This document shows, piece after piece, positions 1 through 64,000 of a stretch of 64,000 nt of DNA. The stretch comes from Bacteroidota bacterium (GTDB taxonomy: Bacteria > Bacteroidota > Ignavibacteria > Tepidaquicellales > Tepidaquicellaceae): assembly GCA_018266835.1 (NCBI GenBank), contig JAFDZP010000002.1:448419-512418 (forward strand), given 5' to 3'. Every line of letters begins with the position of its first letter. Position 1 is the first letter of the stretch. Below the pieces are notes generated by a model, which did no database searches, was not told the origin of the DNA, and saw nothing but the letters and a program-made list of their open reading frames with translations. The translations under genes and the position numbers were made by a program.

Positions 1-331
1 TCAGATACAAATAGCGCACAATGTTATCATAGGAGAAAATACAGTTATTGCAGCGCAGACAGGTGTTGCAGGCTCAACTAAAATCGGCAAGAGATGTATG
101 ATTGGCGGGCAGGCAGGAATAGTAGGACATATAGAAATTTGTGATGATGTAATCATCGGCGCTTCAGTAGGAGTATCAAAATCTATTACTAAACCCGGTG
201 TTTATTTAGGATACAGAGCTAAGCCGCAGTCAGAAGATTTGAAACAGGAAGTAAGAATAAGAAATCTCGATAAGCTCGAAAAAAGAATTAAAGAACTGGA
301 AACAATTATAAAAAATTTTACCCCAAAATAA
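1..331 (+). CDS. lpxD: LpxD, UDP-3-O-acylglucosamine N-acyltransferase (3' part only)
   Basis: C-terminal part of the enzyme that adds the second 3-hydroxyacyl chain to UDP-3-O-acylglucosamine in lipid A synthesis. The frame is open from base 2, so the start lies outside the window; the Met at 98 is internal. Visible are left-handed beta-helix hexapeptide repeats, the conserved QIAHNV segment that carries the family's catalytic His, the [11 protein letters not shown] repeat, the [10 protein letters not shown] segment and a charged C-terminal helix. Only 3 bases separate its stop from the lpxC/fabZ start, so the two are almost certainly co-transcribed and act on successive lipid A steps. Identification rests on family motifs recognised by eye. 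Confidence 0.93.
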
Positions 332-334
332 GAG

Positions 335-1741
335 ATGTTTGAAAAACAACGAACAATAAAAAATGCGATTACACTTTCCGGTGTTGGATTACACACTGGA
401 AATAAATCGAACATGACTTTCAAACCTGCTCCCGAAGATTTCGGAATCAGATTTAAAAGAACTGACATAGAAAATTCACCTGAAATTCCGGCAGATGTTG
501 ACCACGTAACGGATTTATCACGTGGAACAACAATCTCTGTTGACGGAGTAGAAGTGCATACAGTTGAGCACGTGCTTGCCGCAATTATGGGATGTGAAGT
601 TGATAATCTTTTGATTGAGCTGGATTCAAACGAAGTACCTATTATGGATGGCAGCGCAAAAGCTTACGTTGAGACTTTACAGAAAGCAGAGTTTGTTGAG
701 CAGAGCGCAAACAAAGATTATTTAATAATTGAAGATACAGTTCACTATCAGGATACAAAGAACAATGTTGATATAGTTGCGCTTCCTTTGAAAGATGACT
801 TCAGAGTTTCGGTAATGATTGATTTTAACAACCCTGCTTTAGGCGTTCAGCATACGGGATTGTTCAGCATGCAGAAAGAGTTTGCAGAGGAGTTTGCTCC
901 ATCCAGAACATTTTGCTTCTTAAGCGAAGTCGAAATGCTGAGAGCAAATAATCTTATCAAGGGGGGCGATATTGATAATGCAATAGTAATAATGGATATG
1001 GATTTATCTGATGAAGATTTTGAAAGCATGAAGAAAAGATTAGGCATTGAAAAAAGTGTTATCATGGGTTCAAACGGAATTTTAAACAACAAAGATTTAA
1101 GATATAAAAACGAACCTGCAAGACATAAGCTTCTGGATTTAATCGGTGACATGGCTTTAATCGGTGCTCCTATTAAAGGTCAGATACTTGCAGCACGTCC
1201 CGGGCACAGAGCAAACGTTGAGTTTACAAAAATGCTGCGCAAGCTTTATCTTCAAAAGAAGCTTGAGAAGAAATATCAGATGATGAAGTCAGCAAAAGGT
1301 GTTTATGATATTGAAGCTATCTTAAAAATTCTTCCTCACAGATATCCGTTTGTAATGGTTGATAAAATCATTGAGATTGAAATGGGAAAAAGAATTGTCG
1401 GAGTAAAAAATGTAACTATAAATGAGCCGTTCTTTCAGGGACATTTCCCGGGAAAACCTGTTATGCCCGGCGTTATGATAATAGAAGCAATGGCTCAGAC
1501 AGGATGTATTTTAATTTTGAATGAAATCGGCGATACATCAAATAAGCTTGGTTACTTTGCATCAATTAAAGATGCTAAGATGAAAAAACCTGTTGTACCC
1601 GGTGACCAGTTAGTGATTGAAATGGAACTGCTTTATTTCAGAAGCGGTATATGCAAGCTGAAAGGTAAGGCTTACAAAGGATACGTCGGCGGCGAAGTCG
1701 CATGTGAAGCAGAAATTACTGCTGCAGTTGTAGATAGATAA
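335..1741 (+). CDS. lpxC/fabZ: LpxC-FabZ fusion: UDP-3-O-acyl-GlcNAc deacetylase / 3-hydroxyacyl-ACP dehydratase
   Basis: A 468-residue bifunctional protein. Residues 1 to about 310 are the zinc deacetylase LpxC, the committed step of lipid A synthesis: H79 in HTVEH, H264 and D268 in RHKLLDLIGD match the zinc ligands, and H291 lies in the RPGH segment. Residues about 322-468 are FabZ, the hotdog-fold dehydratase of fatty acid elongation, with H370 in GHFPG and E384 in EAMAQ, 14 residues apart as in the family. Fusion of these two is known from Bacteroidota and Chlorobi. It joins two enzymes that compete for or consume 3-hydroxyacyl-ACP. It follows lpxD by 3 bases and ends in a strong terminator. 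Confidence 0.96.
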   Translation: MFEKQRTIKNAITLSGVGLHTGNKSNMTFKPAPEDFGIRFKRTDIENSPEIPADVDHVTDLSRGTTISVDGVEVHTVEHVLAAIMGCEVDNLLIELDSNEVPIMDGSAKAYVETLQKAEFVEQSANKDYLIIEDTVHYQDTKNNVDIVALPLKDDFRVSVMIDFNNPALGVQHTGLFSMQKEFAEEFAPSRTFCFLSEVEMLRANNLIKGGDIDNAIVIMDMDLSDEDFESMKKRLGIEKSVIMGSNGILNNKDLRYKNEPARHKLLDLIGDMALIGAPIKGQILAARPGHRANVEFTKMLRKLYLQKKLEKKYQMMKSAKGVYDIEAILKILPHRYPFVMVDKIIEIEMGKRIVGVKNVTINEPFFQGHFPGKPVMPGVMIIEAMAQTGCILILNEIGDTSNKLGYFASIKDAKMKKPVVPGDQLVIEMELLYFRSGICKLKGKAYKGYVGGEVACEAEITAAVVDR

Positions 1742-1767
1742 AAATTAAATCAATTTTGTATAAATAA

Positions 1768-1799
1768 AAAAGGCTATGAAAAATTTTCATAGCCTTTTC
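1768..1799. terminator. Bidirectional intrinsic terminator between lpxC/fabZ and pgk
   Basis: Near-perfect inverted repeat GGCTATGAAAA / TTTTCATAGCC flanked by A and T runs on both sides. It sits between the convergent ends of lpxC/fabZ and pgk and can stop transcription from both sides. Confidence 0.85.
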
Positions 1800-1821
1800 T
1801 TTTTATATAGAAAATAATTTG

Positions 1822-3039
1822 TTATTTATTGGTTAATGCTTCAACTCCCGGAAGTTTTTTGCCTTCTAAGAATTCAAGTGATGCTCCGCCGCCTGTTGAT
1901 ACGTGTGAAACTTTTTCATCCAGTCCTGCTTTTGCAATTGCGCTGGCTGAGTCTCCCCCGCCGATAATTGTTATTGCGCCTTTATCCGTTGCATCAGCTA
2001 AAGCTTTAGCAATTTGGAATGTTCCTTTTGCAAAGTTATCCATTTCGAATACTCCCATAGGTCCGTTCCAGATAATCGTTTTTGAATTTGAAATTTCGTC
2101 GCTGAAAGTTTTTATTGTATCAGGCCCGATATCCATTCCCATCCATTCGTTATGGTCATCAGGCAAAGCATCTGCTTTAAATACTTTTGATTCGGCAGTA
2201 TTCTCAAATTTATCTGCGTAAACAACATCAGTTGGAAGTAATAATTTTTTATTCGATGACTTCGCTTTTTCAATCAACTCTTTTGCAAGTTCAACTTTAT
2301 CTTCTTCTAAAAGCGATTTGCCGATATTATATCCCAAAGCTTTATAGAATGTAAACATCATCCCTCCGCCGATTAAAATCGAATCAGCCTTTGTCATTAA
2401 ATTTTGTATAACGTCTATCTTCCCTGAAATCTTCGAACCGCCTAATATAGCACACAAAGGTTTTTGCGGATTATCAATAGCATCGGCAAGATAATTCAGT
2501 TCTTTTTCCATCAGATATCCTGCTGCGCATTCCTTAATGTAATGAGTAACGCCTTCAGTTGAAGCATGTGCTCTGTGTGCAGTGCCGAACGCATCGTTTA
2601 CATATATATCACCATAAGATGCGAGCTTTTTTGCAAACTCTGCATCATTTTTTTCTTCCTCTTTATAGTATCTTAAATTTTCAAGTAATAATATATCACC
2701 GTCTTTCATTTCATTAATCATCTTGGGAACGTTTTCTCCTATACAATCATCAGCAAAAAATATTTTTCTTTGTAACTGATTTGATAAAAATTCGGCTACC
2801 ACATCTAGTGAGTACTTCGGATTTTTTTCTCCTTTTGGTCTGCCAAGGTGACTCATGAGTATGCACTTTCCGCCGCGTGTGCAGATTGCAGCAATTGTGG
2901 AAAGAGATTCCATTATTCTTTTCGGGTCGGTAATTTCGCGGTTTGCGTCAAGCGGGACATTAAAATCAACTCTTACAAGTATTCTGTTTCCTTTAATTTT
3001 CTTTTGTTCGATTAAGTCGTTAATAGTGAGTTTGTTCAT
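1822..3039 (-). CDS. pgk: Phosphoglycerate kinase
   Basis: A 405-residue glycolytic enzyme that transfers phosphate from 1,3-bisphosphoglycerate to ADP in the cytoplasm. The start is supported by the conserved N-terminal segment GNRILVRVDFNVPLD. Also visible are the SHLGRPKG substrate loop, LLENLRYYKEEE, NDAFGTAHRAHAS, the IIWNGPMGVFE nucleotide-binding segment and the C-terminal GGGDSA / STGGGASLEFLEG loops. Length is normal for the family. It stands alone, convergent with lpxC/fabZ, and no glycolytic neighbour is present. Confidence 0.98.
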   Translation of the reverse strand: MNKLTINDLIEQKKIKGNRILVRVDFNVPLDANREITDPKRIMESLSTIAAICTRGGKCILMSHLGRPKGEKNPKYSLDVVAEFLSNQLQRKIFFADDCIGENVPKMINEMKDGDILLLENLRYYKEEEKNDAEFAKKLASYGDIYVNDAFGTAHRAHASTEGVTHYIKECAAGYLMEKELNYLADAIDNPQKPLCAILGGSKISGKIDVIQNLMTKADSILIGGGMMFTFYKALGYNIGKSLLEEDKVELAKELIEKAKSSNKKLLLPTDVVYADKFENTAESKVFKADALPDDHNEWMGMDIGPDTIKTFSDEISNSKTIIWNGPMGVFEMDNFAKGTFQIAKALADATDKGAITIIGGGDSASAIAKAGLDEKVSHVSTGGGASLEFLEGKKLPGVEALTNK

Positions 3040-3114
3040 AGAAGTGTGTTGAAATTATGAAAATTAAAAATACTTATTCTAAAAAAGAAAATATATGGAG
3101 AAATGAATGAAAAC

Positions 3115-3145
3115 CAAAGCCTGCGGTGAATTTCCGCAGGCTTAC
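3115..3145 (-). terminator. Intrinsic terminator of the small lipoprotein gene
   Basis: Stem AAGCCTGCGG / CCGCAGGCTT with a 7-base loop, followed on the minus strand by a T-rich stretch. It lies just after the stop codon of the lipoprotein gene that starts at 3582. Confidence 0.8.
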
Positions 3146-3153
3146 TATTAAAA

Positions 3154-3582
3154 TCAGATATGATTTACCTGGATTGAAACCCTTACGCCGGAACCTGAGT
3201 TATAAAAATTCTTATAACCGTAATAATCTAAAAATCCATCTCTAATTGTATAAGCATACGCAGTATAATTTACTTGTGAGAGCGATAACGATTGAATAAT
3301 GAACCTGCCGTCAGGATCTGTTACGCCAATTGTTTTAATAAAAGTTTCTCCCTGATAAATATCAATGTATGCCTTACAAACAGCCGGAGAAATTCCTACA
3401 GGTGTTAATTTCCAGACATAAAATTCCAGATCTGCGGCCCGGGTATTTTCTGAAATGTTTTCAGCTGCAGGTAAAGTTAAATCCCGGGAATTTTCTATGG
3501 GATTTGAGCATCCCGAAACCAACAAAACAAAAACTAAGAAAGAGGTAAGGGTTAGGGATAAGATGTAATGAAAAGTTTTCAT
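3154..3582 (-). CDS. Small putative lipoprotein, function unknown
   Basis: I place the start at 3582 rather than the more upstream Met at 3624. The internal Met has an AGGAG ribosome site 5 bases upstream and opens a clean lipoprotein signal, a hydrophobic run ending LVSGC with the lipidated Cys at residue 25. The protein is then 142 residues. The mature part has a short Ser/Asn-rich linker, then what looks like a single beta-sandwich of the carboxypeptidase-regulatory/SpaA type (segment VTDPDGRFIIQSL), with Tyr-rich strands near the end. No enzyme motif was seen. It is probably on the outer membrane or periplasmic. It has its own terminator and lies upstream of a row of secreted-protein genes. 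Confidence 0.7.
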   Translation of the reverse strand: MKTFHYILSLTLTSFLVFVLLVSGCSNPIENSRDLTLPAAENISENTRAADLEFYVWKLTPVGISPAVCKAYIDIYQGETFIKTIGVTDPDGRFIIQSLSLSQVNYTAYAYTIRDGFLDYYGYKNFYNSGSGVRVSIQVNHI

Positions 3583-3587
3583 ATTCA

Positions 3588-3592
3588 CTCCT
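3588..3592 (-). promoter_or_regulatory. Shine-Dalgarno site that decides the lipoprotein start
   Basis: AGGAG on the minus strand, 5 bases before the ATG at 3582. It supports that start over the Met at 3624, which would put 14 residues in front of an otherwise typical lipoprotein signal. Confidence 0.7.
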
Positions 3593-3648
3593 AAAATAGT
3601 TTGTAACAATAATAGAGAATTCAAAAGTAAAATTACTTTTGCCGTTAC

Positions 3649-3733
3649 TTATGAGAGTTATATGAGAGTGTTATAGATTGAAGGTTAATTTTGAGAGTAA
3701 GGGAAACACCGAATATAAATTATGAGAGTTATA
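3649..3733. repeat. Short direct repeats TATGAGAGTTAT in an intergenic gap
   Basis: The motif TATGAGAGT occurs three times (from 3650, 3661 and 3721), twice followed by TAT and once by GTTAT, with a further TTTGAGAGTAA between. They lie upstream of the small lipoprotein on the minus strand and downstream of the 807-residue cargo gene. They could be operator-like sites or chance in AT-rich sequence. Confidence 0.35.
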
Positions 3734-3813
3734 CAACAAGAGGATATTACCAATTGCGGATAAAAGCGGGGCTTTGCAGATATATTGTAATACGAAGTAA
3801 AAATTTAAAAGTT

Positions 3814-6237
3814 TTACTTTATTAACACCATTCTTTTAATGTCTCTGAAATCAATTGTTTCTAACTGATAGAAATATACTCCTGAAGATAATTTTGAAGC
3901 ATCAAAACTGAATTCGTACCGGTCAGGCTCAAGCTGACTATTAACCAGAATTGAAACTTCTCTTCCTACTACATCAAATATTTTTAATGTAACAAATGAC
4001 TGCTTAGGAATTGAGAAACTTATTTTTGTAACAGGATTAAACGGGTTCGGATAATTTTGTGATAACTTATATTCATTTGGAATTGAACCTGCAACAGGTG
4101 TTACACCCACAAAAAGAAAAGACTGTATGTTATCAATGAATACATTGTTTCCATAGCTGCTGTAAGCAGTAAACTTTACTTTGTTCGTTCCTAAAGGAAG
4201 CGGTAGAATTTTCGTTGCCCACTCACCATTTGAAGGAGCAGTGTATTCTCCGCTGCCTGATGCAGTTGTTAAATTATTAGAGCTGTTAATTCCCACCTGG
4301 GGTGTTTGCGTTGCAAATAAAGTTTTAAGTGAAATCCAGCTTGCACCATTGTCAGTTGATGTAAACACTCCGACTGAATCATTTGCCAATATGCCGCCGC
4401 CATCAACATAAAACCTGTATGCATAATCAAATTTTATATAATATGGTCCAGCTCCTATAGGAGGAAATTGATTGCTGATTAAAGACTGTGTTGTCCCAAA
4501 ATCTGCAGACCAGAATTTAAACCTTGCTGACCCTGCACCTGTTCCAAAAGCGCTTGGTGTTTCCCTTGACCAGTATAATGCTCCTGCGTATTCCAGGCTC
4601 CAATATAAAGGCGGAAAATTTGTCTCAGCAAACGGCTGGTTTAACTGCAGAAGACCTGTGCGTTTAAATGTTATCTGCCTGTCAGGAGCTGTTGAATTTA
4701 ATGAATCTCCCAAAGCATATGCTCTTGCTCTCCAGACTCCCGTAGATGAATCTCCGGCAGCTATACCTAAGCCTGATAGAATACTATCCAGACGTGAAAC
4801 TCTTATCGAGCAATTAGTATCCAATCCTGAATTATCTGAAGTCAATTTTATTGTCGGAGGTTCTGAGTAAGTTCCGGAGTTTTTAAATAACCATTTGTAA
4901 GTTACGCCCGGACCTGATTTTCTCCATGAAAAAGTTATCAAACTTGTATCAACAGGCGAAGTTAAAATTGTTAGAGGACTCACAGGACTAACTAACGCAA
5001 ATGGTGAGAGTGAAGCCTGCTGCCTTCTTAATGTGATTGTACGCGGTCCGTTGGTCGCTTTTATAGAATCTGTTCCGGGAGCACCAGCTCCTTTATATGC
5101 CCACACATCCCACTGACCGGCTGCAGAATCTGTTGCAGAGCCGTTATTGGTAAACCCGTTCGAAGCAAGAATATTATCTAATGCACCTAATGTTGTACTT
5201 ATTGAATTTGTTGTTGAAGAAATAATTATTCTTCTCGGGGGAACTGCAGGGTTTCCAAAAATAAATTTGTACGAAGCTCCTGCCCCAGATGTATCCCATG
5301 ATATAGTCACAGGTGTTGAAGAACCCGCTACTGTAACTATCCTTACATCAGATAAAGGCGACTGAAGATTGAATGCATTTAACTGTCTGTTTACAGCCGG
5401 TGGAATAATGAACGCATCGATTTCATTTCCTGATGAACCGAAATTACCTATGAGAGTTACTGACCCGTTTGAAGTATTGCATCGATATAATTTTCCTGCA
5501 TCAGTATATGCGGCTAAAAAAAGTGAATCAGTCTCGGGGTCAAATGCCATTCCCTGAGCATAATTTATTGTGATTCCAAGGGCACCAATTAAAGTAGCTG
5601 CACCTGTAGTTTTGTTAATTAAATTAAGCGATGAAGTAGTTACATCGCAGCTGTACATTGCTCCTGAATTGTTTATTGCTATATCTATTGGAAATGTACT
5701 TCCAGTCATTGATGCTGCCTGAGTAGTAAGCGCACCGGTTGCAAGGTTAACTGTATATAATCTTCCTGACGCACCATCTGTTGATACTACATACATTACA
5801 CTTGTATTTTTATCCCAAGCCATACCCGTAACAATATGGCCCGTACCAAGTCCTGATAGAGGCGCTATAGTACTTATGTTACCTGAAGCTGTGTCTATAG
5901 TAACCAGGTTTCCTGCGCCGGGTGCCGTGTATTCTAATGCGTAATAAATTCCTGATGTACTTCTCGCTGCTCCGAAAAGGGACCTCGATGAAGAAAAAAG
6001 CATGGTAAGACTTCCCGGTGTATTTAAAAATGATTTTACTACCCCTGTAGAACCATTTAATGCATCACCAAACCATCTACTCATATAACTCTGAACTGAT
6101 GCGGATGGTTCTATATTAATTTGTTTACCCGGATTTGGATCTCTTAGAGCTGAATATATATTTTTATTCTGGGAAAATGAAATTCCGGAAATTGAAAGGA
6201 CTATGACTGTAAGTAATAATATCGTAAAAATTCTCAT
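3814..6237 (-). CDS. Secreted T9SS cargo protein: propeller-like, SusE-like and anchor-J-like modules
   Basis: An 807-residue secreted protein. Domains in order: signal peptide (residues 1 to about 22); beta-propeller-like region (about 75-275) with repeats such as GRLYTVNLATGALT; two SusE/Ig-like modules (about 285-530) with PVTISWD and ITLRRQQ strands; a choice-of-anchor-J or cleaved-adhesin-like jelly roll (about 535-715) with FPPLYWSLE and NNVFIDNIQSF; and a type A CTD (about 720-807) starting SQNYPNPFNP and ending MVLIK. The CTD sends cargo through T9SS and is normally cut off at the surface. The middle modules are shared with the 821-residue neighbour. Ligand and function are unknown; adhesion or carbohydrate binding is a guess. 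Confidence 0.88.
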   Translation of the reverse strand: MRIFTILLLTVIVLSISGISFSQNKNIYSALRDPNPGKQINIEPSASVQSYMSRWFGDALNGSTGVVKSFLNTPGSLTMLFSSSRSLFGAARSTSGIYYALEYTAPGAGNLVTIDTASGNISTIAPLSGLGTGHIVTGMAWDKNTSVMYVVSTDGASGRLYTVNLATGALTTQAASMTGSTFPIDIAINNSGAMYSCDVTTSSLNLINKTTGAATLIGALGITINYAQGMAFDPETDSLFLAAYTDAGKLYRCNTSNGSVTLIGNFGSSGNEIDAFIIPPAVNRQLNAFNLQSPLSDVRIVTVAGSSTPVTISWDTSGAGASYKFIFGNPAVPPRRIIISSTTNSISTTLGALDNILASNGFTNNGSATDSAAGQWDVWAYKGAGAPGTDSIKATNGPRTITLRRQQASLSPFALVSPVSPLTILTSPVDTSLITFSWRKSGPGVTYKWLFKNSGTYSEPPTIKLTSDNSGLDTNCSIRVSRLDSILSGLGIAAGDSSTGVWRARAYALGDSLNSTAPDRQITFKRTGLLQLNQPFAETNFPPLYWSLEYAGALYWSRETPSAFGTGAGSARFKFWSADFGTTQSLISNQFPPIGAGPYYIKFDYAYRFYVDGGGILANDSVGVFTSTDNGASWISLKTLFATQTPQVGINSSNNLTTASGSGEYTAPSNGEWATKILPLPLGTNKVKFTAYSSYGNNVFIDNIQSFLFVGVTPVAGSIPNEYKLSQNYPNPFNPVTKISFSIPKQSFVTLKIFDVVGREVSILVNSQLEPDRYEFSFDASKLSSGVYFYQLETIDFRDIKRMVLIK

Positions 6238-6360
6238 AGAGCTATAACTTAGGGGTATTTAGGTAAATAATAGCGAAGAAAATATTAAATCTCAATCTAA
6301 TATCCCTGTGCTAATATCTCTGTGCAAAAATACCTGTGTAAATATTTCTATGCCAAAATA

Positions 6361-6395
6361 AAAAAGCCCGTGCGTTCTTCACACACGGGCTTTAC
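6361..6395 (-). terminator. Intrinsic terminator after the 821-residue cargo gene
   Basis: Stem AAAGCCCGTG / CACGGGCTTT with a T-rich tail on the minus strand, just after the stop codon at 6418. Confidence 0.85.
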
Positions 6396-6417
6396 TAAAA
6401 ATATATTTAAAGAATAA

Positions 6418-8883
6418 TTACTTCACAAGCATCATTCTCTTTACATCGGTGAAATCAGCTGCTTGCAGCTTGTAGAAATATACACCTGATGCTAAAGTTG
6501 AAGCGTTGAAATCAACTGAATATACATTTGGAGTCATTTCCTGATTTACTAAAGTTACAACTTCTCTTCCGAGCATATCATAAATCTTTAATGTTACAAA
6601 TGATTGTTTTGGAATTGAGAAATTGATCTTTGTTGTCGGGTTGAACGGATTTGGATAGTTCTGGTTCAACTCAAATTTATCAGGTGTTAAAGAAATAGGA
6701 GTACTGATTCCTGATATTCCGCCTGAAGTAACGTTATCAATATATAAGTTATTACCGTATGCGCTCTTTGCAATAAATCTAACTTTATTGGTTCCCACAG
6801 GCATTGCATAATATTTATTTGCCCACTGAGCTGCAGTTGGTGTAAATTGTGATGTAGATGAAACTGTTGACATTATAGGTGTAGAGTTTGAACCTGATGT
6901 CAAAGAAGTAGACTGATACATACCTACTAATCTTGTCCAGGTTGTACCTGCATCTGTTGAAGTTTCGATTACGCATGAATCAATTGCAGTAGCTGAATAA
7001 TAAGCTGCGGCAACATCAAATTTTAAATAGTTAAGATTTGCAACTACAGGTGGAAATGTATTTGATGTTAATGTTTGCGGACCTGTTGTAGCAGTTGCTG
7101 TCCAGAAATCATATTTAGCTGAAGCTGTACTTCCTGTAGCACCGGTTGTTGCTCTTGTCCAGTATTGTGTTCCTGCACCGTCTAATGTCCAGAATAATGG
7201 CGGGAAAGCAGCATCTTCAAAAGTTTGATTCAATGGAAGCAATCCAACTCTTCTTAAAGTAATTTGTCTGTCAGGTGCAGTTGAGTTTAAAGAGTCTGTT
7301 GAATATGCTCTTACTCTCCATGTTCCTGTTACGGAATCTCCGGGAGCTACACCCAATGTTGCAAGTAAGCTATCTGCCTGAGAATTTCTTAATGTAAGTG
7401 TTGTTCCAAGTCCTGCGTTATCTGCAAGTAATCTTACTGTTGCAGGATCTGAATATGTTGCACCTTGTTTAAAGAGCCATCTGTATGTTGCACCTACGCC
7501 GGCTGAACCCCATGAAATTGTTACAGGTGATGGATCAGCAGGAGATGTAATGATTGTGATACCTGATGCAGGAGCAGTTAAAGCAAATGGAGACAATGTA
7601 ACTTGTTGTCTTCTTAAAGTAATTGCTCTTGGTCCGTTTGTTGATTTTAATGAATCGGCACCTGAAGCTCCGGGACCTTTATATGCCCAAACATCCCATT
7701 GACCAACAGCTGAATCGGATGCAGAACCGTTATTTGTAAATCCGTTAGCTGCAAGAAGTATATCTAATGCACCTAAAGTTGTTGTAATAGAATTTGTTGT
7801 ACCAGAAGGAATTGTAAATCTTCTTGGTGTTGTTGTCGGATTACCAAATACAAATCTGTATGTTGCACCTGTTGCTGATGTATCCCATGTAATTGTTACA
7901 GGAGTTGATGAGCCCGGTACAGTTACAATTCTTGCTCCTGCTGTAGGAGTTTGTAAATTGAACGGACTTAAAGGAGGAGCAACTGAACTTCCAAGGTCAA
8001 TAATAATTACTCTATCAGGAGTACCTTGAACTAATCCGACCCATGTTCTCTTGCCGGGAACCAAATTTGTAACAACTTCACCGCCGCCTGATGCAAGCGG
8101 AGCACCTGTTGTTAATGGAACTGTAATATTAATTGGAGACCCAATTTGAGCGAGTGTAACAGCATTGTATTGTACTAATGCTGTACCTGTATTGGATGTT
8201 GGTGTCTGGTCTGTTCCAATCCATAGATAAGGACCTGTTGGGTTTGAATCATAACCAACTGAATATAAACCTGAAGCTGGTGTTGTAATTGACGCACCCG
8301 GAATGTTCACTCCGTTTGTATCAACGCATACTAACGGACCTGTGAAGGATGTTGTTCCTACCCAGAAACCGTTTCTTACAGGATCCCAGCAAAGTGCTCT
8401 TAAAGTTGCTGCACCACTGCATGTGATTGTCTTTACTACAGTTTTAGTAGCAGTATCAACACCGAAAATCTGGTTCGTTGTATTTACACCCCAGAGAAGA
8501 CCTTTTGCAAAAGCCATATCTCTGAATGAACCTGTAGAGCCTGAAACAGTAAAAGAGTCTATTAATGTCCAGTTAGCTCTGATTCTGTAAAATTTATTTG
8601 CATTGAATTGGCTGATGATATAATATGAACCTGTCCACACAACTCCATAGGAAACTGCGTTTCCGGGTGTAAGAGAGTCAACATTATAATTTCCAATCAA
8701 GTCGCCAATGGCATCAAGATAGCTGCTATTAACCACCGGCTTCGAAGACGTAATACCGCTAACGAGAGAAGAAGGGTTAACGTCATTTAAAACTGAAGGT
8801 CTGATTTTACTATCCTGAGAATTTGCATTTAAAGCAAAAGCCAAAAAAGCAAACAACAATAAAAAAGTTTTTGAAAATTTCAT
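6418..8883 (-). CDS. Secreted T9SS cargo protein: propeller, two SusE-like modules, anchor-J-like module
   Basis: An 821-residue secreted protein. It has a signal peptide (1-22, ending NANSQ), an N-terminal propeller-like module (about 50-300) with GLLWGVNTTNQIFGVD and WVGTTSFTG blades, two SusE/Ig-like modules (about 305-550), a jelly roll with LFWTLDGAGTQYW and NNLYIDNVTSG (about 555-720), and a CTD (about 735-821) with NQNYPNPFNP and the end MMLVK. The N-terminal module is nearly the same as that of the 635-residue protein starting at 13079, and the middle is shared with the 807-residue protein. It is thus a hybrid of its two neighbours. A purine-rich ribosome site precedes the start and a terminator follows. 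No catalytic motif seen. Confidence 0.88.
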   Translation of the reverse strand: MKFSKTFLLLFAFLAFALNANSQDSKIRPSVLNDVNPSSLVSGITSSKPVVNSSYLDAIGDLIGNYNVDSLTPGNAVSYGVVWTGSYYIISQFNANKFYRIRANWTLIDSFTVSGSTGSFRDMAFAKGLLWGVNTTNQIFGVDTATKTVVKTITCSGAATLRALCWDPVRNGFWVGTTSFTGPLVCVDTNGVNIPGASITTPASGLYSVGYDSNPTGPYLWIGTDQTPTSNTGTALVQYNAVTLAQIGSPINITVPLTTGAPLASGGGEVVTNLVPGKRTWVGLVQGTPDRVIIIDLGSSVAPPLSPFNLQTPTAGARIVTVPGSSTPVTITWDTSATGATYRFVFGNPTTTPRRFTIPSGTTNSITTTLGALDILLAANGFTNNGSASDSAVGQWDVWAYKGPGASGADSLKSTNGPRAITLRRQQVTLSPFALTAPASGITIITSPADPSPVTISWGSAGVGATYRWLFKQGATYSDPATVRLLADNAGLGTTLTLRNSQADSLLATLGVAPGDSVTGTWRVRAYSTDSLNSTAPDRQITLRRVGLLPLNQTFEDAAFPPLFWTLDGAGTQYWTRATTGATGSTASAKYDFWTATATTGPQTLTSNTFPPVVANLNYLKFDVAAAYYSATAIDSCVIETSTDAGTTWTRLVGMYQSTSLTSGSNSTPIMSTVSSTSQFTPTAAQWANKYYAMPVGTNKVRFIAKSAYGNNLYIDNVTSGGISGISTPISLTPDKFELNQNYPNPFNPTTKINFSIPKQSFVTLKIYDMLGREVVTLVNQEMTPNVYSVDFNASTLASGVYFYKLQAADFTDVKRMMLVK

Positions 8884-9038
8884 AAATTTTCCTTTCTTAG
8901 TTTTAATTTGGTTTAGATGGGGTTTAATAAAATTGAGTATTTATTTTTTTTAATGCAATAGTAAAAAAAAGTTAAATTTTACTAACTGATTTTTTTTTAA
9001 AATTTGAATTAACAACAGCCTTTTATTAAAGGGTAAAA

Positions 9039-9075
9039 AAAAAGCCCTGCAAGCTCTTCGCCTGCAGGGCTTTCA
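9039..9075 (-). terminator. Intrinsic terminator after the 631-residue cargo gene
   Basis: Stem AAAGCCCTGC / GCAGGGCTTT with a T run on the minus strand, just after the stop at 9101. Confidence 0.85.
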
Positions 9076-9100
9076 AAATATATTTAATAAGAACTTCTTC

Positions 9101-10996
9101 TTATTTAATTAAGGACATTTTCTTTACTTCAGAGAAATTACCTGCTTCGAGTTTATAGAAATAAACGCCTGAAGCTAAGTTTGAAGCATTGAAATTATAA
9201 TTATGTTGTCCTGCATTCAGGTTACCATTTACTAATGTGGCAACTTCCTTACCAAGCATATTGTAAACTTTCAGAGTTACAAATCCGTTTTGTGGAATTG
9301 CAAAGCTGATGCTTGTTGTCGGGTTGAATGGGTTAGGATAGTTTTGTGATAATGAATAGTTATCAACAACTGTATTTGGATTTGTTACACCAGATGCTGT
9401 ACCGCCGTATTTAGAAATACCACCCAATGATTTTACAGCATATAAATATGGACTTCCTGTTCTTGCTGTTGTAATGTGATAGTAGTTTCCACCTGCTGGT
9501 GAAGTATAAGCTACTGTCCAAGCTGCACCATTGTTTGTTGTAACGTTAACTGTTGTTGCTTGTCTGGTCATGAATACTTTTGTATTGGAAGGTGTAATAC
9601 CACTAATGTTACCTGTGCCGATAGATGTCATTGCTGACCAGCTGGTACCGCCGTTTGTTGTTGTGTTTAACTCAGCACCGCCTAAATAACCATTGGTTGG
9701 GCTTGAGAAATATAAAGAATAACCGTTAGCCTGGATAGCTGTACCTGCTGTCCAGCTTGTTCCAAAGTTAGTTGTTTTGTAAACGTTTGTGGTGTTTGTA
9801 CCGATCCAGACATTATCACCAAGACCTGTCATAGCATTGTTCCAGCCGGCAGCAGTTGTTGTAATGTTTTGACCTGTTGAATCCCAGTTAGCGCCGCCGT
9901 TTGTTGTTCTCCAAACTTGTAATCTGCCGCCTACAGGGTCACCATACATAATACCGTTGTTAGCATCTTTGAAATAGAAACCGTCCATGAAACCACCGGT
10001 TTGTGTGAATACTTGTGTCCAGTTTGTACCGCCGTTTGTTGTTCTGTAAACAAATGTAGCACTAGCTGAAGATGAAGTTGTGATAGCAGTTGTTGCGCTG
10101 ATACCCCAGATACAATACTGGTCATTTGCATCAGGAGATGTAACTGCTGCCCATGTACCGCCGTTTGTTGTTCTTAAAACTTTACCACCTGCACCGGCAA
10201 TCCAGGCATTGTTTATGTCAGGAGCTGAAACAGAATATAAAGCTGTTGTAACACCTGATGTTTGTTCGTACCATGTTGTAGGATCAGGAGCAGGAGCTGC
10301 TGTTCTTTCAATTGTAATCATATCAAGAGAAATGATATTACTATTGTTACCTGATGGTCCGCCACCAACAACGCAATATCTGATTGCAAATCTTCCGTTA
10401 GCTGATGCTGTAGGAGCTCTGAAACCTTTTCTTGAATAGTTACCTGAGATGTCTGTTAAGAATCTACCTAATTCTGTCCAGCTGCCTTCAGGTACTGAAT
10501 CGTTAGCAGAGTACATTACTCTGATTGAATCCGGATAAGGATTTGCTGCCGGTGATCTTTGGAAGAAATATAATGAGTCACCTGCTTGAATACCACCGGC
10601 TAATCTTGGAAGAACTAACCAGCTATCAATGTTGTTTGTTCCTGTAACTACGTTATAGTTTGCATAAACGCATCCTGTTGCAGGACCATTATATGCAGGA
10701 ATTGTTGTACCGTCACCTTGGAACCACGTAGCTGTAAGACCTTGTGCGCCCGTACCTCTGTAGTATGGTTTGTATCCTCTTGCTTTTAATGATGTTGTAT
10801 CGTTAGCACCATTTAAGCTGTCAACATATACAACTGTTCCAGCTGAAAAAACTTGTGGATATACATGTTGTGCGTTATCGTAATTCTCAGGAGCAGTTTT
10901 AGACACACCCGGTTCATTTGAACCAATGTTAAAGCCTAAAAATATTCCTAACGATAAAACTAGTACAATAAAAGTTGGAATGAGTTTTGATTTCAT
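9101..10996 (-). CDS. Secreted T9SS cargo protein with BNR/YCF48-like propeller
   Basis: A 631-residue secreted protein with an N-terminal hydrophobic signal. Residues about 50-230 form a choice-of-anchor-J-like jelly roll (IDSWLVLPRL, IISLDMITIER). About 240-540 is a BNR/YCF48-type beta-propeller with at least five TTNGGT-W blades, the pattern of sialidase Asp-box and photosystem assembly-factor propellers. About 545-631 is a type A CTD (SQNYPNPFNP, end MSLIK). Propellers of this kind are structural or binding modules. None of the sialidase Arg triad could be identified, so I do not call it a sialidase. It lies in a row of CTD proteins and has its own terminator. Confidence 0.88.
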   Translation of the reverse strand: MKSKLIPTFIVLVLSLGIFLGFNIGSNEPGVSKTAPENYDNAQHVYPQVFSAGTVVYVDSLNGANDTTSLKARGYKPYYRGTGAQGLTATWFQGDGTTIPAYNGPATGCVYANYNVVTGTNNIDSWLVLPRLAGGIQAGDSLYFFQRSPAANPYPDSIRVMYSANDSVPEGSWTELGRFLTDISGNYSRKGFRAPTASANGRFAIRYCVVGGGPSGNNSNIISLDMITIERTAAPAPDPTTWYEQTSGVTTALYSVSAPDINNAWIAGAGGKVLRTTNGGTWAAVTSPDANDQYCIWGISATTAITTSSSASATFVYRTTNGGTNWTQVFTQTGGFMDGFYFKDANNGIMYGDPVGGRLQVWRTTNGGANWDSTGQNITTTAAGWNNAMTGLGDNVWIGTNTTNVYKTTNFGTSWTAGTAIQANGYSLYFSSPTNGYLGGAELNTTTNGGTSWSAMTSIGTGNISGITPSNTKVFMTRQATTVNVTTNNGAAWTVAYTSPAGGNYYHITTARTGSPYLYAVKSLGGISKYGGTASGVTNPNTVVDNYSLSQNYPNPFNPTTSISFAIPQNGFVTLKVYNMLGKEVATLVNGNLNAGQHNYNFNASNLASGVYFYKLEAGNFSEVKKMSLIK

Positions 10997-11112
10997 TTTA
11001 ATCCTTTTTCCTTTTTTGATTAAATAAATAGTAAAAATAATGTTACGTTAAATTGTCGTTTTTAATTTCATTTGTCAATGAAAAAAAAGTTATATTCTAA
11101 ACTGTTTTCAAT

Positions 11113-11152
11113 AAAAAAGCCTATCCAACTATTACAGTTGAATAGGCTTTTA
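11113..11152 (-). terminator. Intrinsic terminator after the 635-residue cargo gene
   Basis: Stem AAAAGCCTATCCAACT / AGTTGAATAGGCTTTT with one mismatch and a 5-base loop, T-rich on the minus strand, just after the stop at 11172. Confidence 0.85.
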
Positions 11153-11171
11153 AAACTATAACAAATGATTA

Positions 11172-13079
11172 TTATTTTACAAGCATCATTTTCTTTGTTT
11201 CAGCAAAGTTGTTTGATTCAAGTCTGTAGAAGTAAACACCGCTTGAAAGAGCAGCAGCATTGAATTCAACAGAATAACTTCCTGTTGTCATGTTTCTGTT
11301 TAACAAGGTTGTTATTTCTTTACCCGAAATATCATAAACTTTCAGCGTTACAAATCCATTTTGTGGAATTGAGAAGCTAATTAAAGTTGAAGGGTTGAAT
11401 GGATTTGGATAGTTTTGGCTTAAAGAATATTCTTTAGCAATTGTACTGTTAAGCGATGGAATAACTGTTATTCCGCCGGCATTTGAGTTACAGAATGCTA
11501 ATAATGTAGCCAAAGTTCTTCTTAAGCCCATTCCTAATGAATTAGCAGCGCTGCCGCCTGTGTTCTGATAGTATCTTGGATCCTGGAAGCAGGTTACTAC
11601 GTTGTAGTTTGGCTGTACTCTTCCTATTGCAGCAAGTGTATCAGCTGCTGTATGTCCGGTGTATCCTAAAATCGGAACACTTCCGTTTGTTGTTGATGCC
11701 CCGTCAGGATAATAGTTATTTGCATTTGCAATACTATCTGTTACTGAAGGAGTTGTTGTGTTAAATACTATTTTTAGTGTGGCTGAAGCATTGTCAACTC
11801 TGTATATAATACCGAGTGCGTTTGCGAAATCTGCATCAAGGCCTGCGCTTCCTGTTCTTTGGTAATTATATGCTTCATCACCACCCATTAAAATAAGATT
11901 TTTCTTGTTGGCAGGCGTACCTGAGTTTAACCAGTTCATTAAGTTTACTCTTGCTGCTCTTCCAAGGTATCTGGTAGTAATTGTATTGAATGCAACTTCT
12001 GCTACGATAATTGTTTTATATGAGCTTAAGTTAGCCGGTAAAGTTGAGTTTGTGTCGAAAGTTGCAACATCAAAAGTTGAGATTAATGATGGTAAATATT
12101 TTACAAGTGAATCTCTGTTTGCTTTTGTTGTTGTTGCACCGCCTAATACTGTATCATGAACTAATACTAAAGTTGTTGGTGTTGGTGGTGCAGGCAGATC
12201 ACCTAAATCTACTACGAAAACTCTGTCAGGTGTTCCTTGTACTAATCCGACCCATGTTTTCTTTCCGGGAACAAGATTTGTAACAACTTCACCGCCGCCT
12301 GATGCTAATGGTGCGCCTGTTGTAAGAGGAACTGTGATATTTAACGGTGAACCAACCACAGCTAATGTACCTGCATTGTATTTTACTAATGCTGTACCTG
12401 TTGTTGATGTTGGTGTCTGGTCTGTACCTATCCAGATAAATGAAGTTGCTTGTGAACCGTTGTTTTCATAACCTGCAGAATATAAACCTGATGCAGGTGT
12501 TGTGATTGATGCACCCGGAATATTTACACCGTTTGTATCAACGCATACTAATGGACCTGTGAATGATGTTGTTCCTACCCAGAAACCATTTCTGTATGGG
12601 TCCCAAGTTAAAGCTCTTAATGTAGCTGCGCCACTGCATGTGATAGTTTTTACCACTGTTTTGGTGGCAGTATCAACACCAAAGATCTGGTTAGTTGTGT
12701 TTACACCCCAGAGTAAGCCTTTTGCAAAAGCCATATCTCTGAATGAACCTGTGCTACCTGTAACTGTGAAAGAGTCAATTCTTGTCCAAGCTCCGGTAAA
12801 TCTATAAAATTTATTAGCATTGAACTGACTGACGATATAGTATGAACCTGTCCATACAACACCGTAAGCAACTGCACTTCCTGGTGTCAGAGAGTCCACA
12901 TTGTGGTTTCTTAAAAGATCTCCGACAGCTTCTACAGAATTTGCATTAACATGACCCTTGATGTAGTGAGAGGACGACCAAGGATTAACTTCCGTAGAAA
13001 TTGAACTAGAGTTATCTTGAGCAAATGCATTGAATGCAAAAGCAAGTAACATTACAGACAAGAAAGTAATTTTTCTCAT
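11172..13079 (-). CDS. Secreted T9SS cargo protein: propeller plus unknown alpha/beta module
   Basis: A 635-residue secreted protein. It has a signal peptide (1-20), an N-terminal propeller-like module (about 50-290) almost identical to the one in the 821-residue protein, an alpha/beta module (about 300-545) and a CTD (about 550-635; SQNYPNPFNP, end MMLVK). The alpha/beta module has alternating strands and helices: LVLVHDTVLGG, YKTIIVAEVAF, LILMGGDEAYNY and VVTCFQDPRYY. It recurs in the 695-residue neighbour. The order of strands recalls flavodoxin-like or class I glutamine-amidotransferase/ThuA-like folds, but I could not assign a catalytic residue. Function unknown. Confidence 0.87.
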   Translation of the reverse strand: MRKITFLSVMLLAFAFNAFAQDNSSSISTEVNPWSSSHYIKGHVNANSVEAVGDLLRNHNVDSLTPGSAVAYGVVWTGSYYIVSQFNANKFYRFTGAWTRIDSFTVTGSTGSFRDMAFAKGLLWGVNTTNQIFGVDTATKTVVKTITCSGAATLRALTWDPYRNGFWVGTTSFTGPLVCVDTNGVNIPGASITTPASGLYSAGYENNGSQATSFIWIGTDQTPTSTTGTALVKYNAGTLAVVGSPLNITVPLTTGAPLASGGGEVVTNLVPGKKTWVGLVQGTPDRVFVVDLGDLPAPPTPTTLVLVHDTVLGGATTTKANRDSLVKYLPSLISTFDVATFDTNSTLPANLSSYKTIIVAEVAFNTITTRYLGRAARVNLMNWLNSGTPANKKNLILMGGDEAYNYQRTGSAGLDADFANALGIIYRVDNASATLKIVFNTTTPSVTDSIANANNYYPDGASTTNGSVPILGYTGHTAADTLAAIGRVQPNYNVVTCFQDPRYYQNTGGSAANSLGMGLRRTLATLLAFCNSNAGGITVIPSLNSTIAKEYSLSQNYPNPFNPSTLISFSIPQNGFVTLKVYDISGKEITTLLNRNMTTGSYSVEFNAAALSSGVYFYRLESNNFAETKKMMLVK

Positions 13080-13430
13080 TGTGTATTTTTATTTTGGTTA
13101 AATAAGTTTGTAAAAATGTTTTTTATTATAAACAAAAATAGTCCACCCCGAATAAATCAGAATGGACTTCTATTAAAAAAATTTATATAATATTAGAGTA
13201 TAGTATTTACGTACCAGTAAATTCACCTATGGATTCCTTTCTTGAGTACTTATTTTAGAGGTACTACAATTTTAGAAAAAAATAGGTATAAAGCAATAGT
13301 AAAAAAGAGATTTTGAATTTTAGAAGAAAGCCTTTTTTTATAATAATTTTATTTAAAATCAATAAAAAAACCCGTACCGGATAAACCGGAACGGGCTTCT
13401 TAATTAATTAATACTGATTAAATCGTTTTC
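13080..13430. other. Intergenic stretch between two cargo genes
   Basis: No credible gene. Besides the terminator at 13364-13400 it holds a second hairpin (13140-13168) that pairs fully only on the minus-strand RNA through G-U wobbles (AGTCCA / TGGACT arms), followed by ATTTTTG. This looks like a worn terminator, perhaps left by a lost gene. The rest is AT-rich 5' leader. Confidence 0.45.
13364..13400 (-). terminator. Intrinsic terminator after the 695-residue cargo gene
   Basis: Stem CCCGTACCGG / CCGGAACGGG with one mismatch, followed on the minus strand by a run of seven T. It lies just after the stop at 13431. Confidence 0.85.
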
Positions 13431-15518
13431 TTATTTCACTAACATCATTTTCTTTGTTTCAACAAAGTTGTCTGATTCCAGTCTGTAGAAGTAAACTCCG
13501 CTTGATAAGAATGCGCCGTTAAAATCTACTGAGTAGCTTCCTACCGTCATATTCTTGTTTACAAGTGTCATAACTTCTTTACCTGAAAGATCATAAACTT
13601 TCAACGATACAAAACCGTTTTGCGGAATTGCAAAAGTAATTTTTGTTGTCGGGTTGAAAGGATTAGGATAGTTTTGTGATAAAGCATATTTATCTGCAAT
13701 TGTGCTGACTATAGGAGTAGTATTTGTAATAGTTCCTCCGTTAAGTTTTGCATATCCGATTAAAGCTGCTAACCATGGTTTTAAATCACCATTTACAAAA
13801 TATCTCGGGTCCTGGAATGATGTTACTGCAAAATAACCTGTAGTACCTTTTGACACTGCAGCAACTGTATCTAATACTGAATGGTTGCCATATTTATAAA
13901 CAGGTGAACTTCCTAATGTAGGTGAAACTCCGTCAGGATAGTATCCTGCATCGCTAGGTGTCAACAAATTTCTGGTATTGCCGATATCAGTCAAAATACC
14001 GGTGATAGTTCCCGGTGAAGGCATACCGGAATCTACTCTGTAAATAAATCCACAATATCCTCTTGAGAATGCTGTGTCCGTATTTGTTTGTCCTGACTGG
14101 TCATAATTATAACCCTGGTCACCGCCGATAGAAATTAAAGCTTTTTTATCTGCAGGTGTACCTGAAGCTAACCATGCTTTAATATCAGTTCTGGCGCTTG
14201 TACCAAGAGCCAATGCTCCGCTGTTATCGTAGCTAGTTTCAACAAGAATTATTGTCTTATAACCTGACAAGTTTGGTAATACTGTAGCAGCAGTAAAATA
14301 ACTTACATCATAACCTGAAATCAGGCTCGGTAAATATTTCATAACTGAATCTCTGTCTGCTTTTCTCTTTGCTAAACCGCCTGAAACCGTTGAATCATGG
14401 AACAATACCAATGTTGAATTTGAAGGAGGAGGAGGAGCTGACAATGTATCTGTAAATACTAATGTATTTCCTGATAAAGCCGGACCTGATGTTACACCAC
14501 CGCCTATAACATACTTCCAAATACCGCTGTTGTATCTTACAGAACCGCTGGCATAAGCAAGCATAATTGAAGGCATGTTTGTCTGAGCAGTCCAGGTATT
14601 TGCACCCGGGCTGTATACATATGTTTCCTGTGAACCGGTGAATCCTGTTGAAGCACCGCCTGAAACAATAACACCTTTATTGCCCCAGGTTTGAGCATTC
14701 CATCTGTATCTGACACCTGCAGGATAATTAGCTCCTGTAGTCCATGTAATTTGACTTCTGTCTGATTGATTGATAACACCTCTGTATGTTACTGCTGTTA
14801 CTGCTACTGATTCATTAAGACCGCCGACATATACGATTGTATCGCCTGCCATTGCAAGCGCACCGTCGCCTCTTCCTAAAGGAAGACTTGTTGCTGTTCT
14901 CCATGAATTTGTCTTTGCATTATACATGAATACAGAAGTTCTTGTAACACCGTTTGCTCCGTAACCGCCGACCAGATAAATCAAGCTATCCTGATATCCA
15001 ACTGCTTTTACATACCACATACTGTCAGGTGCATTTGCTCCTGTTGACCATGTATTTGCATTAATGTTATACTTATACAAAGTCATGTTTGAAGCAGTAC
15101 CATTAAGACCGTCTAAACAGTAAATTGTATCGCCTAATTTTGCAGAACCCATAAGTCTTCTTCCTTGCGGTAATGGAGCCATTTGTGACCATGAATTAGC
15201 TGCGATATTATATCTGTATGTATTTACGCCGGCTGCTGTACCTGCACCTGTGGAGTCTCCACCGAATACATATACAAAACCTGAATCATTTCTTACATGA
15301 CCTACACCGCCATGATAATATCTGGCGCTTGGTAAAGCACTTCCAGATACCCATGCTCCGGTCATATCATATTGATTGTTCACCACTGGTATAGGTGACG
15401 TTGTGTTTAAAGCTTCTGCTATCGATGTAGCAGTGTTGCCGCCATTAGAATAATAAAATCCTAATGAAAGGACTACAAGTAGTCCTAAAGGCAGAAAAAA
15501 TGGAATGACTTTTTTCAT
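13431..15518 (-). CDS. Secreted T9SS cargo protein: Kelch propeller plus unknown alpha/beta module
   Basis: A 695-residue secreted protein with an N-terminal hydrophobic segment. Residues about 45-345 form a Kelch propeller of about six blades (VYVFGGD, LGDTIYCLDGLNG, IYLVGGYG, IVYVGGLNE, VIVSGGAST), with paired Gly and a conserved Tyr/Trp. About 355-600 is the alpha/beta module also found in the 635-residue protein (LVLFHDSTVSGG, YKTIILVETSY, ALISIGGDQGYNY, AVTSFQDPRYF). About 610-695 is a type A CTD ending MMLVK. A GAGG ribosome site precedes the ATG. The Kelch part is a binding scaffold; the alpha/beta part may be the active part. Function unknown. Confidence 0.87.
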   Translation of the reverse strand: MKKVIPFFLPLGLLVVLSLGFYYSNGGNTATSIAEALNTTSPIPVVNNQYDMTGAWVSGSALPSARYYHGGVGHVRNDSGFVYVFGGDSTGAGTAAGVNTYRYNIAANSWSQMAPLPQGRRLMGSAKLGDTIYCLDGLNGTASNMTLYKYNINANTWSTGANAPDSMWYVKAVGYQDSLIYLVGGYGANGVTRTSVFMYNAKTNSWRTATSLPLGRGDGALAMAGDTIVYVGGLNESVAVTAVTYRGVINQSDRSQITWTTGANYPAGVRYRWNAQTWGNKGVIVSGGASTGFTGSQETYVYSPGANTWTAQTNMPSIMLAYASGSVRYNSGIWKYVIGGGVTSGPALSGNTLVFTDTLSAPPPPSNSTLVLFHDSTVSGGLAKRKADRDSVMKYLPSLISGYDVSYFTAATVLPNLSGYKTIILVETSYDNSGALALGTSARTDIKAWLASGTPADKKALISIGGDQGYNYDQSGQTNTDTAFSRGYCGFIYRVDSGMPSPGTITGILTDIGNTRNLLTPSDAGYYPDGVSPTLGSSPVYKYGNHSVLDTVAAVSKGTTGYFAVTSFQDPRYFVNGDLKPWLAALIGYAKLNGGTITNTTPIVSTIADKYALSQNYPNPFNPTTKITFAIPQNGFVSLKVYDLSGKEVMTLVNKNMTVGSYSVDFNGAFLSSGVYFYRLESDNFVETKKMMLVK

Positions 15519-15933
15519 TTTTTTCCTCGTTAAGTTAGTTAGTTAGTATTTCTTTTTGAATATAATTATCCTATGCAGATAAAAATTTAATTCATCTGCT
15601 TGAGATTTAAAATTAAATTGAGAGTGGTAAAATTCCTTAGAGGTTAAGGTCTAACATTTAAAGCATGGGGTAAAACTTATACTTCATAATTGCAAATACT
15701 TCTACTGTAACACAGAAAAATACAAATAGTTACATTTCCATGTCACAAATTTACAATGAGATGAAATAAAATTTCTTAGAGTTTGAGGTCAGGTTTAAAT
15801 TTAAAAGCGGGGTGACTTTTTATACCAAATTAAACCTATGACAACATCAATTATTTGATATTTTTTGTCAAGAGAAAAATAGAGCCATTTAAATCAATCG
15901 AATGAGCATTTGAATGAGCTTTATTGTACAATG
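15519..15933. other. Intergenic stretch, about 415 bases, nothing recognised
   Basis: AT-rich sequence between the E1 fusion and the 695-residue cargo gene, both on the minus strand. It must hold the cargo gene's 5' leader. I saw no ORF with family resemblance, no clear terminator for a plus-strand gene and no repeat. Confidence 0.5.
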
Positions 15934-17985
15934 TCAAGAGTTTAAAACTCTTTTAATAACAACTCCCACTTTATCAGCACTTGGTAATACGGCTGCTTCA
16001 AGTCCTGAGTTCAAAGCAATTGCGGGAACGTTCAACGCACCTACTACTTCAACAGGTGCATCTAAATATTTAAAACATTCTTTTGATATTCTTCCTGCAA
16101 GGGATTCTGCAAATGAATTTAATGAGGGCTCTTCTGTTACGACTATACATTTATTATGTTTCATCACAGATGTATGCATCGCTTCCTCATCTATAGGATT
16201 AAGTGTTCTTAAATCTAAAATTTCTATCTGTCCCGGAAAATTCTTTGAAGCATTCAATGCCCAGTGTACTCCCATACCATATGTAATAATTACAAGCGAT
16301 TCGCCGTTATCAATTTTTTCCTGCTCAGCATGCTGAACAATCCTTGCCTTGCCGAACGGTATTATATAATCTTCATCGGGCTCAACTGTCATTGCATGAG
16401 ATGTACCCGGAACTTTGCTCCAGTATAATCCTTTGTGTTCAAACATAACTACAGGGTTTGGATCAAGATATGCTGACTTCAATAAACCCTTTAAGTCAGC
16501 GCCGTTGGAAGGGTAAGCAATTTTAATTCCTCTGATAGGAAGCAAGCTTGATTCAATACATCCTGAATGATACGGTCCGCCTGAGCCGTACGCTCCTATA
16601 GGAATTCTTATCACACAACCCACGGGATATTTCCCCATTGATAAATAACATGACTTGGATAATTCAACGTGTAATTGATTTACTCCTGCAAATGCATAAT
16701 CAGCAAACTGAATTTCAACAATCGGCTTTAATCCAACAGCGCTCATTCCTGCTGTCGAACCTACTATATATGCTTCTTGTATCGGTGTATTGAATACTCT
16801 GTGGTCTCCGTACTTCTGTGCAAGCGTCGCAGCCTCTCTGAATACTCCGCCTAATCTTTTTCCGACATCCTGACCGTACAGTAATGCATAAGAATCACTT
16901 TTCATAATTTCATCTACTGCATGCAGCGCGCAGTCAACCATTACAATCGGCTCTCTTCCATCCGGTTCTCTTTCGCCAAGTTCTTCAGTTACAGTTGTAG
17001 GAGCGAACTCATGGTCAGTAACAGTTGCCGGGTCAGGGTCAGGTGACTTCACAGCCTTATCAAATTCTTTCTGAATTTTTTTCATCGCTTCTTTTTCAAC
17101 TGAGTCAAGAGTCTCTAATTTTGCTCCGCGTGAAATAAGAAGTTTTTTTAATTTCGGGAACGGGTCAATCGCTTCATGCTTTTTCAGATCTTCTTCTGTT
17201 CTGTACCATTCTTTTCTTACGCCTGATGTGTGATGCCCGAGTAATGGTACCTCTGCATGCACTAATATCGATGCTCTGTTATTTCTTACGTAATCAATTG
17301 CTTCAGTCATTTTTTCATAGGATTCTACAAAGTCAGAACCGTTTATCTGCATTCTCTCCATGCCTTTAAATCCTGCAGCGTAATCATACGCATTCATAGC
17401 ATACATTTCATCTCCGCTGGCAGATATTCCCCAGTGATTATCCTGCACTAAATAAATTATCGGAAGTTTTTTTAATACTGCCATCTGAAATGCCTCTGCA
17501 ACTTCTCCCTCTGTAACAGAACCATCACCAAGGGAGCAAAGTACTATCGGCATTTTTTCTTTATCTAACTTCCCTTCCGCTTCTAAATAAGAAACTGCAT
17601 GAGCCATGCCTGTTGCAGGAATTGCCTGCATGCCCGTTGCGCTTGACTGATGCGGAATTTTAGGGAAACCGGGTTTATTAATCGAAGGATGCGAGTAATA
17701 AGTTCTTCCACCTGAAAAAGGGTCATCCCTTTTTGCAAGAAGCTGAAGCATTAATTCATAGGGAGAAAATCCAAGTCCCAGTAAAAATGATTCGTCCCTG
17801 TAATATAAACTTAAATAGTCTGATTCTTTTATCTGAAATGCGGCAGCAAGCTGAATTGCCTCGTGTCCGCGTGATGTTGAATGCACAAATTTGCATATCT
17901 GCCTGTTTGCATCATAAGTCTCTGCCATTGCTCTGGCATCGCACATTAAGCTGTAGGCTTTGAGAAGGATATCGTTATTTACCAT
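15934..17985 (-). CDS. Fused E1 alpha/beta component of a 2-oxoacid dehydrogenase complex
   Basis: A 683-residue thiamine diphosphate enzyme of the branched-chain 2-oxoacid or pyruvate dehydrogenase E1 type. The alpha half (about 1-320) has HxxG-type TSRGHEAIQL and the ThDP-binding GDGS...QDN motif (residues 153-155 and 181-183). The beta half (about 340-683) has the LLYGQDVG, GVFREA, GLKPIVEIQFADYAF and C-terminal transketolase segments. Alpha and beta are separate chains in most bacteria, and the fused form is common in Bacteroidota and relatives. No E2 or E3 gene is adjacent. It lies 49 bases after the truncated kinase paralogue, so read-through from the TPR genes is possible. Substrate not settled. 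Confidence 0.9.
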   Translation of the reverse strand: MVNNDILLKAYSLMCDARAMAETYDANRQICKFVHSTSRGHEAIQLAAAFQIKESDYLSLYYRDESFLLGLGFSPYELMLQLLAKRDDPFSGGRTYYSHPSINKPGFPKIPHQSSATGMQAIPATGMAHAVSYLEAEGKLDKEKMPIVLCSLGDGSVTEGEVAEAFQMAVLKKLPIIYLVQDNHWGISASGDEMYAMNAYDYAAGFKGMERMQINGSDFVESYEKMTEAIDYVRNNRASILVHAEVPLLGHHTSGVRKEWYRTEEDLKKHEAIDPFPKLKKLLISRGAKLETLDSVEKEAMKKIQKEFDKAVKSPDPDPATVTDHEFAPTTVTEELGEREPDGREPIVMVDCALHAVDEIMKSDSYALLYGQDVGKRLGGVFREAATLAQKYGDHRVFNTPIQEAYIVGSTAGMSAVGLKPIVEIQFADYAFAGVNQLHVELSKSCYLSMGKYPVGCVIRIPIGAYGSGGPYHSGCIESSLLPIRGIKIAYPSNGADLKGLLKSAYLDPNPVVMFEHKGLYWSKVPGTSHAMTVEPDEDYIIPFGKARIVQHAEQEKIDNGESLVIITYGMGVHWALNASKNFPGQIEILDLRTLNPIDEEAMHTSVMKHNKCIVVTEEPSLNSFAESLAGRISKECFKYLDAPVEVVGALNVPAIALNSGLEAAVLPSADKVGVVIKRVLNS

Positions 17986-18034
17986 TTACAAAATTCCTTA
18001 GTATAAGGAAAATTTACAATTCAAAACGGAGGGA

Positions 18035-19438
18035 TTATTTTACTGATTCGGATTCGTTTATTGCCAGCAGGTTGGAAATAATTCCCTGCATTTGACTGGT
18101 ATCTTCGAGAATATCAGTAAGATTTTGTATTCGCGAATTTGTATCCACTCTTTTAATTATTTCTAATTTATTTCCTATTTTCTCAAGAGGGAGTCTTAAA
18201 TCCTTTCCGGCAACGTTAAGAAAATAATTTTTTTCACTATTCAGCTTTACAAGTTCGTCATTTAAAGATTTCAAATGACTGTTCTTTCGTGAAAGAATTT
18301 CCGTCTCTTTCTTTGTAATATCTACTTTGTGCAGAATATTCAGCTTCCGGATTTTATCTTCAATTAATGTTTTAATCCTTTCCAAATCAAGTTCAGCATA
18401 TTTCCTCTGATACTCCAATGCAGTTTTATAATTTTTTTTCTTTAAGTAATATTTTGCAAAATGGAAATGAATCTGCATTACCAGTCTTTTGAGTCCAAGC
18501 TTTTCTGATATAACATTTGCTTCACGAAGCCATTCTACTGCCTCTTCATCTTTGCCTAATGCTAAAAGCGCAAGAGATAAATTAATAAGCGTATCACATT
18601 TATCAATATTATTTCCCGTGCTTTCATAATACCCGATACACTTATGAAAAATTTCGATTGCCTCATCCGCTCTTTCCACATTGATATAAGAGAGACCTAT
18701 ATTCTGGAGAATCCTGTGCTCCAGGAACGGGTCTCTTTCAAGTTCGGAATTAAATTCTAATGCAGCAAAGTAATACTTAAGCGCTTTATTGTAATACTTC
18801 TGAGTGATTTCCTGTTCATCCAAATTATCAACTAAAAATTCTCTTTCAGCAGCGATATTATTGTTAGTTAAAGCAATGTTGTACAGAGAGTAGATAATTC
18901 CGTTAACATCGCGTATATCTTTTTTAATTTTTATTGCAAGCTTATAATACTCAAGAGCAGAATCAAATTCCTTTGCAAGCAGATAACAATTACCTATAGA
19001 ATTTAAAGCGTCAGCTTCTCCCTTAAGCTGATTAGTCCTGTTATAAGCATCTACTGATTTAAAAAATGCTTCAATCTCATTCGTATAATCTCCGATATTC
19101 CAGTAACAAATTCCTATCTGCTGGCACACTTGTGCAGTAAGATGTAAGTCATTCGTTTCATCGGCAATTTTCTCTGCTTCACTTAACAATGGAATTGCGG
19201 AAGAATAATTTTCCTGCCTTGTATACATTAATCCCAAAACAAATTTAGCCCGGGCAATTCCTTTACTGTAGTTAATCAGATTGGCCATCTCCAGAGCATT
19301 TTCAGAGCAATATTTACATTCTTCATAAAGTTTTGTACGACAAAAATGTTCTGCTACCTGATTTATTCCGTCAATTTTTTCTCTGGCTTCTTCCGGCGGG
19401 AGTGTTCTGATGTCAGTATCTAAGTGAAGGTTTATCAT
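18035..19438 (-). CDS. TPR protein with truncated histidine-kinase dimerisation domain lacking His (paralogue 2)
   Basis: A 467-residue cytoplasmic protein with no signal peptide. About eight TPR repeats (20-350) are followed by a coiled coil (about 365-400) and a helical hairpin (about 400-467) that aligns with the DHp domain of the intact kinase at 20855. The phosphorylated His of HDLKNPL is replaced by Lys412 in GKDLRLPL. The protein ends right after the second DHp helix (ISNLLAINESES), so the whole ATPase domain is missing. It is a paralogue of the next upstream gene, 13 bases away. It cannot be a kinase itself. It may pair with the intact kinase or serve as a TPR scaffold. Confidence 0.85.
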   Translation of the reverse strand: MINLHLDTDIRTLPPEEAREKIDGINQVAEHFCRTKLYEECKYCSENALEMANLINYSKGIARAKFVLGLMYTRQENYSSAIPLLSEAEKIADETNDLHLTAQVCQQIGICYWNIGDYTNEIEAFFKSVDAYNRTNQLKGEADALNSIGNCYLLAKEFDSALEYYKLAIKIKKDIRDVNGIIYSLYNIALTNNNIAAEREFLVDNLDEQEITQKYYNKALKYYFAALEFNSELERDPFLEHRILQNIGLSYINVERADEAIEIFHKCIGYYESTGNNIDKCDTLINLSLALLALGKDEEAVEWLREANVISEKLGLKRLVMQIHFHFAKYYLKKKNYKTALEYQRKYAELDLERIKTLIEDKIRKLNILHKVDITKKETEILSRKNSHLKSLNDELVKLNSEKNYFLNVAGKDLRLPLEKIGNKLEIIKRVDTNSRIQNLTDILEDTSQMQGIISNLLAINESESVK

Positions 19439-19451
19439 TACATAGCTTGTA

Positions 19452-20843
19452 TTAGTTATTTAATGATTCTGTCTCGTTTATTGTCAGTAATTCGGAAATG
19501 ATTTTTTCCATGTGAGAAGATTCTTTCAGAATGGAATTTAGCGGCTCAACAGAATTACTCAAACTGCTTTTTTTTATAAAACCAGTGTGCCCGGATATTT
19601 TTTCCAAAGGTTGCTTTAAATCAATTGCAGCAAGATTAAGAAAATAATTTTTATCTCGGTTTAGTTTCAGAAGCTCTTCATGCTTCAATTTTAGTTTTTC
19701 ATTTTTTTCGGTTAATGCTTCTGCATGTTTTCTGGCAATATCAACTTTATGAAGCACATTCAGTTTTCTTATGTTATTATCGGTTAATGTTTTGTTACGT
19801 TCAAGATCAAGTTCCGTGCGCTTTCTGGCATAAAACAATGCCGATTTATAATCTCCTGTTGTCTTGTACATTTCTGCTAAGCTTCTATAAAGATTTATAC
19901 TATGTCTGTTTGAATGAAGCCTCTCAGCTATTTTCAGAGCTTCAAAAAAATATTCTTCAGCTTTTTTCCATTTTTTCATCCTGACATGTATTATCCCCAG
20001 ATAAATTACCGTATCACATTTATCAATATCGTTGTTAGTTTTTGTAAAGTAATCCACACAGTCTAAAAGTATTTCAGATGCTTTTTCAGACTCACCGCAG
20101 TTAGAATAATTCAACGCAATGTTCTGCAAAATTCTCTTTTCAAGGAAAATATCTTTTTCCAGCTTCTTGTTGAACTCCAATGCTTCCGAATAATACTTCA
20201 GAGATTTTCTATAATGCATCTGCGCAAGCTCACTGCCATCCGATAAGGTGAATGCAGCAATGTTGTTATGAATAAGCGCAATATTATAGAGGGAAAAAAT
20301 TATTCCTCTAATATCTTTTATTTTTCTTTTGATGTTCAAAGACATCTTGTGATACTCAAGACTTGAGTCATAGTCTCCGGTTTCAACAAAATAATTGCCT
20401 ATTGAGTTAAGACAGTTAGCTTCATCCTTTACAGATTTTATTTGCCTGTATAAATCCAGTGCTTTGAAAAAGCATTCACTCTCATTTTGATAATCTCCGA
20501 TATTCCAGTATGCAAGCCCCAGCTGATAACATGTCACGGCCGAGCTTTTTAAATCTTTAATAATATCAAATAATTTTTCTGCTTCAATTAAATTCTGAAT
20601 AGAGGAAAAATAATCTTCCGACATAAAGTTTATTTTTCCTATTACGTACTTCGCTTTTCCGATACCTTTAGAATAATTGATTGTCAGGGAAAGTTCTAAA
20701 GCTTTCTCAGCACAATATTTGGAATCCTCATAATTTTTTATTGAATGGAAATGGTCGGCTATCTTATTAATCCCGTCAATTTTTTTATGAGCTTCTTCTA
20801 TTGGAAGAGATATTATATCAATATTTAAATGAAGGTCTATCAT
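19452..20843 (-). CDS. TPR protein with truncated histidine-kinase dimerisation domain lacking His (paralogue 1)
   Basis: A 463-residue TPR protein of the same build as its downstream neighbour: TPRs (about 15-350), a coiled coil with KHAEALTEKNEKLKLKHEEL, then a DHp-like helical hairpin. The phosphoacceptor position is Ile407 (AAIDLKQPL), and the protein stops after ISELLTINETES, without an ATPase domain. It begins 11 bases after the intact TPR kinase and reads in the same direction, so all three are likely one operon. Keeping two such copies with clean reading frames argues against simple decay. Role unknown; a decoy or adaptor for the intact kinase is inference. Confidence 0.85.
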   Translation of the reverse strand: MIDLHLNIDIISLPIEEAHKKIDGINKIADHFHSIKNYEDSKYCAEKALELSLTINYSKGIGKAKYVIGKINFMSEDYFSSIQNLIEAEKLFDIIKDLKSSAVTCYQLGLAYWNIGDYQNESECFFKALDLYRQIKSVKDEANCLNSIGNYFVETGDYDSSLEYHKMSLNIKRKIKDIRGIIFSLYNIALIHNNIAAFTLSDGSELAQMHYRKSLKYYSEALEFNKKLEKDIFLEKRILQNIALNYSNCGESEKASEILLDCVDYFTKTNNDIDKCDTVIYLGIIHVRMKKWKKAEEYFFEALKIAERLHSNRHSINLYRSLAEMYKTTGDYKSALFYARKRTELDLERNKTLTDNNIRKLNVLHKVDIARKHAEALTEKNEKLKLKHEELLKLNRDKNYFLNLAAIDLKQPLEKISGHTGFIKKSSLSNSVEPLNSILKESSHMEKIISELLTINETESLNN

Positions 20844-20854
20844 TCAATATGAGT

Positions 20855-22654
20855 TCAGAATTCAAGGGTGAAAGTTGTACCGCTTCCGTAAACAGACTTG
20901 AAAGAAATATTTCCGCCGAGCATTTCGGTTAACTTCTTAACTATGGAAAGACCGAGACCGGTTGAGTTTTCTCCTGCTGTAGGTTTATTGGAAATCTTCG
21001 CAAATTTTTTAAAAACTTTTTCCTGCTCTTCTTCTTTTATACCAAGTCCGGTATCAATAATCTGAACTTTAAAATTGTTCACTGCATCAGATAAAATAAT
21101 CCAAACGTTTTTATTTTTATCGGAATATTTAATCGCATTGGAAATTAAGTTTTCCAGAATTTCAGTTAGAGCTGTTTCATCTGTAAGAAAAAACATTTCT
21201 CCTGTTTTATTCTCATACTCTAAAATAATATTTTTTTCTTCTGCAATATGTTTGAAATGAGAAACTATTTCTAAAACCAGAGAAGAAATATTGACAAATT
21301 TTAAATTTAGTTTGTACTCACCTGACTCGATTGCATTTACGTCAAGAAGATTGCTTAATATCATTTTCATTCTGTCAGTTACCGATTCTATTCTTTGAAT
21401 TACAGATTCAAATTTTTCCGGAGTAACTTTATTGATATTTTTAATTAGTGCCGAAGCCGCCAATGAAATTCCGTTAAGCGGATTTTTTAAATCGTGAACA
21501 GCTATCCCTAAAAATTCATTTTTTTCTTCATGCAATGCCCGCAGCGCATTATTCAATGCATCAAGCTCTTCATTTTTTTCATGCAGAATCTCAGCTTCCT
21601 TTTTAGCAACATCAACTTTGTGCGCAACGTTAAGATATTTTACTTTTAAATCCGAAAAATCTTTTGTTGCCTGTGTTTCAAGCTTGTAATAATTTTCAAA
21701 AACTTCGTAAGCTTTTTCATATTCTTCTAACGATTCATATGTATAAGAAAGATGGTAATAAATTTTGTTCTGGAGTTTTTTCGAATTTATTCTAAGAGCA
21801 ATATCCAGGGCTGTTTCCTGATGAATCAGAGCAGCTTCAAATTCATTCAAATGAAAATAAGCATTACCAATTAGGAGTTCAGTGTGCGCCATTGTAGATT
21901 CATCCTTATTCTCCGTAACAATTTCCATACACTTTGAATAATAATCCAAAGCTTTATGATAATCTTTTTGCTTCAGGTAAACTGATGCTATGTTGTTATA
22001 AGTTTTTGCAAGGGCATCATTATTCTTAACAAGATTAATATTCATTTCAAGGCTTTCATTCATCAGTTTCAGAGCATCATCAAGCCTGTTCAGATTTGAA
22101 TACAAAAATCCGAGATTACTTTTCATTGAGCAAATATCGGAAGGATTACCTACTTCATTAGCGAGCGCCATTGCAGTTTCTGCATACTCAAGCGAATTAT
22201 TAAAATCTTCCATCCAGCTATAACAGTTGGAAATATTGTTTAAAAACTGTGATTCGAGTTTTTTATTATTAAGCTCCCTTGAAATTTTTAGTCCCGAAAA
22301 ATAATTTGTAAGCGCGCTTGAAAAATCTCCGAGATTTGATAATGCAATTCCAAGGATATTCAGGCAGGATGCTTCTTCACGTTTGATTTCTAATGCAGAT
22401 GTAATTTGAAGGGCGTCAGTTATATTTTCCACCACTACGTCAAAATGACCTCGCTGCATCGATATCTTTGCAAGACCTAAATGCGCTTTATACAATGAAT
22501 CGGCGTCGTGAATTTCTTCAGCATAATTTTTCGCTTCAGTATATAATTTTTCTGCTTCTTCTAATTGCGAAGAAGTATAGTTGTTAAAAGCGATTGCAAG
22601 AAATTCCCGTAATTTCTCGGCTGTCGGTATTACTTTTTCTTCTATGGGTGACAT
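20855..22654 (-). CDS. TPR-domain sensor histidine kinase (soluble)
   Basis: A 599-residue histidine kinase with no membrane segment. About eight TPR repeats (10-340) form the input domain. A coiled coil (345-380) leads into HisKA, with the phosphorylated H387 in HDLKNPL. The HATPase domain (about 490-599) has the N box (EILENLISNAIKY), G1 (IIDTGLGI) and G2 (TGLGLSIVKKL). The chain ends TFTLEF as is usual. TPR input suggests a response to a partner protein or peptide rather than a periplasmic ligand. No response regulator lies nearby, so the partner is encoded elsewhere. It heads an operon with two His-less truncated paralogues and is divergent from the lipoprotein gene at 22758. Confidence 0.92.
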   Translation of the reverse strand: MSPIEEKVIPTAEKLREFLAIAFNNYTSSQLEEAEKLYTEAKNYAEEIHDADSLYKAHLGLAKISMQRGHFDVVVENITDALQITSALEIKREEASCLNILGIALSNLGDFSSALTNYFSGLKISRELNNKKLESQFLNNISNCYSWMEDFNNSLEYAETAMALANEVGNPSDICSMKSNLGFLYSNLNRLDDALKLMNESLEMNINLVKNNDALAKTYNNIASVYLKQKDYHKALDYYSKCMEIVTENKDESTMAHTELLIGNAYFHLNEFEAALIHQETALDIALRINSKKLQNKIYYHLSYTYESLEEYEKAYEVFENYYKLETQATKDFSDLKVKYLNVAHKVDVAKKEAEILHEKNEELDALNNALRALHEEKNEFLGIAVHDLKNPLNGISLAASALIKNINKVTPEKFESVIQRIESVTDRMKMILSNLLDVNAIESGEYKLNLKFVNISSLVLEIVSHFKHIAEEKNIILEYENKTGEMFFLTDETALTEILENLISNAIKYSDKNKNVWIILSDAVNNFKVQIIDTGLGIKEEEQEKVFKKFAKISNKPTAGENSTGLGLSIVKKLTEMLGGNISFKSVYGSGTTFTLEF

Positions 22655-22757
22655 GGATAACTAAAGATAGAATTATTTTGCAGATTTTGAAATGAAATAT
22701 ATAGTATTGAATTTTATTGGTAATCAATTATTAGAGAAAAAAATGCTACTTTGTAAT

Positions 22758-23618
22758 ATGAAAAAATTATTGTTTTTATTTGTTATTTCGGTTGTTTTGA
22801 GCTCATGCAAAGTGCAAACAAATTACACTTACAAAGGAGTCGATGATATCGCCGGAGTTTACAAGGTTTTCATGGGTAAAATCGATAGTCTTGAAATCTA
22901 TATCGTTGACGGAGAGCTTGTAAGAAGAGAAATATATCCCGATTTTATTTTTGGCGGCAACGAACAGCGCTACCCTTTTGTTCCTCATAATGAAATCTGG
23001 ATTGATAATTCCATTCCTAACAGAGAATATACCACAACGCTCAAACATGAAATAAATGAAATGACTTTAATGCGTGATAAGCAATGGACTTACATTCAGG
23101 CGCATGATTCATCATTGATGCTTGAAGTTCAGCTGCGAAACGGATTCAGAGAGGAAAGTCTTACTCATGAAAAATCATTACCTGAAGTTTCTCCGACTGA
23201 TACGGATTCACTTAAACAAATAAAAACACTGCCTGATAAAATTAAACTGAAAGATATTTATATTGAGAGAAGAGAGAGCAAAGGGAATCCTTACAATGTC
23301 TGGCTTGTTGACGGTGATAAAATAAGAAGAGAAATTTATCCCGATTTCGGCTTTGACGGCGACGCGAATGATTACAACTTCATTCCTGAAAATGAAATAT
23401 GGATTGACGGAAACGTTTCCTGCGAGGAGTATATTTACCTATTAACTGAAGAAAAGAGTTCGATAGAATTGCTTGATGCGGGAGAAGATTATGATGTGGA
23501 GACAAAGAAAACAGGAATGAAAGTAAATGAGCTCAGAGCTAAAATTTACAATGACCTCTCACGTAAATTTGTAAAGATTGACAGAAATAATTTAACGCGG
23601 GATAAGGGTGTAAAATAA
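22758..23618 (+). CDS. Putative lipoprotein with an internal duplication
   Basis: The start is taken at 22758, the Met that opens a lipoprotein signal (MKKLLFLFVISVVLSSC, lipidated Cys17), rather than the Met at 22692, which would add 22 unusual residues. The 286-residue product carries two copies of one unit. Copy 1 has VDGELVRREIYPDF, FVPHNEIWID and a long tail; copy 2 has VDGDKIRREIYPDF, FIPENEIWID and a similar tail. Each copy has Arg-Arg-Glu and Asn-Glu-Ile-Trp-Ile-Asp cores, which could bind metal or substrate. I do not recognise a named family. It probably faces the periplasm, and it is divergent from the TPR kinase operon. Confidence 0.75.
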   Translation: MKKLLFLFVISVVLSSCKVQTNYTYKGVDDIAGVYKVFMGKIDSLEIYIVDGELVRREIYPDFIFGGNEQRYPFVPHNEIWIDNSIPNREYTTTLKHEINEMTLMRDKQWTYIQAHDSSLMLEVQLRNGFREESLTHEKSLPEVSPTDTDSLKQIKTLPDKIKLKDIYIERRESKGNPYNVWLVDGDKIRREIYPDFGFDGDANDYNFIPENEIWIDGNVSCEEYIYLLTEEKSSIELLDAGEDYDVETKKTGMKVNELRAKIYNDLSRKFVKIDRNNLTRDKGVK

Positions 23619-23624
23619 AATTTC

Positions 23625-23655
23625 TCGCTTCCGGAGTGGAAACTCCGGAAGAAAT
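23625..23655. terminator. Hairpin terminator between the lipoprotein gene and msrB
   Basis: Stem CTTCCGGAGT / ACTCCGGAAG with loop GGAA, between two convergent genes. The minus-strand side is followed by AAATTTTATTTTA, so it fits msrB best and may serve both. Confidence 0.75.
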
Positions 23656-23664
23656 ATTCCAAAA

Positions 23665-24255
23665 CTATTTTGAAGCTGTTTTGTTTTTTGTATCGCTATC
23701 AGCAACAAAATCCAGTACGATAGAATTCATGCAATATCTTTTATAAGTCGGCGGAGGACCGTCATCGAAAATATGCCCCAGATGAGAGTTACACCTTCCG
23801 CATAATACTTCCGTCCGTTCCATTCCTATAGATTTATCTTCCTGATAAATAACACTGGTTTTGCGGACTGTTTCAAAAAAGCTTGGCCATCCGCAAGTGC
23901 TTCCGAATTTTGCATCTGAGCGGAAAAGTTCGTTGCCGCACACTGCGCAGTAATATGTACCTAATCCGGTTGAGTTCCAGAACTTCCCGGTAAAAGCTTC
24001 TTCAGTCGCTTTATTTCGTGCTACCTGATAAATACTGTCCGGCAATACTTTTTTCCAGTCTGCATCACTTATGTTTAATATATTCGTATCCGTTCTTGAG
24101 TAATAAGGGTTAGCAGGCTTATCTGACTTTGAAATTTCTCTGCTTTCTTTTTGTATCAATGTATCCATGCCCTGCGCAACTTTTTTATCCATAGTTTTTC
24201 CGCACCCGTAAAGAAGAACTAACAACAGGAAAGGTATTACTAATATTTTTTTCAT
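23665..24255 (-). CDS. msrB: Peptide-methionine (R)-S-oxide reductase MsrB, lipoprotein form
   Basis: A 196-residue enzyme that reduces methionine-R-sulfoxide in proteins. It has a lipoprotein signal with lipobox LLYGC (Cys18), so the enzyme is probably anchored in the cell envelope. The MsrB domain (about 65-185) has the zinc Cys pairs C103/C106 (CAVC) and C152/C155 (CGRC), GSTCGWPSFF with C121, HLGHIF, and the catalytic C175 in RYCMNS. Most MsrB proteins are cytoplasmic. An envelope form suits repair of exported proteins under oxidative stress. It is convergent with the preceding lipoprotein gene. Confidence 0.95.
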   Translation of the reverse strand: MKKILVIPFLLLVLLYGCGKTMDKKVAQGMDTLIQKESREISKSDKPANPYYSRTDTNILNISDADWKKVLPDSIYQVARNKATEEAFTGKFWNSTGLGTYYCAVCGNELFRSDAKFGSTCGWPSFFETVRKTSVIYQEDKSIGMERTEVLCGRCNSHLGHIFDDGPPPTYKRYCMNSIVLDFVADSDTKNKTASK

Positions 24256-24348
24256 TATAAATTTATTGTGTGGTTTTATTATAAAACTGATTTTTGGCTT
24301 ATATCGTTCATACGATTTTTTTTTTCTTATAGATTTTTAATGCATGGT

Positions 24349-24465
24349 GTATTGGGGCGCCCCGCGTCCCGACATCCGTCGGGACACTGCGAATTATAAT
24401 TTTTGCTTTAGCAAAAATTAAAACTCGCAGTCCGGCCTTTCAGGCCGGGCGGGGACGCCCTGTGG
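24349..24465. repeat. Multi-hairpin palindromic element (cloverleaf-like)
   Basis: Three hairpins lie side by side inside an outer pairing. Arm 1 is GTCCCGAC/GTCGGGAC (24366-24385). Arm 2 is ACTGCGA/TCGCAGT (24386-24431), with an inner arm TAATTTTTGC/GCAAAAATTA. Arm 3 is CCGGCCT/AGGCCGG (24432-24448). The outer arms GGGCG and CGCCC (24355-24359, 24456-24460) can close it. It is much richer in GC than its surroundings. This is the build of a REP/BIME-type or miniature mobile element. No transposase is nearby. Confidence 0.7.
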
Positions 24466-24643
24466 AAGGTCAGTAAAAATTTTTACATAATAAATTTGAA
24501 ACTATATCTTTTGCATCAATGTTTATTTTGTAAGCAGGAAAATATTTAAAAGATATTGCTTTTAAAAATCAAAAAATTTAATTTATCTGCACTCAGTTAT
24601 TTTACTGGAAAAAACTAAATGGGAAACCGGAAAGGAGTAATGT

Positions 24644-24682
24644 ATGATAGTAAACAATTTTTTGACGGAGGCGCGTCTCTAA
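24644..24682 (+). CDS. Possible 12-residue leader-like peptide
   Basis: ATG at 24644 lies 6 bases after AAAGGAG (24631-24637) and opens a 12-codon ORF (MIVNNFLTEARL). Its stop falls in the right arm of a hairpin. An overlapping ORF from 24640 gives 27 residues but sits too close to the ribosome site. The layout resembles leader peptides of attenuated transcripts, but no gene follows on this strand before the terminator. It may be part of a dual-function small RNA or chance. Confidence 0.25.
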   Translation: MIVNNFLTEARL

Positions 24683-24803
24683 CTATCATGTTTGTTAACG
24701 TAGATTTTAACAAGAGTTTTTGATATAAGAGGGGAAGGTGTAGAATTGTCTTTGAACAGATTAGTTTCTGTTCTTTGCCGCGCTAAACCTCAGGAATTCA
24801 ATC

Positions 24804-24843
24804 AGCCCCGCAGGTGAGACTCCCGCGGGGCTTTTTTATTTTT
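24804..24843 (+). terminator. Strong intrinsic terminator on the plus strand
   Basis: GC-rich stem AGCCCCGC/GCGGGGCT, then TTTTTTATTTTT. The T run is on the plus strand only, so it does not serve the minus-strand VOC gene beside it. Confidence 0.85.
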
Positions 24844-24852
24844 GCTCAACGT

Positions 24853-25284
24853 TTACATCTTCTTCTTTTTCATACCTTCTTTCAGTTCTTCTTCACTCAC
24901 ATCTTTTATATGAGTTGCAATCCACCATACATTCCCTGAAAAATCTTTTACTGCGCCAGAGCGGTCACCGTAGAACATATCCTCGGGCTCCTGAACTGAC
25001 TCTCCGCCTTCGCTCACTGCCTGCTTGTACATAGCATCAACGTCTTCTACGTACAAATAAAACATTGCCTGATTTGGTTTGTGACCTTGCGGAGCATCAC
25101 CAACCATAACAAGCGAATCACCAATGCTTATTTCAGCATTTAATACTTTTCCGTTTGTTTCGTGAATATTGTTTACCTTAGCACTAAATGCCTTCTCCAA
25201 AAATTCTATAAATTTATGACATCCATCTACAAGTATGTAGGGTGTAACGGTATGATAACCCTGCGGGATTGGTTTAACTGACAT
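24853..25284 (-). CDS. VOC-family protein (glyoxalase/PhnB-like)
   Basis: A 143-residue protein of the vicinal oxygen chelate fold, with two beta-alpha-beta-beta-beta halves. Typical segments are VTPYILVDGCHKFIEFLEKAF, GDSLVMVGDA, FYLYVEDVDAMYKQAVSEGG and DRSGAVKDFSGNVWWIATH. Members of this PhnB-like branch include glyoxalases, bleomycin-resistance-type binding proteins and many of unknown role. Some metal-binding His/Glu positions are not obvious, so a binding role is as likely as catalysis. A Lys-rich tail ends the chain. It stands alone, with palindromic repeats on its upstream side. Confidence 0.88.
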   Translation of the reverse strand: MSVKPIPQGYHTVTPYILVDGCHKFIEFLEKAFSAKVNNIHETNGKVLNAEISIGDSLVMVGDAPQGHKPNQAMFYLYVEDVDAMYKQAVSEGGESVQEPEDMFYGDRSGAVKDFSGNVWWIATHIKDVSEEELKEGMKKKKM

Positions 25285-25442
25285 AATTTAAAATTTAAAT
25301 TCAGAAATTATTTTTAAAAATGAAGGAAGGTTAAAGTGGTTGCTTCTTTTACAAAAACCAACTGTTCAAAATTTAAAAAAGTTCTTAAATTTTACGCGCT
25401 AATTTAGAAGAAGAGAAGATGCAGAATAACTCAATAAATGAT

Positions 25443-25482
25443 ACCGCCCCCTCAGTCCCCCTCCTTATAAAGGAGGGGGAAG
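25443..25482. repeat. Palindromic intergenic repeat, copy 1 (CCCCCTCCTT family)
   Basis: Perfect hairpin TCCCCCTCCTT/AAGGAGGGGGA with a 3-base loop (25456-25480), preceded by CCGCCCCCTCAG. A second copy in the opposite orientation lies at 32002-32036. It follows the stop of the 969-residue gene but has no T run on the minus strand, so it is a repeat rather than a normal terminator. Confidence 0.7.
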
Positions 25483-25500
25483 GAATGGTAAGTGAATTTT

Positions 25501-28410
25501 TTATTTAACAAGTATCATCTTCTTCACATCACTGAAGTTTGCTGATGTAAGCTTATAAAAATATGTTCCGCTTGAAAGTGATGATGCATTGAAATCAACA
25601 GCGTAATATCCTGCCTGCTGAACTTCATTCACAAGCTGTTTAACTTCTCTTCCAGAGATATCAAATATTTTCAGAGTAACAAAACTGTTAATTGCTAATT
25701 GATAATTGATAATTGTTGTCGGATTAAATGGATTGGGATAATTCTGCATCAATGCAAATTTATTTGGCACTCCGATAACAACTTCATTTTGTAAATCATA
25801 ATATTTATAATTTCCATTGTAATCAATTTGCTTCAGTCTGTAGTTATATCTTCCGCTGTTAAGTCCGTTATCTGTGAATGAATAATTTCTTGCCGTATTG
25901 GAATTTCCTGCACCGGTTACAAATCCGACCTTTGTCCATCCTGTTCCGAATGAATTTCTTTCTATCTCAAATCCTAAATTATTTTCTTCGCTCACTGTAC
26001 TCCAGTTCAGCATAACATTATTTCCGTTCACATTTGATGTGAAAGATGCAAGTTCAACGGGTAATGCATAAACTGCAGTGTTTAAATAAACTGAAATTGA
26101 ACTGCTGTTACCATCGGCGCAAATTAAATCTTTCTTACCATCTAAGTTAAAATCTGATGCTGCAACTCCCAGAGGTCCGCTGCCTGCAGCGTAGTCTGTC
26201 TTATTGTTAAAAACCGGAGTTGACGAGCCGGGGGTTGTATTATTTAAATACACAGAGCAATAATCTGTGCCGCCGGAAGCATTAGTATATCCTAAATCAA
26301 TTTTACCGTCACCGTTAAAATCTCCAGTGCAAATATAGTTGGCAGTCCGAGTTGTTGCAAAATCTGTTTTTGCAGAAAATGTTGGAGTCGTTGCTCCCAA
26401 TGTAGTTGTGTTAAGAAAAACTGAAATCACTGAGGCGTTACCACAGGCAATATCAAGTCTTCCGTCGCCATTAAAATCTCCCGAACTAAGACCATATGCA
26501 TTTCCTGTAACAGCAAAATCTGTCTTAGCAGTAAATGTAGGTGTTGATGCGCCGGGTGTTGTTGTATTAATGTATACTGAAATATTATTACCATCTCTGT
26601 TACCAACTATTATATCAGCCTTACCATCACCGTTAAGATCTGCAGCAACAATTTTATTCGGAGATGTACCGGTTGTAAAAGTTGTTTTAGCCGTAAATGA
26701 TGGTGTGGTAGAGCCGGGAGTTGTTGTATTAAGTAGAACGGACATTGAAGTATTATTCATATCTGTGCATGCCAAATCCGGTAATCCGTCGCCGTTAAAA
26801 TCTGCTGCGACTAAATAATTTGCTGCATTAGTAGCAGCAAAATCTGTCTTAGCTGTAAATGTTGGTGTTGATGCGCCCGGTGTGGTCGTATTAATATATA
26901 CTGAAATAAGAGAAGGACCATAATTGATGCAGGCTAAATCGGGTTTACCATCGCCATTGAAATCGGCACTCCAGATACCTATTACAAATTGGTTAGCAGC
27001 AAAAGTTGTAGCTGATGAAAAAGAAGGTGTAGATGCACCCGGAACAATTGTATTCAATGATACTGAAATAGTAGAAGAGCCATAGTTGGTACAGGCAAAA
27101 TCAGGTTTACCGTCACCATTAAAATCCCCGGAGCAAACATCTTGTGGAGCTCCTGTTGTAGATAAAACTGTCTGTGCAGAAAATGATGGTGCATTAGTGC
27201 TTAAATCTGTTGTATTTATAAAAACTGAAATACTGTTTCCTGTTCCGGTATTACAAGCAACATCCGGTTTGCCGTCACCGTTAAAATCTGCTACAATGGG
27301 GAAATATGGCTGTGAGGCAGTTGTATTATCTGTTCTTGCAAGTAAAGTTAATGATGATGCATTCGGAGCAGTATTATTTAAAAATACTGAAAACTGCGCT
27401 GCACCTCTCGATGCGCTTAAAATATCAGGTTTACCATCACAATTCAAATCGCCCACTCCGACTCCGAATGGAGTTGAGCCTACAGCCAAATCTGTTTTCG
27501 CTGTAAACGAAGGAGTTGCCGAACCTGTTGTTGTTGTATTTAAAAAATATGAAGCAGATGAAGAGCCTCTGTTTGCGCAGACGATATCAGGCTTACCATC
27601 AAGATTAAAATCAGCTATTGCCACTGACCATACAGTAGTACCTGCAGTAAAGTCTGCTCTTGTTCCAAAAGTAGGGGTTGAAGAGCCGACCGTTGTTGTA
27701 TTAAAGAATACTGAAACCGATGCTGCGGTGTTATTAGGTACTACAACATCCGGTAAACCGTCTCCGTTTAAATCTGCCACTGCCAAGTGTGTTGGGCCGG
27801 CAGGAGTAGCGAATGCAGTCATTGCTCCGAATGTCGGAGTAGATGCTCCGGGCGTTGTTGTGTTTATGAACACTCCTATTGTGTTTGCTAACTGATTTGC
27901 AACTACTATATCTAGCTTGCCGTCTCCGTTCATATCTTTCAATACAACTGAGTATGGATTTGTACCTGTGGCAAAATCTGTTTTTGCAGACATTGTCGGA
28001 GTTGAAGCTCCGGGTGTAGTTGTATTAAGAAAAACAGATGCAGTAGCACTTGTAGTATTAACTGCAACCAGATCTAACAATCCGTCACCATTTATATCTC
28101 CGGCTGAAACGCTATGCGGAGCAGTGCCCGTAGCAAAATCTGTCTGAGCAGAAAAAGAAGGTGTAGAAGAATTAATAGCTGTAGTGTTTAATAAAATTGA
28201 GATGCCGTTTAAATTCTGATTAGCAGTTACTAAGTCCTGCTTGCCGTCGCTGTTTATATCAACAGGAATCATAAACATAGCGCCTGCGCTGGATGTTATT
28301 GTAATATCCGTTTTCGTTGTAAAAGTTACCTGCGCGAATGTTCTTTCTGTAAAGAAGCATAAAACAATAAGCGCAATGAATAACTTAACAAAAGTAAGTT
28401 TTTTGTTCAT
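25501..28410 (-). CDS. Secreted T9SS cargo protein with 14 FG-GAP/VCBS repeats
   Basis: A 969-residue secreted protein with a signal peptide (1-26). Residues about 28-800 carry 14 FG-GAP/VCBS-type repeats of about 55 residues, each with a calcium-loop motif like DFNGDGKPD. Fourteen blades would make two seven-bladed propellers (inference). Linkers such as NTTTPGASTPTF are nearly identical from repeat to repeat, a sign of recent internal duplication. A fibronectin-III-like domain follows (LPVELASFTSNV...LNWSTVSEENNLGFEIER; about 800-880), then a CTD (MQNYPNPFNP, end MILVK). Integrin-like propellers usually bind proteins or sugars with calcium. Its close paralogue is the next gene upstream. Confidence 0.9.
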   Translation of the reverse strand: MNKKLTFVKLFIALIVLCFFTERTFAQVTFTTKTDITITSSAGAMFMIPVDINSDGKQDLVTANQNLNGISILLNTTAINSSTPSFSAQTDFATGTAPHSVSAGDINGDGLLDLVAVNTTSATASVFLNTTTPGASTPTMSAKTDFATGTNPYSVVLKDMNGDGKLDIVVANQLANTIGVFINTTTPGASTPTFGAMTAFATPAGPTHLAVADLNGDGLPDVVVPNNTAASVSVFFNTTTVGSSTPTFGTRADFTAGTTVWSVAIADFNLDGKPDIVCANRGSSSASYFLNTTTTGSATPSFTAKTDLAVGSTPFGVGVGDLNCDGKPDILSASRGAAQFSVFLNNTAPNASSLTLLARTDNTTASQPYFPIVADFNGDGKPDVACNTGTGNSISVFINTTDLSTNAPSFSAQTVLSTTGAPQDVCSGDFNGDGKPDFACTNYGSSTISVSLNTIVPGASTPSFSSATTFAANQFVIGIWSADFNGDGKPDLACINYGPSLISVYINTTTPGASTPTFTAKTDFAATNAANYLVAADFNGDGLPDLACTDMNNTSMSVLLNTTTPGSTTPSFTAKTTFTTGTSPNKIVAADLNGDGKADIIVGNRDGNNISVYINTTTPGASTPTFTAKTDFAVTGNAYGLSSGDFNGDGRLDIACGNASVISVFLNTTTLGATTPTFSAKTDFATTRTANYICTGDFNGDGKIDLGYTNASGGTDYCSVYLNNTTPGSSTPVFNNKTDYAAGSGPLGVAASDFNLDGKKDLICADGNSSSISVYLNTAVYALPVELASFTSNVNGNNVMLNWSTVSEENNLGFEIERNSFGTGWTKVGFVTGAGNSNTARNYSFTDNGLNSGRYNYRLKQIDYNGNYKYYDLQNEVVIGVPNKFALMQNYPNPFNPTTIINYQLAINSFVTLKIFDISGREVKQLVNEVQQAGYYAVDFNASSLSSGTYFYKLTSANFSDVKKMILVK

Positions 28411-28553
28411 TGGGGAAAAGTGTGAATTAGTTTTTAATGATTAATATTGGTGTGACCTCGTTTAGACGAAAAATATCATTTTCAGAGTAGTATTACAATT
28501 ATAAAATTTTGATGAAAATAATTCAGAAAGGTTTGCATTGAGCTGCATAAAAT

Positions 28554-28590
28554 AAAAAGCCTCTCCTAAAATAAAGAAGAGGCATTCACT
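28554..28590 (-). terminator. Intrinsic terminator after the 963-residue FG-GAP gene
   Basis: Stem GCCTCTTC/GGAGAGGC read on the minus strand, followed by TTTTTATTTT. It lies about 60 bases after the stop at 28648, separated from it by a 9-base tandem repeat. Confidence 0.75.
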
Positions 28591-28644
28591 TTACGAACTT
28601 TACAAACTTTACGAACTTTACAAACTTTACAAACCTTTAAAAAC
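28590..28644. repeat. 9-base tandem repeat, five to six units
   Basis: Units TTTACGAAC, TTTACAAAC, TTTACGAAC, TTTACAAAC and TTTACAAAC in a row, then a worn copy. The array fills the gap between the stop codon of the 963-residue gene and its terminator. Such arrays change length by slippage. Confidence 0.85.
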
Positions 28645-28647
28645 TTT

Positions 28648-31539
28648 TTACTTAATCACCACCATCTTCTTCACATCACTAAAATTATCAGTGGTAAGTT
28701 TATAAAAATATGTTCCGCTGGAAAGTCCTGCTGAATTGAAACTAACTGTATAATATCCCGCTGTCTGATTTTCATTTATTACGTTCATAACTTCCTTTCC
28801 TGTTACATCATAAACTTTAAGACTTACAAAGCTGTTAACTGCTAATTGATAATTGATAATTGTAGCAGGATTAAACGGATTCGGATAATTCTGCATTAAT
28901 GCAAACTTAGTTGGGATTCCTATCACAACTTCATTCTGCAATTCATAATATTTGTAATTTCCGTTGTAGTCTATTTGTTTCAATCTGTAAGAATATCTAC
29001 CGGTATTCAATCCTTTATCAATAAAAGAATAGCTTTGTGGTGCGTTCACTGTTCCATTACCTGCCGCAAAACCTATTTTGCTCCAATCTCCTCCGAAGAA
29101 ACTTCTTTCAATATCAAAGCCTGAATTATTCTCTTCCATAACTGTGTTCCAGTTCAATGTAACGCTGTTATTAACTACTGTTGATGTGAAAGATGAAATC
29201 TCAACCGGCAGAGGCAGTATTGATGTTGAAAGAAATACGGAGTAATAATTTGAACCTGTATATGCTACAGCTATATCCTTCTTAAAATCTCCGTTAAAAT
29301 CTGTAACAACTAATCCGCATGGTCCGGTTTGAGTAGCCATATCAGTTTTTGGCGCAAATGAAGGAGTTAGTGAACCGGGAGTAGTATTATTCAATGATAT
29401 TGAAATAGTATTAGACTGAAAATTTGATACAACTAAATCTATCAATCCGTCATTATTAATATCTCCGCTCGTGACAAAAACCGGCTGAATGCCGGTAACA
29501 AAATTTACCGCTGAAGAAAAAGAACAAGTCATTGTTCCCGGTGCGGTGTTATTCATTAAAACGGAAATATTGTTATCAGTTTGATTTGATACTGCAATGT
29601 CGGGCTTGCCGTCTCCGTTAAAATCCGCCACAGTTAGTGAAACAGCTCCGCTGCCTGCGGAAAAATCTAATTTGGGAAGAAATGAAACTGGACTCCCCGC
29701 AGGAGTATTATTTATAAAAACTGAAACGTTATTCGATGACTGGTTTACCACTGCAAAATCGGGTTTGCCGTCGAAATTAAAGTCACCTGTTTGAACGCAG
29801 CTTGGTCCGTTCCCCGTTACAAAATCTGTTTTAGGTAAAAATGAAGGAGTTGTTACTCCCAATGCTGTATTATTTATTAAAACAGAAGCTGTATTTGAAA
29901 TATTATTAGCAGCAACTAAATCAGGCTTACCGTCCAGATTAAAATCTGCAGCATCTGCCCATGAGGGTCCGCTGCCAACTGTAAAATCATTCTTAGTTGA
30001 AAATACTCCTAACGCGCCGCCGGGAACAACATTGTTTCCAAAAACAGAAACTGATGAAGAATTACTGTTAGCAGCAGCTAAGTCCGGTTTGCCGTCCATA
30101 TTAAAATCTGCCGAAACAACTGAATTAGGAATATCTCCTGTGAAAAAATTCCTGCGCTCGGAAAAAAGAGGATTCATAGAACCCACTCCCGCTTTATTAA
30201 TTTGTACAACTACACAATTATAACTCGGGCTCACGGTTGCTATATCTTTTTTTCCGTCCATATTAAAATCCTGAGATGTAATGTATGATTGATACTCGGC
30301 AAAAGTAAAATCTTTTCTGGTGCTGAACGAAGGTGTAGCAGTGCCCAGTGTCGATGTATTAAGATACAAAACCGCAGTAGTATTCGTTCCAAGAATATCC
30401 ATTTTTCCATCACCGTTAAAATCAGCATAACATATCCACGTAACACCTCCTTGAGGAATATCAAATCTTGTATGAAAATAAGGAATAAATGAACCTGCAG
30501 CCATTGTATCAAGAAAAATAGACATTGAATGGCACGCTGTCAGCATATCCGGTTTTCCGTCGTTATTAATATCCCCTACTTCAAATTGAAATGCATCGCC
30601 CGCATTTACAAAATCTTTTTTTGCTGTAAAAGTTGGCGTAGATGAACCCGGCGTAGTTGTGTTAATAAGAACAGCCAGCACAATTGTAGGCACGTGAATC
30701 ATATTCGTAGCGGCTATATCAAGCTTACCGTCTCCGTTAAAATCTGCCAGCCTTGTTACAGCTGTTCCTGAATCTGTAGGGAAATTTGTTGCTGCTGAAA
30801 AGGTTGGAGTAAAAGCTCCCGCCGCTGTGGTGTTTATAAAAGTTGAAAGAAATGTTTGCCCGTAAATAGGAACTACTAAGTCCGGCTTACCGTCATTATT
30901 AATGTCTCCAACTGCATGATCGTAAGGTGCCTCTCCCGTAGGAATTGCAATAACTAAAAAGGTTGCAATTGTATCTCCCGAAGTCATCATATTTGTGAAT
31001 ATAGTTACTGAATTACCTAGCTCATTGCAAACGGAAAAATCCAGTTTACCATCCTGGTTAAAGTCTCCTGTTTTAATTCCTTTAGGGAATGTTCCTGATA
31101 TAAAATCCTGTTTTACAGTGAAGGAAGGAGTCAATGAGCCGGAGGGTGTTTTATTAAAAAAGAGCGAAATAGTTGCAGCATTTGTATTTGCCGTTACAAT
31201 GTCCGGTTTACCGTCTGCATTAAAATCACCTGCTATAAGATGCTGTGAATAAGCCCCTGCACGAAAGGGAACTCCGGCTGTAAATGTTGGAGTAAAAGAA
31301 CCTGTGACAGTTGTATTAAGACATACCCGAACATCGTTTCCGCCAAATTCACCTACTGCAAAATCCGGCTTACCGTCAGTGTTGAAATCTGCTACAACAG
31401 TTCCCCACGGAGCCCAACCAAGCGGAAAACTTGTAGGAGAAGAAAATGTTAACTGGGCAGGTGTATCATTAATGATTAAAATTGAAAATAAAAGAAGAAT
31501 AAGAAGGAAAAATTTTAATGTGTAAGCTTGGTTTTTCAT
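28648..31539 (-). CDS. Secreted T9SS cargo protein with 14 FG-GAP/VCBS repeats (paralogue)
   Basis: A 963-residue secreted protein with a hydrophobic signal (about 8-28). It carries 14 FG-GAP repeats (about 35-790), each with a DxNxDGxxD loop; the last one (DFNGDFKKD) has lost its loop Gly. A fibronectin-III-like domain (LPVEISSFTSTV...LNWNTVMEENNSGFDIER) and a CTD (MQNYPNPFNP, end MVVIK) follow. It is the same in build and repeat number as the neighbour at 25501, so the pair arose by tandem duplication. A strong AAGGAG ribosome site lies 5 bases before ATG, but the leader can fold so as to hide it (see 31524-31585). The ligand is unknown. Confidence 0.9.
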   Translation of the reverse strand: MKNQAYTLKFFLLILLLFSILIINDTPAQLTFSSPTSFPLGWAPWGTVVADFNTDGKPDFAVGEFGGNDVRVCLNTTVTGSFTPTFTAGVPFRAGAYSQHLIAGDFNADGKPDIVTANTNAATISLFFNKTPSGSLTPSFTVKQDFISGTFPKGIKTGDFNQDGKLDFSVCNELGNSVTIFTNMMTSGDTIATFLVIAIPTGEAPYDHAVGDINNDGKPDLVVPIYGQTFLSTFINTTAAGAFTPTFSAATNFPTDSGTAVTRLADFNGDGKLDIAATNMIHVPTIVLAVLINTTTPGSSTPTFTAKKDFVNAGDAFQFEVGDINNDGKPDMLTACHSMSIFLDTMAAGSFIPYFHTRFDIPQGGVTWICYADFNGDGKMDILGTNTTAVLYLNTSTLGTATPSFSTRKDFTFAEYQSYITSQDFNMDGKKDIATVSPSYNCVVVQINKAGVGSMNPLFSERRNFFTGDIPNSVVSADFNMDGKPDLAAANSNSSSVSVFGNNVVPGGALGVFSTKNDFTVGSGPSWADAADFNLDGKPDLVAANNISNTASVLINNTALGVTTPSFLPKTDFVTGNGPSCVQTGDFNFDGKPDFAVVNQSSNNVSVFINNTPAGSPVSFLPKLDFSAGSGAVSLTVADFNGDGKPDIAVSNQTDNNISVLMNNTAPGTMTCSFSSAVNFVTGIQPVFVTSGDINNDGLIDLVVSNFQSNTISISLNNTTPGSLTPSFAPKTDMATQTGPCGLVVTDFNGDFKKDIAVAYTGSNYYSVFLSTSILPLPVEISSFTSTVVNNSVTLNWNTVMEENNSGFDIERSFFGGDWSKIGFAAGNGTVNAPQSYSFIDKGLNTGRYSYRLKQIDYNGNYKYYELQNEVVIGIPTKFALMQNYPNPFNPATIINYQLAVNSFVSLKVYDVTGKEVMNVINENQTAGYYTVSFNSAGLSSGTYFYKLTTDNFSDVKKMVVIK

Positions 31540-31585
31540 AAGCGCTCCTTAAAAATGTAAATCATTTTTTAAGGCACCCAAGCTT
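31524..31585 (-). promoter_or_regulatory. Nested leader hairpin that can hide the ribosome site of the FG-GAP gene
   Basis: Read on the minus strand, an inner stem CCTTAAAAAATG / CATTTTTAAGG (one bulge) takes up AAGG of the AAGGAG site at 31545-31550. An outer 8-bp stem AAGCTTGG / CCAAGCTT joins the leader (31578-31585) to codons 3-6 (31524-31531). The start codon (31537-31539) sits inside the outer loop. This is seen directly as complementary sequence. A regulatory role, for example temperature-sensitive translation, is inference. Confidence 0.5.
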
Positions 31586-31844
31586 GCCGTATAGCATCAG
31601 TAATCGAAAAAAACGTGAATAGAATTTATATTAAAGTTATACTTACTGAACGGTAAGAACAATTTAGAAATATTTCTCCGGTTTTATACACAATAAAAAT
31701 TTCTACTTATATAAAAATAATTCCCTATACCTTCAAATAGGGAACATTCGATTGAAATAATAAAAAATGATTTGTATTATGCTTAAGTAATAAAGCAAAC
31801 TTTTTCTGCTTTCAATGTACTCGTTGGGAAGCTAACATAATATA

Positions 31845-31966
31845 CATTCCCAGCGGGGAGGTTGGGAATGAGGTATAACTTTACCGCCGTTGTTGGTCTC
31901 CTGACCAACAACCACGAGAATGTGTGTGCCTTGCAGGATGGTTGTTGGTGAAAACACCAACAACGG
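31845..31966. repeat. Palindromes of the CATTCCCA and GTTGTTGGT families
   Basis: Three hairpins in 120 bases. CATTCCCA/TGGGAATG spans 31845-31870. GTTGTTGGT/ACCAACAAC with a CTCCTG loop spans about 31889-31912. GTTGTTGGTG/CACCAACAAC with an AAAA loop spans 31941-31964. The second has an identical 26-base copy at 32094-32119. Confidence 0.75.
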
Positions 31967-32001
31967 TGGATTGAACGGCTGAATGATGGTCGATACACAA
32001 G

Positions 32002-32036
32002 TCCCCCTCCTTACCAAGGAGGGGGCAGGGGGTGGT
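32002..32036. repeat. Palindromic intergenic repeat, copy 2 (CCCCCTCCTT family)
   Basis: TCCCCCTCCTT/AAGGAGGGGG with a 3-base loop, followed by CAGGGGGTGG. It matches the element at 25443-25482 in inverse orientation, including the second C-rich block. Confidence 0.7.
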
Positions 32037-32045
32037 TTAACGCAC

Positions 32046-32162
32046 TGCTTGTCATTCCCGCGAAAGCGGGAATCCAATCATGTTATTGCAACTCCGTTGT
32101 TGGTCTCCTGACCAACAACACCTGCTTGTCATTCCCGCGAAAGCGGGAATCCAATCATGTTA
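32046..32162. repeat. Two identical 40-base direct repeats with inner palindrome ATTCCCGC/GCGGGAAT
   Basis: The 40-base unit at 32046-32085 recurs exactly at 32123-32162. Each unit holds a hairpin ATTCCCGC-GAAA-GCGGGAAT. Between them lies a copy of the GTTGTTGGT palindrome (32094-32119), so the region looks like a duplicated compound repeat. The core resembles REP-like elements such as the dRS3 repeats of Neisseria (resemblance by eye only). Confidence 0.8.
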
Positions 32163-32453
32163 GATTATTACAATAATGTGAAAATTATGATGTTGTTAGT
32201 CCCCTGCTCAGTAACTATGTGCTTGTGATTTAAAATATAAAAAATGTTTACCTATTAGTACTAATGGGTAACACTGCATTTTTTTAATTGACAGATTTTT
32301 GTACGTTGCAAAGTACTTTTTTGATGGGAAAAACAGACAGAAAAATTCGAAAAGTCCTGTATTAGAATAACAGTATTTTAGAGGAAAACTTACGAGGGGG
32401 CGTAAAATTTATAATTAAGAAATCAGTAGTTTATTGGGGGCAGAATTGACATA

Positions 32454-32488
32454 AAAAAAGCCCTTCAGATTTTAATCTAAAGGGCTTA
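32454..32488 (-). terminator. Intrinsic terminator after tRNA-Lys
   Basis: Stem AAGCCCTT(T)AGATT / AATCT(G)AAGGGCTT on the minus strand, followed by seven T. It ends the atpD-atpC-tRNA-Lys unit. Confidence 0.85.
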
Positions 32489-32494
32489 GATGAG

Positions 32495-32566
32495 TGAGAC
32501 CGGGTGGATTCGAACCACCGACCTACGGCTTAAAAGGCAGTTGCTCTACCGCTGAGCTACGGTCCC
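32495..32566 (-). tRNA. tRNA-Lys (anticodon TTT)
   Basis: A 72-base cloverleaf read on the minus strand. Acceptor stem is GGGACCG/CGGTCTC, the D arm is GCTC/GAGC, the anticodon loop is CTTTTAA (anticodon TTT) and the T arm is GGTGG-TTCGAAT-CCACC. The discriminator is A and CCA is not encoded. The anticodon stem ACTGC/GCCGT has one T-C mismatch. It lies 16 bases after atpC and just before a terminator. Confidence 0.92.
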
Positions 32567-32582
32567 ATCTTACAACTAAAAA

Positions 32583-32993
32583 TTATTTATTGGATGCTAA
32601 TTTTATGCGGTTCTTAGCTCTTTCAGCTTCAATTTTAGCAATTTGCTTCTGGTGATACATGTTTTCAGCGTTCAGAATTTCTTCGGCGCGCCGAAGAGCT
32701 TGTTCAGCTCTTTCAACATTGATTTCTTCCTGAGATTCAACAGCATCTGCTAAAATAATAACAGTGTTATTATTTACCTCAAGAATACCTGAGCTGATTG
32801 CAAAGAATTGAGTTCTGCCTTCTTCAGTTACAATTTTAATTGTTCCGATTTTTAAGGAGGAAATTAAAGGAGCATGTCTGTATAAAACCTGGAAACCGCC
32901 AAGCTCTCCGGGTGCAGTAACTGAAGTTACTTTACCTGAGAAAACGGTCTTTACAGGGCTGACAATATCTAACTGAATTAATTTATCTGACAT
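32583..32993 (-). CDS. atpC: F1 ATP synthase epsilon subunit
   Basis: A 136-residue subunit of the F1 rotor stalk that couples rotation to catalysis and can brake ATP hydrolysis. The N-terminal beta-sandwich (LDIVSPVKTVFSGKVTSVTAPGELGGFQVLYRHAPLISSLK, shown here only as recognised family segments such as VTAPGELGGF and HAPLISSL) is followed by the C-terminal helical hairpin (INVERAEQALRRAEE onward). Length is normal. It follows atpD by 50 bases. The other F1Fo genes are not in this window; the separate atpD-atpC pair is a known layout in Bacteroidota/Chlorobi. Confidence 0.96.
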   Translation of the reverse strand: MSDKLIQLDIVSPVKTVFSGKVTSVTAPGELGGFQVLYRHAPLISSLKIGTIKIVTEEGRTQFFAISSGILEVNNNTVIILADAVESQEEINVERAEQALRRAEEILNAENMYHQKQIAKIEAERAKNRIKLASNK

Positions 32994-33043
32994 TAAAAAT
33001 AAAGTCTAATCTAAAATTTGTTACTTGAGTCTTTTAAAAGATC

Positions 33044-34477
<1,434 letters not shown>

Positions 34478-34562
34478 TTAACGATAAACACAAATATAGC
34501 CATTTTACGTGAAAGATAAAAGAGGAAAAAAGCGGGATTTATCTTCTATTTTCTGAATAAAA

Positions 34563-34602
34563 CAAAAAATCCCCTTTTCAATAAAGAAAAGAGGATTTTT
34601 AT
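34563..34602 (-). terminator. Intrinsic terminator after glmS
   Basis: Stem AAAATCC-CTTTTC / GAAAAG-GGATTTTT with one mismatch. T-rich on the minus strand, 20 bases after the glmS stop. Confidence 0.8.
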
Positions 34603-34619
34603 CCGTTACAAAATGAATA

Positions 34620-36461
34620 TTATTCCACGGTAACTGACTTTGCCAGATTTCTCGGCTGGTCAACGTTACATCCTCTGGCAGTTGCTATATAATAAGATAG
34701 GAACTGTAAAGGAATACTATTAATAATAGGCTGTAATAAGTCGTGAGTTTTAGGTACTCTTAATACATAATCAGAGTAATCCGCAATGTTATCATCGTCT
34801 TCAGTTGCGATTGTAATTATCTTTCCTTTTCTTGCTCTTACTTCTTCAATGTTTGAAATCACTTTGTCGTATGTTGCATCTTTAGTTGCAATGAATACAA
34901 CCGGCATGTTTTCATCAATTAAAGCAATAGGTCCGTGCTTCATTTCCGCCGCAGGATATCCTTCTGCGTGGATGTATGAAATTTCTTTGAGCTTCAGTGC
35001 GCCTTCAAGAGCTACAGGGAAATTCAATCCTCTTCCGAGATATAAGAAGTTCTTCGCATCTTTAAATTCTTCAGCTATGTATTTGAAATAATCTTTCTTA
35101 TCTATTAGCTGTTTCATTTTATATGGAAGAAGCTCAATCTCTGCTCCGATTTTTTTCATTTCATCCTCTGATATCGTTCCCTTTTCTCTTGCAATCATCA
35201 TAGTCAAAAGAACAAGTGACATCAACTGACATGTAAATGCCTTTGTTGAAGCAACTCCGATTTCCGGTCCCGCGTGAATGTAAGTACCGGCATCAACTTC
35301 GCGTGCAATTGTGCTTCCTACAACGTTGACTAATCCTAATGTTGTTGCGCCGTGTTTCTTTGCTTCTCTCATTGCAGCAAGTGTATCTGCAGTTTCACCG
35401 CTTTGGGAAATAAGAATCACTACGTCATCCTGTCTTATAATAGGATTTCTGTATCTGAACTCAGATGCATATTCAACTTCTGTTGGAATTCTGCAATATG
35501 TTTCGAGCATATACTCGCCTACTAAACCTGCATGCCATGCAGTACCGCATGCAGTTATAATAACTCTCTTTGCATTGAAAATTTTATCTTTTATAGATGC
35601 TAATCCGCCGAGCTTTACTTCGCCGGTATCAAATTTGATTCTTCCTCTGTAAGTGTTCTGAACTATATCAGGCTGCTCACAGATTTCTTTTAACATAAAA
35701 TGGTCGTAACCGCTCTTTTCAATCTGCTCTAAATCGTATTCAATTTCCTGAACTTCCCTGTGAATATCTTCGTCATCGATTGTTTTTAACTTTATTCCAT
35801 TCCTTCTTAATACTGCATACTCACCGTCTTCTAAGTAAATAACGTTCTTTGTATGAGCAATAATAGCAGATGCATCAGATGAAACGATAATTTCATCCTG
35901 TCCTACTCCGAACATCAAAGGAGAACCTTTTCTTGCGACTATAATTTTACCTGGGTCTTCAGTGCATAAGCAAGCGATACCATAAGTACCGTCAACTTCA
36001 CAAAGTGAAAGACGAACTGCTACTTCAAAATTTTTATTGTGCTTATTATAATTATAGCTGATAAGATTTACAAGAATTTCTGTATCTGTATCGGTGTGAA
36101 AAATGTAACCATCATTGGCTAGTTTTTTCTTGAGTGTTTTGTAGTTTTCAATTATGCCATTATGCACAAGATAAAACTTGTTATGCATATCGGTGTGCGG
36201 ATGTGCGTTGTTATCATTCGGTTCACCGTGTGTAGCCCAGCGTGTATGCCCAATACCAACATTGCCATCGAATATTCCTACAGGAATCTGTGTTTCGATT
36301 TCTTTTATCTTGCCTGCTTTTTTGAACAGTTTTATTTCTGAAGCGGAGTTTATGATTGCCACTCCTGCGGAATCATATCCGCGATATTCTAACCTCTTTA
36401 ATCCATCGACTATTATTGGGAGTGAATTTCTTTTGCCGATGTATCCGACTATACCGCACAT
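34620..36461 (-). CDS. glmS: Glutamine-fructose-6-phosphate aminotransferase (isomerizing)
   Basis: A 613-residue enzyme that makes glucosamine-6-phosphate from fructose-6-phosphate and glutamine, the entry to UDP-GlcNAc for peptidoglycan, lipid A and surface sugars. The start is fixed by MCGIVGYIG: the Cys after Met becomes the N-terminal nucleophile. The class II glutaminase domain (1 to about 225) has HTRWATHGEPNDNNAHPH; two SIS sugar-isomerase domains follow (about 290-430 and 460-600) with SQSGETADT and STKAFTCQL; the end NLAKSVTVE is the usual C-terminal tail. Product supply links it to the lpxC and polysaccharide genes of the window, but it is not in an operon with them. Confidence 0.98.
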   Translation of the reverse strand: MCGIVGYIGKRNSLPIIVDGLKRLEYRGYDSAGVAIINSASEIKLFKKAGKIKEIETQIPVGIFDGNVGIGHTRWATHGEPNDNNAHPHTDMHNKFYLVHNGIIENYKTLKKKLANDGYIFHTDTDTEILVNLISYNYNKHNKNFEVAVRLSLCEVDGTYGIACLCTEDPGKIIVARKGSPLMFGVGQDEIIVSSDASAIIAHTKNVIYLEDGEYAVLRRNGIKLKTIDDEDIHREVQEIEYDLEQIEKSGYDHFMLKEICEQPDIVQNTYRGRIKFDTGEVKLGGLASIKDKIFNAKRVIITACGTAWHAGLVGEYMLETYCRIPTEVEYASEFRYRNPIIRQDDVVILISQSGETADTLAAMREAKKHGATTLGLVNVVGSTIAREVDAGTYIHAGPEIGVASTKAFTCQLMSLVLLTMMIAREKGTISEDEMKKIGAEIELLPYKMKQLIDKKDYFKYIAEEFKDAKNFLYLGRGLNFPVALEGALKLKEISYIHAEGYPAAEMKHGPIALIDENMPVVFIATKDATYDKVISNIEEVRARKGKIITIATEDDDNIADYSDYVLRVPKTHDLLQPIINSIPLQFLSYYIATARGCNVDQPRNLAKSVTVE

Positions 36462-36540
36462 ATTTGTTTCCCCTATTATGTGTTAATTTTAGAAAAAAAA
36501 TGAGCGACTCTTACCATCGCTCATTAAACATATTTATTCG

Positions 36541-36624
36541 TGCCGAAAAAGGGACTCGAACCCTTACTAGTTTAACCTAACCGGATTTTGAGTCCGGCGC
36601 GTCTACCAGTTCCGCCATTTCGGC
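36541..36624 (-). tRNA. tRNA-Leu (anticodon CAA)
   Basis: An 84-base class II tRNA on the minus strand. Acceptor stem is GCCGAAA/TTTCGGC, the anticodon stem is CCGGA/TCCGG around CTCAAAA (anticodon CAA), there is a long variable arm, and the T loop is TTCGAGT. CCA is not encoded. Confidence 0.92.
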
Positions 36625-36831
36625 CGGATTTGAACAATATAGTAAATTTTTAACTTCTTTGCAGTGTTCAAAAATAACCTGAAATCACAAAAGTTACGCG
36701 AAATTTAAAAATGTGAAAATAAATCTTAGTTAATTCATATGTTTATTTCCAGATTATGTAAAGTTGATTTTATTTGTATGTTTATTCAATTATTTATTTG
36801 AACGTAATTTGCATCTTTTTTAAAAATTTCC

Positions 36832-37380
36832 TCAATCTGCTAAAACGTAATAAGTATGGCTCATCGAGGGAGGATTTGTCCTGTACGCCGCGTACTTTAC
36901 AATGCCAATTCCCGGCTTTACCCAGATTTCCGTATTAAATGTAATCGATAAACGGTAATCAATTCTTATGCAATCATTAAAAATTTGTTTCTCCGTTTTT
37001 ACGGTTTCTATTGCCGAGCCTATAACTGCATTCCAGTCGCCATATAACCATGAGTACCCCTTTATTAAATTCTTACCGGGTATTAATAAATTTTCTGCTC
37101 CGTTATCAATAGTATAAACAGCTCCCGTGGACTCGTCAACTTTCAGACTCATCTCAGAATCTTTCTTTCCGAAGAATGGATTTGATGAAAGCGTTGCGTA
37201 GGTATAACTCCCCTCTTTTCTGACTGAGTTTACCTTAACTGATACTAACTCGGTTTCAGTCCGCGGAGCTTCATTGATGTAATTAAATGAAGAATTTTCT
37301 TTCAGCGGAAAAACTCCGCCGGATTTTTCATTGCAGGATATAAATAGAATTGCAAGTATGAAAATATATAATCTTACCAA
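36832..37380 (-). CDS. Putative lipoprotein, function unknown
   Basis: A 182-residue protein with a short hydrophobic N-terminus ending in FISC (Cys16), a slightly unusual lipoprotein signal. The mature part looks all-beta, with strands such as SSFNYINEA, YTYATLSSNPFFG, GAVYTIDNG and the closing IWVKPGIGIVKYAAY. The last segment is common in secreted proteins of unknown function in Bacteroidota, where a C-terminal strand reads EIWVKPGVGIVK. No enzyme motif seen. It starts 29 bases after birA on the same strand, so the two may be co-transcribed. Confidence 0.75.
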   Translation of the reverse strand: MVRLYIFILAILFISCNEKSGGVFPLKENSSFNYINEAPRTETELVSVKVNSVRKEGSYTYATLSSNPFFGKKDSEMSLKVDESTGAVYTIDNGAENLLIPGKNLIKGYSWLYGDWNAVIGSAIETVKTEKQIFNDCIRIDYRLSITFNTEIWVKPGIGIVKYAAYRTNPPSMSHTYYVLAD

Positions 37381-37409
37381 TTTTCTTTTTTAAATTTACA
37401 GCATCACAA

Positions 37410-38189
37410 CTAATATACAAAAGTTATTTCACCCGAATAAAAATTTTTAGTTTCACCGTTTTCCAAAATTACTTTAAGGGAACCGTCTTCTTCAATATCT
37501 GATATCACCGCTTCCTCTTCTTTGGAATCTGCCACAACTAAAAACTTAACCCGTTTACCCACTAATTTACTGTTCTGCTTCCATAGAGACATAAGCTCTC
37601 CGCGTAAATTTATCAGGTGAATGTTAACATAAAAATTCTTGATGAATGAGATAAGAAGCTGTTCAATTTCATGCTTTGTTTTTGTTTCATTGGATAAAGA
37701 AGTTGCCTTGTGAGAAATTTCATCAGGAATATTCTGCTTGTTAACATTTAAGCCAATCCCGATTATAAATCTTTTCTCTTCATTATTCAATCCTGATACA
37801 TCAAGAAGAATTCCGCAAATTTTCTTTCCGTTAAGCAAAACATCGTTCGGCCATTTTAAATTTATTTTTGCCTCAGAATGTTTTTCCAGAAAATTTTTTA
37901 AAGTCTCCGATAAAATATAAGACGTGTAAAAATTTACGAGGTGAATATTATCCACGCTTATTTTAAAACTTTTCACCAGTGTAAAAGTCAGGTCTTCATC
38001 GCTAGCTGCAATCCACTTTCTTCCGAACCTTCCTTTTCCTTCTTTCTGAAAAGATGTTATCACTATTCCGTTAGAGGGAAGATTATTTTCCTTCGCATAT
38101 TTATTGGTCGAGTCCATCTCTTCAAAATGAACTACATAATTCAGAAGTGAATTTCTCACCAATTCATTATTTAAAAGTTCTACATTCAA
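37410..38189 (-). CDS. birA: Biotin-[acetyl-CoA-carboxylase] ligase
   Basis: A 259-residue enzyme that makes biotinyl-AMP and transfers biotin to the carboxyl carrier protein. The catalytic domain has EEMDSTNKYA, the biotin-AMP loop GKGRFGRKW, LKWPNDVLLNGKKICGILLD and IIGIGLNVNK; a small C-terminal SH3-like domain (about 210-259) follows. There is no N-terminal helix-turn-helix, so it is a ligase without the repressor role of the E. coli protein. It is followed by a small lipoprotein gene. The upstream restriction-modification pair seems unrelated. Confidence 0.96.
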   Translation of the reverse strand: MNVELLNNELVRNSLLNYVVHFEEMDSTNKYAKENNLPSNGIVITSFQKEGKGRFGRKWIAASDEDLTFTLVKSFKISVDNIHLVNFYTSYILSETLKNFLEKHSEAKINLKWPNDVLLNGKKICGILLDVSGLNNEEKRFIIGIGLNVNKQNIPDEISHKATSLSNETKTKHEIEQLLISFIKNFYVNIHLINLRGELMSLWKQNSKLVGKRVKFLVVADSKEEEAVISDIEEDGSLKVILENGETKNFYSGEITFVY

Positions 38190-38326
38190 TCTAAGGTAAT
38201 CTTATTTTAAGCATAATAATTTAATCAAAGATTAGATTAAAGGAAAAGAAATTTTCATAGAAATGTGAGGAAGGGAGGTATATGTTTAATTAAAGACAAG
38301 ATCCATACATCTTAAATAATAAAAAG

Positions 38327-39244
38327 TTAAACTAGTTCAAGCATTATTTGATCATTAGTTACTTTCTCTTTAAAATCATGATTATGTTGTTGAATATGAC
38401 TAATATCAAAGTTACAAACTAAAGCTTCAACAATTGTTCGTCGATTTTCGATATTTCCACCAGAATGATAAAAATGATCTCTCGTAACTATATTAAATTT
38501 ATTCCAAAATTTATTTACCATTTCATTTTCTCTGTAATCGTTATGATGCCAAGTTGATAAAATAAATTTTGCCTTTGTTACACTTAATAATTGGAACAAT
38601 AATTCTTCATCTTTTTCTTTCCAACCATTATAATAATCAACGTAACGACCATAGTAAGGAGGGTCGCAATAGATAATATCATTTTCAGTAGCTAGTGGTA
38701 TTATTTCTGAAAATGTTTTGTTTAAAAAAATCCAATCAGGTTCAGGTCTTATAATTTTTGAAACATTTAATACCTGATTAGTTATTTTCGTGATATATGA
38801 TTGTGCAAATCTATCCGGTTTCTTGCAAAATGGGATATTCCAATTTCCTTTTCCACCAAAACGCATCATACCATTAAAGCCAGCTCTGGACAGAAAAATA
38901 AAATCATAAGGTGAAAATTCTTTGTTAAATCTTTCTCTTACTTTTAAATAATGAGCATAGCCATTATTATCAGCTTTTCTTAAAAGCATACCTTCTTCTT
39001 CCAAATAAAATTTCATAGAGGAAGGCGTTATTTTATTTTCCTGAATTTTTTGATAAAAATTTATTATATGAGGATTTGTATCATTTAGAATTGCCTGCTT
39101 ATATCTTGAATTGAAGGCAACTACTCCTGTACCTAAAAAAGGCTCGATCCATTTCCCCTCTAATTTTGGAGCTATGCCCATTATCCAAGGGACTAATTTA
39201 GTCTTAATACCTTGACTCTTAATAGGTGGAACAATCACTTTCAT
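38327..39244 (-). CDS. EcoRV-type adenine-N6 DNA methyltransferase (predicted GATATC)
   Basis: A 305-residue N6-adenine methyltransferase of the alpha (D12/Dam) class. Segments VPPIKSQGIKTKLVPW, EPFLGTGVVAFN (AdoMet-binding FxGxG at 36-40), CDPPYYGRYVDY (catalytic DPPY with D194), FCKKPDRFAQ and STWHHNDYR match M.EcoRV as I know it almost word for word, and the DPPY Asp is one residue from its place in M.EcoRV. It should protect the host by methylating adenine in GATATC. Its start overlaps the end of the endonuclease gene by 4 bases (ATGA), so translation is probably coupled. No control-protein gene is adjacent. Confidence 0.94.
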   Translation of the reverse strand: MKVIVPPIKSQGIKTKLVPWIMGIAPKLEGKWIEPFLGTGVVAFNSRYKQAILNDTNPHIINFYQKIQENKITPSSMKFYLEEEGMLLRKADNNGYAHYLKVRERFNKEFSPYDFIFLSRAGFNGMMRFGGKGNWNIPFCKKPDRFAQSYITKITNQVLNVSKIIRPEPDWIFLNKTFSEIIPLATENDIIYCDPPYYGRYVDYYNGWKEKDEELLFQLLSVTKAKFILSTWHHNDYRENEMVNKFWNKFNIVTRDHFYHSGGNIENRRTIVEALVCNFDISHIQQHNHDFKEKVTNDQIMLELV

Positions 39245-40155
39245 TTATTTCTTTTTTTTGTTTTTGCTACAATAGATTCCCAAAGATCAATTCTTCCTTT
39301 GAACTCCAAAAAATCTTTTATATTAGAAATTTTTATTGTTTTTTCATCTTTTATCATAGTTAATGTACCATAATTAATCCAATATTCATCAAACCATTCC
39401 TCACCTAATTTGCTAAAAATTCCATTTTCATTTTTTAAATCTTCAATATCTGTAATAGAACCTATGTTTGCAGTATTCCCAGAACCCTGAGAATCACTTG
39501 CAATTTTCCACTTCTCTGCTGCAAAAAAATCAAAATCTTTTATCACTGATGCAATTGATTTTAAATTTTTCACTGTAGTCACTTTTCGGGGTCCTATGTG
39601 ATCAGAGTGAGATTCATAATTTTCTTGAAGTTCTTTTACTTGATAAATTTCTGTTGAATTAACATCATCACTAAAATCAATCCTAGTATATATGACTCCT
39701 AAACAATAATGTCCTATATATTCTGAATAAGGAAATTGAATATTCTTATTTTTATTTCTTTCTCTAAAATATGCGCCGTGACTTCCTAAGGTAAAACCAG
39801 CAGTTTTATGATTTCTTCTGAATGTTGTTTTTAAATCAACAGCAAATTTGATTTTTTCGTTTCCCTTCTGAACAAAAGTTAAATCAGGATACCAATTCTG
39901 CTTCTCTGCTAAAATAATACTAAAACCTAAACTTTGCGCAAATTGTAAAATTTGAGGAAAAATATGTATTTCAAGAATTTTTGAGACTATTTTAGTATCA
40001 GAGGAAATAGTATAAATATTTTTATAGATATCTATAAACCCTTTTACCGTCCAATCTCCATTTTCTGAAGATACATACTTTTCTAACTTATTAGCAAAAC
40101 TATCTAATTCTCTTTTAAAGTCGGTCTTATATTTTTCCTTTTCGAATTTATCCAT
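39241..40155 (-). CDS. EcoRV-type restriction endonuclease (predicted to cut GATATC)
   Basis: A 304-residue PD-(D/E)xK endonuclease homologous to EcoRV. The catalytic residues D91 (YPDLT), D107 and K109 (VDLKT) correspond to D74, D90 and K92 of EcoRV with one constant offset of 17. The Q-loop QNWYPD keeps Gln and Asn (His71 becomes Trp). The recognition loop GSGNTANIGS keeps the Gly, Gly, Asn and Thr that contact the bases in EcoRV. YIGHY and YTR segments also match. It has an extra N-terminal stretch and a longer C-terminal tail. Gene order is nuclease first, methyltransferase second. Blunt cutting of GATATC is a strong prediction from these residues. Confidence 0.95.
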   Translation of the reverse strand: MDKFEKEKYKTDFKRELDSFANKLEKYVSSENGDWTVKGFIDIYKNIYTISSDTKIVSKILEIHIFPQILQFAQSLGFSIILAEKQNWYPDLTFVQKGNEKIKFAVDLKTTFRRNHKTAGFTLGSHGAYFRERNKNKNIQFPYSEYIGHYCLGVIYTRIDFSDDVNSTEIYQVKELQENYESHSDHIGPRKVTTVKNLKSIASVIKDFDFFAAEKWKIASDSQGSGNTANIGSITDIEDLKNENGIFSKLGEEWFDEYWINYGTLTMIKDEKTIKISNIKDFLEFKGRIDLWESIVAKTKKRNK

Positions 40156-40226
40156 TAAAAAAATTTGTATAAGAATATAGAAAATTCAAATTTCAAAAAA
40201 AGTGTAACAGATAATATTCAAATAAC

Positions 40227-40260
40227 AAAAAAGGCGAAGTGTTATGCTTCGCCTTTTTCT
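40227..40260 (-). terminator. Intrinsic terminator after the first C25 peptidase gene
   Basis: Stem AAAAGGCGAAG / CTTCGCCTTTT with a 7-base loop and T run on the minus strand, between the C25 gene and the restriction-modification pair. Confidence 0.88.
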
Positions 40261-40282
40261 TTTAAACTATTTTTATTTTTAT

Positions 40283-43200
40283 TTATTTCAAGACTACAAG
40301 TTTTTGTATAGCAGTCTCAGTTTTTATATCATCTTCTACGACCATCTTGTACAGGTAAACTCCGTTAGCTATCATATCACCGTCACTATCACGCGCATCC
40401 CATGGAATCTGATTATATCCAACATTCAACGGAGCAATAATTTCTTTAATGAGTTTTCCTGAAACAGTATAGATTTTTATTTTACAGTCATGCGGTTTTG
40501 TTTGAGCAGCAATATTGAAAACAAAATTTGTTTCGCGCGATACAGGGTTCGGATAATTATAGAAGTCTTTCACAAATAGTTCATTTGAAACCACAACATC
40601 ATACATTAAGCTGTCAATTTTGGCTCCGTTATTATCAGTCAGAACAATCATTAACTGATTATCACCGAAGCTTAAGTCAGGAGTAAAATTCAGTTCAATG
40701 TTATCGGAGGAAGAGTTATCAAATCCCTTTGCTTTTATCATCTGGCTTGCTTTGCCGCTGTGATAAGGTATGTACTGCTTATTGATATAAATTTTTACAT
40801 TTGATGAATCATTTGTAATTAACCCTGATGATTTTTGTCTCAATTGTTTTTCAGGAGCTTCTCCCGATGTTGATGAGAACAATGAACCTGCATCGTTAAT
40901 TCTTATTTTCACTTCGGGATTTTTTCTTACGTAATCTCCGTTCTTTACCACGTTACCGTCAAAATAAACATCTGCAACCGGCATTATAGGTGTAGAAATA
41001 ATTCTGAAATTTATCTGTCCCGTATTATTATAAGTGTAGAACTCATTTGCATTGCCGTAAGGAATAACTTCGGCATATATTGTTGTTGAAGTTGGAGCAA
41101 TCAGCGGCGAATTATCACGCGGAATGATTATATCCTGAGTAACTTTATATGAACTATCAACTCCTACAAACGCTGATATTGTATCTGCCCGTAAAACTTT
41201 TCTTCCCGGAGTGAACGGGAAATAATACCAGTTCACATAGAACTTGTTAATATCTTTATACCCAGAGTTAAAGAATCTGAAACTTATTTTTACTTTCTGT
41301 CCCAGCTTCACAATTGAATCTTTACAATAGAACGAAGCTTTATACATTACTGCTTCATAAGGCGGATTGTATTGCGATGTAACAGTTTTCACAACCGGCG
41401 AAGGAGCAGCCGTCAGCGTATCTAAATTAAATTTAAGAACTAAATTTATGTTCGGATATGTGAACGCATTAAGTGTATCCAAACTTAGTCCTGAGGGATT
41501 GGTAACATTGCTGTAAAGCAGTGAAGAAGTATTATCTTTTTTTACACCATATACATCTGCTGTAACAGAGTTTCCGGTGCTTGTAACTTGTTCCCATCCG
41601 AATTTTTTCCAGTTCTGCGCAGGACCTAAATTTACAATTGCAGTTCCGAATGTCTTAACATATTTGACAGGAAGATATGCATTTGAAGGGCACCAGTTAG
41701 ATACGCATGAATTGTTCACATTATTCCTGTGAAACTCTTCAGATATCTGTGATGAATTTGCACCTCTGTAACCGATGAAGCTCCATGTCCAGAAATTATT
41801 AAATGAAGGCAGCGAATCCGCATAAACGCTTCCGAATTGTCTGAAGGCAGCCTTGCAGGAAGCATTCATAGAATTGGAAGTTGTTACAAGAGCTTTGACT
41901 ACCATTATAAAATTAGAAGAGTCAATCGCATTAAGATACGTTGCAACAGAGTCAGCCGAAGTTGCAGAATTAAATCTGAAATTTTTCAACTCCTGAATTT
42001 TCATATCAACTCTTCTTACCTTAAGGATATTTAATCCCGGGTTCAAAGATTGCCCGATATTAATCTGGCTGCTATTTACTATGAAGAATGAACTTTCTTC
42101 TCCGTTGTTACCAAGAGAATAAGCGCGCATCACTCCGTTTATTTGCGGGATGGTAAGACCGCCGGACTGGTAAACAATATTGTTGAAGTTAGCTTCGTTG
42201 AATTGATTTTTAGATTTCAGATATAGAACTATACTGGAATCTAAAGGCTCTATTCTTTCAGTTGGAGAATTTGTAAAAGTTCTTGTATTGTAAGTAAATG
42301 TCTGAGTCTGCGACCATCCTGAAATGTTTCCGTTTATAGATGCATTAGTTCTCCAGTAATAAGTGATGTTGGAATCTTTGACAGGTATTACCGTCTGGAA
42401 TTTCGAAAATACACCTGTGGGGTTGTTGTTAATAAACGTAACCGGATTTGTAAATGTGTTTATCGTATCCAGCTGCAATGTAAGAGATATTGTATTTGCT
42501 GCAGGGTCACTATCGGGATTCAAACATGTAAAATAAACAGTATCAGTTTTTAAAACAGAATTGCTTACAGGTTTAAGCGGAACGAATGAATTATTTTTTA
42601 AATTAACCGGAATATTAATAACGTTGTTATTCGGGTCTTCCTGAGTGTACCAGTTATCAGGGTCTAAGCTTACTCTTACGAAATAAATTCCGAGTGTATC
42701 CAGTGAGAAGTTGTACATCACAGAATCTGCAAAACCGAAATTTCGTATTACGGTATCTCTGGATTTATAAGCAAGATTATTTTTGAGCACCTGGAATTTT
42801 ACTTTCATCGAATCTGCAAATGTACCGAGGTTCTTCGGATAAGCTGTAACTCTTACATTCTGTCCTGTTACAGGATTTGCATCTGAAATCTTATAATCGG
42901 AATCTTTTATAGAAAACTCAGGATAGCCAGGCAAAATTAATTTCTGCGCGGGGTCACCGAGGAAGTTGAAGCACTCAAGAGAAATTCTCGAAGAAAAATT
43001 TGCCGAGTCACCCTTCATAATAGTAGTTGCAGATCTGAGTAAATCGCCCTGTCTTCTGAATGCGCTGTCTTTTAAAGCAGCGTAGAGATATGTGTTAATT
43101 ACATTGGTTGCAGTTGTAAATGCCCATCCTGTACATCCTATATAGCCGATTGCGCCTTTATTATCATACATGAAAAACTTTTCACCAAAGCCGCGTGCAG

Positions 43201-45202
43201 CTGGGTCAGAATTTTTTGCAGTGAAGCAAGTCATGCTGAACAGCAATGGAAATCTTGGTCCGTTGGAAAGAAGATTCGGGTCTTCGAGCCCCTGGTCCCA
43301 CGTACCGTTACCGGCGTGTCCGCTGTAGTTTATTACTAAAGCTCCGCGGTTAAAATCATTTACAATTGAATCCTGAAAATTATATGTTGTGCCGCCCTGA
43401 CCGTCAATACGATAGATTTTATCTATATTACCGGCTAATGGTTTTGGCTTTATATAAGTATTTGCATAGGTATTTGAAATGCTCTGGAAATAACTTTGCT
43501 CGGATTGTGTTACGCCGCCTGTAACTAATATAAATCTCTTTGCCCATTCATCTAACGGCTGATTATTATAGTTAATTATTTTGTTCTTCATTATCTCAGC
43601 TTCTGCTACAGTGAATGCAGGCAATCTGCCGATTGCAATATTCTGAGAATAAATTGTACTGTTAAGATTGAACGTTACAAAATAATTATCACTGTTCGGG
43701 TTTCCGTAAACAGGAATAATGTTGCCGTAGAAAGTAGCAAGTGACTGTCCGTTCTTCGGGTCTAGCGAGCCTCTGCCGAACAAACATACATATTTTAATT
43801 TAGGTGTAGTCCAGTTATCGTATGCTTTTTTGAAAAATAATCTTACAGCCGAGGGATTTTCCATTCCGTAATTATATACATCATAAACATCTTCTATCTC
43901 AGCTTTAAAGCTGCGCAAACCATCGTAAGACTGCCTGTATGAACGTATTGCTTCTGCCTGTGATTCAAACAATCTGTTATACAAAATAATATAGTCCGCA
44001 CCTGTTGCATTTGTCACAAGATTAGGAACAGTTTTCTGCTTTATTCTGAACGGCTTTTGTGTGATATCACCGTTTGCAATTTCCAGTTTTGCATTGGATT
44101 TAGCGTTAAATCTAAGTGTATCTGCTGAAAAACTGCTGCCGGTTATTCTGTAATTATTTCTTACATCGTAAATATTTACAGGTGAAGAATTGTTTCCGCC
44201 CGTAACTGAAAATCTTTTTGTTGTTGTATCACTTCCGCTTAAGTCAACTTTCAGTGAGCCTGCATCCAATGAAAAAGTCCTGGGAATAGATATTTCAAAG
44301 AAATCAAAATAGAACTGAATATTTAATCCGCCTGCGGGAATATAGAAAAATCTGAACTGGTTTGGAGAGCTTGTTGAAAGATATGCCGTAGGAACGGATA
44401 TAGTCGTGTCCATTCTGTTAAAATCATCAGTGTAAACAGTAGTAACAAAATTTCCGTTTACATATACGTTCATCGTATGTTCGTTGTATAATGATGTACT
44501 TCTTGCCGCCGGGTAACCTGCTATCCTTACATTAAATGAAGGGCTGGAATTATCCAGCTGAGGTATCGATACATTTTTATATACTCCATAGAAAGGATTC
44601 AGGTACTGCCAGTAATATCCTTCGCCGAGAAATTTATCAACTGAAAATCTTCTGAAATCATTTACGTTTAATTGCTGTCCGAGCGAAAAAGTTGAGTCTT
44701 TTTCAAAGTGCTGGGTTTCCCTGAAATTTGCGGAAGCATAATCTACGCCTGATTCAAAAGCATAATCTGAAATTCTTAAACCGTTAGCGCCGCCCCAATC
44801 TACCCAATAAACGTTGGTATCAGAATAAATATCAAAATATTCGTTTAATGAATAAGCATAGTTTCCGACCTCGTCATAATATTTTGTCGGTCCGCCGTAG
44901 TTTCTTTGACCGTAAAAATCAAAAAAATCTGCATTATCAAATACACCGTCAGCTTCTCCTGAAAAATAAATAGGAAGCTGGTTTCCTTTGTTAAGCACTT
45001 TTACTGTTCGGGGATCTATGGTTGAAGGATCTACACCCGCTGATGCGAAATCAGTCTTGTTTATTCTGTACATGCCGTCATTGACGACATACATTTTTAA
45101 ATAGGTCTTTCCGGGAGTAATCCAGTTAGGATTTTGAGAATATGAATTTTGGAATAGAACTATGCATACAAATCCTATTAGAAGGGGAATAAATTTTCTC
45201 AC
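40283..45202 (-). CDS. Giant C25-family cysteine peptidase (gingipain/PorU type) with T9SS CTD
   Basis: A 1,639-residue secreted protein. It has a signal peptide (1-22), an N-terminal region (about 25-390) opening WITPGKTYLKMYVV and GMYRINKTDF, and a C25 peptidase domain (about 395-780) with catalytic H629 in YSGHAGNG and C659 in SMTCFTAK. A long run of Ig/CARDB-like modules (about 785-1540) and a CTD follow (YNYPNPVSRETNF, end KLVVLK). C25 covers gingipains and the T9SS sortase PorU. The N-terminus and position suit a PorU-like role, but the added modules make a secreted protease equally possible. Its tandem paralogue lies 139 bases upstream. Confidence 0.9.
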   Translation of the reverse strand: MRKFIPLLIGFVCIVLFQNSYSQNPNWITPGKTYLKMYVVNDGMYRINKTDFASAGVDPSTIDPRTVKVLNKGNQLPIYFSGEADGVFDNADFFDFYGQRNYGGPTKYYDEVGNYAYSLNEYFDIYSDTNVYWVDWGGANGLRISDYAFESGVDYASANFRETQHFEKDSTFSLGQQLNVNDFRRFSVDKFLGEGYYWQYLNPFYGVYKNVSIPQLDNSSPSFNVRIAGYPAARSTSLYNEHTMNVYVNGNFVTTVYTDDFNRMDTTISVPTAYLSTSSPNQFRFFYIPAGGLNIQFYFDFFEISIPRTFSLDAGSLKVDLSGSDTTTKRFSVTGGNNSSPVNIYDVRNNYRITGSSFSADTLRFNAKSNAKLEIANGDITQKPFRIKQKTVPNLVTNATGADYIILYNRLFESQAEAIRSYRQSYDGLRSFKAEIEDVYDVYNYGMENPSAVRLFFKKAYDNWTTPKLKYVCLFGRGSLDPKNGQSLATFYGNIIPVYGNPNSDNYFVTFNLNSTIYSQNIAIGRLPAFTVAEAEIMKNKIINYNNQPLDEWAKRFILVTGGVTQSEQSYFQSISNTYANTYIKPKPLAGNIDKIYRIDGQGGTTYNFQDSIVNDFNRGALVINYSGHAGNGTWDQGLEDPNLLSNGPRFPLLFSMTCFTAKNSDPAARGFGEKFFMYDNKGAIGYIGCTGWAFTTATNVINTYLYAALKDSAFRRQGDLLRSATTIMKGDSANFSSRISLECFNFLGDPAQKLILPGYPEFSIKDSDYKISDANPVTGQNVRVTAYPKNLGTFADSMKVKFQVLKNNLAYKSRDTVIRNFGFADSVMYNFSLDTLGIYFVRVSLDPDNWYTQEDPNNNVINIPVNLKNNSFVPLKPVSNSVLKTDTVYFTCLNPDSDPAANTISLTLQLDTINTFTNPVTFINNNPTGVFSKFQTVIPVKDSNITYYWRTNASINGNISGWSQTQTFTYNTRTFTNSPTERIEPLDSSIVLYLKSKNQFNEANFNNIVYQSGGLTIPQINGVMRAYSLGNNGEESSFFIVNSSQINIGQSLNPGLNILKVRRVDMKIQELKNFRFNSATSADSVATYLNAIDSSNFIMVVKALVTTSNSMNASCKAAFRQFGSVYADSLPSFNNFWTWSFIGYRGANSSQISEEFHRNNVNNSCVSNWCPSNAYLPVKYVKTFGTAIVNLGPAQNWKKFGWEQVTSTGNSVTADVYGVKKDNTSSLLYSNVTNPSGLSLDTLNAFTYPNINLVLKFNLDTLTAAPSPVVKTVTSQYNPPYEAVMYKASFYCKDSIVKLGQKVKISFRFFNSGYKDINKFYVNWYYFPFTPGRKVLRADTISAFVGVDSSYKVTQDIIIPRDNSPLIAPTSTTIYAEVIPYGNANEFYTYNNTGQINFRIISTPIMPVADVYFDGNVVKNGDYVRKNPEVKIRINDAGSLFSSTSGEAPEKQLRQKSSGLITNDSSNVKIYINKQYIPYHSGKASQMIKAKGFDNSSSDNIELNFTPDLSFGDNQLMIVLTDNNGAKIDSLMYDVVVSNELFVKDFYNYPNPVSRETNFVFNIAAQTKPHDCKIKIYTVSGKLIKEIIAPLNVGYNQIPWDARDSDGDMIANGVYLYKMVVEDDIKTETAIQKLVVLK

Positions 45203-45341
45203 GACGTTTATTAATAATGGTTTATGCCTGAAATATATTAAATATACGGCTTATATGTCAAAAAACATAGTAAAATGTAGTCATCTTACTGCTATTTTTT
45301 ACAAGATTAGTGACAATAAAATATTAAATTTGTGCCTTATT

Positions 45342-48300
45342 TTACTTTAATATCGCTATTTTTTCAATCTTTGTCTCAATTTTTGAATTTCCCGTCAGTA
45401 TCATTTTATAGAAATATATGCCGTTTGCAATTGCATCTCCGTCGTTATCACGCCCATCCCATTCAACCTGATTATATCCTATTGATAAATTATCCAGGTT
45501 TATTTCTTTTATAAGTCTTCCTGCTGCAGTATAAATTTTTATTTTTCCGGTATCCGGTCTTTTTTCTCCCTGCAGATTAAACATAAATGACGTCTTATCT
45601 TTTAATGGATTCGGGAAATTATAAAGGTCAAGCAATTTTAAATCATAACTTACCTGAAAATTGTTTTTTACCGTATCGCCGATGTTTCCTGTCTTATCAA
45701 CAAAATCAAACTCAATACTATGAGTTCCTTCGGATAACTTAGGATAGTATTTTACAGTTGCTGCAAGCTTGTATCCTCTCGCAACAATAAACTGAAGGTC
45801 AGGATTATTAGCATAAGGCACATACTTAGAATCAAGTTTTATCTTAACTGTATTTGTATCTGCTCCGTCTATTGCTATAGGGCTATCGTCATACAACGAA
45901 ATTACAATTTCAGGTCTTGCCTGAATATAATCTCCGTTATTTAACTTATGTCCGTCGAATGTAATATCTGCAACAGGTTTCAATGAATCCGATTTTACTA
46001 TTATCTGAGTTACACCTGTATTGTTATACGAATTGAACTCATTTACTGCATAAGCCGGATATGAATCGAAATAAACCGTTACTGAATCACTCTGATGTCC
46101 AAAGCCGTATGTTGAAAATCTTACCTGTGAATTTCTTACTTCATCTACCTGTATCGGAGTTCTTAAAGTATCAACCTTTAAATATTTTTTTTGTCCGTTA
46201 ACAAAAGTGTACCAGGTATTAATCATAGAATAAATCTGAGAATACCCGACGTTTGTATATTTTACCCCTAAGGTAACACTATCGCCTTCCTGAAGGACGG
46301 TATCGCTTTTTGTGAATGAATAATTATCAACAGCAAGTTCAACAGGAGGAACATAATTTAATACAAAAGATTTTAATGAAGGCGGTACATTACCCTGCAA
46401 TGAATCTAAACTAAATGAAGACGTAATTGTAATATTAGGATAAGTAAGCGCATTTAAAGTATCAAAGTTAAACGGAGAGCTTATATTAGTGTACAATAGA
46501 ACAGTCTGGTCAGCAGTATTTTTCCCGTAAACGTTATACTTTATTGCTGAAAATGGCTGCACATTCTGGAATGCTATAAAATTATTCCATGATTTTGCCG
46601 GACCGAAATTTTGAGTAAGTGTTCCCTTTATTGTCTGGAAAGGACGGTTAATAGCTGCATTTGATGTACACCAATTATCTACGCAGCTGCTGACAACATT
46701 ATTCGGATGATAGTCTTCACTGCAATTTAAAGGTGAAGCACCTTTGCTTCCTATAAAAGCCCATGTCTGAAAACCATAATGATTTCTCATACTGTCAACC
46801 ATTACTGAGCCGAATTCTTTTATTTTATTACGTGCATTTTCTCTAAGACTATCTCCGGCAAATGTCTGAACAGTCGATATCATTACAAATTTATTACTGT
46901 CAATTCCGTTAAGATATGTTACAATAGAATCAGAGCTTGAAGGAGAGCTCATCCGGAATCCTTTAATATCTATCGGTCTTCCTGTAAGCTTATTAACAAT
47001 AAAAAAGCAAATTCCGGGGAAAGAACCATTATCAATAATGTATCTTCCGCCATTGAATGTAAACTCAGACGCTTCCTCACCATTATTACCGTGAGCTAAA
47101 ACTCTTAAATCCGCATTAACAAAAGGTAAGGTAAAGCCGGTACCGTTTACAAATGAAAGTCCCTGATAGCTTCCCGCATCATATTGTCCTAAACGTTTCT
47201 TTGATAATTTAACTACAGAATCAGGAGCCTCGTGTGAACGGGCAAGAGTGCCTGAAGGATTATAAATCAATCTCTGGGTATTTGACCATCCCGATGAATC
47301 GTTATTAACAACTGAATTCATTCTCCAGTAATAAACAAGATTTGTATCTGCAACAGGCAGTGTGGTTCTGAATTTGGTTACAACACCTTCCGTTACCTGT
47401 TTGAAGAAAATTCTGGGATTTGTAAAATTTAAATTCGTATCAACCTGAAGTAAAACTTTTACAGTATTTTTTTGCGGGTCAACGTTAGGATTTATTCCCA
47501 CAAACTCAACAGAGTCAGTGAGTATAAATGCATTATCAACAGGCTTCAAAGGAACATAAGAAACATTTCTTATCGGAATATTTACATTTATTGAGTTGTT
47601 TGTTTTATCTTCTAAAGGATAGCGGTTATCCGGGTCAATGGTAAACTTCAGACTATAATTCCCGCTGGAAGTAATCGTAAAATTATAACCGACAGTATCT
47701 ACTAACCTTCCGAAATTTCTGAGTATTGTATCTTTCGGAGGCATAGCTATTCCGTTCCGGTAGAACTGGAATCTCATTTTAACGGAATCTACTCCTATAC
47801 CATAATTGCTAGTGTAAAACTTTATGTTTACGGGATCATTAACTGCAGGAAAAGAATTCGACATGGAAAAATTACCCGGCAAAATTTCAAACTCCGGATA
47901 AGAAGGTAATAATATTTTTGCTGCAGGGTCTCCTAATAGGCAATATGTATTAAGGGTGAATCTTGAAGAATAGCCGCCGGAATCGGATGCAGATATTGTA
48001 TCGCTTGCGATACCGTATTTCATTATTTCTCCCTGCCTTCTTAATCCGCCTTTCATCCCGTCTAAAAATCTGCGGTTAAGCGCTTCTCCGTTTGATGAAA
48101 ATGTCCAGCCTGTATTTCCGACATATCCAATAGCTCCTTTGTTCGGAAGATAAATGAATTTTTCTCCGAATCCTCTGAATTCATTGATTGCATTTTTACC
48201 TGTAAAACATGTCATGCTGAAAACAAGAGGGAGTTTATTTCCGTTGGAAAGCAGGTCGGGATTTTCAAGTCCGTTATCCCATGTTCCGTTTCCTGCGTGG

Positions 48301-50201
48301 CCGATGTAATTAAAATACATTGCTCCCCTGTTAAATGTATTTATAATAGAGTCGGAGAACTGAAATGAAATTCCGCCTCCCGCATCATTACGGTAAATTT
48401 TATCCGATGAAAGCCTTAACGGGTTAGGATTAAAATAGAGTGATATAATAGAATTCGCTTCGAGCTGAAATCCGGTCTGCTCACCGCTATTTAGCCCGCC
48501 GGTTACCATTACATCTTTTTTCCACCAGGCTTCATAATTATGCCTTTGATTATCGTAGGCAATAATTTTGCTTACAATATCATTAGCTTCCTGCTCTGAG
48601 TAGGCGGGCAATCTTCCAATTGAAAGATTAGGAACATAAACTAATGCGGATTCATTTACATTTCCAAAATATCCATCGCAGGTAGGGTTTCCGTATGAAG
48701 GTACATAATTAATATAAATCTGTGATGCGCTGGAATTTTTCTTCGGGTCAATAGAACCTCTGCCGAAGAGACAGAGATATCTTGGTTTGGGGGCAGTCCA
48801 TGATATGTAAGCATTTTTGACAAATGTGCGGACTGCTTTCGGGTCTTCCATTCCGTAATTAAATACATCATAAATATCTTCTATACTTGCTTTCACGGAA
48901 CGAAGTGTATCGTAAGACTGGCGGTGCTGTCTTAACTGCTCAGCAGCATTTACAAATAACGGATGATATACTATAAGGTAATCAGCTGCTCCGGTTACAA
49001 GATTCGCAACCTGTTTTTGTTTTATTCTGAACGGCTTAAGATAAACATTTGAGTTGGTAATTCGGAGATTTGCATTTCCTTTCGCGCTGAAAAGAAGCGT
49101 ATCACCCGATACGGTTGAATTGGTAATTCTTATTCCGTTTCTTACATCGTAAAGCGTTAATCCGTTTGGAGAAGTAAAGCCTGTTATCTTAAAGCGTTTA
49201 GTAGTTGTATCTGCAGAGGGATTATTTATTGCGAGATCTGCATATAAATTATTTTCAAAAAATTTGAATTTAGATGGATATATTAACTCGAAGTAATCAA
49301 AGTAAACATTGCCGTAAGGAGGAGCGGGAGGACTTATATTAGTGCTGTCATAATATGTAAAGACTACTTTGGAACGCTCTATGGTTGAATCAATATATGT
49401 GGAAGGGAACGAAATAGTTGTATCATATTTTTGATAGCCTGTTGTCTTAAAAAATCCTAAGGGATAATTATCGAAAACAATTCTCAGTATATTATTGTCA
49501 TTTGCATTTGGATAAGCAAAAAACTTAATTTTACAAATCGGTTGAACAGATATGAAAGGATTTTTTAATTTTGCGCTATCTTTTATACTATATAGATTGA
49601 ACAAGTCATTCCAATACCAACCTTCTCCTTCTACAAGTTCAGGGTTGAAATATCTGTAATCCGAATCAACCGGATGTTCACCTAAAGAATACATTATATC
49701 ATTCTCTTTATGCACACTTTCAAAATAATAAGGATTCGGATAGGCCGGAAAAGAATTTGATGAGCTTACGTCCGTCATTCTTAACCCGTTAGTTCCGCCC
49801 CAGTCTACCCAATACACTGATGTATCGGAGTAATTATTATAGTACTCGTTTTTAGTGTAGCTTAACCTGTTGTTGTACCCATTAACATATTTTGTATTTC
49901 CGCCGAAGTTTCTGGTTCCGTAGAAATCAAAAAAATCATTATCATTAAAGACCCCGTCTGATTCCCCTTCAAAATAAATGGGAACCTGATTTCCTTTGTA
50001 TAAAACTTTTATTGTACGGGGGTCAATGCTGCTCGTACTGATTCCGGCATTTGTAAAATCACTTTTGTTGATTCTATAAACACCATCCTGGACTAAGTAG
50101 AGCTTCAGGTAGGTTTTATTGGGTGTAATCCAATTAAAATTTTGCGAATAAGATATATTTATCCCACAAAAGAATGCCATAAACAGAAGTACTTTTTTCA
50201 T
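45342..50201 (-). CDS. Giant C25-family cysteine peptidase (gingipain/PorU type), tandem paralogue
   Basis: A 1,619-residue secreted protein with the same plan as its neighbour. It has a signal peptide (1-19), an N-terminal region with WITPNKTYLKLYLV and GVYRINKSDF, and a C25 domain with H635 in YIGHAGNG and C665 in SMTCFTGK. Ig/CARDB-like modules and a CTD follow (YNFPNPLKDKTSF, end KIAILK). Both catalytic residues are kept, so both paralogues could be active. The two have clearly diverged, with many small insertions and deletions. It begins 18 bases after the WecG/TagA gene and is thus the direct continuation of the polysaccharide cluster. This suggests a link between sugar synthesis and the peptidase (inference). 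Confidence 0.9.
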   Translation of the reverse strand: MKKVLLFMAFFCGINISYSQNFNWITPNKTYLKLYLVQDGVYRINKSDFTNAGISTSSIDPRTIKVLYKGNQVPIYFEGESDGVFNDNDFFDFYGTRNFGGNTKYVNGYNNRLSYTKNEYYNNYSDTSVYWVDWGGTNGLRMTDVSSSNSFPAYPNPYYFESVHKENDIMYSLGEHPVDSDYRYFNPELVEGEGWYWNDLFNLYSIKDSAKLKNPFISVQPICKIKFFAYPNANDNNILRIVFDNYPLGFFKTTGYQKYDTTISFPSTYIDSTIERSKVVFTYYDSTNISPPAPPYGNVYFDYFELIYPSKFKFFENNLYADLAINNPSADTTTKRFKITGFTSPNGLTLYDVRNGIRITNSTVSGDTLLFSAKGNANLRITNSNVYLKPFRIKQKQVANLVTGAADYLIVYHPLFVNAAEQLRQHRQSYDTLRSVKASIEDIYDVFNYGMEDPKAVRTFVKNAYISWTAPKPRYLCLFGRGSIDPKKNSSASQIYINYVPSYGNPTCDGYFGNVNESALVYVPNLSIGRLPAYSEQEANDIVSKIIAYDNQRHNYEAWWKKDVMVTGGLNSGEQTGFQLEANSIISLYFNPNPLRLSSDKIYRNDAGGGISFQFSDSIINTFNRGAMYFNYIGHAGNGTWDNGLENPDLLSNGNKLPLVFSMTCFTGKNAINEFRGFGEKFIYLPNKGAIGYVGNTGWTFSSNGEALNRRFLDGMKGGLRRQGEIMKYGIASDTISASDSGGYSSRFTLNTYCLLGDPAAKILLPSYPEFEILPGNFSMSNSFPAVNDPVNIKFYTSNYGIGVDSVKMRFQFYRNGIAMPPKDTILRNFGRLVDTVGYNFTITSSGNYSLKFTIDPDNRYPLEDKTNNSINVNIPIRNVSYVPLKPVDNAFILTDSVEFVGINPNVDPQKNTVKVLLQVDTNLNFTNPRIFFKQVTEGVVTKFRTTLPVADTNLVYYWRMNSVVNNDSSGWSNTQRLIYNPSGTLARSHEAPDSVVKLSKKRLGQYDAGSYQGLSFVNGTGFTLPFVNADLRVLAHGNNGEEASEFTFNGGRYIIDNGSFPGICFFIVNKLTGRPIDIKGFRMSSPSSSDSIVTYLNGIDSNKFVMISTVQTFAGDSLRENARNKIKEFGSVMVDSMRNHYGFQTWAFIGSKGASPLNCSEDYHPNNVVSSCVDNWCTSNAAINRPFQTIKGTLTQNFGPAKSWNNFIAFQNVQPFSAIKYNVYGKNTADQTVLLYTNISSPFNFDTLNALTYPNITITSSFSLDSLQGNVPPSLKSFVLNYVPPVELAVDNYSFTKSDTVLQEGDSVTLGVKYTNVGYSQIYSMINTWYTFVNGQKKYLKVDTLRTPIQVDEVRNSQVRFSTYGFGHQSDSVTVYFDSYPAYAVNEFNSYNNTGVTQIIVKSDSLKPVADITFDGHKLNNGDYIQARPEIVISLYDDSPIAIDGADTNTVKIKLDSKYVPYANNPDLQFIVARGYKLAATVKYYPKLSEGTHSIEFDFVDKTGNIGDTVKNNFQVSYDLKLLDLYNFPNPLKDKTSFMFNLQGEKRPDTGKIKIYTAAGRLIKEINLDNLSIGYNQVEWDGRDNDGDAIANGIYFYKMILTGNSKIETKIEKIAILK

Positions 50202-50219
50202 TTTTTTATTGGGGTATAA

Positions 50220-50954
50220 TTATGTATTTAACTTTTGAAAAATTATTTTGAGTATGAATTTAGGATTTCCTATAAAATATCTTTTCCATAATCTTGCGGG
50301 CTCATTAAGAAAACGGTAAAACCATTCCAGCCCGATATTCTGAAAAAATTCCGGAGCGCGTTTATAATTGCCTGATAAGAATTCTATTCCGCTGCCCATA
50401 GCTACTTGGACGGGGATATTAACCTGCTTTGAGTATTTTGCCAGCCAGTCTTCCTGGTAGGGCGAACCTAAACCTACAAATAAAATATCGGAATTGGAAG
50501 ACCTAATCTTAGCAACAGTTAAATCAGAGAAATTAGTTTCACGCTGTAAAATTCCGCTAATTTTTAAATTCGGGTACATCTTTTTTATATTTTGCTCCAG
50601 CATTTCTGCAGCCTTCTCTCCTCCACCGAAAAAAAACACTTTGCGATCATATTTCTGAGCATAGGAAAGTATTTTATAATATAAATCCGTACCGGTTAAT
50701 CTTTCCTTAAATTTAAAATCCTTGTAAAGAAATTTTGAAGCCCAGTACACTCCGACTCCGTCAGCAAAGATTGCGGAAAGGTTTTCAAGATTTTCTTTTA
50801 ACCGCGGATTCCTTTCTGCTTCAATTAATATATGAGAATTAACATTGAGGAATGTAAATGTTTCACGCTTGGAAATTTTTTCATGTAGCAGAGAAATTAT
50901 TTCATTATAATTTAAATCAAGAAAATTGAAACCCAGTATATTCAGAGACTTCAT
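50220..50954 (-). CDS. WecG/TagA/CpsF-family glycosyltransferase
   Basis: A 244-residue GT26 enzyme. The family transfers N-acetylmannosamine or its uronic acid to a lipid-linked sugar on the inner face of the membrane. Seen are NVNSHILIEAERNP, FADGVGVYWASKF, RLTGTDLYYKIL, FFFGGGEKAAEML, VGLGSPYQEDWL and VAMGSGIEFLSGNYKRAP. Length is normal. It overlaps the methyltransferase start by one base. It is the last sugar gene before the C25 peptidases. Confidence 0.92.
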   Translation of the reverse strand: MKSLNILGFNFLDLNYNEIISLLHEKISKRETFTFLNVNSHILIEAERNPRLKENLENLSAIFADGVGVYWASKFLYKDFKFKERLTGTDLYYKILSYAQKYDRKVFFFGGGEKAAEMLEQNIKKMYPNLKISGILQRETNFSDLTVAKIRSSNSDILFVGLGSPYQEDWLAKYSKQVNIPVQVAMGSGIEFLSGNYKRAPEFFQNIGLEWFYRFLNEPARLWKRYFIGNPKFILKIIFQKLNT

Positions 50955-51721
50955 TATTTATTCTTGCCTATTACTGCTATAACTTCGAAAAAATTACCTT
51001 TATTTGTCTCAAGAGTTTCTACATCGTACTCTGTTAATAAATTCAGATTTAATTTTTTTAATAATTCATTCATATCATAGGAAGTAAACCTGCTTCGGTA
51101 CTCTCCAAACTTATCGCCTACCTTACTGTAGTGTAAAATAATTCTTCCCGAATTTTTCAACACTCTTTCAAATTCTTTGAAATAATCCGTTATCTGCTCT
51201 TTATCTATATGAACAAATACATCATAAGAGAAAACTACATCAATTGAATTACTTTCGGCGAAATTAAATTTTACATCCTTAATTAAATTATAATCTATAA
51301 CAGAATTTCTACCGAATCTTTTTTCACACAACTCAAGGCATTTTTCGGAAATATCCACCAGATGAAGTTTTGAAGCTTTCTTCTGAAGGAACTCAGACCA
51401 CCTGCCACCTCCCGGACCTATTTCAATAATTGATGAGTTTTCAGGAACAAGCTTTATTATGATTTCATTTACAAGCTTATCTTTCCAGCCTTCCGATTTT
51501 GTCCATTCCTCACCAAGTTCACTCCAGTTCCAGTTATTCCACGTAAGTTTATTTTGATTCACACTGTTCCATCCGGGATATTTTTTTTTGCTTTCGAGTG
51601 ATTGAAGCTTATCCGAAAATATCTTCCAATGCGTTGCTCGCTTTAGAAGATAAAGTATCGTCCACAAGAAACCGTTTTCTTTAAATGATAAGTTCAATCT
51701 GTCAATTCTATATCCCATCAA
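50954..51721 (-). CDS. Class I SAM-dependent methyltransferase
   Basis: A 255-residue methyltransferase with the AdoMet-binding motif IIEIGPGGGRWSEFL (about 100-115), the acidic residue after strand 2 (HLVDIS), and the motif-IV-like VVFSYDVFVHID. The N-terminal 80 residues are Trp-rich and hydrophilic (WNNWNWSELGEEWT), as in methyltransferases of capsule and O-antigen clusters. The substrate is most likely a sugar or chain end of the polysaccharide made here (from context). It overlaps its neighbours on both sides, so it is part of the operon. Confidence 0.9.
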   Translation of the reverse strand: MMGYRIDRLNLSFKENGFLWTILYLLKRATHWKIFSDKLQSLESKKKYPGWNSVNQNKLTWNNWNWSELGEEWTKSEGWKDKLVNEIIIKLVPENSSIIEIGPGGGRWSEFLQKKASKLHLVDISEKCLELCEKRFGRNSVIDYNLIKDVKFNFAESNSIDVVFSYDVFVHIDKEQITDYFKEFERVLKNSGRIILHYSKVGDKFGEYRSRFTSYDMNELLKKLNLNLLTEYDVETLETNKGNFFEVIAVIGKNK

Positions 51722-52646
51722 TAAGTTTTTTTTCTTTTATAAAATTTACTAATTCTCCTGAATTCACTTTATTATCATTCACTCTGAAAATGTATTTGTT
51801 CTCCATATTCTGGAAGACAGAATTTTCATTCGGATAATAAAATATACCAAGTGTTTTTATATTGTGAGCGTCAGCTATGTGAAGCGGGAATGAATCTACA
51901 CCTACAAACAACTTTGATTTTTTAATATTGTTCACAAGTTTTTTTATATCCGGGGAAACTTCCAATTTCAAATTTTTAATATTTTTTAATTCCTTCAATC
52001 CTATAATTTCTTTTTCACTTCCAAACAGAAAAACATTCTGATTTTGTTTTACACACAATTCCTTTACAATTTCAAGAATGGAATCATTGCTGATTTTTCT
52101 GTTTTCATCGAATGAAAATAAATGCAATGCCACATCGTACTTGTTTTCTTTTATATTATCGAAGTTGAAAACATGCTTCTTTACTTCGCCGTCTATCCCC
52201 GCGGCTTTCAGTGACATACTTATTCTGTGCAAATAATTATCTGATGGGTGCCAGACTCTTTTCTCTTTAGGCTGTGATTTTATTATCAGAGCATCGTCGT
52301 CATTATGCCAGCTTTTCTTTCTTATGAAATTCGTAAAGCCAATTTTCTCAACAGCATTTGATAATTTAAAAATTGAAGAGTTCATTTGTCCTGGGAAAAA
52401 ATTAAACACAAAATCGTATTTCGTTTTCCGCACCTGTGTAATCATATTGTGCATTTCAGAAAAAGATTTTTTCTTCAGCAAAAAAAGATGGTCAAATCCT
52501 ACTTCGCTTAGAATAAACTTTGCGCTTTCAGTAGAAACAATATCGATACTGACTTTTTCAAAATGATTTTTAATTGAATTAAATGCAGCGCATGTCAGAT
52601 ATGTATCACCTAAAGCATTCGTCGATATGAGAAGGACTTTCTTCAA
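51708..52646 (-). CDS. Glycosyltransferase family 9 (heptosyltransferase-like)
   Basis: A 312-residue GT-B enzyme of the ADP-heptose:LPS heptosyltransferase family. Typical segments are the N-terminal LLISTNALGDTYLTCAA, VFLFGSEKEIIGL and the C-terminal nucleotide-binding loop LFVGVDSFPLHIADAHNIKTLGIF. Family members add heptose or related sugars to LPS on the cytoplasmic face. In this cluster it probably adds one sugar of the repeat unit or core. It overlaps the methyltransferase by 14 bases. Confidence 0.9.
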   Translation of the reverse strand: MKKVLLISTNALGDTYLTCAAFNSIKNHFEKVSIDIVSTESAKFILSEVGFDHLFLLKKKSFSEMHNMITQVRKTKYDFVFNFFPGQMNSSIFKLSNAVEKIGFTNFIRKKSWHNDDDALIIKSQPKEKRVWHPSDNYLHRISMSLKAAGIDGEVKKHVFNFDNIKENKYDVALHLFSFDENRKISNDSILEIVKELCVKQNQNVFLFGSEKEIIGLKELKNIKNLKLEVSPDIKKLVNNIKKSKLFVGVDSFPLHIADAHNIKTLGIFYYPNENSVFQNMENKYIFRVNDNKVNSGELVNFIKEKKLIDGI

Positions 52647-52657
52647 TCAGGTTTTAC

Positions 52658-53620
52658 TCAGATTTCATTTAAAATTTTTCTGAGTTTTATGTTGCTCTCA
52701 GAGAAGTATTCTAAAAAATAACTCAGCCTGAATCTTATTCTGTTTTCTTTAAACCACAGAATAAATTTCAATGGTAACAATAATATTATTTTTGCGATTA
52801 ATATTCTTGGCTTAATTATATTTTCCATTTTCATTTTATTCCAGTAACCGCCCGCTTTTTTTTCATCACCGTAAAAATACTCTCTCCACCCCCGGTACTC
52901 ATTTTCTTCGTCAATGGAATCGAGCTTAAATATTTTTCCAAAATCATTTTCGTAATAAGGAGTCTGTATAGAATACACAAGCTTGTTCTTTTCCTTCATG
53001 TTTTCTCTTGAAAAAGAATTCTTCCTGTATCTAACAAGCAAAAGAACTTCCTGCATATTATAAAAAGTTACCTTATCTTTAATCCTCAGCCAGAGTTCAT
53101 AATCTTCAAATACAATCGGTTTGTAACCGCCGCTTGAAATAATTTTATCTTTCTTATACATCATACCTGCATGGATTACCTCACTATGAAGTGCAAATCT
53201 TTTTTTTATATCCGCATCGTTCTGAGGAGTTTTAATTGTGTAAAGTAATTTTTTGTTTTCGAATGCCGCATACCAGCACGAAAGAATATCTACACCTTTA
53301 TTTTTTAAAATAAAATTATATTGTTTCTCAATTCTATCCGTAACAGAAATATCATCTGCATCCATTCTCACTACTAACTCAGTATCGCATAACTTAAGTC
53401 CGTAATTTAGAGCTGCTCCAAGTCCTGAGTTTTGAATTTTACAATACTTTATTCTTTCATCTTTAAATCTCCCTATAACTTCTTTAGTATTATCCGTAGA
53501 GCCGTCATCAACAATAATAAAATTAAAATCTTTAAAACTCTGGCTGAGTATGCTTTTTATTGAAGAAGAAAGATACTCAGCGTTGTTATATGTCGTCATA
53601 AGAACAGAAACTTTTGCCAT
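52658..53620 (-). CDS. Glycosyltransferase family 2
   Basis: A 320-residue GT-A enzyme. It opens VSVLMTTYNNAEYLSSSI and has FIIVDDGSTDNT and the metal-binding DxD segment VVRMDADDIS (about residues 95-104). GYKPIVFEDYELWLRI carries the putative acceptor ED motif. A hydrophobic stretch near residue 280 may touch the membrane. It is a paralogue of the next gene upstream, with the same length (320); the two lie one after the other with no gap. The donor sugar cannot be read from sequence. Confidence 0.92.
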   Translation of the reverse strand: MAKVSVLMTTYNNAEYLSSSIKSILSQSFKDFNFIIVDDGSTDNTKEVIGRFKDERIKYCKIQNSGLGAALNYGLKLCDTELVVRMDADDISVTDRIEKQYNFILKNKGVDILSCWYAAFENKKLLYTIKTPQNDADIKKRFALHSEVIHAGMMYKKDKIISSGGYKPIVFEDYELWLRIKDKVTFYNMQEVLLLVRYRKNSFSRENMKEKNKLVYSIQTPYYENDFGKIFKLDSIDEENEYRGWREYFYGDEKKAGGYWNKMKMENIIKPRILIAKIILLLPLKFILWFKENRIRFRLSYFLEYFSESNIKLRKILNEI

Positions 53621-54583
53621 CTATTTGCTTAAGCTTGAAATCAATTTATTGTGTTTCTTTTTGCTCTTATTAAACAGTGTGCTAAGTTCTATCATTTTCC
53701 ATTTCCACCACTGTGTTATATCTTTTGTTGATATATTGCCGGGCAGGTAACTCCATAAGTACAACAAAAAAACCTTAGGATTAAATAATATCTTTTCCTG
53801 CTTAACATATTTTCTAAATTCTTCTTTAGAATCAAATCTGAATTTTAAAACCGCATAGTCGGCGTAAGATTTATTTATATCGCTGTAATAATTTCCATCA
53901 AAATATTTAAAATATATTTTTTGAAAAAACTCTTTAGGCTTTTTTTGTTCGTTTGCACTCATTGAATTTTCCTTCAGCCGAATCAAATATAATACACTCG
54001 TAAGATTATGGAAGACTGTATCTTTTCTTATTCTCAGCCACAGCTCTATATCTTCAAGGCAGTCAAGGTTTTCATTGTATCCTCCATATTTCAATATATG
54101 ATTTCTTAGATAGAGTGAGCCGGCATGACACACCGAACTGGAAACATTAAGCTGCTCTTTAATTATTTTATCCTGAGATGGCAGATGATACAAATGAGAA
54201 ACACTCTCATTTTTAAAAAGGCCATACGCCGAAGACAATACATTTACTTCCGGATTATTTACAATATATTTAATCTGTTTTTCAAATCTATCCTGTACAG
54301 AAACATCATCGGCATCCATCCTTGCAACGTAATCATATTTTGCAATTTTCAATCCGTAATTAAGCGCAGCAGAAAAATTTACTTTTTCTATTTTTTTATA
54401 AACAATTCTCTCGTCATTAAAAGATTTAATAATATCTTCAGACTTATCTGTTGAACCATCATTAATAATTATAAATTCAAAATAAGGATATGTTTGATTC
54501 AGAATACTTTTTATTGCAGCAGCTACGTATCTCTCCTCATTATAGACACTCATTACAACCGATATGTGTTCACCGTACTGCAC
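53621..54583 (-). CDS. Glycosyltransferase family 2 (paralogue)
   Basis: A 320-residue GT-A enzyme opening ISVVMSVYNEERYVAAAI, with FIIINDGSTDKSE, the DxD segment VARMDADDVS and CLEDIELWLRIRKD. It is similar to its downstream neighbour through the whole catalytic part, so the pair came from a duplication and probably adds two related sugars in turn. Its stop is directly followed by the neighbour's start region. Donor and acceptor unknown. Confidence 0.92.
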   Translation of the reverse strand: MQYGEHISVVMSVYNEERYVAAAIKSILNQTYPYFEFIIINDGSTDKSEDIIKSFNDERIVYKKIEKVNFSAALNYGLKIAKYDYVARMDADDVSVQDRFEKQIKYIVNNPEVNVLSSAYGLFKNESVSHLYHLPSQDKIIKEQLNVSSSVCHAGSLYLRNHILKYGGYNENLDCLEDIELWLRIRKDTVFHNLTSVLYLIRLKENSMSANEQKKPKEFFQKIYFKYFDGNYYSDINKSYADYAVLKFRFDSKEEFRKYVKQEKILFNPKVFLLYLWSYLPGNISTKDITQWWKWKMIELSTLFNKSKKKHNKLISSLSK

Positions 54584-54589
54584 TACTAT

Positions 54590-56251
54590 TTAGTATTTTT
54601 CAAATTTACCATTGGAGTATTTAATAATACTAATCTCTTTATTCTGATAGTTTATTCTCTGTAGTTTTACCACCGTAGGTTTATTAAATGAATTTAACTT
54701 CATTACTTCAAATAAATAATCCTTTTGGTTATTGAACTTTTCGCCAACAGAGGACTTCTGTGTGTAAAATGGTTCAGGCGAAAAAAAAGTGTCGTTATAT
54801 CCGGATGTAAGAATATACGTCTCATCTTTTTTTTCTATTGAACATCCCTCAATATAGTGAGATTCAACGTGAGAATTTATTCCTGCAAGTTCCGTAATAT
54901 TATTATATCTGCCAATTTCGTTGTTGGCTTTATAGTACAGATAAATCCCAATATCAGAATAACACGATGCCTGCCCGAGTGAATGCGGATAATCAAGAAT
55001 TACATTCTCTTTATCCTTATCATATATATTAATCAAAGAGCTGAGGCTCTCTTCCTGAAGTTTGTAATTTACAATCCAGTAATCCGAAACTTTATTAAAT
55101 CCATAAACAAAAAAAAGAAAAATTATTAAACCTGAAATTTTAGTTAAAAAATTCAATTTTTCTTTAGCGCATATTATAATAAAAAGAAATATCAGGCTGC
55201 TTGTAAAAGTCAGCGCAAATAATCTGTACGTACCTCCGCCTGCAATCGTATAATAGAACAAAGTAATGAATGCGATTGATAAAAAACTAAAGGAATAAAC
55301 AAAAATTTTTTTGCGGGAGTAAATCAAAATAGATATTACTATGAGCGAAGCAAAGTATATTGAGTAAAGAATTATTGATGTTATTAACGATGAATCGAAA
55401 GAGTAAATAAAGGTTCCTGAGTCTACCGGAAGAAAAGTGAATAGCAATGATTTCAAAAAAGCATTTATAGTGGTAATAATTTTGACGTTAGCTAAAATTT
55501 CCTTATTGGTTACTCCTGCAAGAACGCTTCGGCAAATAATATAAAGTATAAGAATGCTTACTTTGCTTTTGAAAATCTTCAAGAGTGACTTAAACAATTC
55601 CGCGGGTTTGTTTTTTATTCTATAAATAACCCAGAACAGTAATAACTCAACTGCAAACCAGCAGGTTGCATTTTCTTTTACCAGTGTTGCAAGAAAAAAT
55701 AAAATTGCGCTGATTAGCAGAAAATAAAAATTACGCTGCTCTATATACTTTAGAGAAAAATAGAATGATGACAGACAAAACAATATGACTGCTAAATCCA
55801 TTCTGCCGGCAGCCCATGCAACATTAGCAACATTGCCCGGGTAGAACAGATAAAACAAAGGAAGTATAAGATATAAATTACTTTTGGAGTCAAAAAATGT
55901 TCGAATTCTTTTAAAGATGAGAATTAAAAGAAGAAAATTCAGTATGTGATTCAGCTGGGCTGCAAGAGACCACAACCACGGCTTTAAACCAAAAAGAAAT
56001 GAAGTTATAAAAAAAATAAATGAAGATAATGGTCTGTACCTGAAGGAATCTGTGCCTGCATTTGGAATCAGGTCTTTCAATCCGTTTTCCCAAAATGTAA
56101 ATAAAGGAAATGGGAATTTTCTGGAATAAAAAATTATCATCAGATCATCATTCAGAAAAGCAAAATTTTTTATTAATGGAATATTTATACAAAGATATAT
56201 TCCCGTTATTACAGAAAAAAATAAAATATTTTTTACTTTAACTGATAACAC
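54590..56251 (-). CDS. Multi-pass membrane protein, GT-C glycosyltransferase-like
   Basis: A 553-residue protein with about ten or eleven membrane helices in the first 400 residues and a soluble C-terminal part of about 150. The first external loop has the NDD motif (FAFLNDDLMIIFY) and FRYRPLSSFIFF, as in GT-C enzymes that use lipid-linked sugars (GT39 relatives). It may transfer a sugar on the periplasmic side or act as the polymerase of the cluster, since no other Wzy-like gene is seen. It lies 6 bases before the next gene, within the operon. Assignment is tentative. Confidence 0.75.
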   Translation of the reverse strand: MLSVKVKNILFFSVITGIYLCINIPLIKNFAFLNDDLMIIFYSRKFPFPLFTFWENGLKDLIPNAGTDSFRYRPLSSFIFFITSFLFGLKPWLWSLAAQLNHILNFLLLILIFKRIRTFFDSKSNLYLILPLFYLFYPGNVANVAWAAGRMDLAVILFCLSSFYFSLKYIEQRNFYFLLISAILFFLATLVKENATCWFAVELLLFWVIYRIKNKPAELFKSLLKIFKSKVSILILYIICRSVLAGVTNKEILANVKIITTINAFLKSLLFTFLPVDSGTFIYSFDSSLITSIILYSIYFASLIVISILIYSRKKIFVYSFSFLSIAFITLFYYTIAGGGTYRLFALTFTSSLIFLFIIICAKEKLNFLTKISGLIIFLFFVYGFNKVSDYWIVNYKLQEESLSSLINIYDKDKENVILDYPHSLGQASCYSDIGIYLYYKANNEIGRYNNITELAGINSHVESHYIEGCSIEKKDETYILTSGYNDTFFSPEPFYTQKSSVGEKFNNQKDYLFEVMKLNSFNKPTVVKLQRINYQNKEISIIKYSNGKFEKY

Positions 56252-56253
56252 TA

Positions 56254-57342
56254 TTAAATAGATTTATAAATCTGATTGTAGCTGGAGAAAATATTTTCCC
56301 AGTTCAGTAATTCATAAATTTTGGAAGCGCGGATTGATATCTCAGTTCTGACGCCCTTGTTTTCAAGGAGTAAATTTATTTTACCTGATAAATCTTCTTT
56401 ATCGCCGTGCTTTACAACAAATCCATTTTCACCATTCGTAATCAATTTGGATATACCGGTATTATCCGTAACTATAGGGGCTAACCCCAAAGCCATACAT
56501 TCAGCAGTCGCAATAGAAAATGTATCATAGAAGCTGGAAGAAATAAAAACGTCTTTATCTTTTAAAAAGCTTATCAATAAATCTTTGCTCATTTTGCGGA
56601 CCGAAATGATAGTGATATTACCAACAGTGCTTTTATAAATTGAAGGGTTAAAATTACCCACTACATACAAATTGCATTTTTCTTTCACTTTATCAAGAAT
56701 CTCATATAGAAAATTAAAATCCTTATCTTTCCTTTCACTATCTCCAATAAATACAAGTGATGGCAATTCTGAATTGTCTGATTTTATTTCCGTGCTTTTA
56801 AATTCTGGATCTATACCATTGTTTATAAATTTTATTTTCTCATCCGGTATTTTATAGTATTCTTTAGCTATTTTCAACTGATGTTCAGATAAATACAACA
56901 ACGCATCACTTGATTTTATAAATTTACTCTCGCAGTACATATCTTTTTTTTTCAAAGATGCAGATACATTTTTGAAATTATTGTTTTCATACACCGCAAC
57001 TCCGTGAACGTTATACACTATTTTGACACCGGTAAAAAATTTATAAAAGTAAGCAAGCACAGCAAATCTTTCAAACGTAATTATGTGAATAATTTCCGGT
57101 CTGAATTTAAACAGGAATGTGAAAAATTTTAAGAAACCAAATCTGTAAATGTGTGAGACTTTGCTTACAACTTCATTTCCAAATATTTTTTTTATAATCC
57201 CGTATTGTGAACCATCAAAAAAATATTCTGCAAATGCTGTTTCATTTTCTTTTGATGACTGTTCATAAATTCTCTTTGCGACTTTCTCCGGGCCGGTCAG
57301 TTCCTCTAACTCATTATATCTTCCTAAATATAAAATCTTCAC
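56254..57342 (-). CDS. Glycosyltransferase family 4
   Basis: A 362-residue GT-B enzyme. The N-terminal half has KILYLGRYNELEELTGPEKVAKRI and IVYNVHGVAVYENN. The C-terminal half has FINNGIDPEFK, LPSLVFIGDSERKDKDF, the family motif FISSSFYDTFSIATAECMALGLAPIVTDNTG (known E(x)7E pattern) and NGFVVKHGDKEDL. It transfers a sugar with retention of configuration, likely in building the lipid-linked unit. It overlaps the flippase end by 4 bases. Confidence 0.92.
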   Translation of the reverse strand: MKILYLGRYNELEELTGPEKVAKRIYEQSSKENETAFAEYFFDGSQYGIIKKIFGNEVVSKVSHIYRFGFLKFFTFLFKFRPEIIHIITFERFAVLAYFYKFFTGVKIVYNVHGVAVYENNNFKNVSASLKKKDMYCESKFIKSSDALLYLSEHQLKIAKEYYKIPDEKIKFINNGIDPEFKSTEIKSDNSELPSLVFIGDSERKDKDFNFLYEILDKVKEKCNLYVVGNFNPSIYKSTVGNITIISVRKMSKDLLISFLKDKDVFISSSFYDTFSIATAECMALGLAPIVTDNTGISKLITNGENGFVVKHGDKEDLSGKINLLLENKGVRTEISIRASKIYELLNWENIFSSYNQIYKSI

Positions 57343-58571
57343 TTTTTATTCAGTACTTTAAAAAGAAAAATACTTTCAACTATTAAAATTACTATCTCCG
57401 TAAAAAATGTAGCGTAGCACGCTGCTATCAGACCAATACTCGGTATAAGAATAACATTAAGAGTTACATTAACTATTAACCCGACGATAGTAGCAATTAA
57501 AACAAAATTAAATTTCCCCAGAGCGTTAAGAGTAATGCCAGTAAGATTATTTAATGCCAGCGGTATAACTGCAAAACTTAGAAACTTTAAGAGAACTATT
57601 GAGTTTGAATATTTAGTTGTATAAAAAAATGTGACAAGAAAATCAGGGAGAAAGAATAATACTAAGGCTGAAATACAACTAATCGAAAAAATTATGATAA
57701 TATATTTTCTGAGAAAAAGTTTTATCGAAGATATTTTTGAACTAAGATAAGATGCTTTTGAGAAGCCTTCAATAAGTATAAACGAGAACGAAAGCGTTGA
57801 AGCTTTGAGCAGACCATACGCAATATTATATTTTCCTGTATCGGAAAATCCTAAAAGTTTAGAAATCAATAAAACATCTATTCTGTCATACAATAAATTT
57901 ACAAGAACAATAACGCCTAAAGGTATGGAAACTTTGATTATTTTCCCAAGCAGATTAAAATTAACTGCACCTGATTCACTTTTAAAATAATTTCTTTTAA
58001 GATAATAGTAGAAAAGTATTAGATTAAAAAAATACGATAGAAGTAATACAACTGCAACGCTTTCAATTGTCAGTTCTTTTTTAAATAAATAAGCTATCGG
58101 GAAGAACAAAAAGAAACAGCGTGATAATACTAAAAAATAAAATTGAGATTTAAAATCACGCAAGCCTGAAACAATCTTACTCATTACATTTGTATATAAG
58201 CTTAAATATGAGGATACTACAATTGTTATAAAGATTAAAATTGAATTGAATGATTGGAAAAAGTGCGAATATAAAAAACATATTCCAATGTATACAGGAA
58301 ACAGAATTAAATATAAAATGAGCGTAGTTTTATACAGCGAATGTATGTTTTGTAAACGGGAAACTTCTCTCTGAAAGTAAACCGGCAATCCAAAATCAAA
58401 AAAAGAAACAATAATAAATGATAATGCGATTAATGCAATAAGCTCTCCATACTCTGCAGGTGAAAATTTTCTCGCGACATACATAAAAAGAAAAAACGAG
58501 AAAAGTTTATCAAATACATTCTGGAAAAAATTAAATTTACTTCTGGAAAAGAATTTGGAAAGGGCTTTCAA
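57339..58571 (-). CDS. Polysaccharide flippase (Wzx/MOP superfamily)
   Basis: A 410-residue membrane protein with about twelve helices and the usual family opening (FFQNVFDKLFSFFLFMYVARKFSPAEYGEL, seen as segments) and YFQREVSRL. Wzx proteins move lipid-linked oligosaccharides across the inner membrane. Together with the initiating transferase and the glycosyltransferases it points to a Wzx/Wzy-type pathway. It overlaps the following GT4 gene by 4 bases and comes 65 bases after the acetyltransferase. Confidence 0.9.
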   Translation of the reverse strand: MKALSKFFSRSKFNFFQNVFDKLFSFFLFMYVARKFSPAEYGELIALIALSFIIVSFFDFGLPVYFQREVSRLQNIHSLYKTTLILYLILFPVYIGICFLYSHFFQSFNSILIFITIVVSSYLSLYTNVMSKIVSGLRDFKSQFYFLVLSRCFFLFFPIAYLFKKELTIESVAVVLLLSYFFNLILFYYYLKRNYFKSESGAVNFNLLGKIIKVSIPLGVIVLVNLLYDRIDVLLISKLLGFSDTGKYNIAYGLLKASTLSFSFILIEGFSKASYLSSKISSIKLFLRKYIIIIFSISCISALVLFFLPDFLVTFFYTTKYSNSIVLLKFLSFAVIPLALNNLTGITLNALGKFNFVLIATIVGLIVNVTLNVILIPSIGLIAACYATFFTEIVILIVESIFLFKVLNKK

Positions 58572-58636
58572 TAAAATGAATAAAGATGAATAAGGATGGA
58601 ATGATTATAACAATATAATCTTATTTTGTAAGAGAG

Positions 58637-59104
58637 CTAAACTTTTTTTATTTCTTTTGCAGGATTACCTGCCACAACACAATTTGACTCAACATCTCGG
58701 GTCACAACTGACCCCGCCCCAACGACTGCATTTTCCCCTATAGTTACACCACACATTATAGTCGCTGATGAACCAATTGAAGCGCCGTTTTTTACAAGTG
58801 TTTTTTCAAGCTTCCAATCGTTATCGGTCTGCATATTGCCTTCTGATGTGACAGCTCTTGGAAATCTATCATTAATAAATGTAACGTTATGTCCCACAAA
58901 AACGTTATCTTCAATTTCTACACCTTCACAGATAAAAGTATGGGAAGATATTTTACAATTTTTACCAATGGAAGAATTTTTTTGAACCTCTACAAATGTA
59001 CCGATCTTAGTATTATCTCCGATTGAACATCCGTATAGATTTACAAAATCATAAATGATGACATCTTTTCCCAAGTTCACATTTTTTATATTTTTATTTC
59101 CCAT
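58637..59104 (-). CDS. Left-handed beta-helix N-acetyltransferase, WbpD/WlbB-like
   Basis: A 155-residue acyltransferase made mostly of hexapeptide repeats (SIGDNTKIGTFVEVQ, IEDNVFVGHNVTFI, GVTIGENAVVGAGSVVTRDV) and ending GNPAKEIKKV. The segment GHNVTFINDRFPR is typical of WbpD/WlbB, which acetylate the 3-amino group of UDP-2-acetamido-3-amino-2,3-dideoxyglucuronate. The gene before it encodes a WbpB/WlbA-like dehydrogenase, the matching earlier step, and overlaps it by 11 bases. The aminotransferase needed between the two (WbpE) is not in the window. In P. gingivalis the Wbp pathway makes the sugar that links T9SS cargo to LPS. Confidence 0.85.
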   Translation of the reverse strand: MGNKNIKNVNLGKDVIIYDFVNLYGCSIGDNTKIGTFVEVQKNSSIGKNCKISSHTFICEGVEIEDNVFVGHNVTFINDRFPRAVTSEGNMQTDNDWKLEKTLVKNGASIGSSATIMCGVTIGENAVVGAGSVVTRDVESNCVVAGNPAKEIKKV

Positions 59105-60110
59105 TGAACTCCATTATCTTGCCGCGTTCTTTAATTGATTTATCGGCAGCTTCAAGAATTTTTACAATCTTTAAACCGTCATAGGCATTAGTAAGAGGTA
59201 ACCTGTCTTCATTTATTGAATTGATAAACTCCCTTGAAGCTGATGCTAGTGCTTCCACTTGTGCAACTTTCGGAGAATACATATCACCTATTCTATACTG
59301 TACCAAGGCTTCATGAATACTATCCTCTTCATCTTTTCTCATAAGAACACCTGAATCATAGACACGAATTTTTTCAACGTTCTCCATATCATCAAAGACC
59401 AGCATCTTCTTTTTCCCTCCAACAATGGTTCTTCTGATTTTAACAGGTGAAGTCCAGTTGGAATGAATATGCGCAAAACAATTATTTTCGAAATAGACTG
59501 AAAGATATGCCAGGTTTTCGTGGTCATAAAAATTTGCAATACCATTTGCCGCTATCCCGGTTATTTTATTATCAGGAAGTATGTAGCTCATAATGGATAA
59601 ATCATGACAGGCTAAATCCCAAAGCACATTTACATCATGCTGAAACAGTCCTAAATTAATTCTCACTGAATCGAAATAGATAACATCACCAAGCTCTCCT
59701 TTATCTACAATTTCTTTAATTTTTCTTACAGCGCCTGTATAAATAAAAGTGTGGTCAACAAATATCTTTAAGTTTTTTTTCTCACTGATGTTTATTAAAT
59801 CCTCTGCATTTTTTGAAGAACCAGTGAAAGGTTTTTCAACCCACACATGTTTCCCTGCATTCAAAGCAGCTTTTGCAAACTTATAATGACTTCCAACAGG
59901 AGTCGAAATTATCAACGCATCAAATTTGTAATTTTTTAACAGCTGATCAAAATCACTTACAGTTTCAACCATTGGAAATGACAGCTTTATTCTTGCAAGA
60001 CGTTTTTGATTATTATCGCAGCAAATAATTTTATTGACTTCTTTAATAGCAGAAAAATTTCTCACTAAATTAGGACCCCAGTATCCAAGACCAATAATAG
60101 CTATATCCAT
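59094..60110 (-). CDS. Gfo/Idh/MocA oxidoreductase, WbpB/WlbA-like UDP-sugar 3-dehydrogenase
   Basis: A 338-residue NAD(P)-binding enzyme. It has the Rossmann opening IAIIGLGYWGPNLVRNF, STPVGSHYKFAKAAL, the family EKP motif in HVWVEKPFTG and the catalytic His region DLACHDLSIMSYIL. The C-terminal part is the usual mixed sheet domain with VEALASASREFINSI. WbpB/WlbA oxidise C3 of UDP-N-acetylglucosaminuronate before transamination. The overlap with the WbpD-like acetyltransferase supports this role. Gfo/Idh enzymes vary in substrate, so the exact reaction is inferred from context. Confidence 0.85.
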   Translation of the reverse strand: MDIAIIGLGYWGPNLVRNFSAIKEVNKIICCDNNQKRLARIKLSFPMVETVSDFDQLLKNYKFDALIISTPVGSHYKFAKAALNAGKHVWVEKPFTGSSKNAEDLINISEKKNLKIFVDHTFIYTGAVRKIKEIVDKGELGDVIYFDSVRINLGLFQHDVNVLWDLACHDLSIMSYILPDNKITGIAANGIANFYDHENLAYLSVYFENNCFAHIHSNWTSPVKIRRTIVGGKKKMLVFDDMENVEKIRVYDSGVLMRKDEEDSIHEALVQYRIGDMYSPKVAQVEALASASREFINSINEDRLPLTNAYDGLKIVKILEAADKSIKERGKIMEFNGK

Positions 60111-60135
60111 TTTTTATATTATAGGAACAAATATG

Positions 60136-61578
60136 TTATTTTGCACCTTTACCTGTTACCATTACAGGGAAAGTTTTAAAAATTAATTGAAGATCAAGCC
60201 AAGGTGTAACATTATTGACATAGTATAAATCCAAAATTATAGAATCTTTAAAAGATACACTTCCCCTTCCATTAATCTGCCACACACCTGTACATCCGGG
60301 AAGAACTGAATGCCTTCTTTTATGCCATTCATCGAACATTTCATATTCATACGGCAGGCAAGGACGAGGTCCGACTAAACTCATATCGCCTTTAATTACA
60401 TTAAATAATTGAGGAAGTTCATCAAGTGATGTTCTCCTTAATAATTTTCCAAGTGATGTAACTCTGTTTTCATTAATTACTTTGGTAAACTTTTTTCCGG
60501 TCTCAGTACTGCTTAGTATAAATTCATGCACTCTTTTTTTATGTTCCTCATCAATTTCAGATGAATCTACCATTGAGCGGAATTTGTATAAATTAAATTT
60601 TTTACCACCCTTACCGATTCTTTCCTGTCTGTAAAGCACACTTCCTTTTGATGAAATTTTTATGGCAGCTGCAATAAACGCCAGAAAAGGTGAGAGCAAT
60701 ACTATTCCTACAACTGAACAGAAGAAATCAAAACACCTTTTAAAAATAAGATTAAAGTTTTTATTTACCTTCTCTGATAAATCTATTAAAGGCATACCTG
60801 AGTAAGATTCGATTACGATCTTTTCAGGAATAATTCTAAACAGTTCAGAAGACAGCTTAACATTCAACTGTAATACCTGGCAATAATCTATAATTTGTAA
60901 CAGCTTCTCATAATCGATATCATCGGTGGCAATTATTACTTCATCAATTTTTGTTTTTTGTACTATTTTTTTTATATCATTGATTGGACCAAGAGAACGT
61001 ATATTCCCGAATACAAAATCCCCCACAGTAGTTTCTTTATCAATAAAGCCTACTATATTTATTCCATAGAAATTTTCGAACAATATTTTTTCTGCAAGCA
61101 GCTGTCCGGATTTCCCTGCGCCTACAATCAGCACATTTCTTTTAATTAATTTATTTCGGGTAAAATACGAATAAAGAGGTCTGAATATTACAACTCTTAA
61201 GAACGTTACTGCTGAAATACCTAATATTAAAAAAGTCACTGCAACCGTTCTGGAACCGAGTACAATATCTAACTGCAAAAAAAACGAGATGAGTATTAGA
61301 ATTAAACCGCCATATAAAAAAGATTTGATGATTGAAACCAGCTGCGATGAACGGGAAAGGAAAATATTAATCTTATAAAGATTATTGTTCTGGAAAATAA
61401 AAATCAGGAATAAGGAAAATAAAATATTTATAAGATGGGTTGTGGGTAAGTCAACATCTGCCAAAATTCTTTTGTGGAATATTCTTTCTGAAATATACTC
61501 AGATGCAATGAATGAAACACAAATAATTACAAAATCAGCAAGAGCGTAAAAATATTTATATTTGGGATATTTTATCAA
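60136..61578 (-). CDS. Initiating undecaprenyl-phosphate sugar phosphotransferase
   Basis: A 480-residue polyisoprenyl-phosphate hexose-1-phosphate transferase. About four or five N-terminal membrane helices (10-125) are followed by a Rossmann-like domain (NVLIVGAGKSGQLLAEKI; about 148-260). The catalytic bacterial sugar transferase domain (about 285-480) begins with a re-entrant helix (KRCFDFFCSVVGIVLLSPF) and has RQERIGKGGKKFNLYKFRSM, DELPQLFNVIKGDMSLVGPRP and PGCTGVWQINGRG. It puts the first sugar-phosphate on undecaprenyl phosphate and so starts the chain. A 127-base gap separates it from the upstream GT4 gene, a possible place for a promoter. Confidence 0.94.
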   Translation of the reverse strand: MIKYPKYKYFYALADFVIICVSFIASEYISERIFHKRILADVDLPTTHLINILFSLFLIFIFQNNNLYKINIFLSRSSQLVSIIKSFLYGGLILILISFFLQLDIVLGSRTVAVTFLILGISAVTFLRVVIFRPLYSYFTRNKLIKRNVLIVGAGKSGQLLAEKILFENFYGINIVGFIDKETTVGDFVFGNIRSLGPINDIKKIVQKTKIDEVIIATDDIDYEKLLQIIDYCQVLQLNVKLSSELFRIIPEKIVIESYSGMPLIDLSEKVNKNFNLIFKRCFDFFCSVVGIVLLSPFLAFIAAAIKISSKGSVLYRQERIGKGGKKFNLYKFRSMVDSSEIDEEHKKRVHEFILSSTETGKKFTKVINENRVTSLGKLLRRTSLDELPQLFNVIKGDMSLVGPRPCLPYEYEMFDEWHKRRHSVLPGCTGVWQINGRGSVSFKDSIILDLYYVNNVTPWLDLQLIFKTFPVMVTGKGAK

Positions 61579-61705
61579 ATTATATATTAAAACTTGAGGA
61601 AATTTTAATGATAAAGCCTGGTCCTGAAATCTTTCATAATAATAGAATACTTTTGAAAATAAAGAAATATTATTAAACTTGGCAGTAACTTAATAATCGC
61701 AAGCT

Positions 61706-62929
61706 TTATATGAAATTTTTATACAAACTTACTAAATTATATTTAGAATTTTGCCAATTGAAAGTGCTTTTATATCGTTCTAAACCTATTTTAGATTTTT
61801 CTTTTAATAGTTGACTGTCATTGACCATTATTAAAATCTTTTCTGCAAATTCCTTGTAATCATAGGTATCACAGTAAAGAGCTGCCTCACCCGCGGAATA
61901 AATGTTTTCTTTAAGTTTAAAAGATAAGATTGGAAGACCGTGGGACATATATTCCATAATTTTTATCATAGTAGAAATATTGTTCTGCTGTGTGTAAAGG
62001 TCCGGCGAAAGACCTACATCTGCCGTATTCAAATGAGTATGAATTTCATCCCATGATAAATATCCGGTAAACTTAACATTGTCATGAAGATTTAACTCTC
62101 TATATATTTTTTTCAGCTCTTTAATGTAAGGACTGCGTTCGATATTATCAGGTCCTATAAGACAACAATAAAAATCTGTGAAATTTTTTTCAGTTATTAA
62201 ATAGTGACACGCTTTTAAAATTACATCAACTCCGTCATCCTCTCCCATCATTCCAAAAAATATAAGCAAATTATTTCTACCCTGTTTTAAATTAACATCA
62301 GGAGCAAAATCTAACCTGTTATCAAGTTCCGGTGCGTTTCTTACTATAAATATTTTAGCAGGATTTATTCTGTATTTTTCAATCAAATATTCTTTATATG
62401 ACTGATTGGTGACAACAATGTAATCTGTAAATTTCAAATTCAATTTTTCTACAAACGATAATAATCCTATCAGAAAATTTTTAACAGAAGATTTCTTATT
62501 TGTATATTTAGATTCAAATGCATTTACAAACAAATCATGAACATCAAAGATATACTTAGCTCCGAATGGTTTAAAGAAAATAAAAATCAAAAAAAATAAA
62601 TCAGGAGGATTTGCTGAATGGAACACATTTACTCTTTTATTAAAATTGATTTTTAAAACTAAAACAAATGTTCTCGCAAGATAATTTAAATACTCTATAA
62701 AGTATGAAATAAATCCGGTTCCTGTTACAAGTTGCTTATATCTGTAAATCCAAATGTCATCAATTACAACAAAATTTTCTTTATCGCTTTTGGCATCTTT
62801 GGGTGAAATTATGCTTACATCAAATCCCATCTCCTTCACAGCTTTTGCCTCTTTCCAGACACGCTGATCATCGGGTACGGAGCAATTTTCTACAACTAAA
62901 AGTACGTGTTTACCAGGAGAGTCCGGCAT
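61706..62929 (-). CDS. Glycosyltransferase family 4
   Basis: A 407-residue GT-B enzyme with the opening HVLLVVENCSVPDDQRVWKEA, VFHSANPPDLFFLI, YIFDVHDLFVNAFESKY, FFGMMGEDDGVDVILKA and LNTADVGLSPDLYTQQNNISTMIKIMEYMSHGLPILSF (seen as segments, including the donor-site Glu). Enzymes opening VPxDxRVWxEA are common in exopolysaccharide clusters. It overlaps the end of the dehydrogenase gene by 20 bases. Confidence 0.92.
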   Translation of the reverse strand: MPDSPGKHVLLVVENCSVPDDQRVWKEAKAVKEMGFDVSIISPKDAKSDKENFVVIDDIWIYRYKQLVTGTGFISYFIEYLNYLARTFVLVLKINFNKRVNVFHSANPPDLFFLIFIFFKPFGAKYIFDVHDLFVNAFESKYTNKKSSVKNFLIGLLSFVEKLNLKFTDYIVVTNQSYKEYLIEKYRINPAKIFIVRNAPELDNRLDFAPDVNLKQGRNNLLIFFGMMGEDDGVDVILKACHYLITEKNFTDFYCCLIGPDNIERSPYIKELKKIYRELNLHDNVKFTGYLSWDEIHTHLNTADVGLSPDLYTQQNNISTMIKIMEYMSHGLPILSFKLKENIYSAGEAALYCDTYDYKEFAEKILIMVNDSQLLKEKSKIGLERYKSTFNWQNSKYNLVSLYKNFI

Positions 62930-64000
62930 AGTTATCTTTTGTTCTCAGACTTTTATCGATACGAACCAAATCTATAATAAATTTATTTTTTAGTTTTGCC
63001 AGATCTTTAAGGGCTATCAATTCCTGATTAGCAATAACAACTATATCAACTTCATCAATTAATTCCTTGTAAGATGAAATTAAATAATCTGATATTACAG
63101 GAAGCTCTTTAAAAAGAAATTCTTTATTTGCTCCGATTACTTTTTCTAAATCCAGATTCGGGTCATATATCTTCACATTGTATTTTTTATGAAGAAGTTT
63201 TTTTACCAGACTTACATAAGGACTATTTCTTACATCATCCGTTCCTGCTTTGAATGTGATTCCAAGAAATCCAATATTTTTCTTTTTAGCCCTTTCAATA
63301 AGTTTAAATGCTCTATCAATATTTTCATCATTTGAATTCGAAATGCTTTTCAGCAAAGGTATATTTAAGGAATTTTTTTCTGCTATACTTTGCAGCGCTT
63401 GTAAATCTTTAGGAAGACATGACCCGCCGTATGAAAACCCCGGCTTCAGATAAACATCAGAAATATTTAATTTTGTATCCTTTACGAATAACTCCATAAA
63501 ATTCTGCGAATCCATATCCAAAGATGAGCATATAATACCTATTTCATTTGCAAAACTCACTTTAAGCGCGTGGAAAGAATTATTTACAAATTTTATAAGT
63601 TCAGCATTTTTTGTATCTGTAAAAATGACTTCGGCATTTACACTTTTATAAATGGAAGCTAAAGTTTCCATTGCTGAAGAGTTTGAACCACCAATTAAAG
63701 AATATGGAGGATTATAATAATCCTTAACGGCAGAACCTTCTCTTAAAAACTCAGGATTTGAAAGTACTGAAAAATCTTTATCAACAATTTTCTTCGAACA
63801 GTCTGCAATAATTTTTTCAATCTTTGATATTGTTCCCGGAGGAATTGAAGACCTGACAGAGACAATATGAAAATTTTTTTTAATTTTAAGAGCCGCTCCT
63901 ATTTGCTCTGCAACTTTAAATATATGTGAGAGATCTAAATTTCCATCTTCACCCGGCGGAGTTCCAACGCAAATAATAGAGACTTCTGAATTCTTTACCG
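62910..64000 (-). CDS. Nucleotide-sugar 6-dehydrogenase, AlgD-like (5' part outside the window)
   Basis: The frame is open from the window edge; the Met at 63671 is internal. From 64000 inward one reads VGTPPGEDGNLDL, VSVRSSIPPGT and NPEFLREGSAVKDYYNPP, then the catalytic GGSCLPKDLQAL (Cys) and GITFKAGTDDVRNSP. At least 362 residues are present and the N-terminal Rossmann motif is missing. These enzymes oxidise C6 of a UDP- or GDP-sugar twice to the uronate. The segments KLNISDVYLKPGFSYGG and GANKEF resemble GDP-mannose 6-dehydrogenase (AlgD) more than UDP-glucose or UDP-GlcNAc dehydrogenases. It supplies a uronic acid to the cluster. Confidence 0.9.
   Translation of the reverse strand, partial: VKNSEVSIICVGTPPGEDGNLDLSHIFKVAEQIGAALKIKKNFHIVSVRSSIPPGTISKIEKIIADCSKKIVDKDFSVLSNPEFLREGSAVKDYYNPPYSLIGGSNSSAMETLASIYKSVNAEVIFTDTKNAELIKFVNNSFHALKVSFANEIGIICSSLDMDSQNFMELFVKDTKLNISDVYLKPGFSYGGSCLPKDLQALQSIAEKNSLNIPLLKSISNSNDENIDRAFKLIERAKKKNIGFLGITFKAGTDDVRNSPYVSLVKKLLHKKYNVKIYDPNLDLEKVIGANKEFLFKELPVISDYLISSYKELIDEVDIVVIANQELIALKDLAKLKNKFIIDLVRIDKSLRTKDNYAGLSW

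Follow-up and report, generated by a model that had tools for sequence, protein, structure and literature searches.

Known histidine-kinase pseudokinases are a few hand-found examples, most of which have kept either the CA domain or the phosphorylated histidine. RocA of group A Streptococcus is a kinase-like accessory pseudokinase that interacts with and modulates a real kinase, CovS; the His is not needed for its action, and a CA-less form complements if overexpressed (PMC7028121). FasB and FasC, two co-encoded kinase-like proteins, form a hetero-dimer in which FasC is the proposed pseudokinase, with a dispensable kinase domain (PMC12675982). The pseudo-histidine-kinase DivL switches the intact kinase CckA between states, and the kinase paralogue RetS inhibits GacS via hetero-dimer formation (PMC12189002). 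Judged by analogy, the closest published case to the proteins described here is ChrS_CA-fs, a laboratory-evolved, CA-less kinase of C. glutamicum whose gained regulatory effect needs the DHp but not the His; despite this effect, no hetero-dimer of CA-less ChrS was detectable in two-hybrid assays (PMC9491836), a result that on the same analogy counts against a pairing model.

We analysed a locus in a 64,000-nt stretch of Bacteroidota DNA (hereafter, the whole stretch is called the window), in which an intact soluble TPR sensor histidine kinase is followed by two paralogues that lack both the phospho-acceptor His and the CA domain. These proteins differ from known pseudo-histidine-kinase accessory proteins in having lost His and CA together, in their soluble TPR sensor and tandem duplication, and in recurring within a single genome. 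RocA sits in the membrane and keeps a degenerate CA domain and its own His, and its family combines a membrane-spanning sensor, a DHp and a degenerate CA domain; the window paralogues, in contrast, are soluble TPR proteins with no membrane-like segment, no His and no CA domain, and lie in one operon with an intact kinase. FasC keeps its phosphorylated His (H246) and CA domain, RetS is a hybrid kinase-like protein with other domains retained, and ChrS_CA-fs is a laboratory frameshift mutant in which the His is present. DivL, with Tyr in place of the His, differs in having retained its CA domain. A literature search on this group turned up nothing about TPR kinases with dead partners.

Anatomy of the three-gene locus

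The features of the locus, all on the minus strand of the window, are as follows.

20855..22654, (-), intact soluble TPR sensor histidine kinase P0003, 599 aa, with TPR, signal helix, HisKA DHp with H387, and HATPase_c
21320..21523, (-), DHp (HisKA) domain of the kinase, residues 378-445 (Pfam)
21494..21496, (-), phospho-acceptor H387 of the kinase, CAC codon, in AVHDLKNPL
20861..21184, (-), CA (HATPase_c) domain of the kinase, residues 491-598, missing from both paralogues
19452..20843, (-), first pseudokinase paralogue P0002, 463 aa, with TPR, signal helix and DHp remnant, without CA
19653..19793, (-), signal (coiled-coil) helix of the first paralogue, with an HKVD-to-His-column distance of 42 residues, the same as in the kinase
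19464..19652, (-), DHp remnant of the first paralogue, residues 398-460, AAIDLKQPL, HisKA 26.0 bits, core 16/18 hydrophobic
19623..19625, (-), Ile407 at the phospho-His position of the first paralogue
18035..19438, (-), second pseudokinase paralogue P0001, 467 aa, with TPR, signal helix and DHp remnant, without CA
18233..18373, (-), signal helix of the second paralogue, in the same register
18044..18232, (-), DHp remnant of the second paralogue, residues 403-465, AGKDLRLPL, predicted helical hairpin
18203..18205, (-), Lys412 at the phospho-His position of the second paralogue

The gap between the kinase gene and the first paralogue is 11 nt and that between the two paralogues 13 nt, and the region showed no terminator-like site on the minus strand. 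An earlier note, made from the letters of the window, had described a kinase and two paralogues with these gaps and clean frames, and our coordinates, frames, gaps and lengths all agree with it. Its residue assignments are equally sound: residue 387 of the kinase is the His of HDLKNPL, and the same position is I at residue 407 of the first paralogue and K at residue 412 of the second. Both open reading frames stop 2-3 residues past the DHp model, in line with its statement that the paralogues end right after the second DHp helix.

The intact protein has what a HisKA sensor histidine kinase requires, a phospho-acceptor His and a complete HATPase_c domain with N (NLISNAIKY), G1 (DTGLGI) and G2 (GLGLSI) boxes. 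Its Pfam matches are TPR_12, HisKA (46.9 bits, E 2.9e-12) and HATPase_c (90.5 bits, E 1.2e-25). No segment is hydrophobic enough for a membrane helix in the kinase (maximum KD19 1.22), and the paralogues likewise have no membrane-like segment (maximum KD19 0.95 and 1.31). The best NCBIfam model for both the kinase and the second paralogue is the FimS-type TPR histidine kinase (NF053520), which the intact kinase resembles in combining TPR, HisKA and CA; however, the score is far under the family cut-off (166 vs 600 bits), and the paralogues match in the TPR alone.

As sensor histidine kinases, the paralogues fall short in the phospho-acceptor His and in the CA domain. Their Pfam HisKA matches are faint, sub-threshold in the first paralogue (26.0 bits with the cut-off at 26.9, E 1e-5) and very weak in the second (E 0.018), and neither has a Pfam match to HATPase_c. 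A model built for this kinase group, which has both remnants among its rows, scores each of them at ~2e-38. The AlphaFold model of the second paralogue (mean pLDDT 89.6) has a TPR solenoid at residues 15-333, an unbroken 95-residue helix at 337-431 and a second helix at 437-464, a predicted shape that is as expected for a signal helix and DHp hairpin. The nearest solved folds to this model are LGN-type TPRs, with Rap and NprR lower in the list. In all three window proteins, 42 residues separate the HKVD motif from the His column, whereas other kinases of the genome have seven-residue insertions or deletions there; this common register makes pairing between the kinase and the dead proteins geometrically possible.

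Selection on the hairpins and origin of the pair

The earlier note had suggested testing the DHp remnants for purifying selection, and we find it: in pairwise codon likelihood, omega = 1 is rejected for the 65-codon DHp remnant by itself (2dlnL 14.6), as well as for the TPR part (172.7) and the whole gene (221.7). The NG86 omega of the paralogue pair is 0.43 in the DHp and 0.22 in the TPR, values that are rough because synonymous sites of the pair are saturated; they point to weaker constraint on the hairpin than on the TPR. The remnants have also kept their hydrophobic core (16 of the 18 core positions) and coiled-coil register. Fourfold-site divergence within the pair is 0.54, within the range of 0.46-0.69 seen when orthologues of the genus's two available species are compared; the frames have thus stayed intact and under constraint for roughly the time since the species split.

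The two paralogues are 51% identical to each other. In a tree of 31 TPR kinase proteins, they are sisters with 100/100 support and do not group with the neighbouring kinase. Relative to most kinases here, both have a hairpin some four residues short, and they end at the same point. The 'parallel loss of His' proposed in the earlier note is not supported by this combination of sister relationship, common shortened hairpin and common end point, which makes one truncation followed by tandem duplication simpler than parallel losses. This order of events fits best, and the His-column residue would have diverged to Ile and Lys after the duplication. The paralogues are not recent copies of the neighbouring kinase, with which they share 20% TPR identity, no more than with other kinases.

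The earlier note had named a lack of conservation in relatives as grounds for refuting its reading, and taken literally this is what we see. Among 28 genomes of the family, 43 of the order and ~390 of the class, the one congener included, we found neither an orthologue of the paralogues nor an orthologous operon, and contig scans of genomes gave nothing for the paralogues above 21-24% TPR similarity. The system is therefore lineage-specific. To judge from these comparisons, the absence of orthologues indicates a recent lineage-specific origin, or loss elsewhere, and not a lack of selection.

Co-directional tandem TPR kinases are common in the genus, with three further pairs in this genome. The congener (G001) probably has a tandem TPR kinase triple (L088:4986-9618 at the end of contig C24, with L072:2-1045 at the start of C29), the third member of which is split between the contig ends. 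The flanks of this triple match a locus of the present genome (L080) that has two kinases there. Flanking genes of the two loci are 80-95% identical but the kinases just 57-60%, so TPR kinases in the genus evolve quickly and their tandem arrays have a fast turnover.

A second His-less, CA-less case in the genome

Our survey of this genome and its family took in 98 DHp segments, no more than 97 of them distinct; in this genome, all HisKA open frames up to ~740 aa were checked. The phospho-His is missing in three of ~97 segments, those of the window pair and of a 188-aa protein on contig C4, and in these three proteins alone is the CA domain genuinely missing, so that His loss and CA loss go together. 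Each of the three directly follows an intact TPR kinase. The arrangement is beyond chance.

The C4 protein (L078:6400-6966) lies 3 nt behind its kinase (L078:6970-8757) and has few TPR helices, a signal helix and a DHp hairpin in which Glu occupies the His column, but no CA domain; its model (pLDDT 91) shows TPR helices and a hairpin. Common ancestry with the window pair is unsupported, given its long branch and the levels of identity (signal helix 26-32%, DHp helices 16-31%). Having no special kinship to the pair, it is best read as a second event, apparently a separate one, its tree position being unsure. Of the columns that hardly vary among 18 intact kinases, the His and two at the junction of DHp end and CA are the only ones lost in all three remnants; the phospho-His is the single invariant of the DHp proper to be replaced, and D/E+1, L+2, P+5 and I+9 are kept in all three.

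Several apparent CA-less kinases in relatives were rejected. Two (L095 and L100) reflect runs of N in the assembly, and one (L104) runs off its contig. The fourth, in the congener (L099:2675-4225), is a TPR kinase with a frameshift in the CA domain, which is either an assembly error or a decaying kinase; its His is intact and its CA domain readable in another frame.

Proposed action and its alternatives

The two paralogues are very probably functional, maintained pseudokinases. They combine kinase homology, lost catalytic residues and selection, the features of a pseudo-histidine-kinase accessory protein, and because the part used for pairing is still under selection, they are probably catalytically dead kinase partners and not debris. 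Kinases of this type are dimers held together by the signal helix and DHp. In the mechanism we propose, an ancestral tandem TPR kinase would have lost its CA domain and His and then been duplicated, and the products would associate via signal helix and DHp, both among themselves and with the intact kinase encoded alongside them. The dead subunit of a mixed dimer would supply neither phosphate acceptor nor CA domain, so that autophosphorylation of the kinase would be lowered or re-tuned: blocked if it occurs in trans, or halved if in cis. It would also bring its own TPR input, and the net effect would likely be ligand-dependent inhibition or gating of the kinase. By analogy, such an action would match those of RocA, FasC, DivL and RetS on real kinases. 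Dead TPR-signal helix-DHp subunits pairing with the kinase is our best explanation as a whole, one that we hold with about even confidence. Whether the neighbouring kinase is the partner is likewise finely balanced. Nothing singles it out: the DHp modules of the pair are no nearer to it than to several other kinases of the genome.

The main rival is that the paralogues pair only with each other or with themselves, forming a kinase-free TPR receptor that holds a peptide or protein ligand or docks a response regulator, with the kinase merely co-transcribed. Such a receptor would suit a pair that are each other's closest relatives, whose DHp is not specially similar to that of the adjoining kinase and whose predicted TPR solenoid is similar to TPRs that bind peptides and proteins (LGN, and bacterial Rap and NprR). 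It would, however, need an output, and the sole output-like part retained is the signal helix and DHp hairpin; moreover, the C4 case also lies directly behind a kinase, and we consider this reading unlikely.

Two further possibilities seem improbable to us. The remnants could keep the regulator-binding face of the DHp and act as response-regulator decoys or phosphatases, sequestering or dephosphorylating a partner regulator, a role compatible with the conserved acidic +1, L+2 and P+5. Yet Asn or Thr at +4 is required for HisKA phosphatase activity, and this residue is replaced by Q, L and L in the three remnants; furthermore, no response regulator was found among the neighbouring genes scanned in the window. 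The proteins could also be relics of a kinase gene without its CA domain, their remains drifting or kept for the TPR alone. Their lineage restriction would agree with this, as would the frame-shifted TPR kinase of the congener, which suggests that kinases here may decay. But that kinase differs in its intact His and readable CA domain, and the genes of the window pair end cleanly, with no trace of a CA domain in the 13- and 49-nt gaps, and have a DHp under selection; the relic reading is already disfavoured.

The pairing of dead subunits with an intact kinase would have wider implications. Joint loss of His and CA has occurred at least two times in one genome, each time directly behind an intact TPR kinase, and selection on the dimerisation hairpin is seen in the window pair, the one case that could be tested. 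We tentatively suggest, as a possibility short of an even chance, that soluble TPR kinases of this lineage repeatedly spawn co-encoded 'half-kinases' (TPR, signal helix and DHp, with His and CA lost together), a recurrent class of dedicated dead subunits that would gate the kinase next to them or supply it with a second TPR input. If pairing is true, nature provides here a clean test both of whether a sensor joined to nothing more than a DHp hairpin suffices to regulate a kinase in trans and of how tandem kinase arrays become hetero-oligomeric receptors.

A gene for an E1-type 2-oxoacid dehydrogenase with fused alpha and beta parts (window 15934-17985) lies on the same strand, 49 nt past the last pseudokinase gene, and may share its transcript. 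The E1 gene has a different gene setting in relatives: in the neighbourhoods of three of them, no relative of the window's TPR proteins adjoins it, and the single congener has no full-length E1 orthologue at the cut-off used. Several large proteins flanking the locus carry a C-terminal sorting signal for type IX secretion (window 9101-15518 and 25501-31539); those at 9101-15518 match Pfam Por_Secre_tail, and those at 25501-31539 have similar C-terminal ends.
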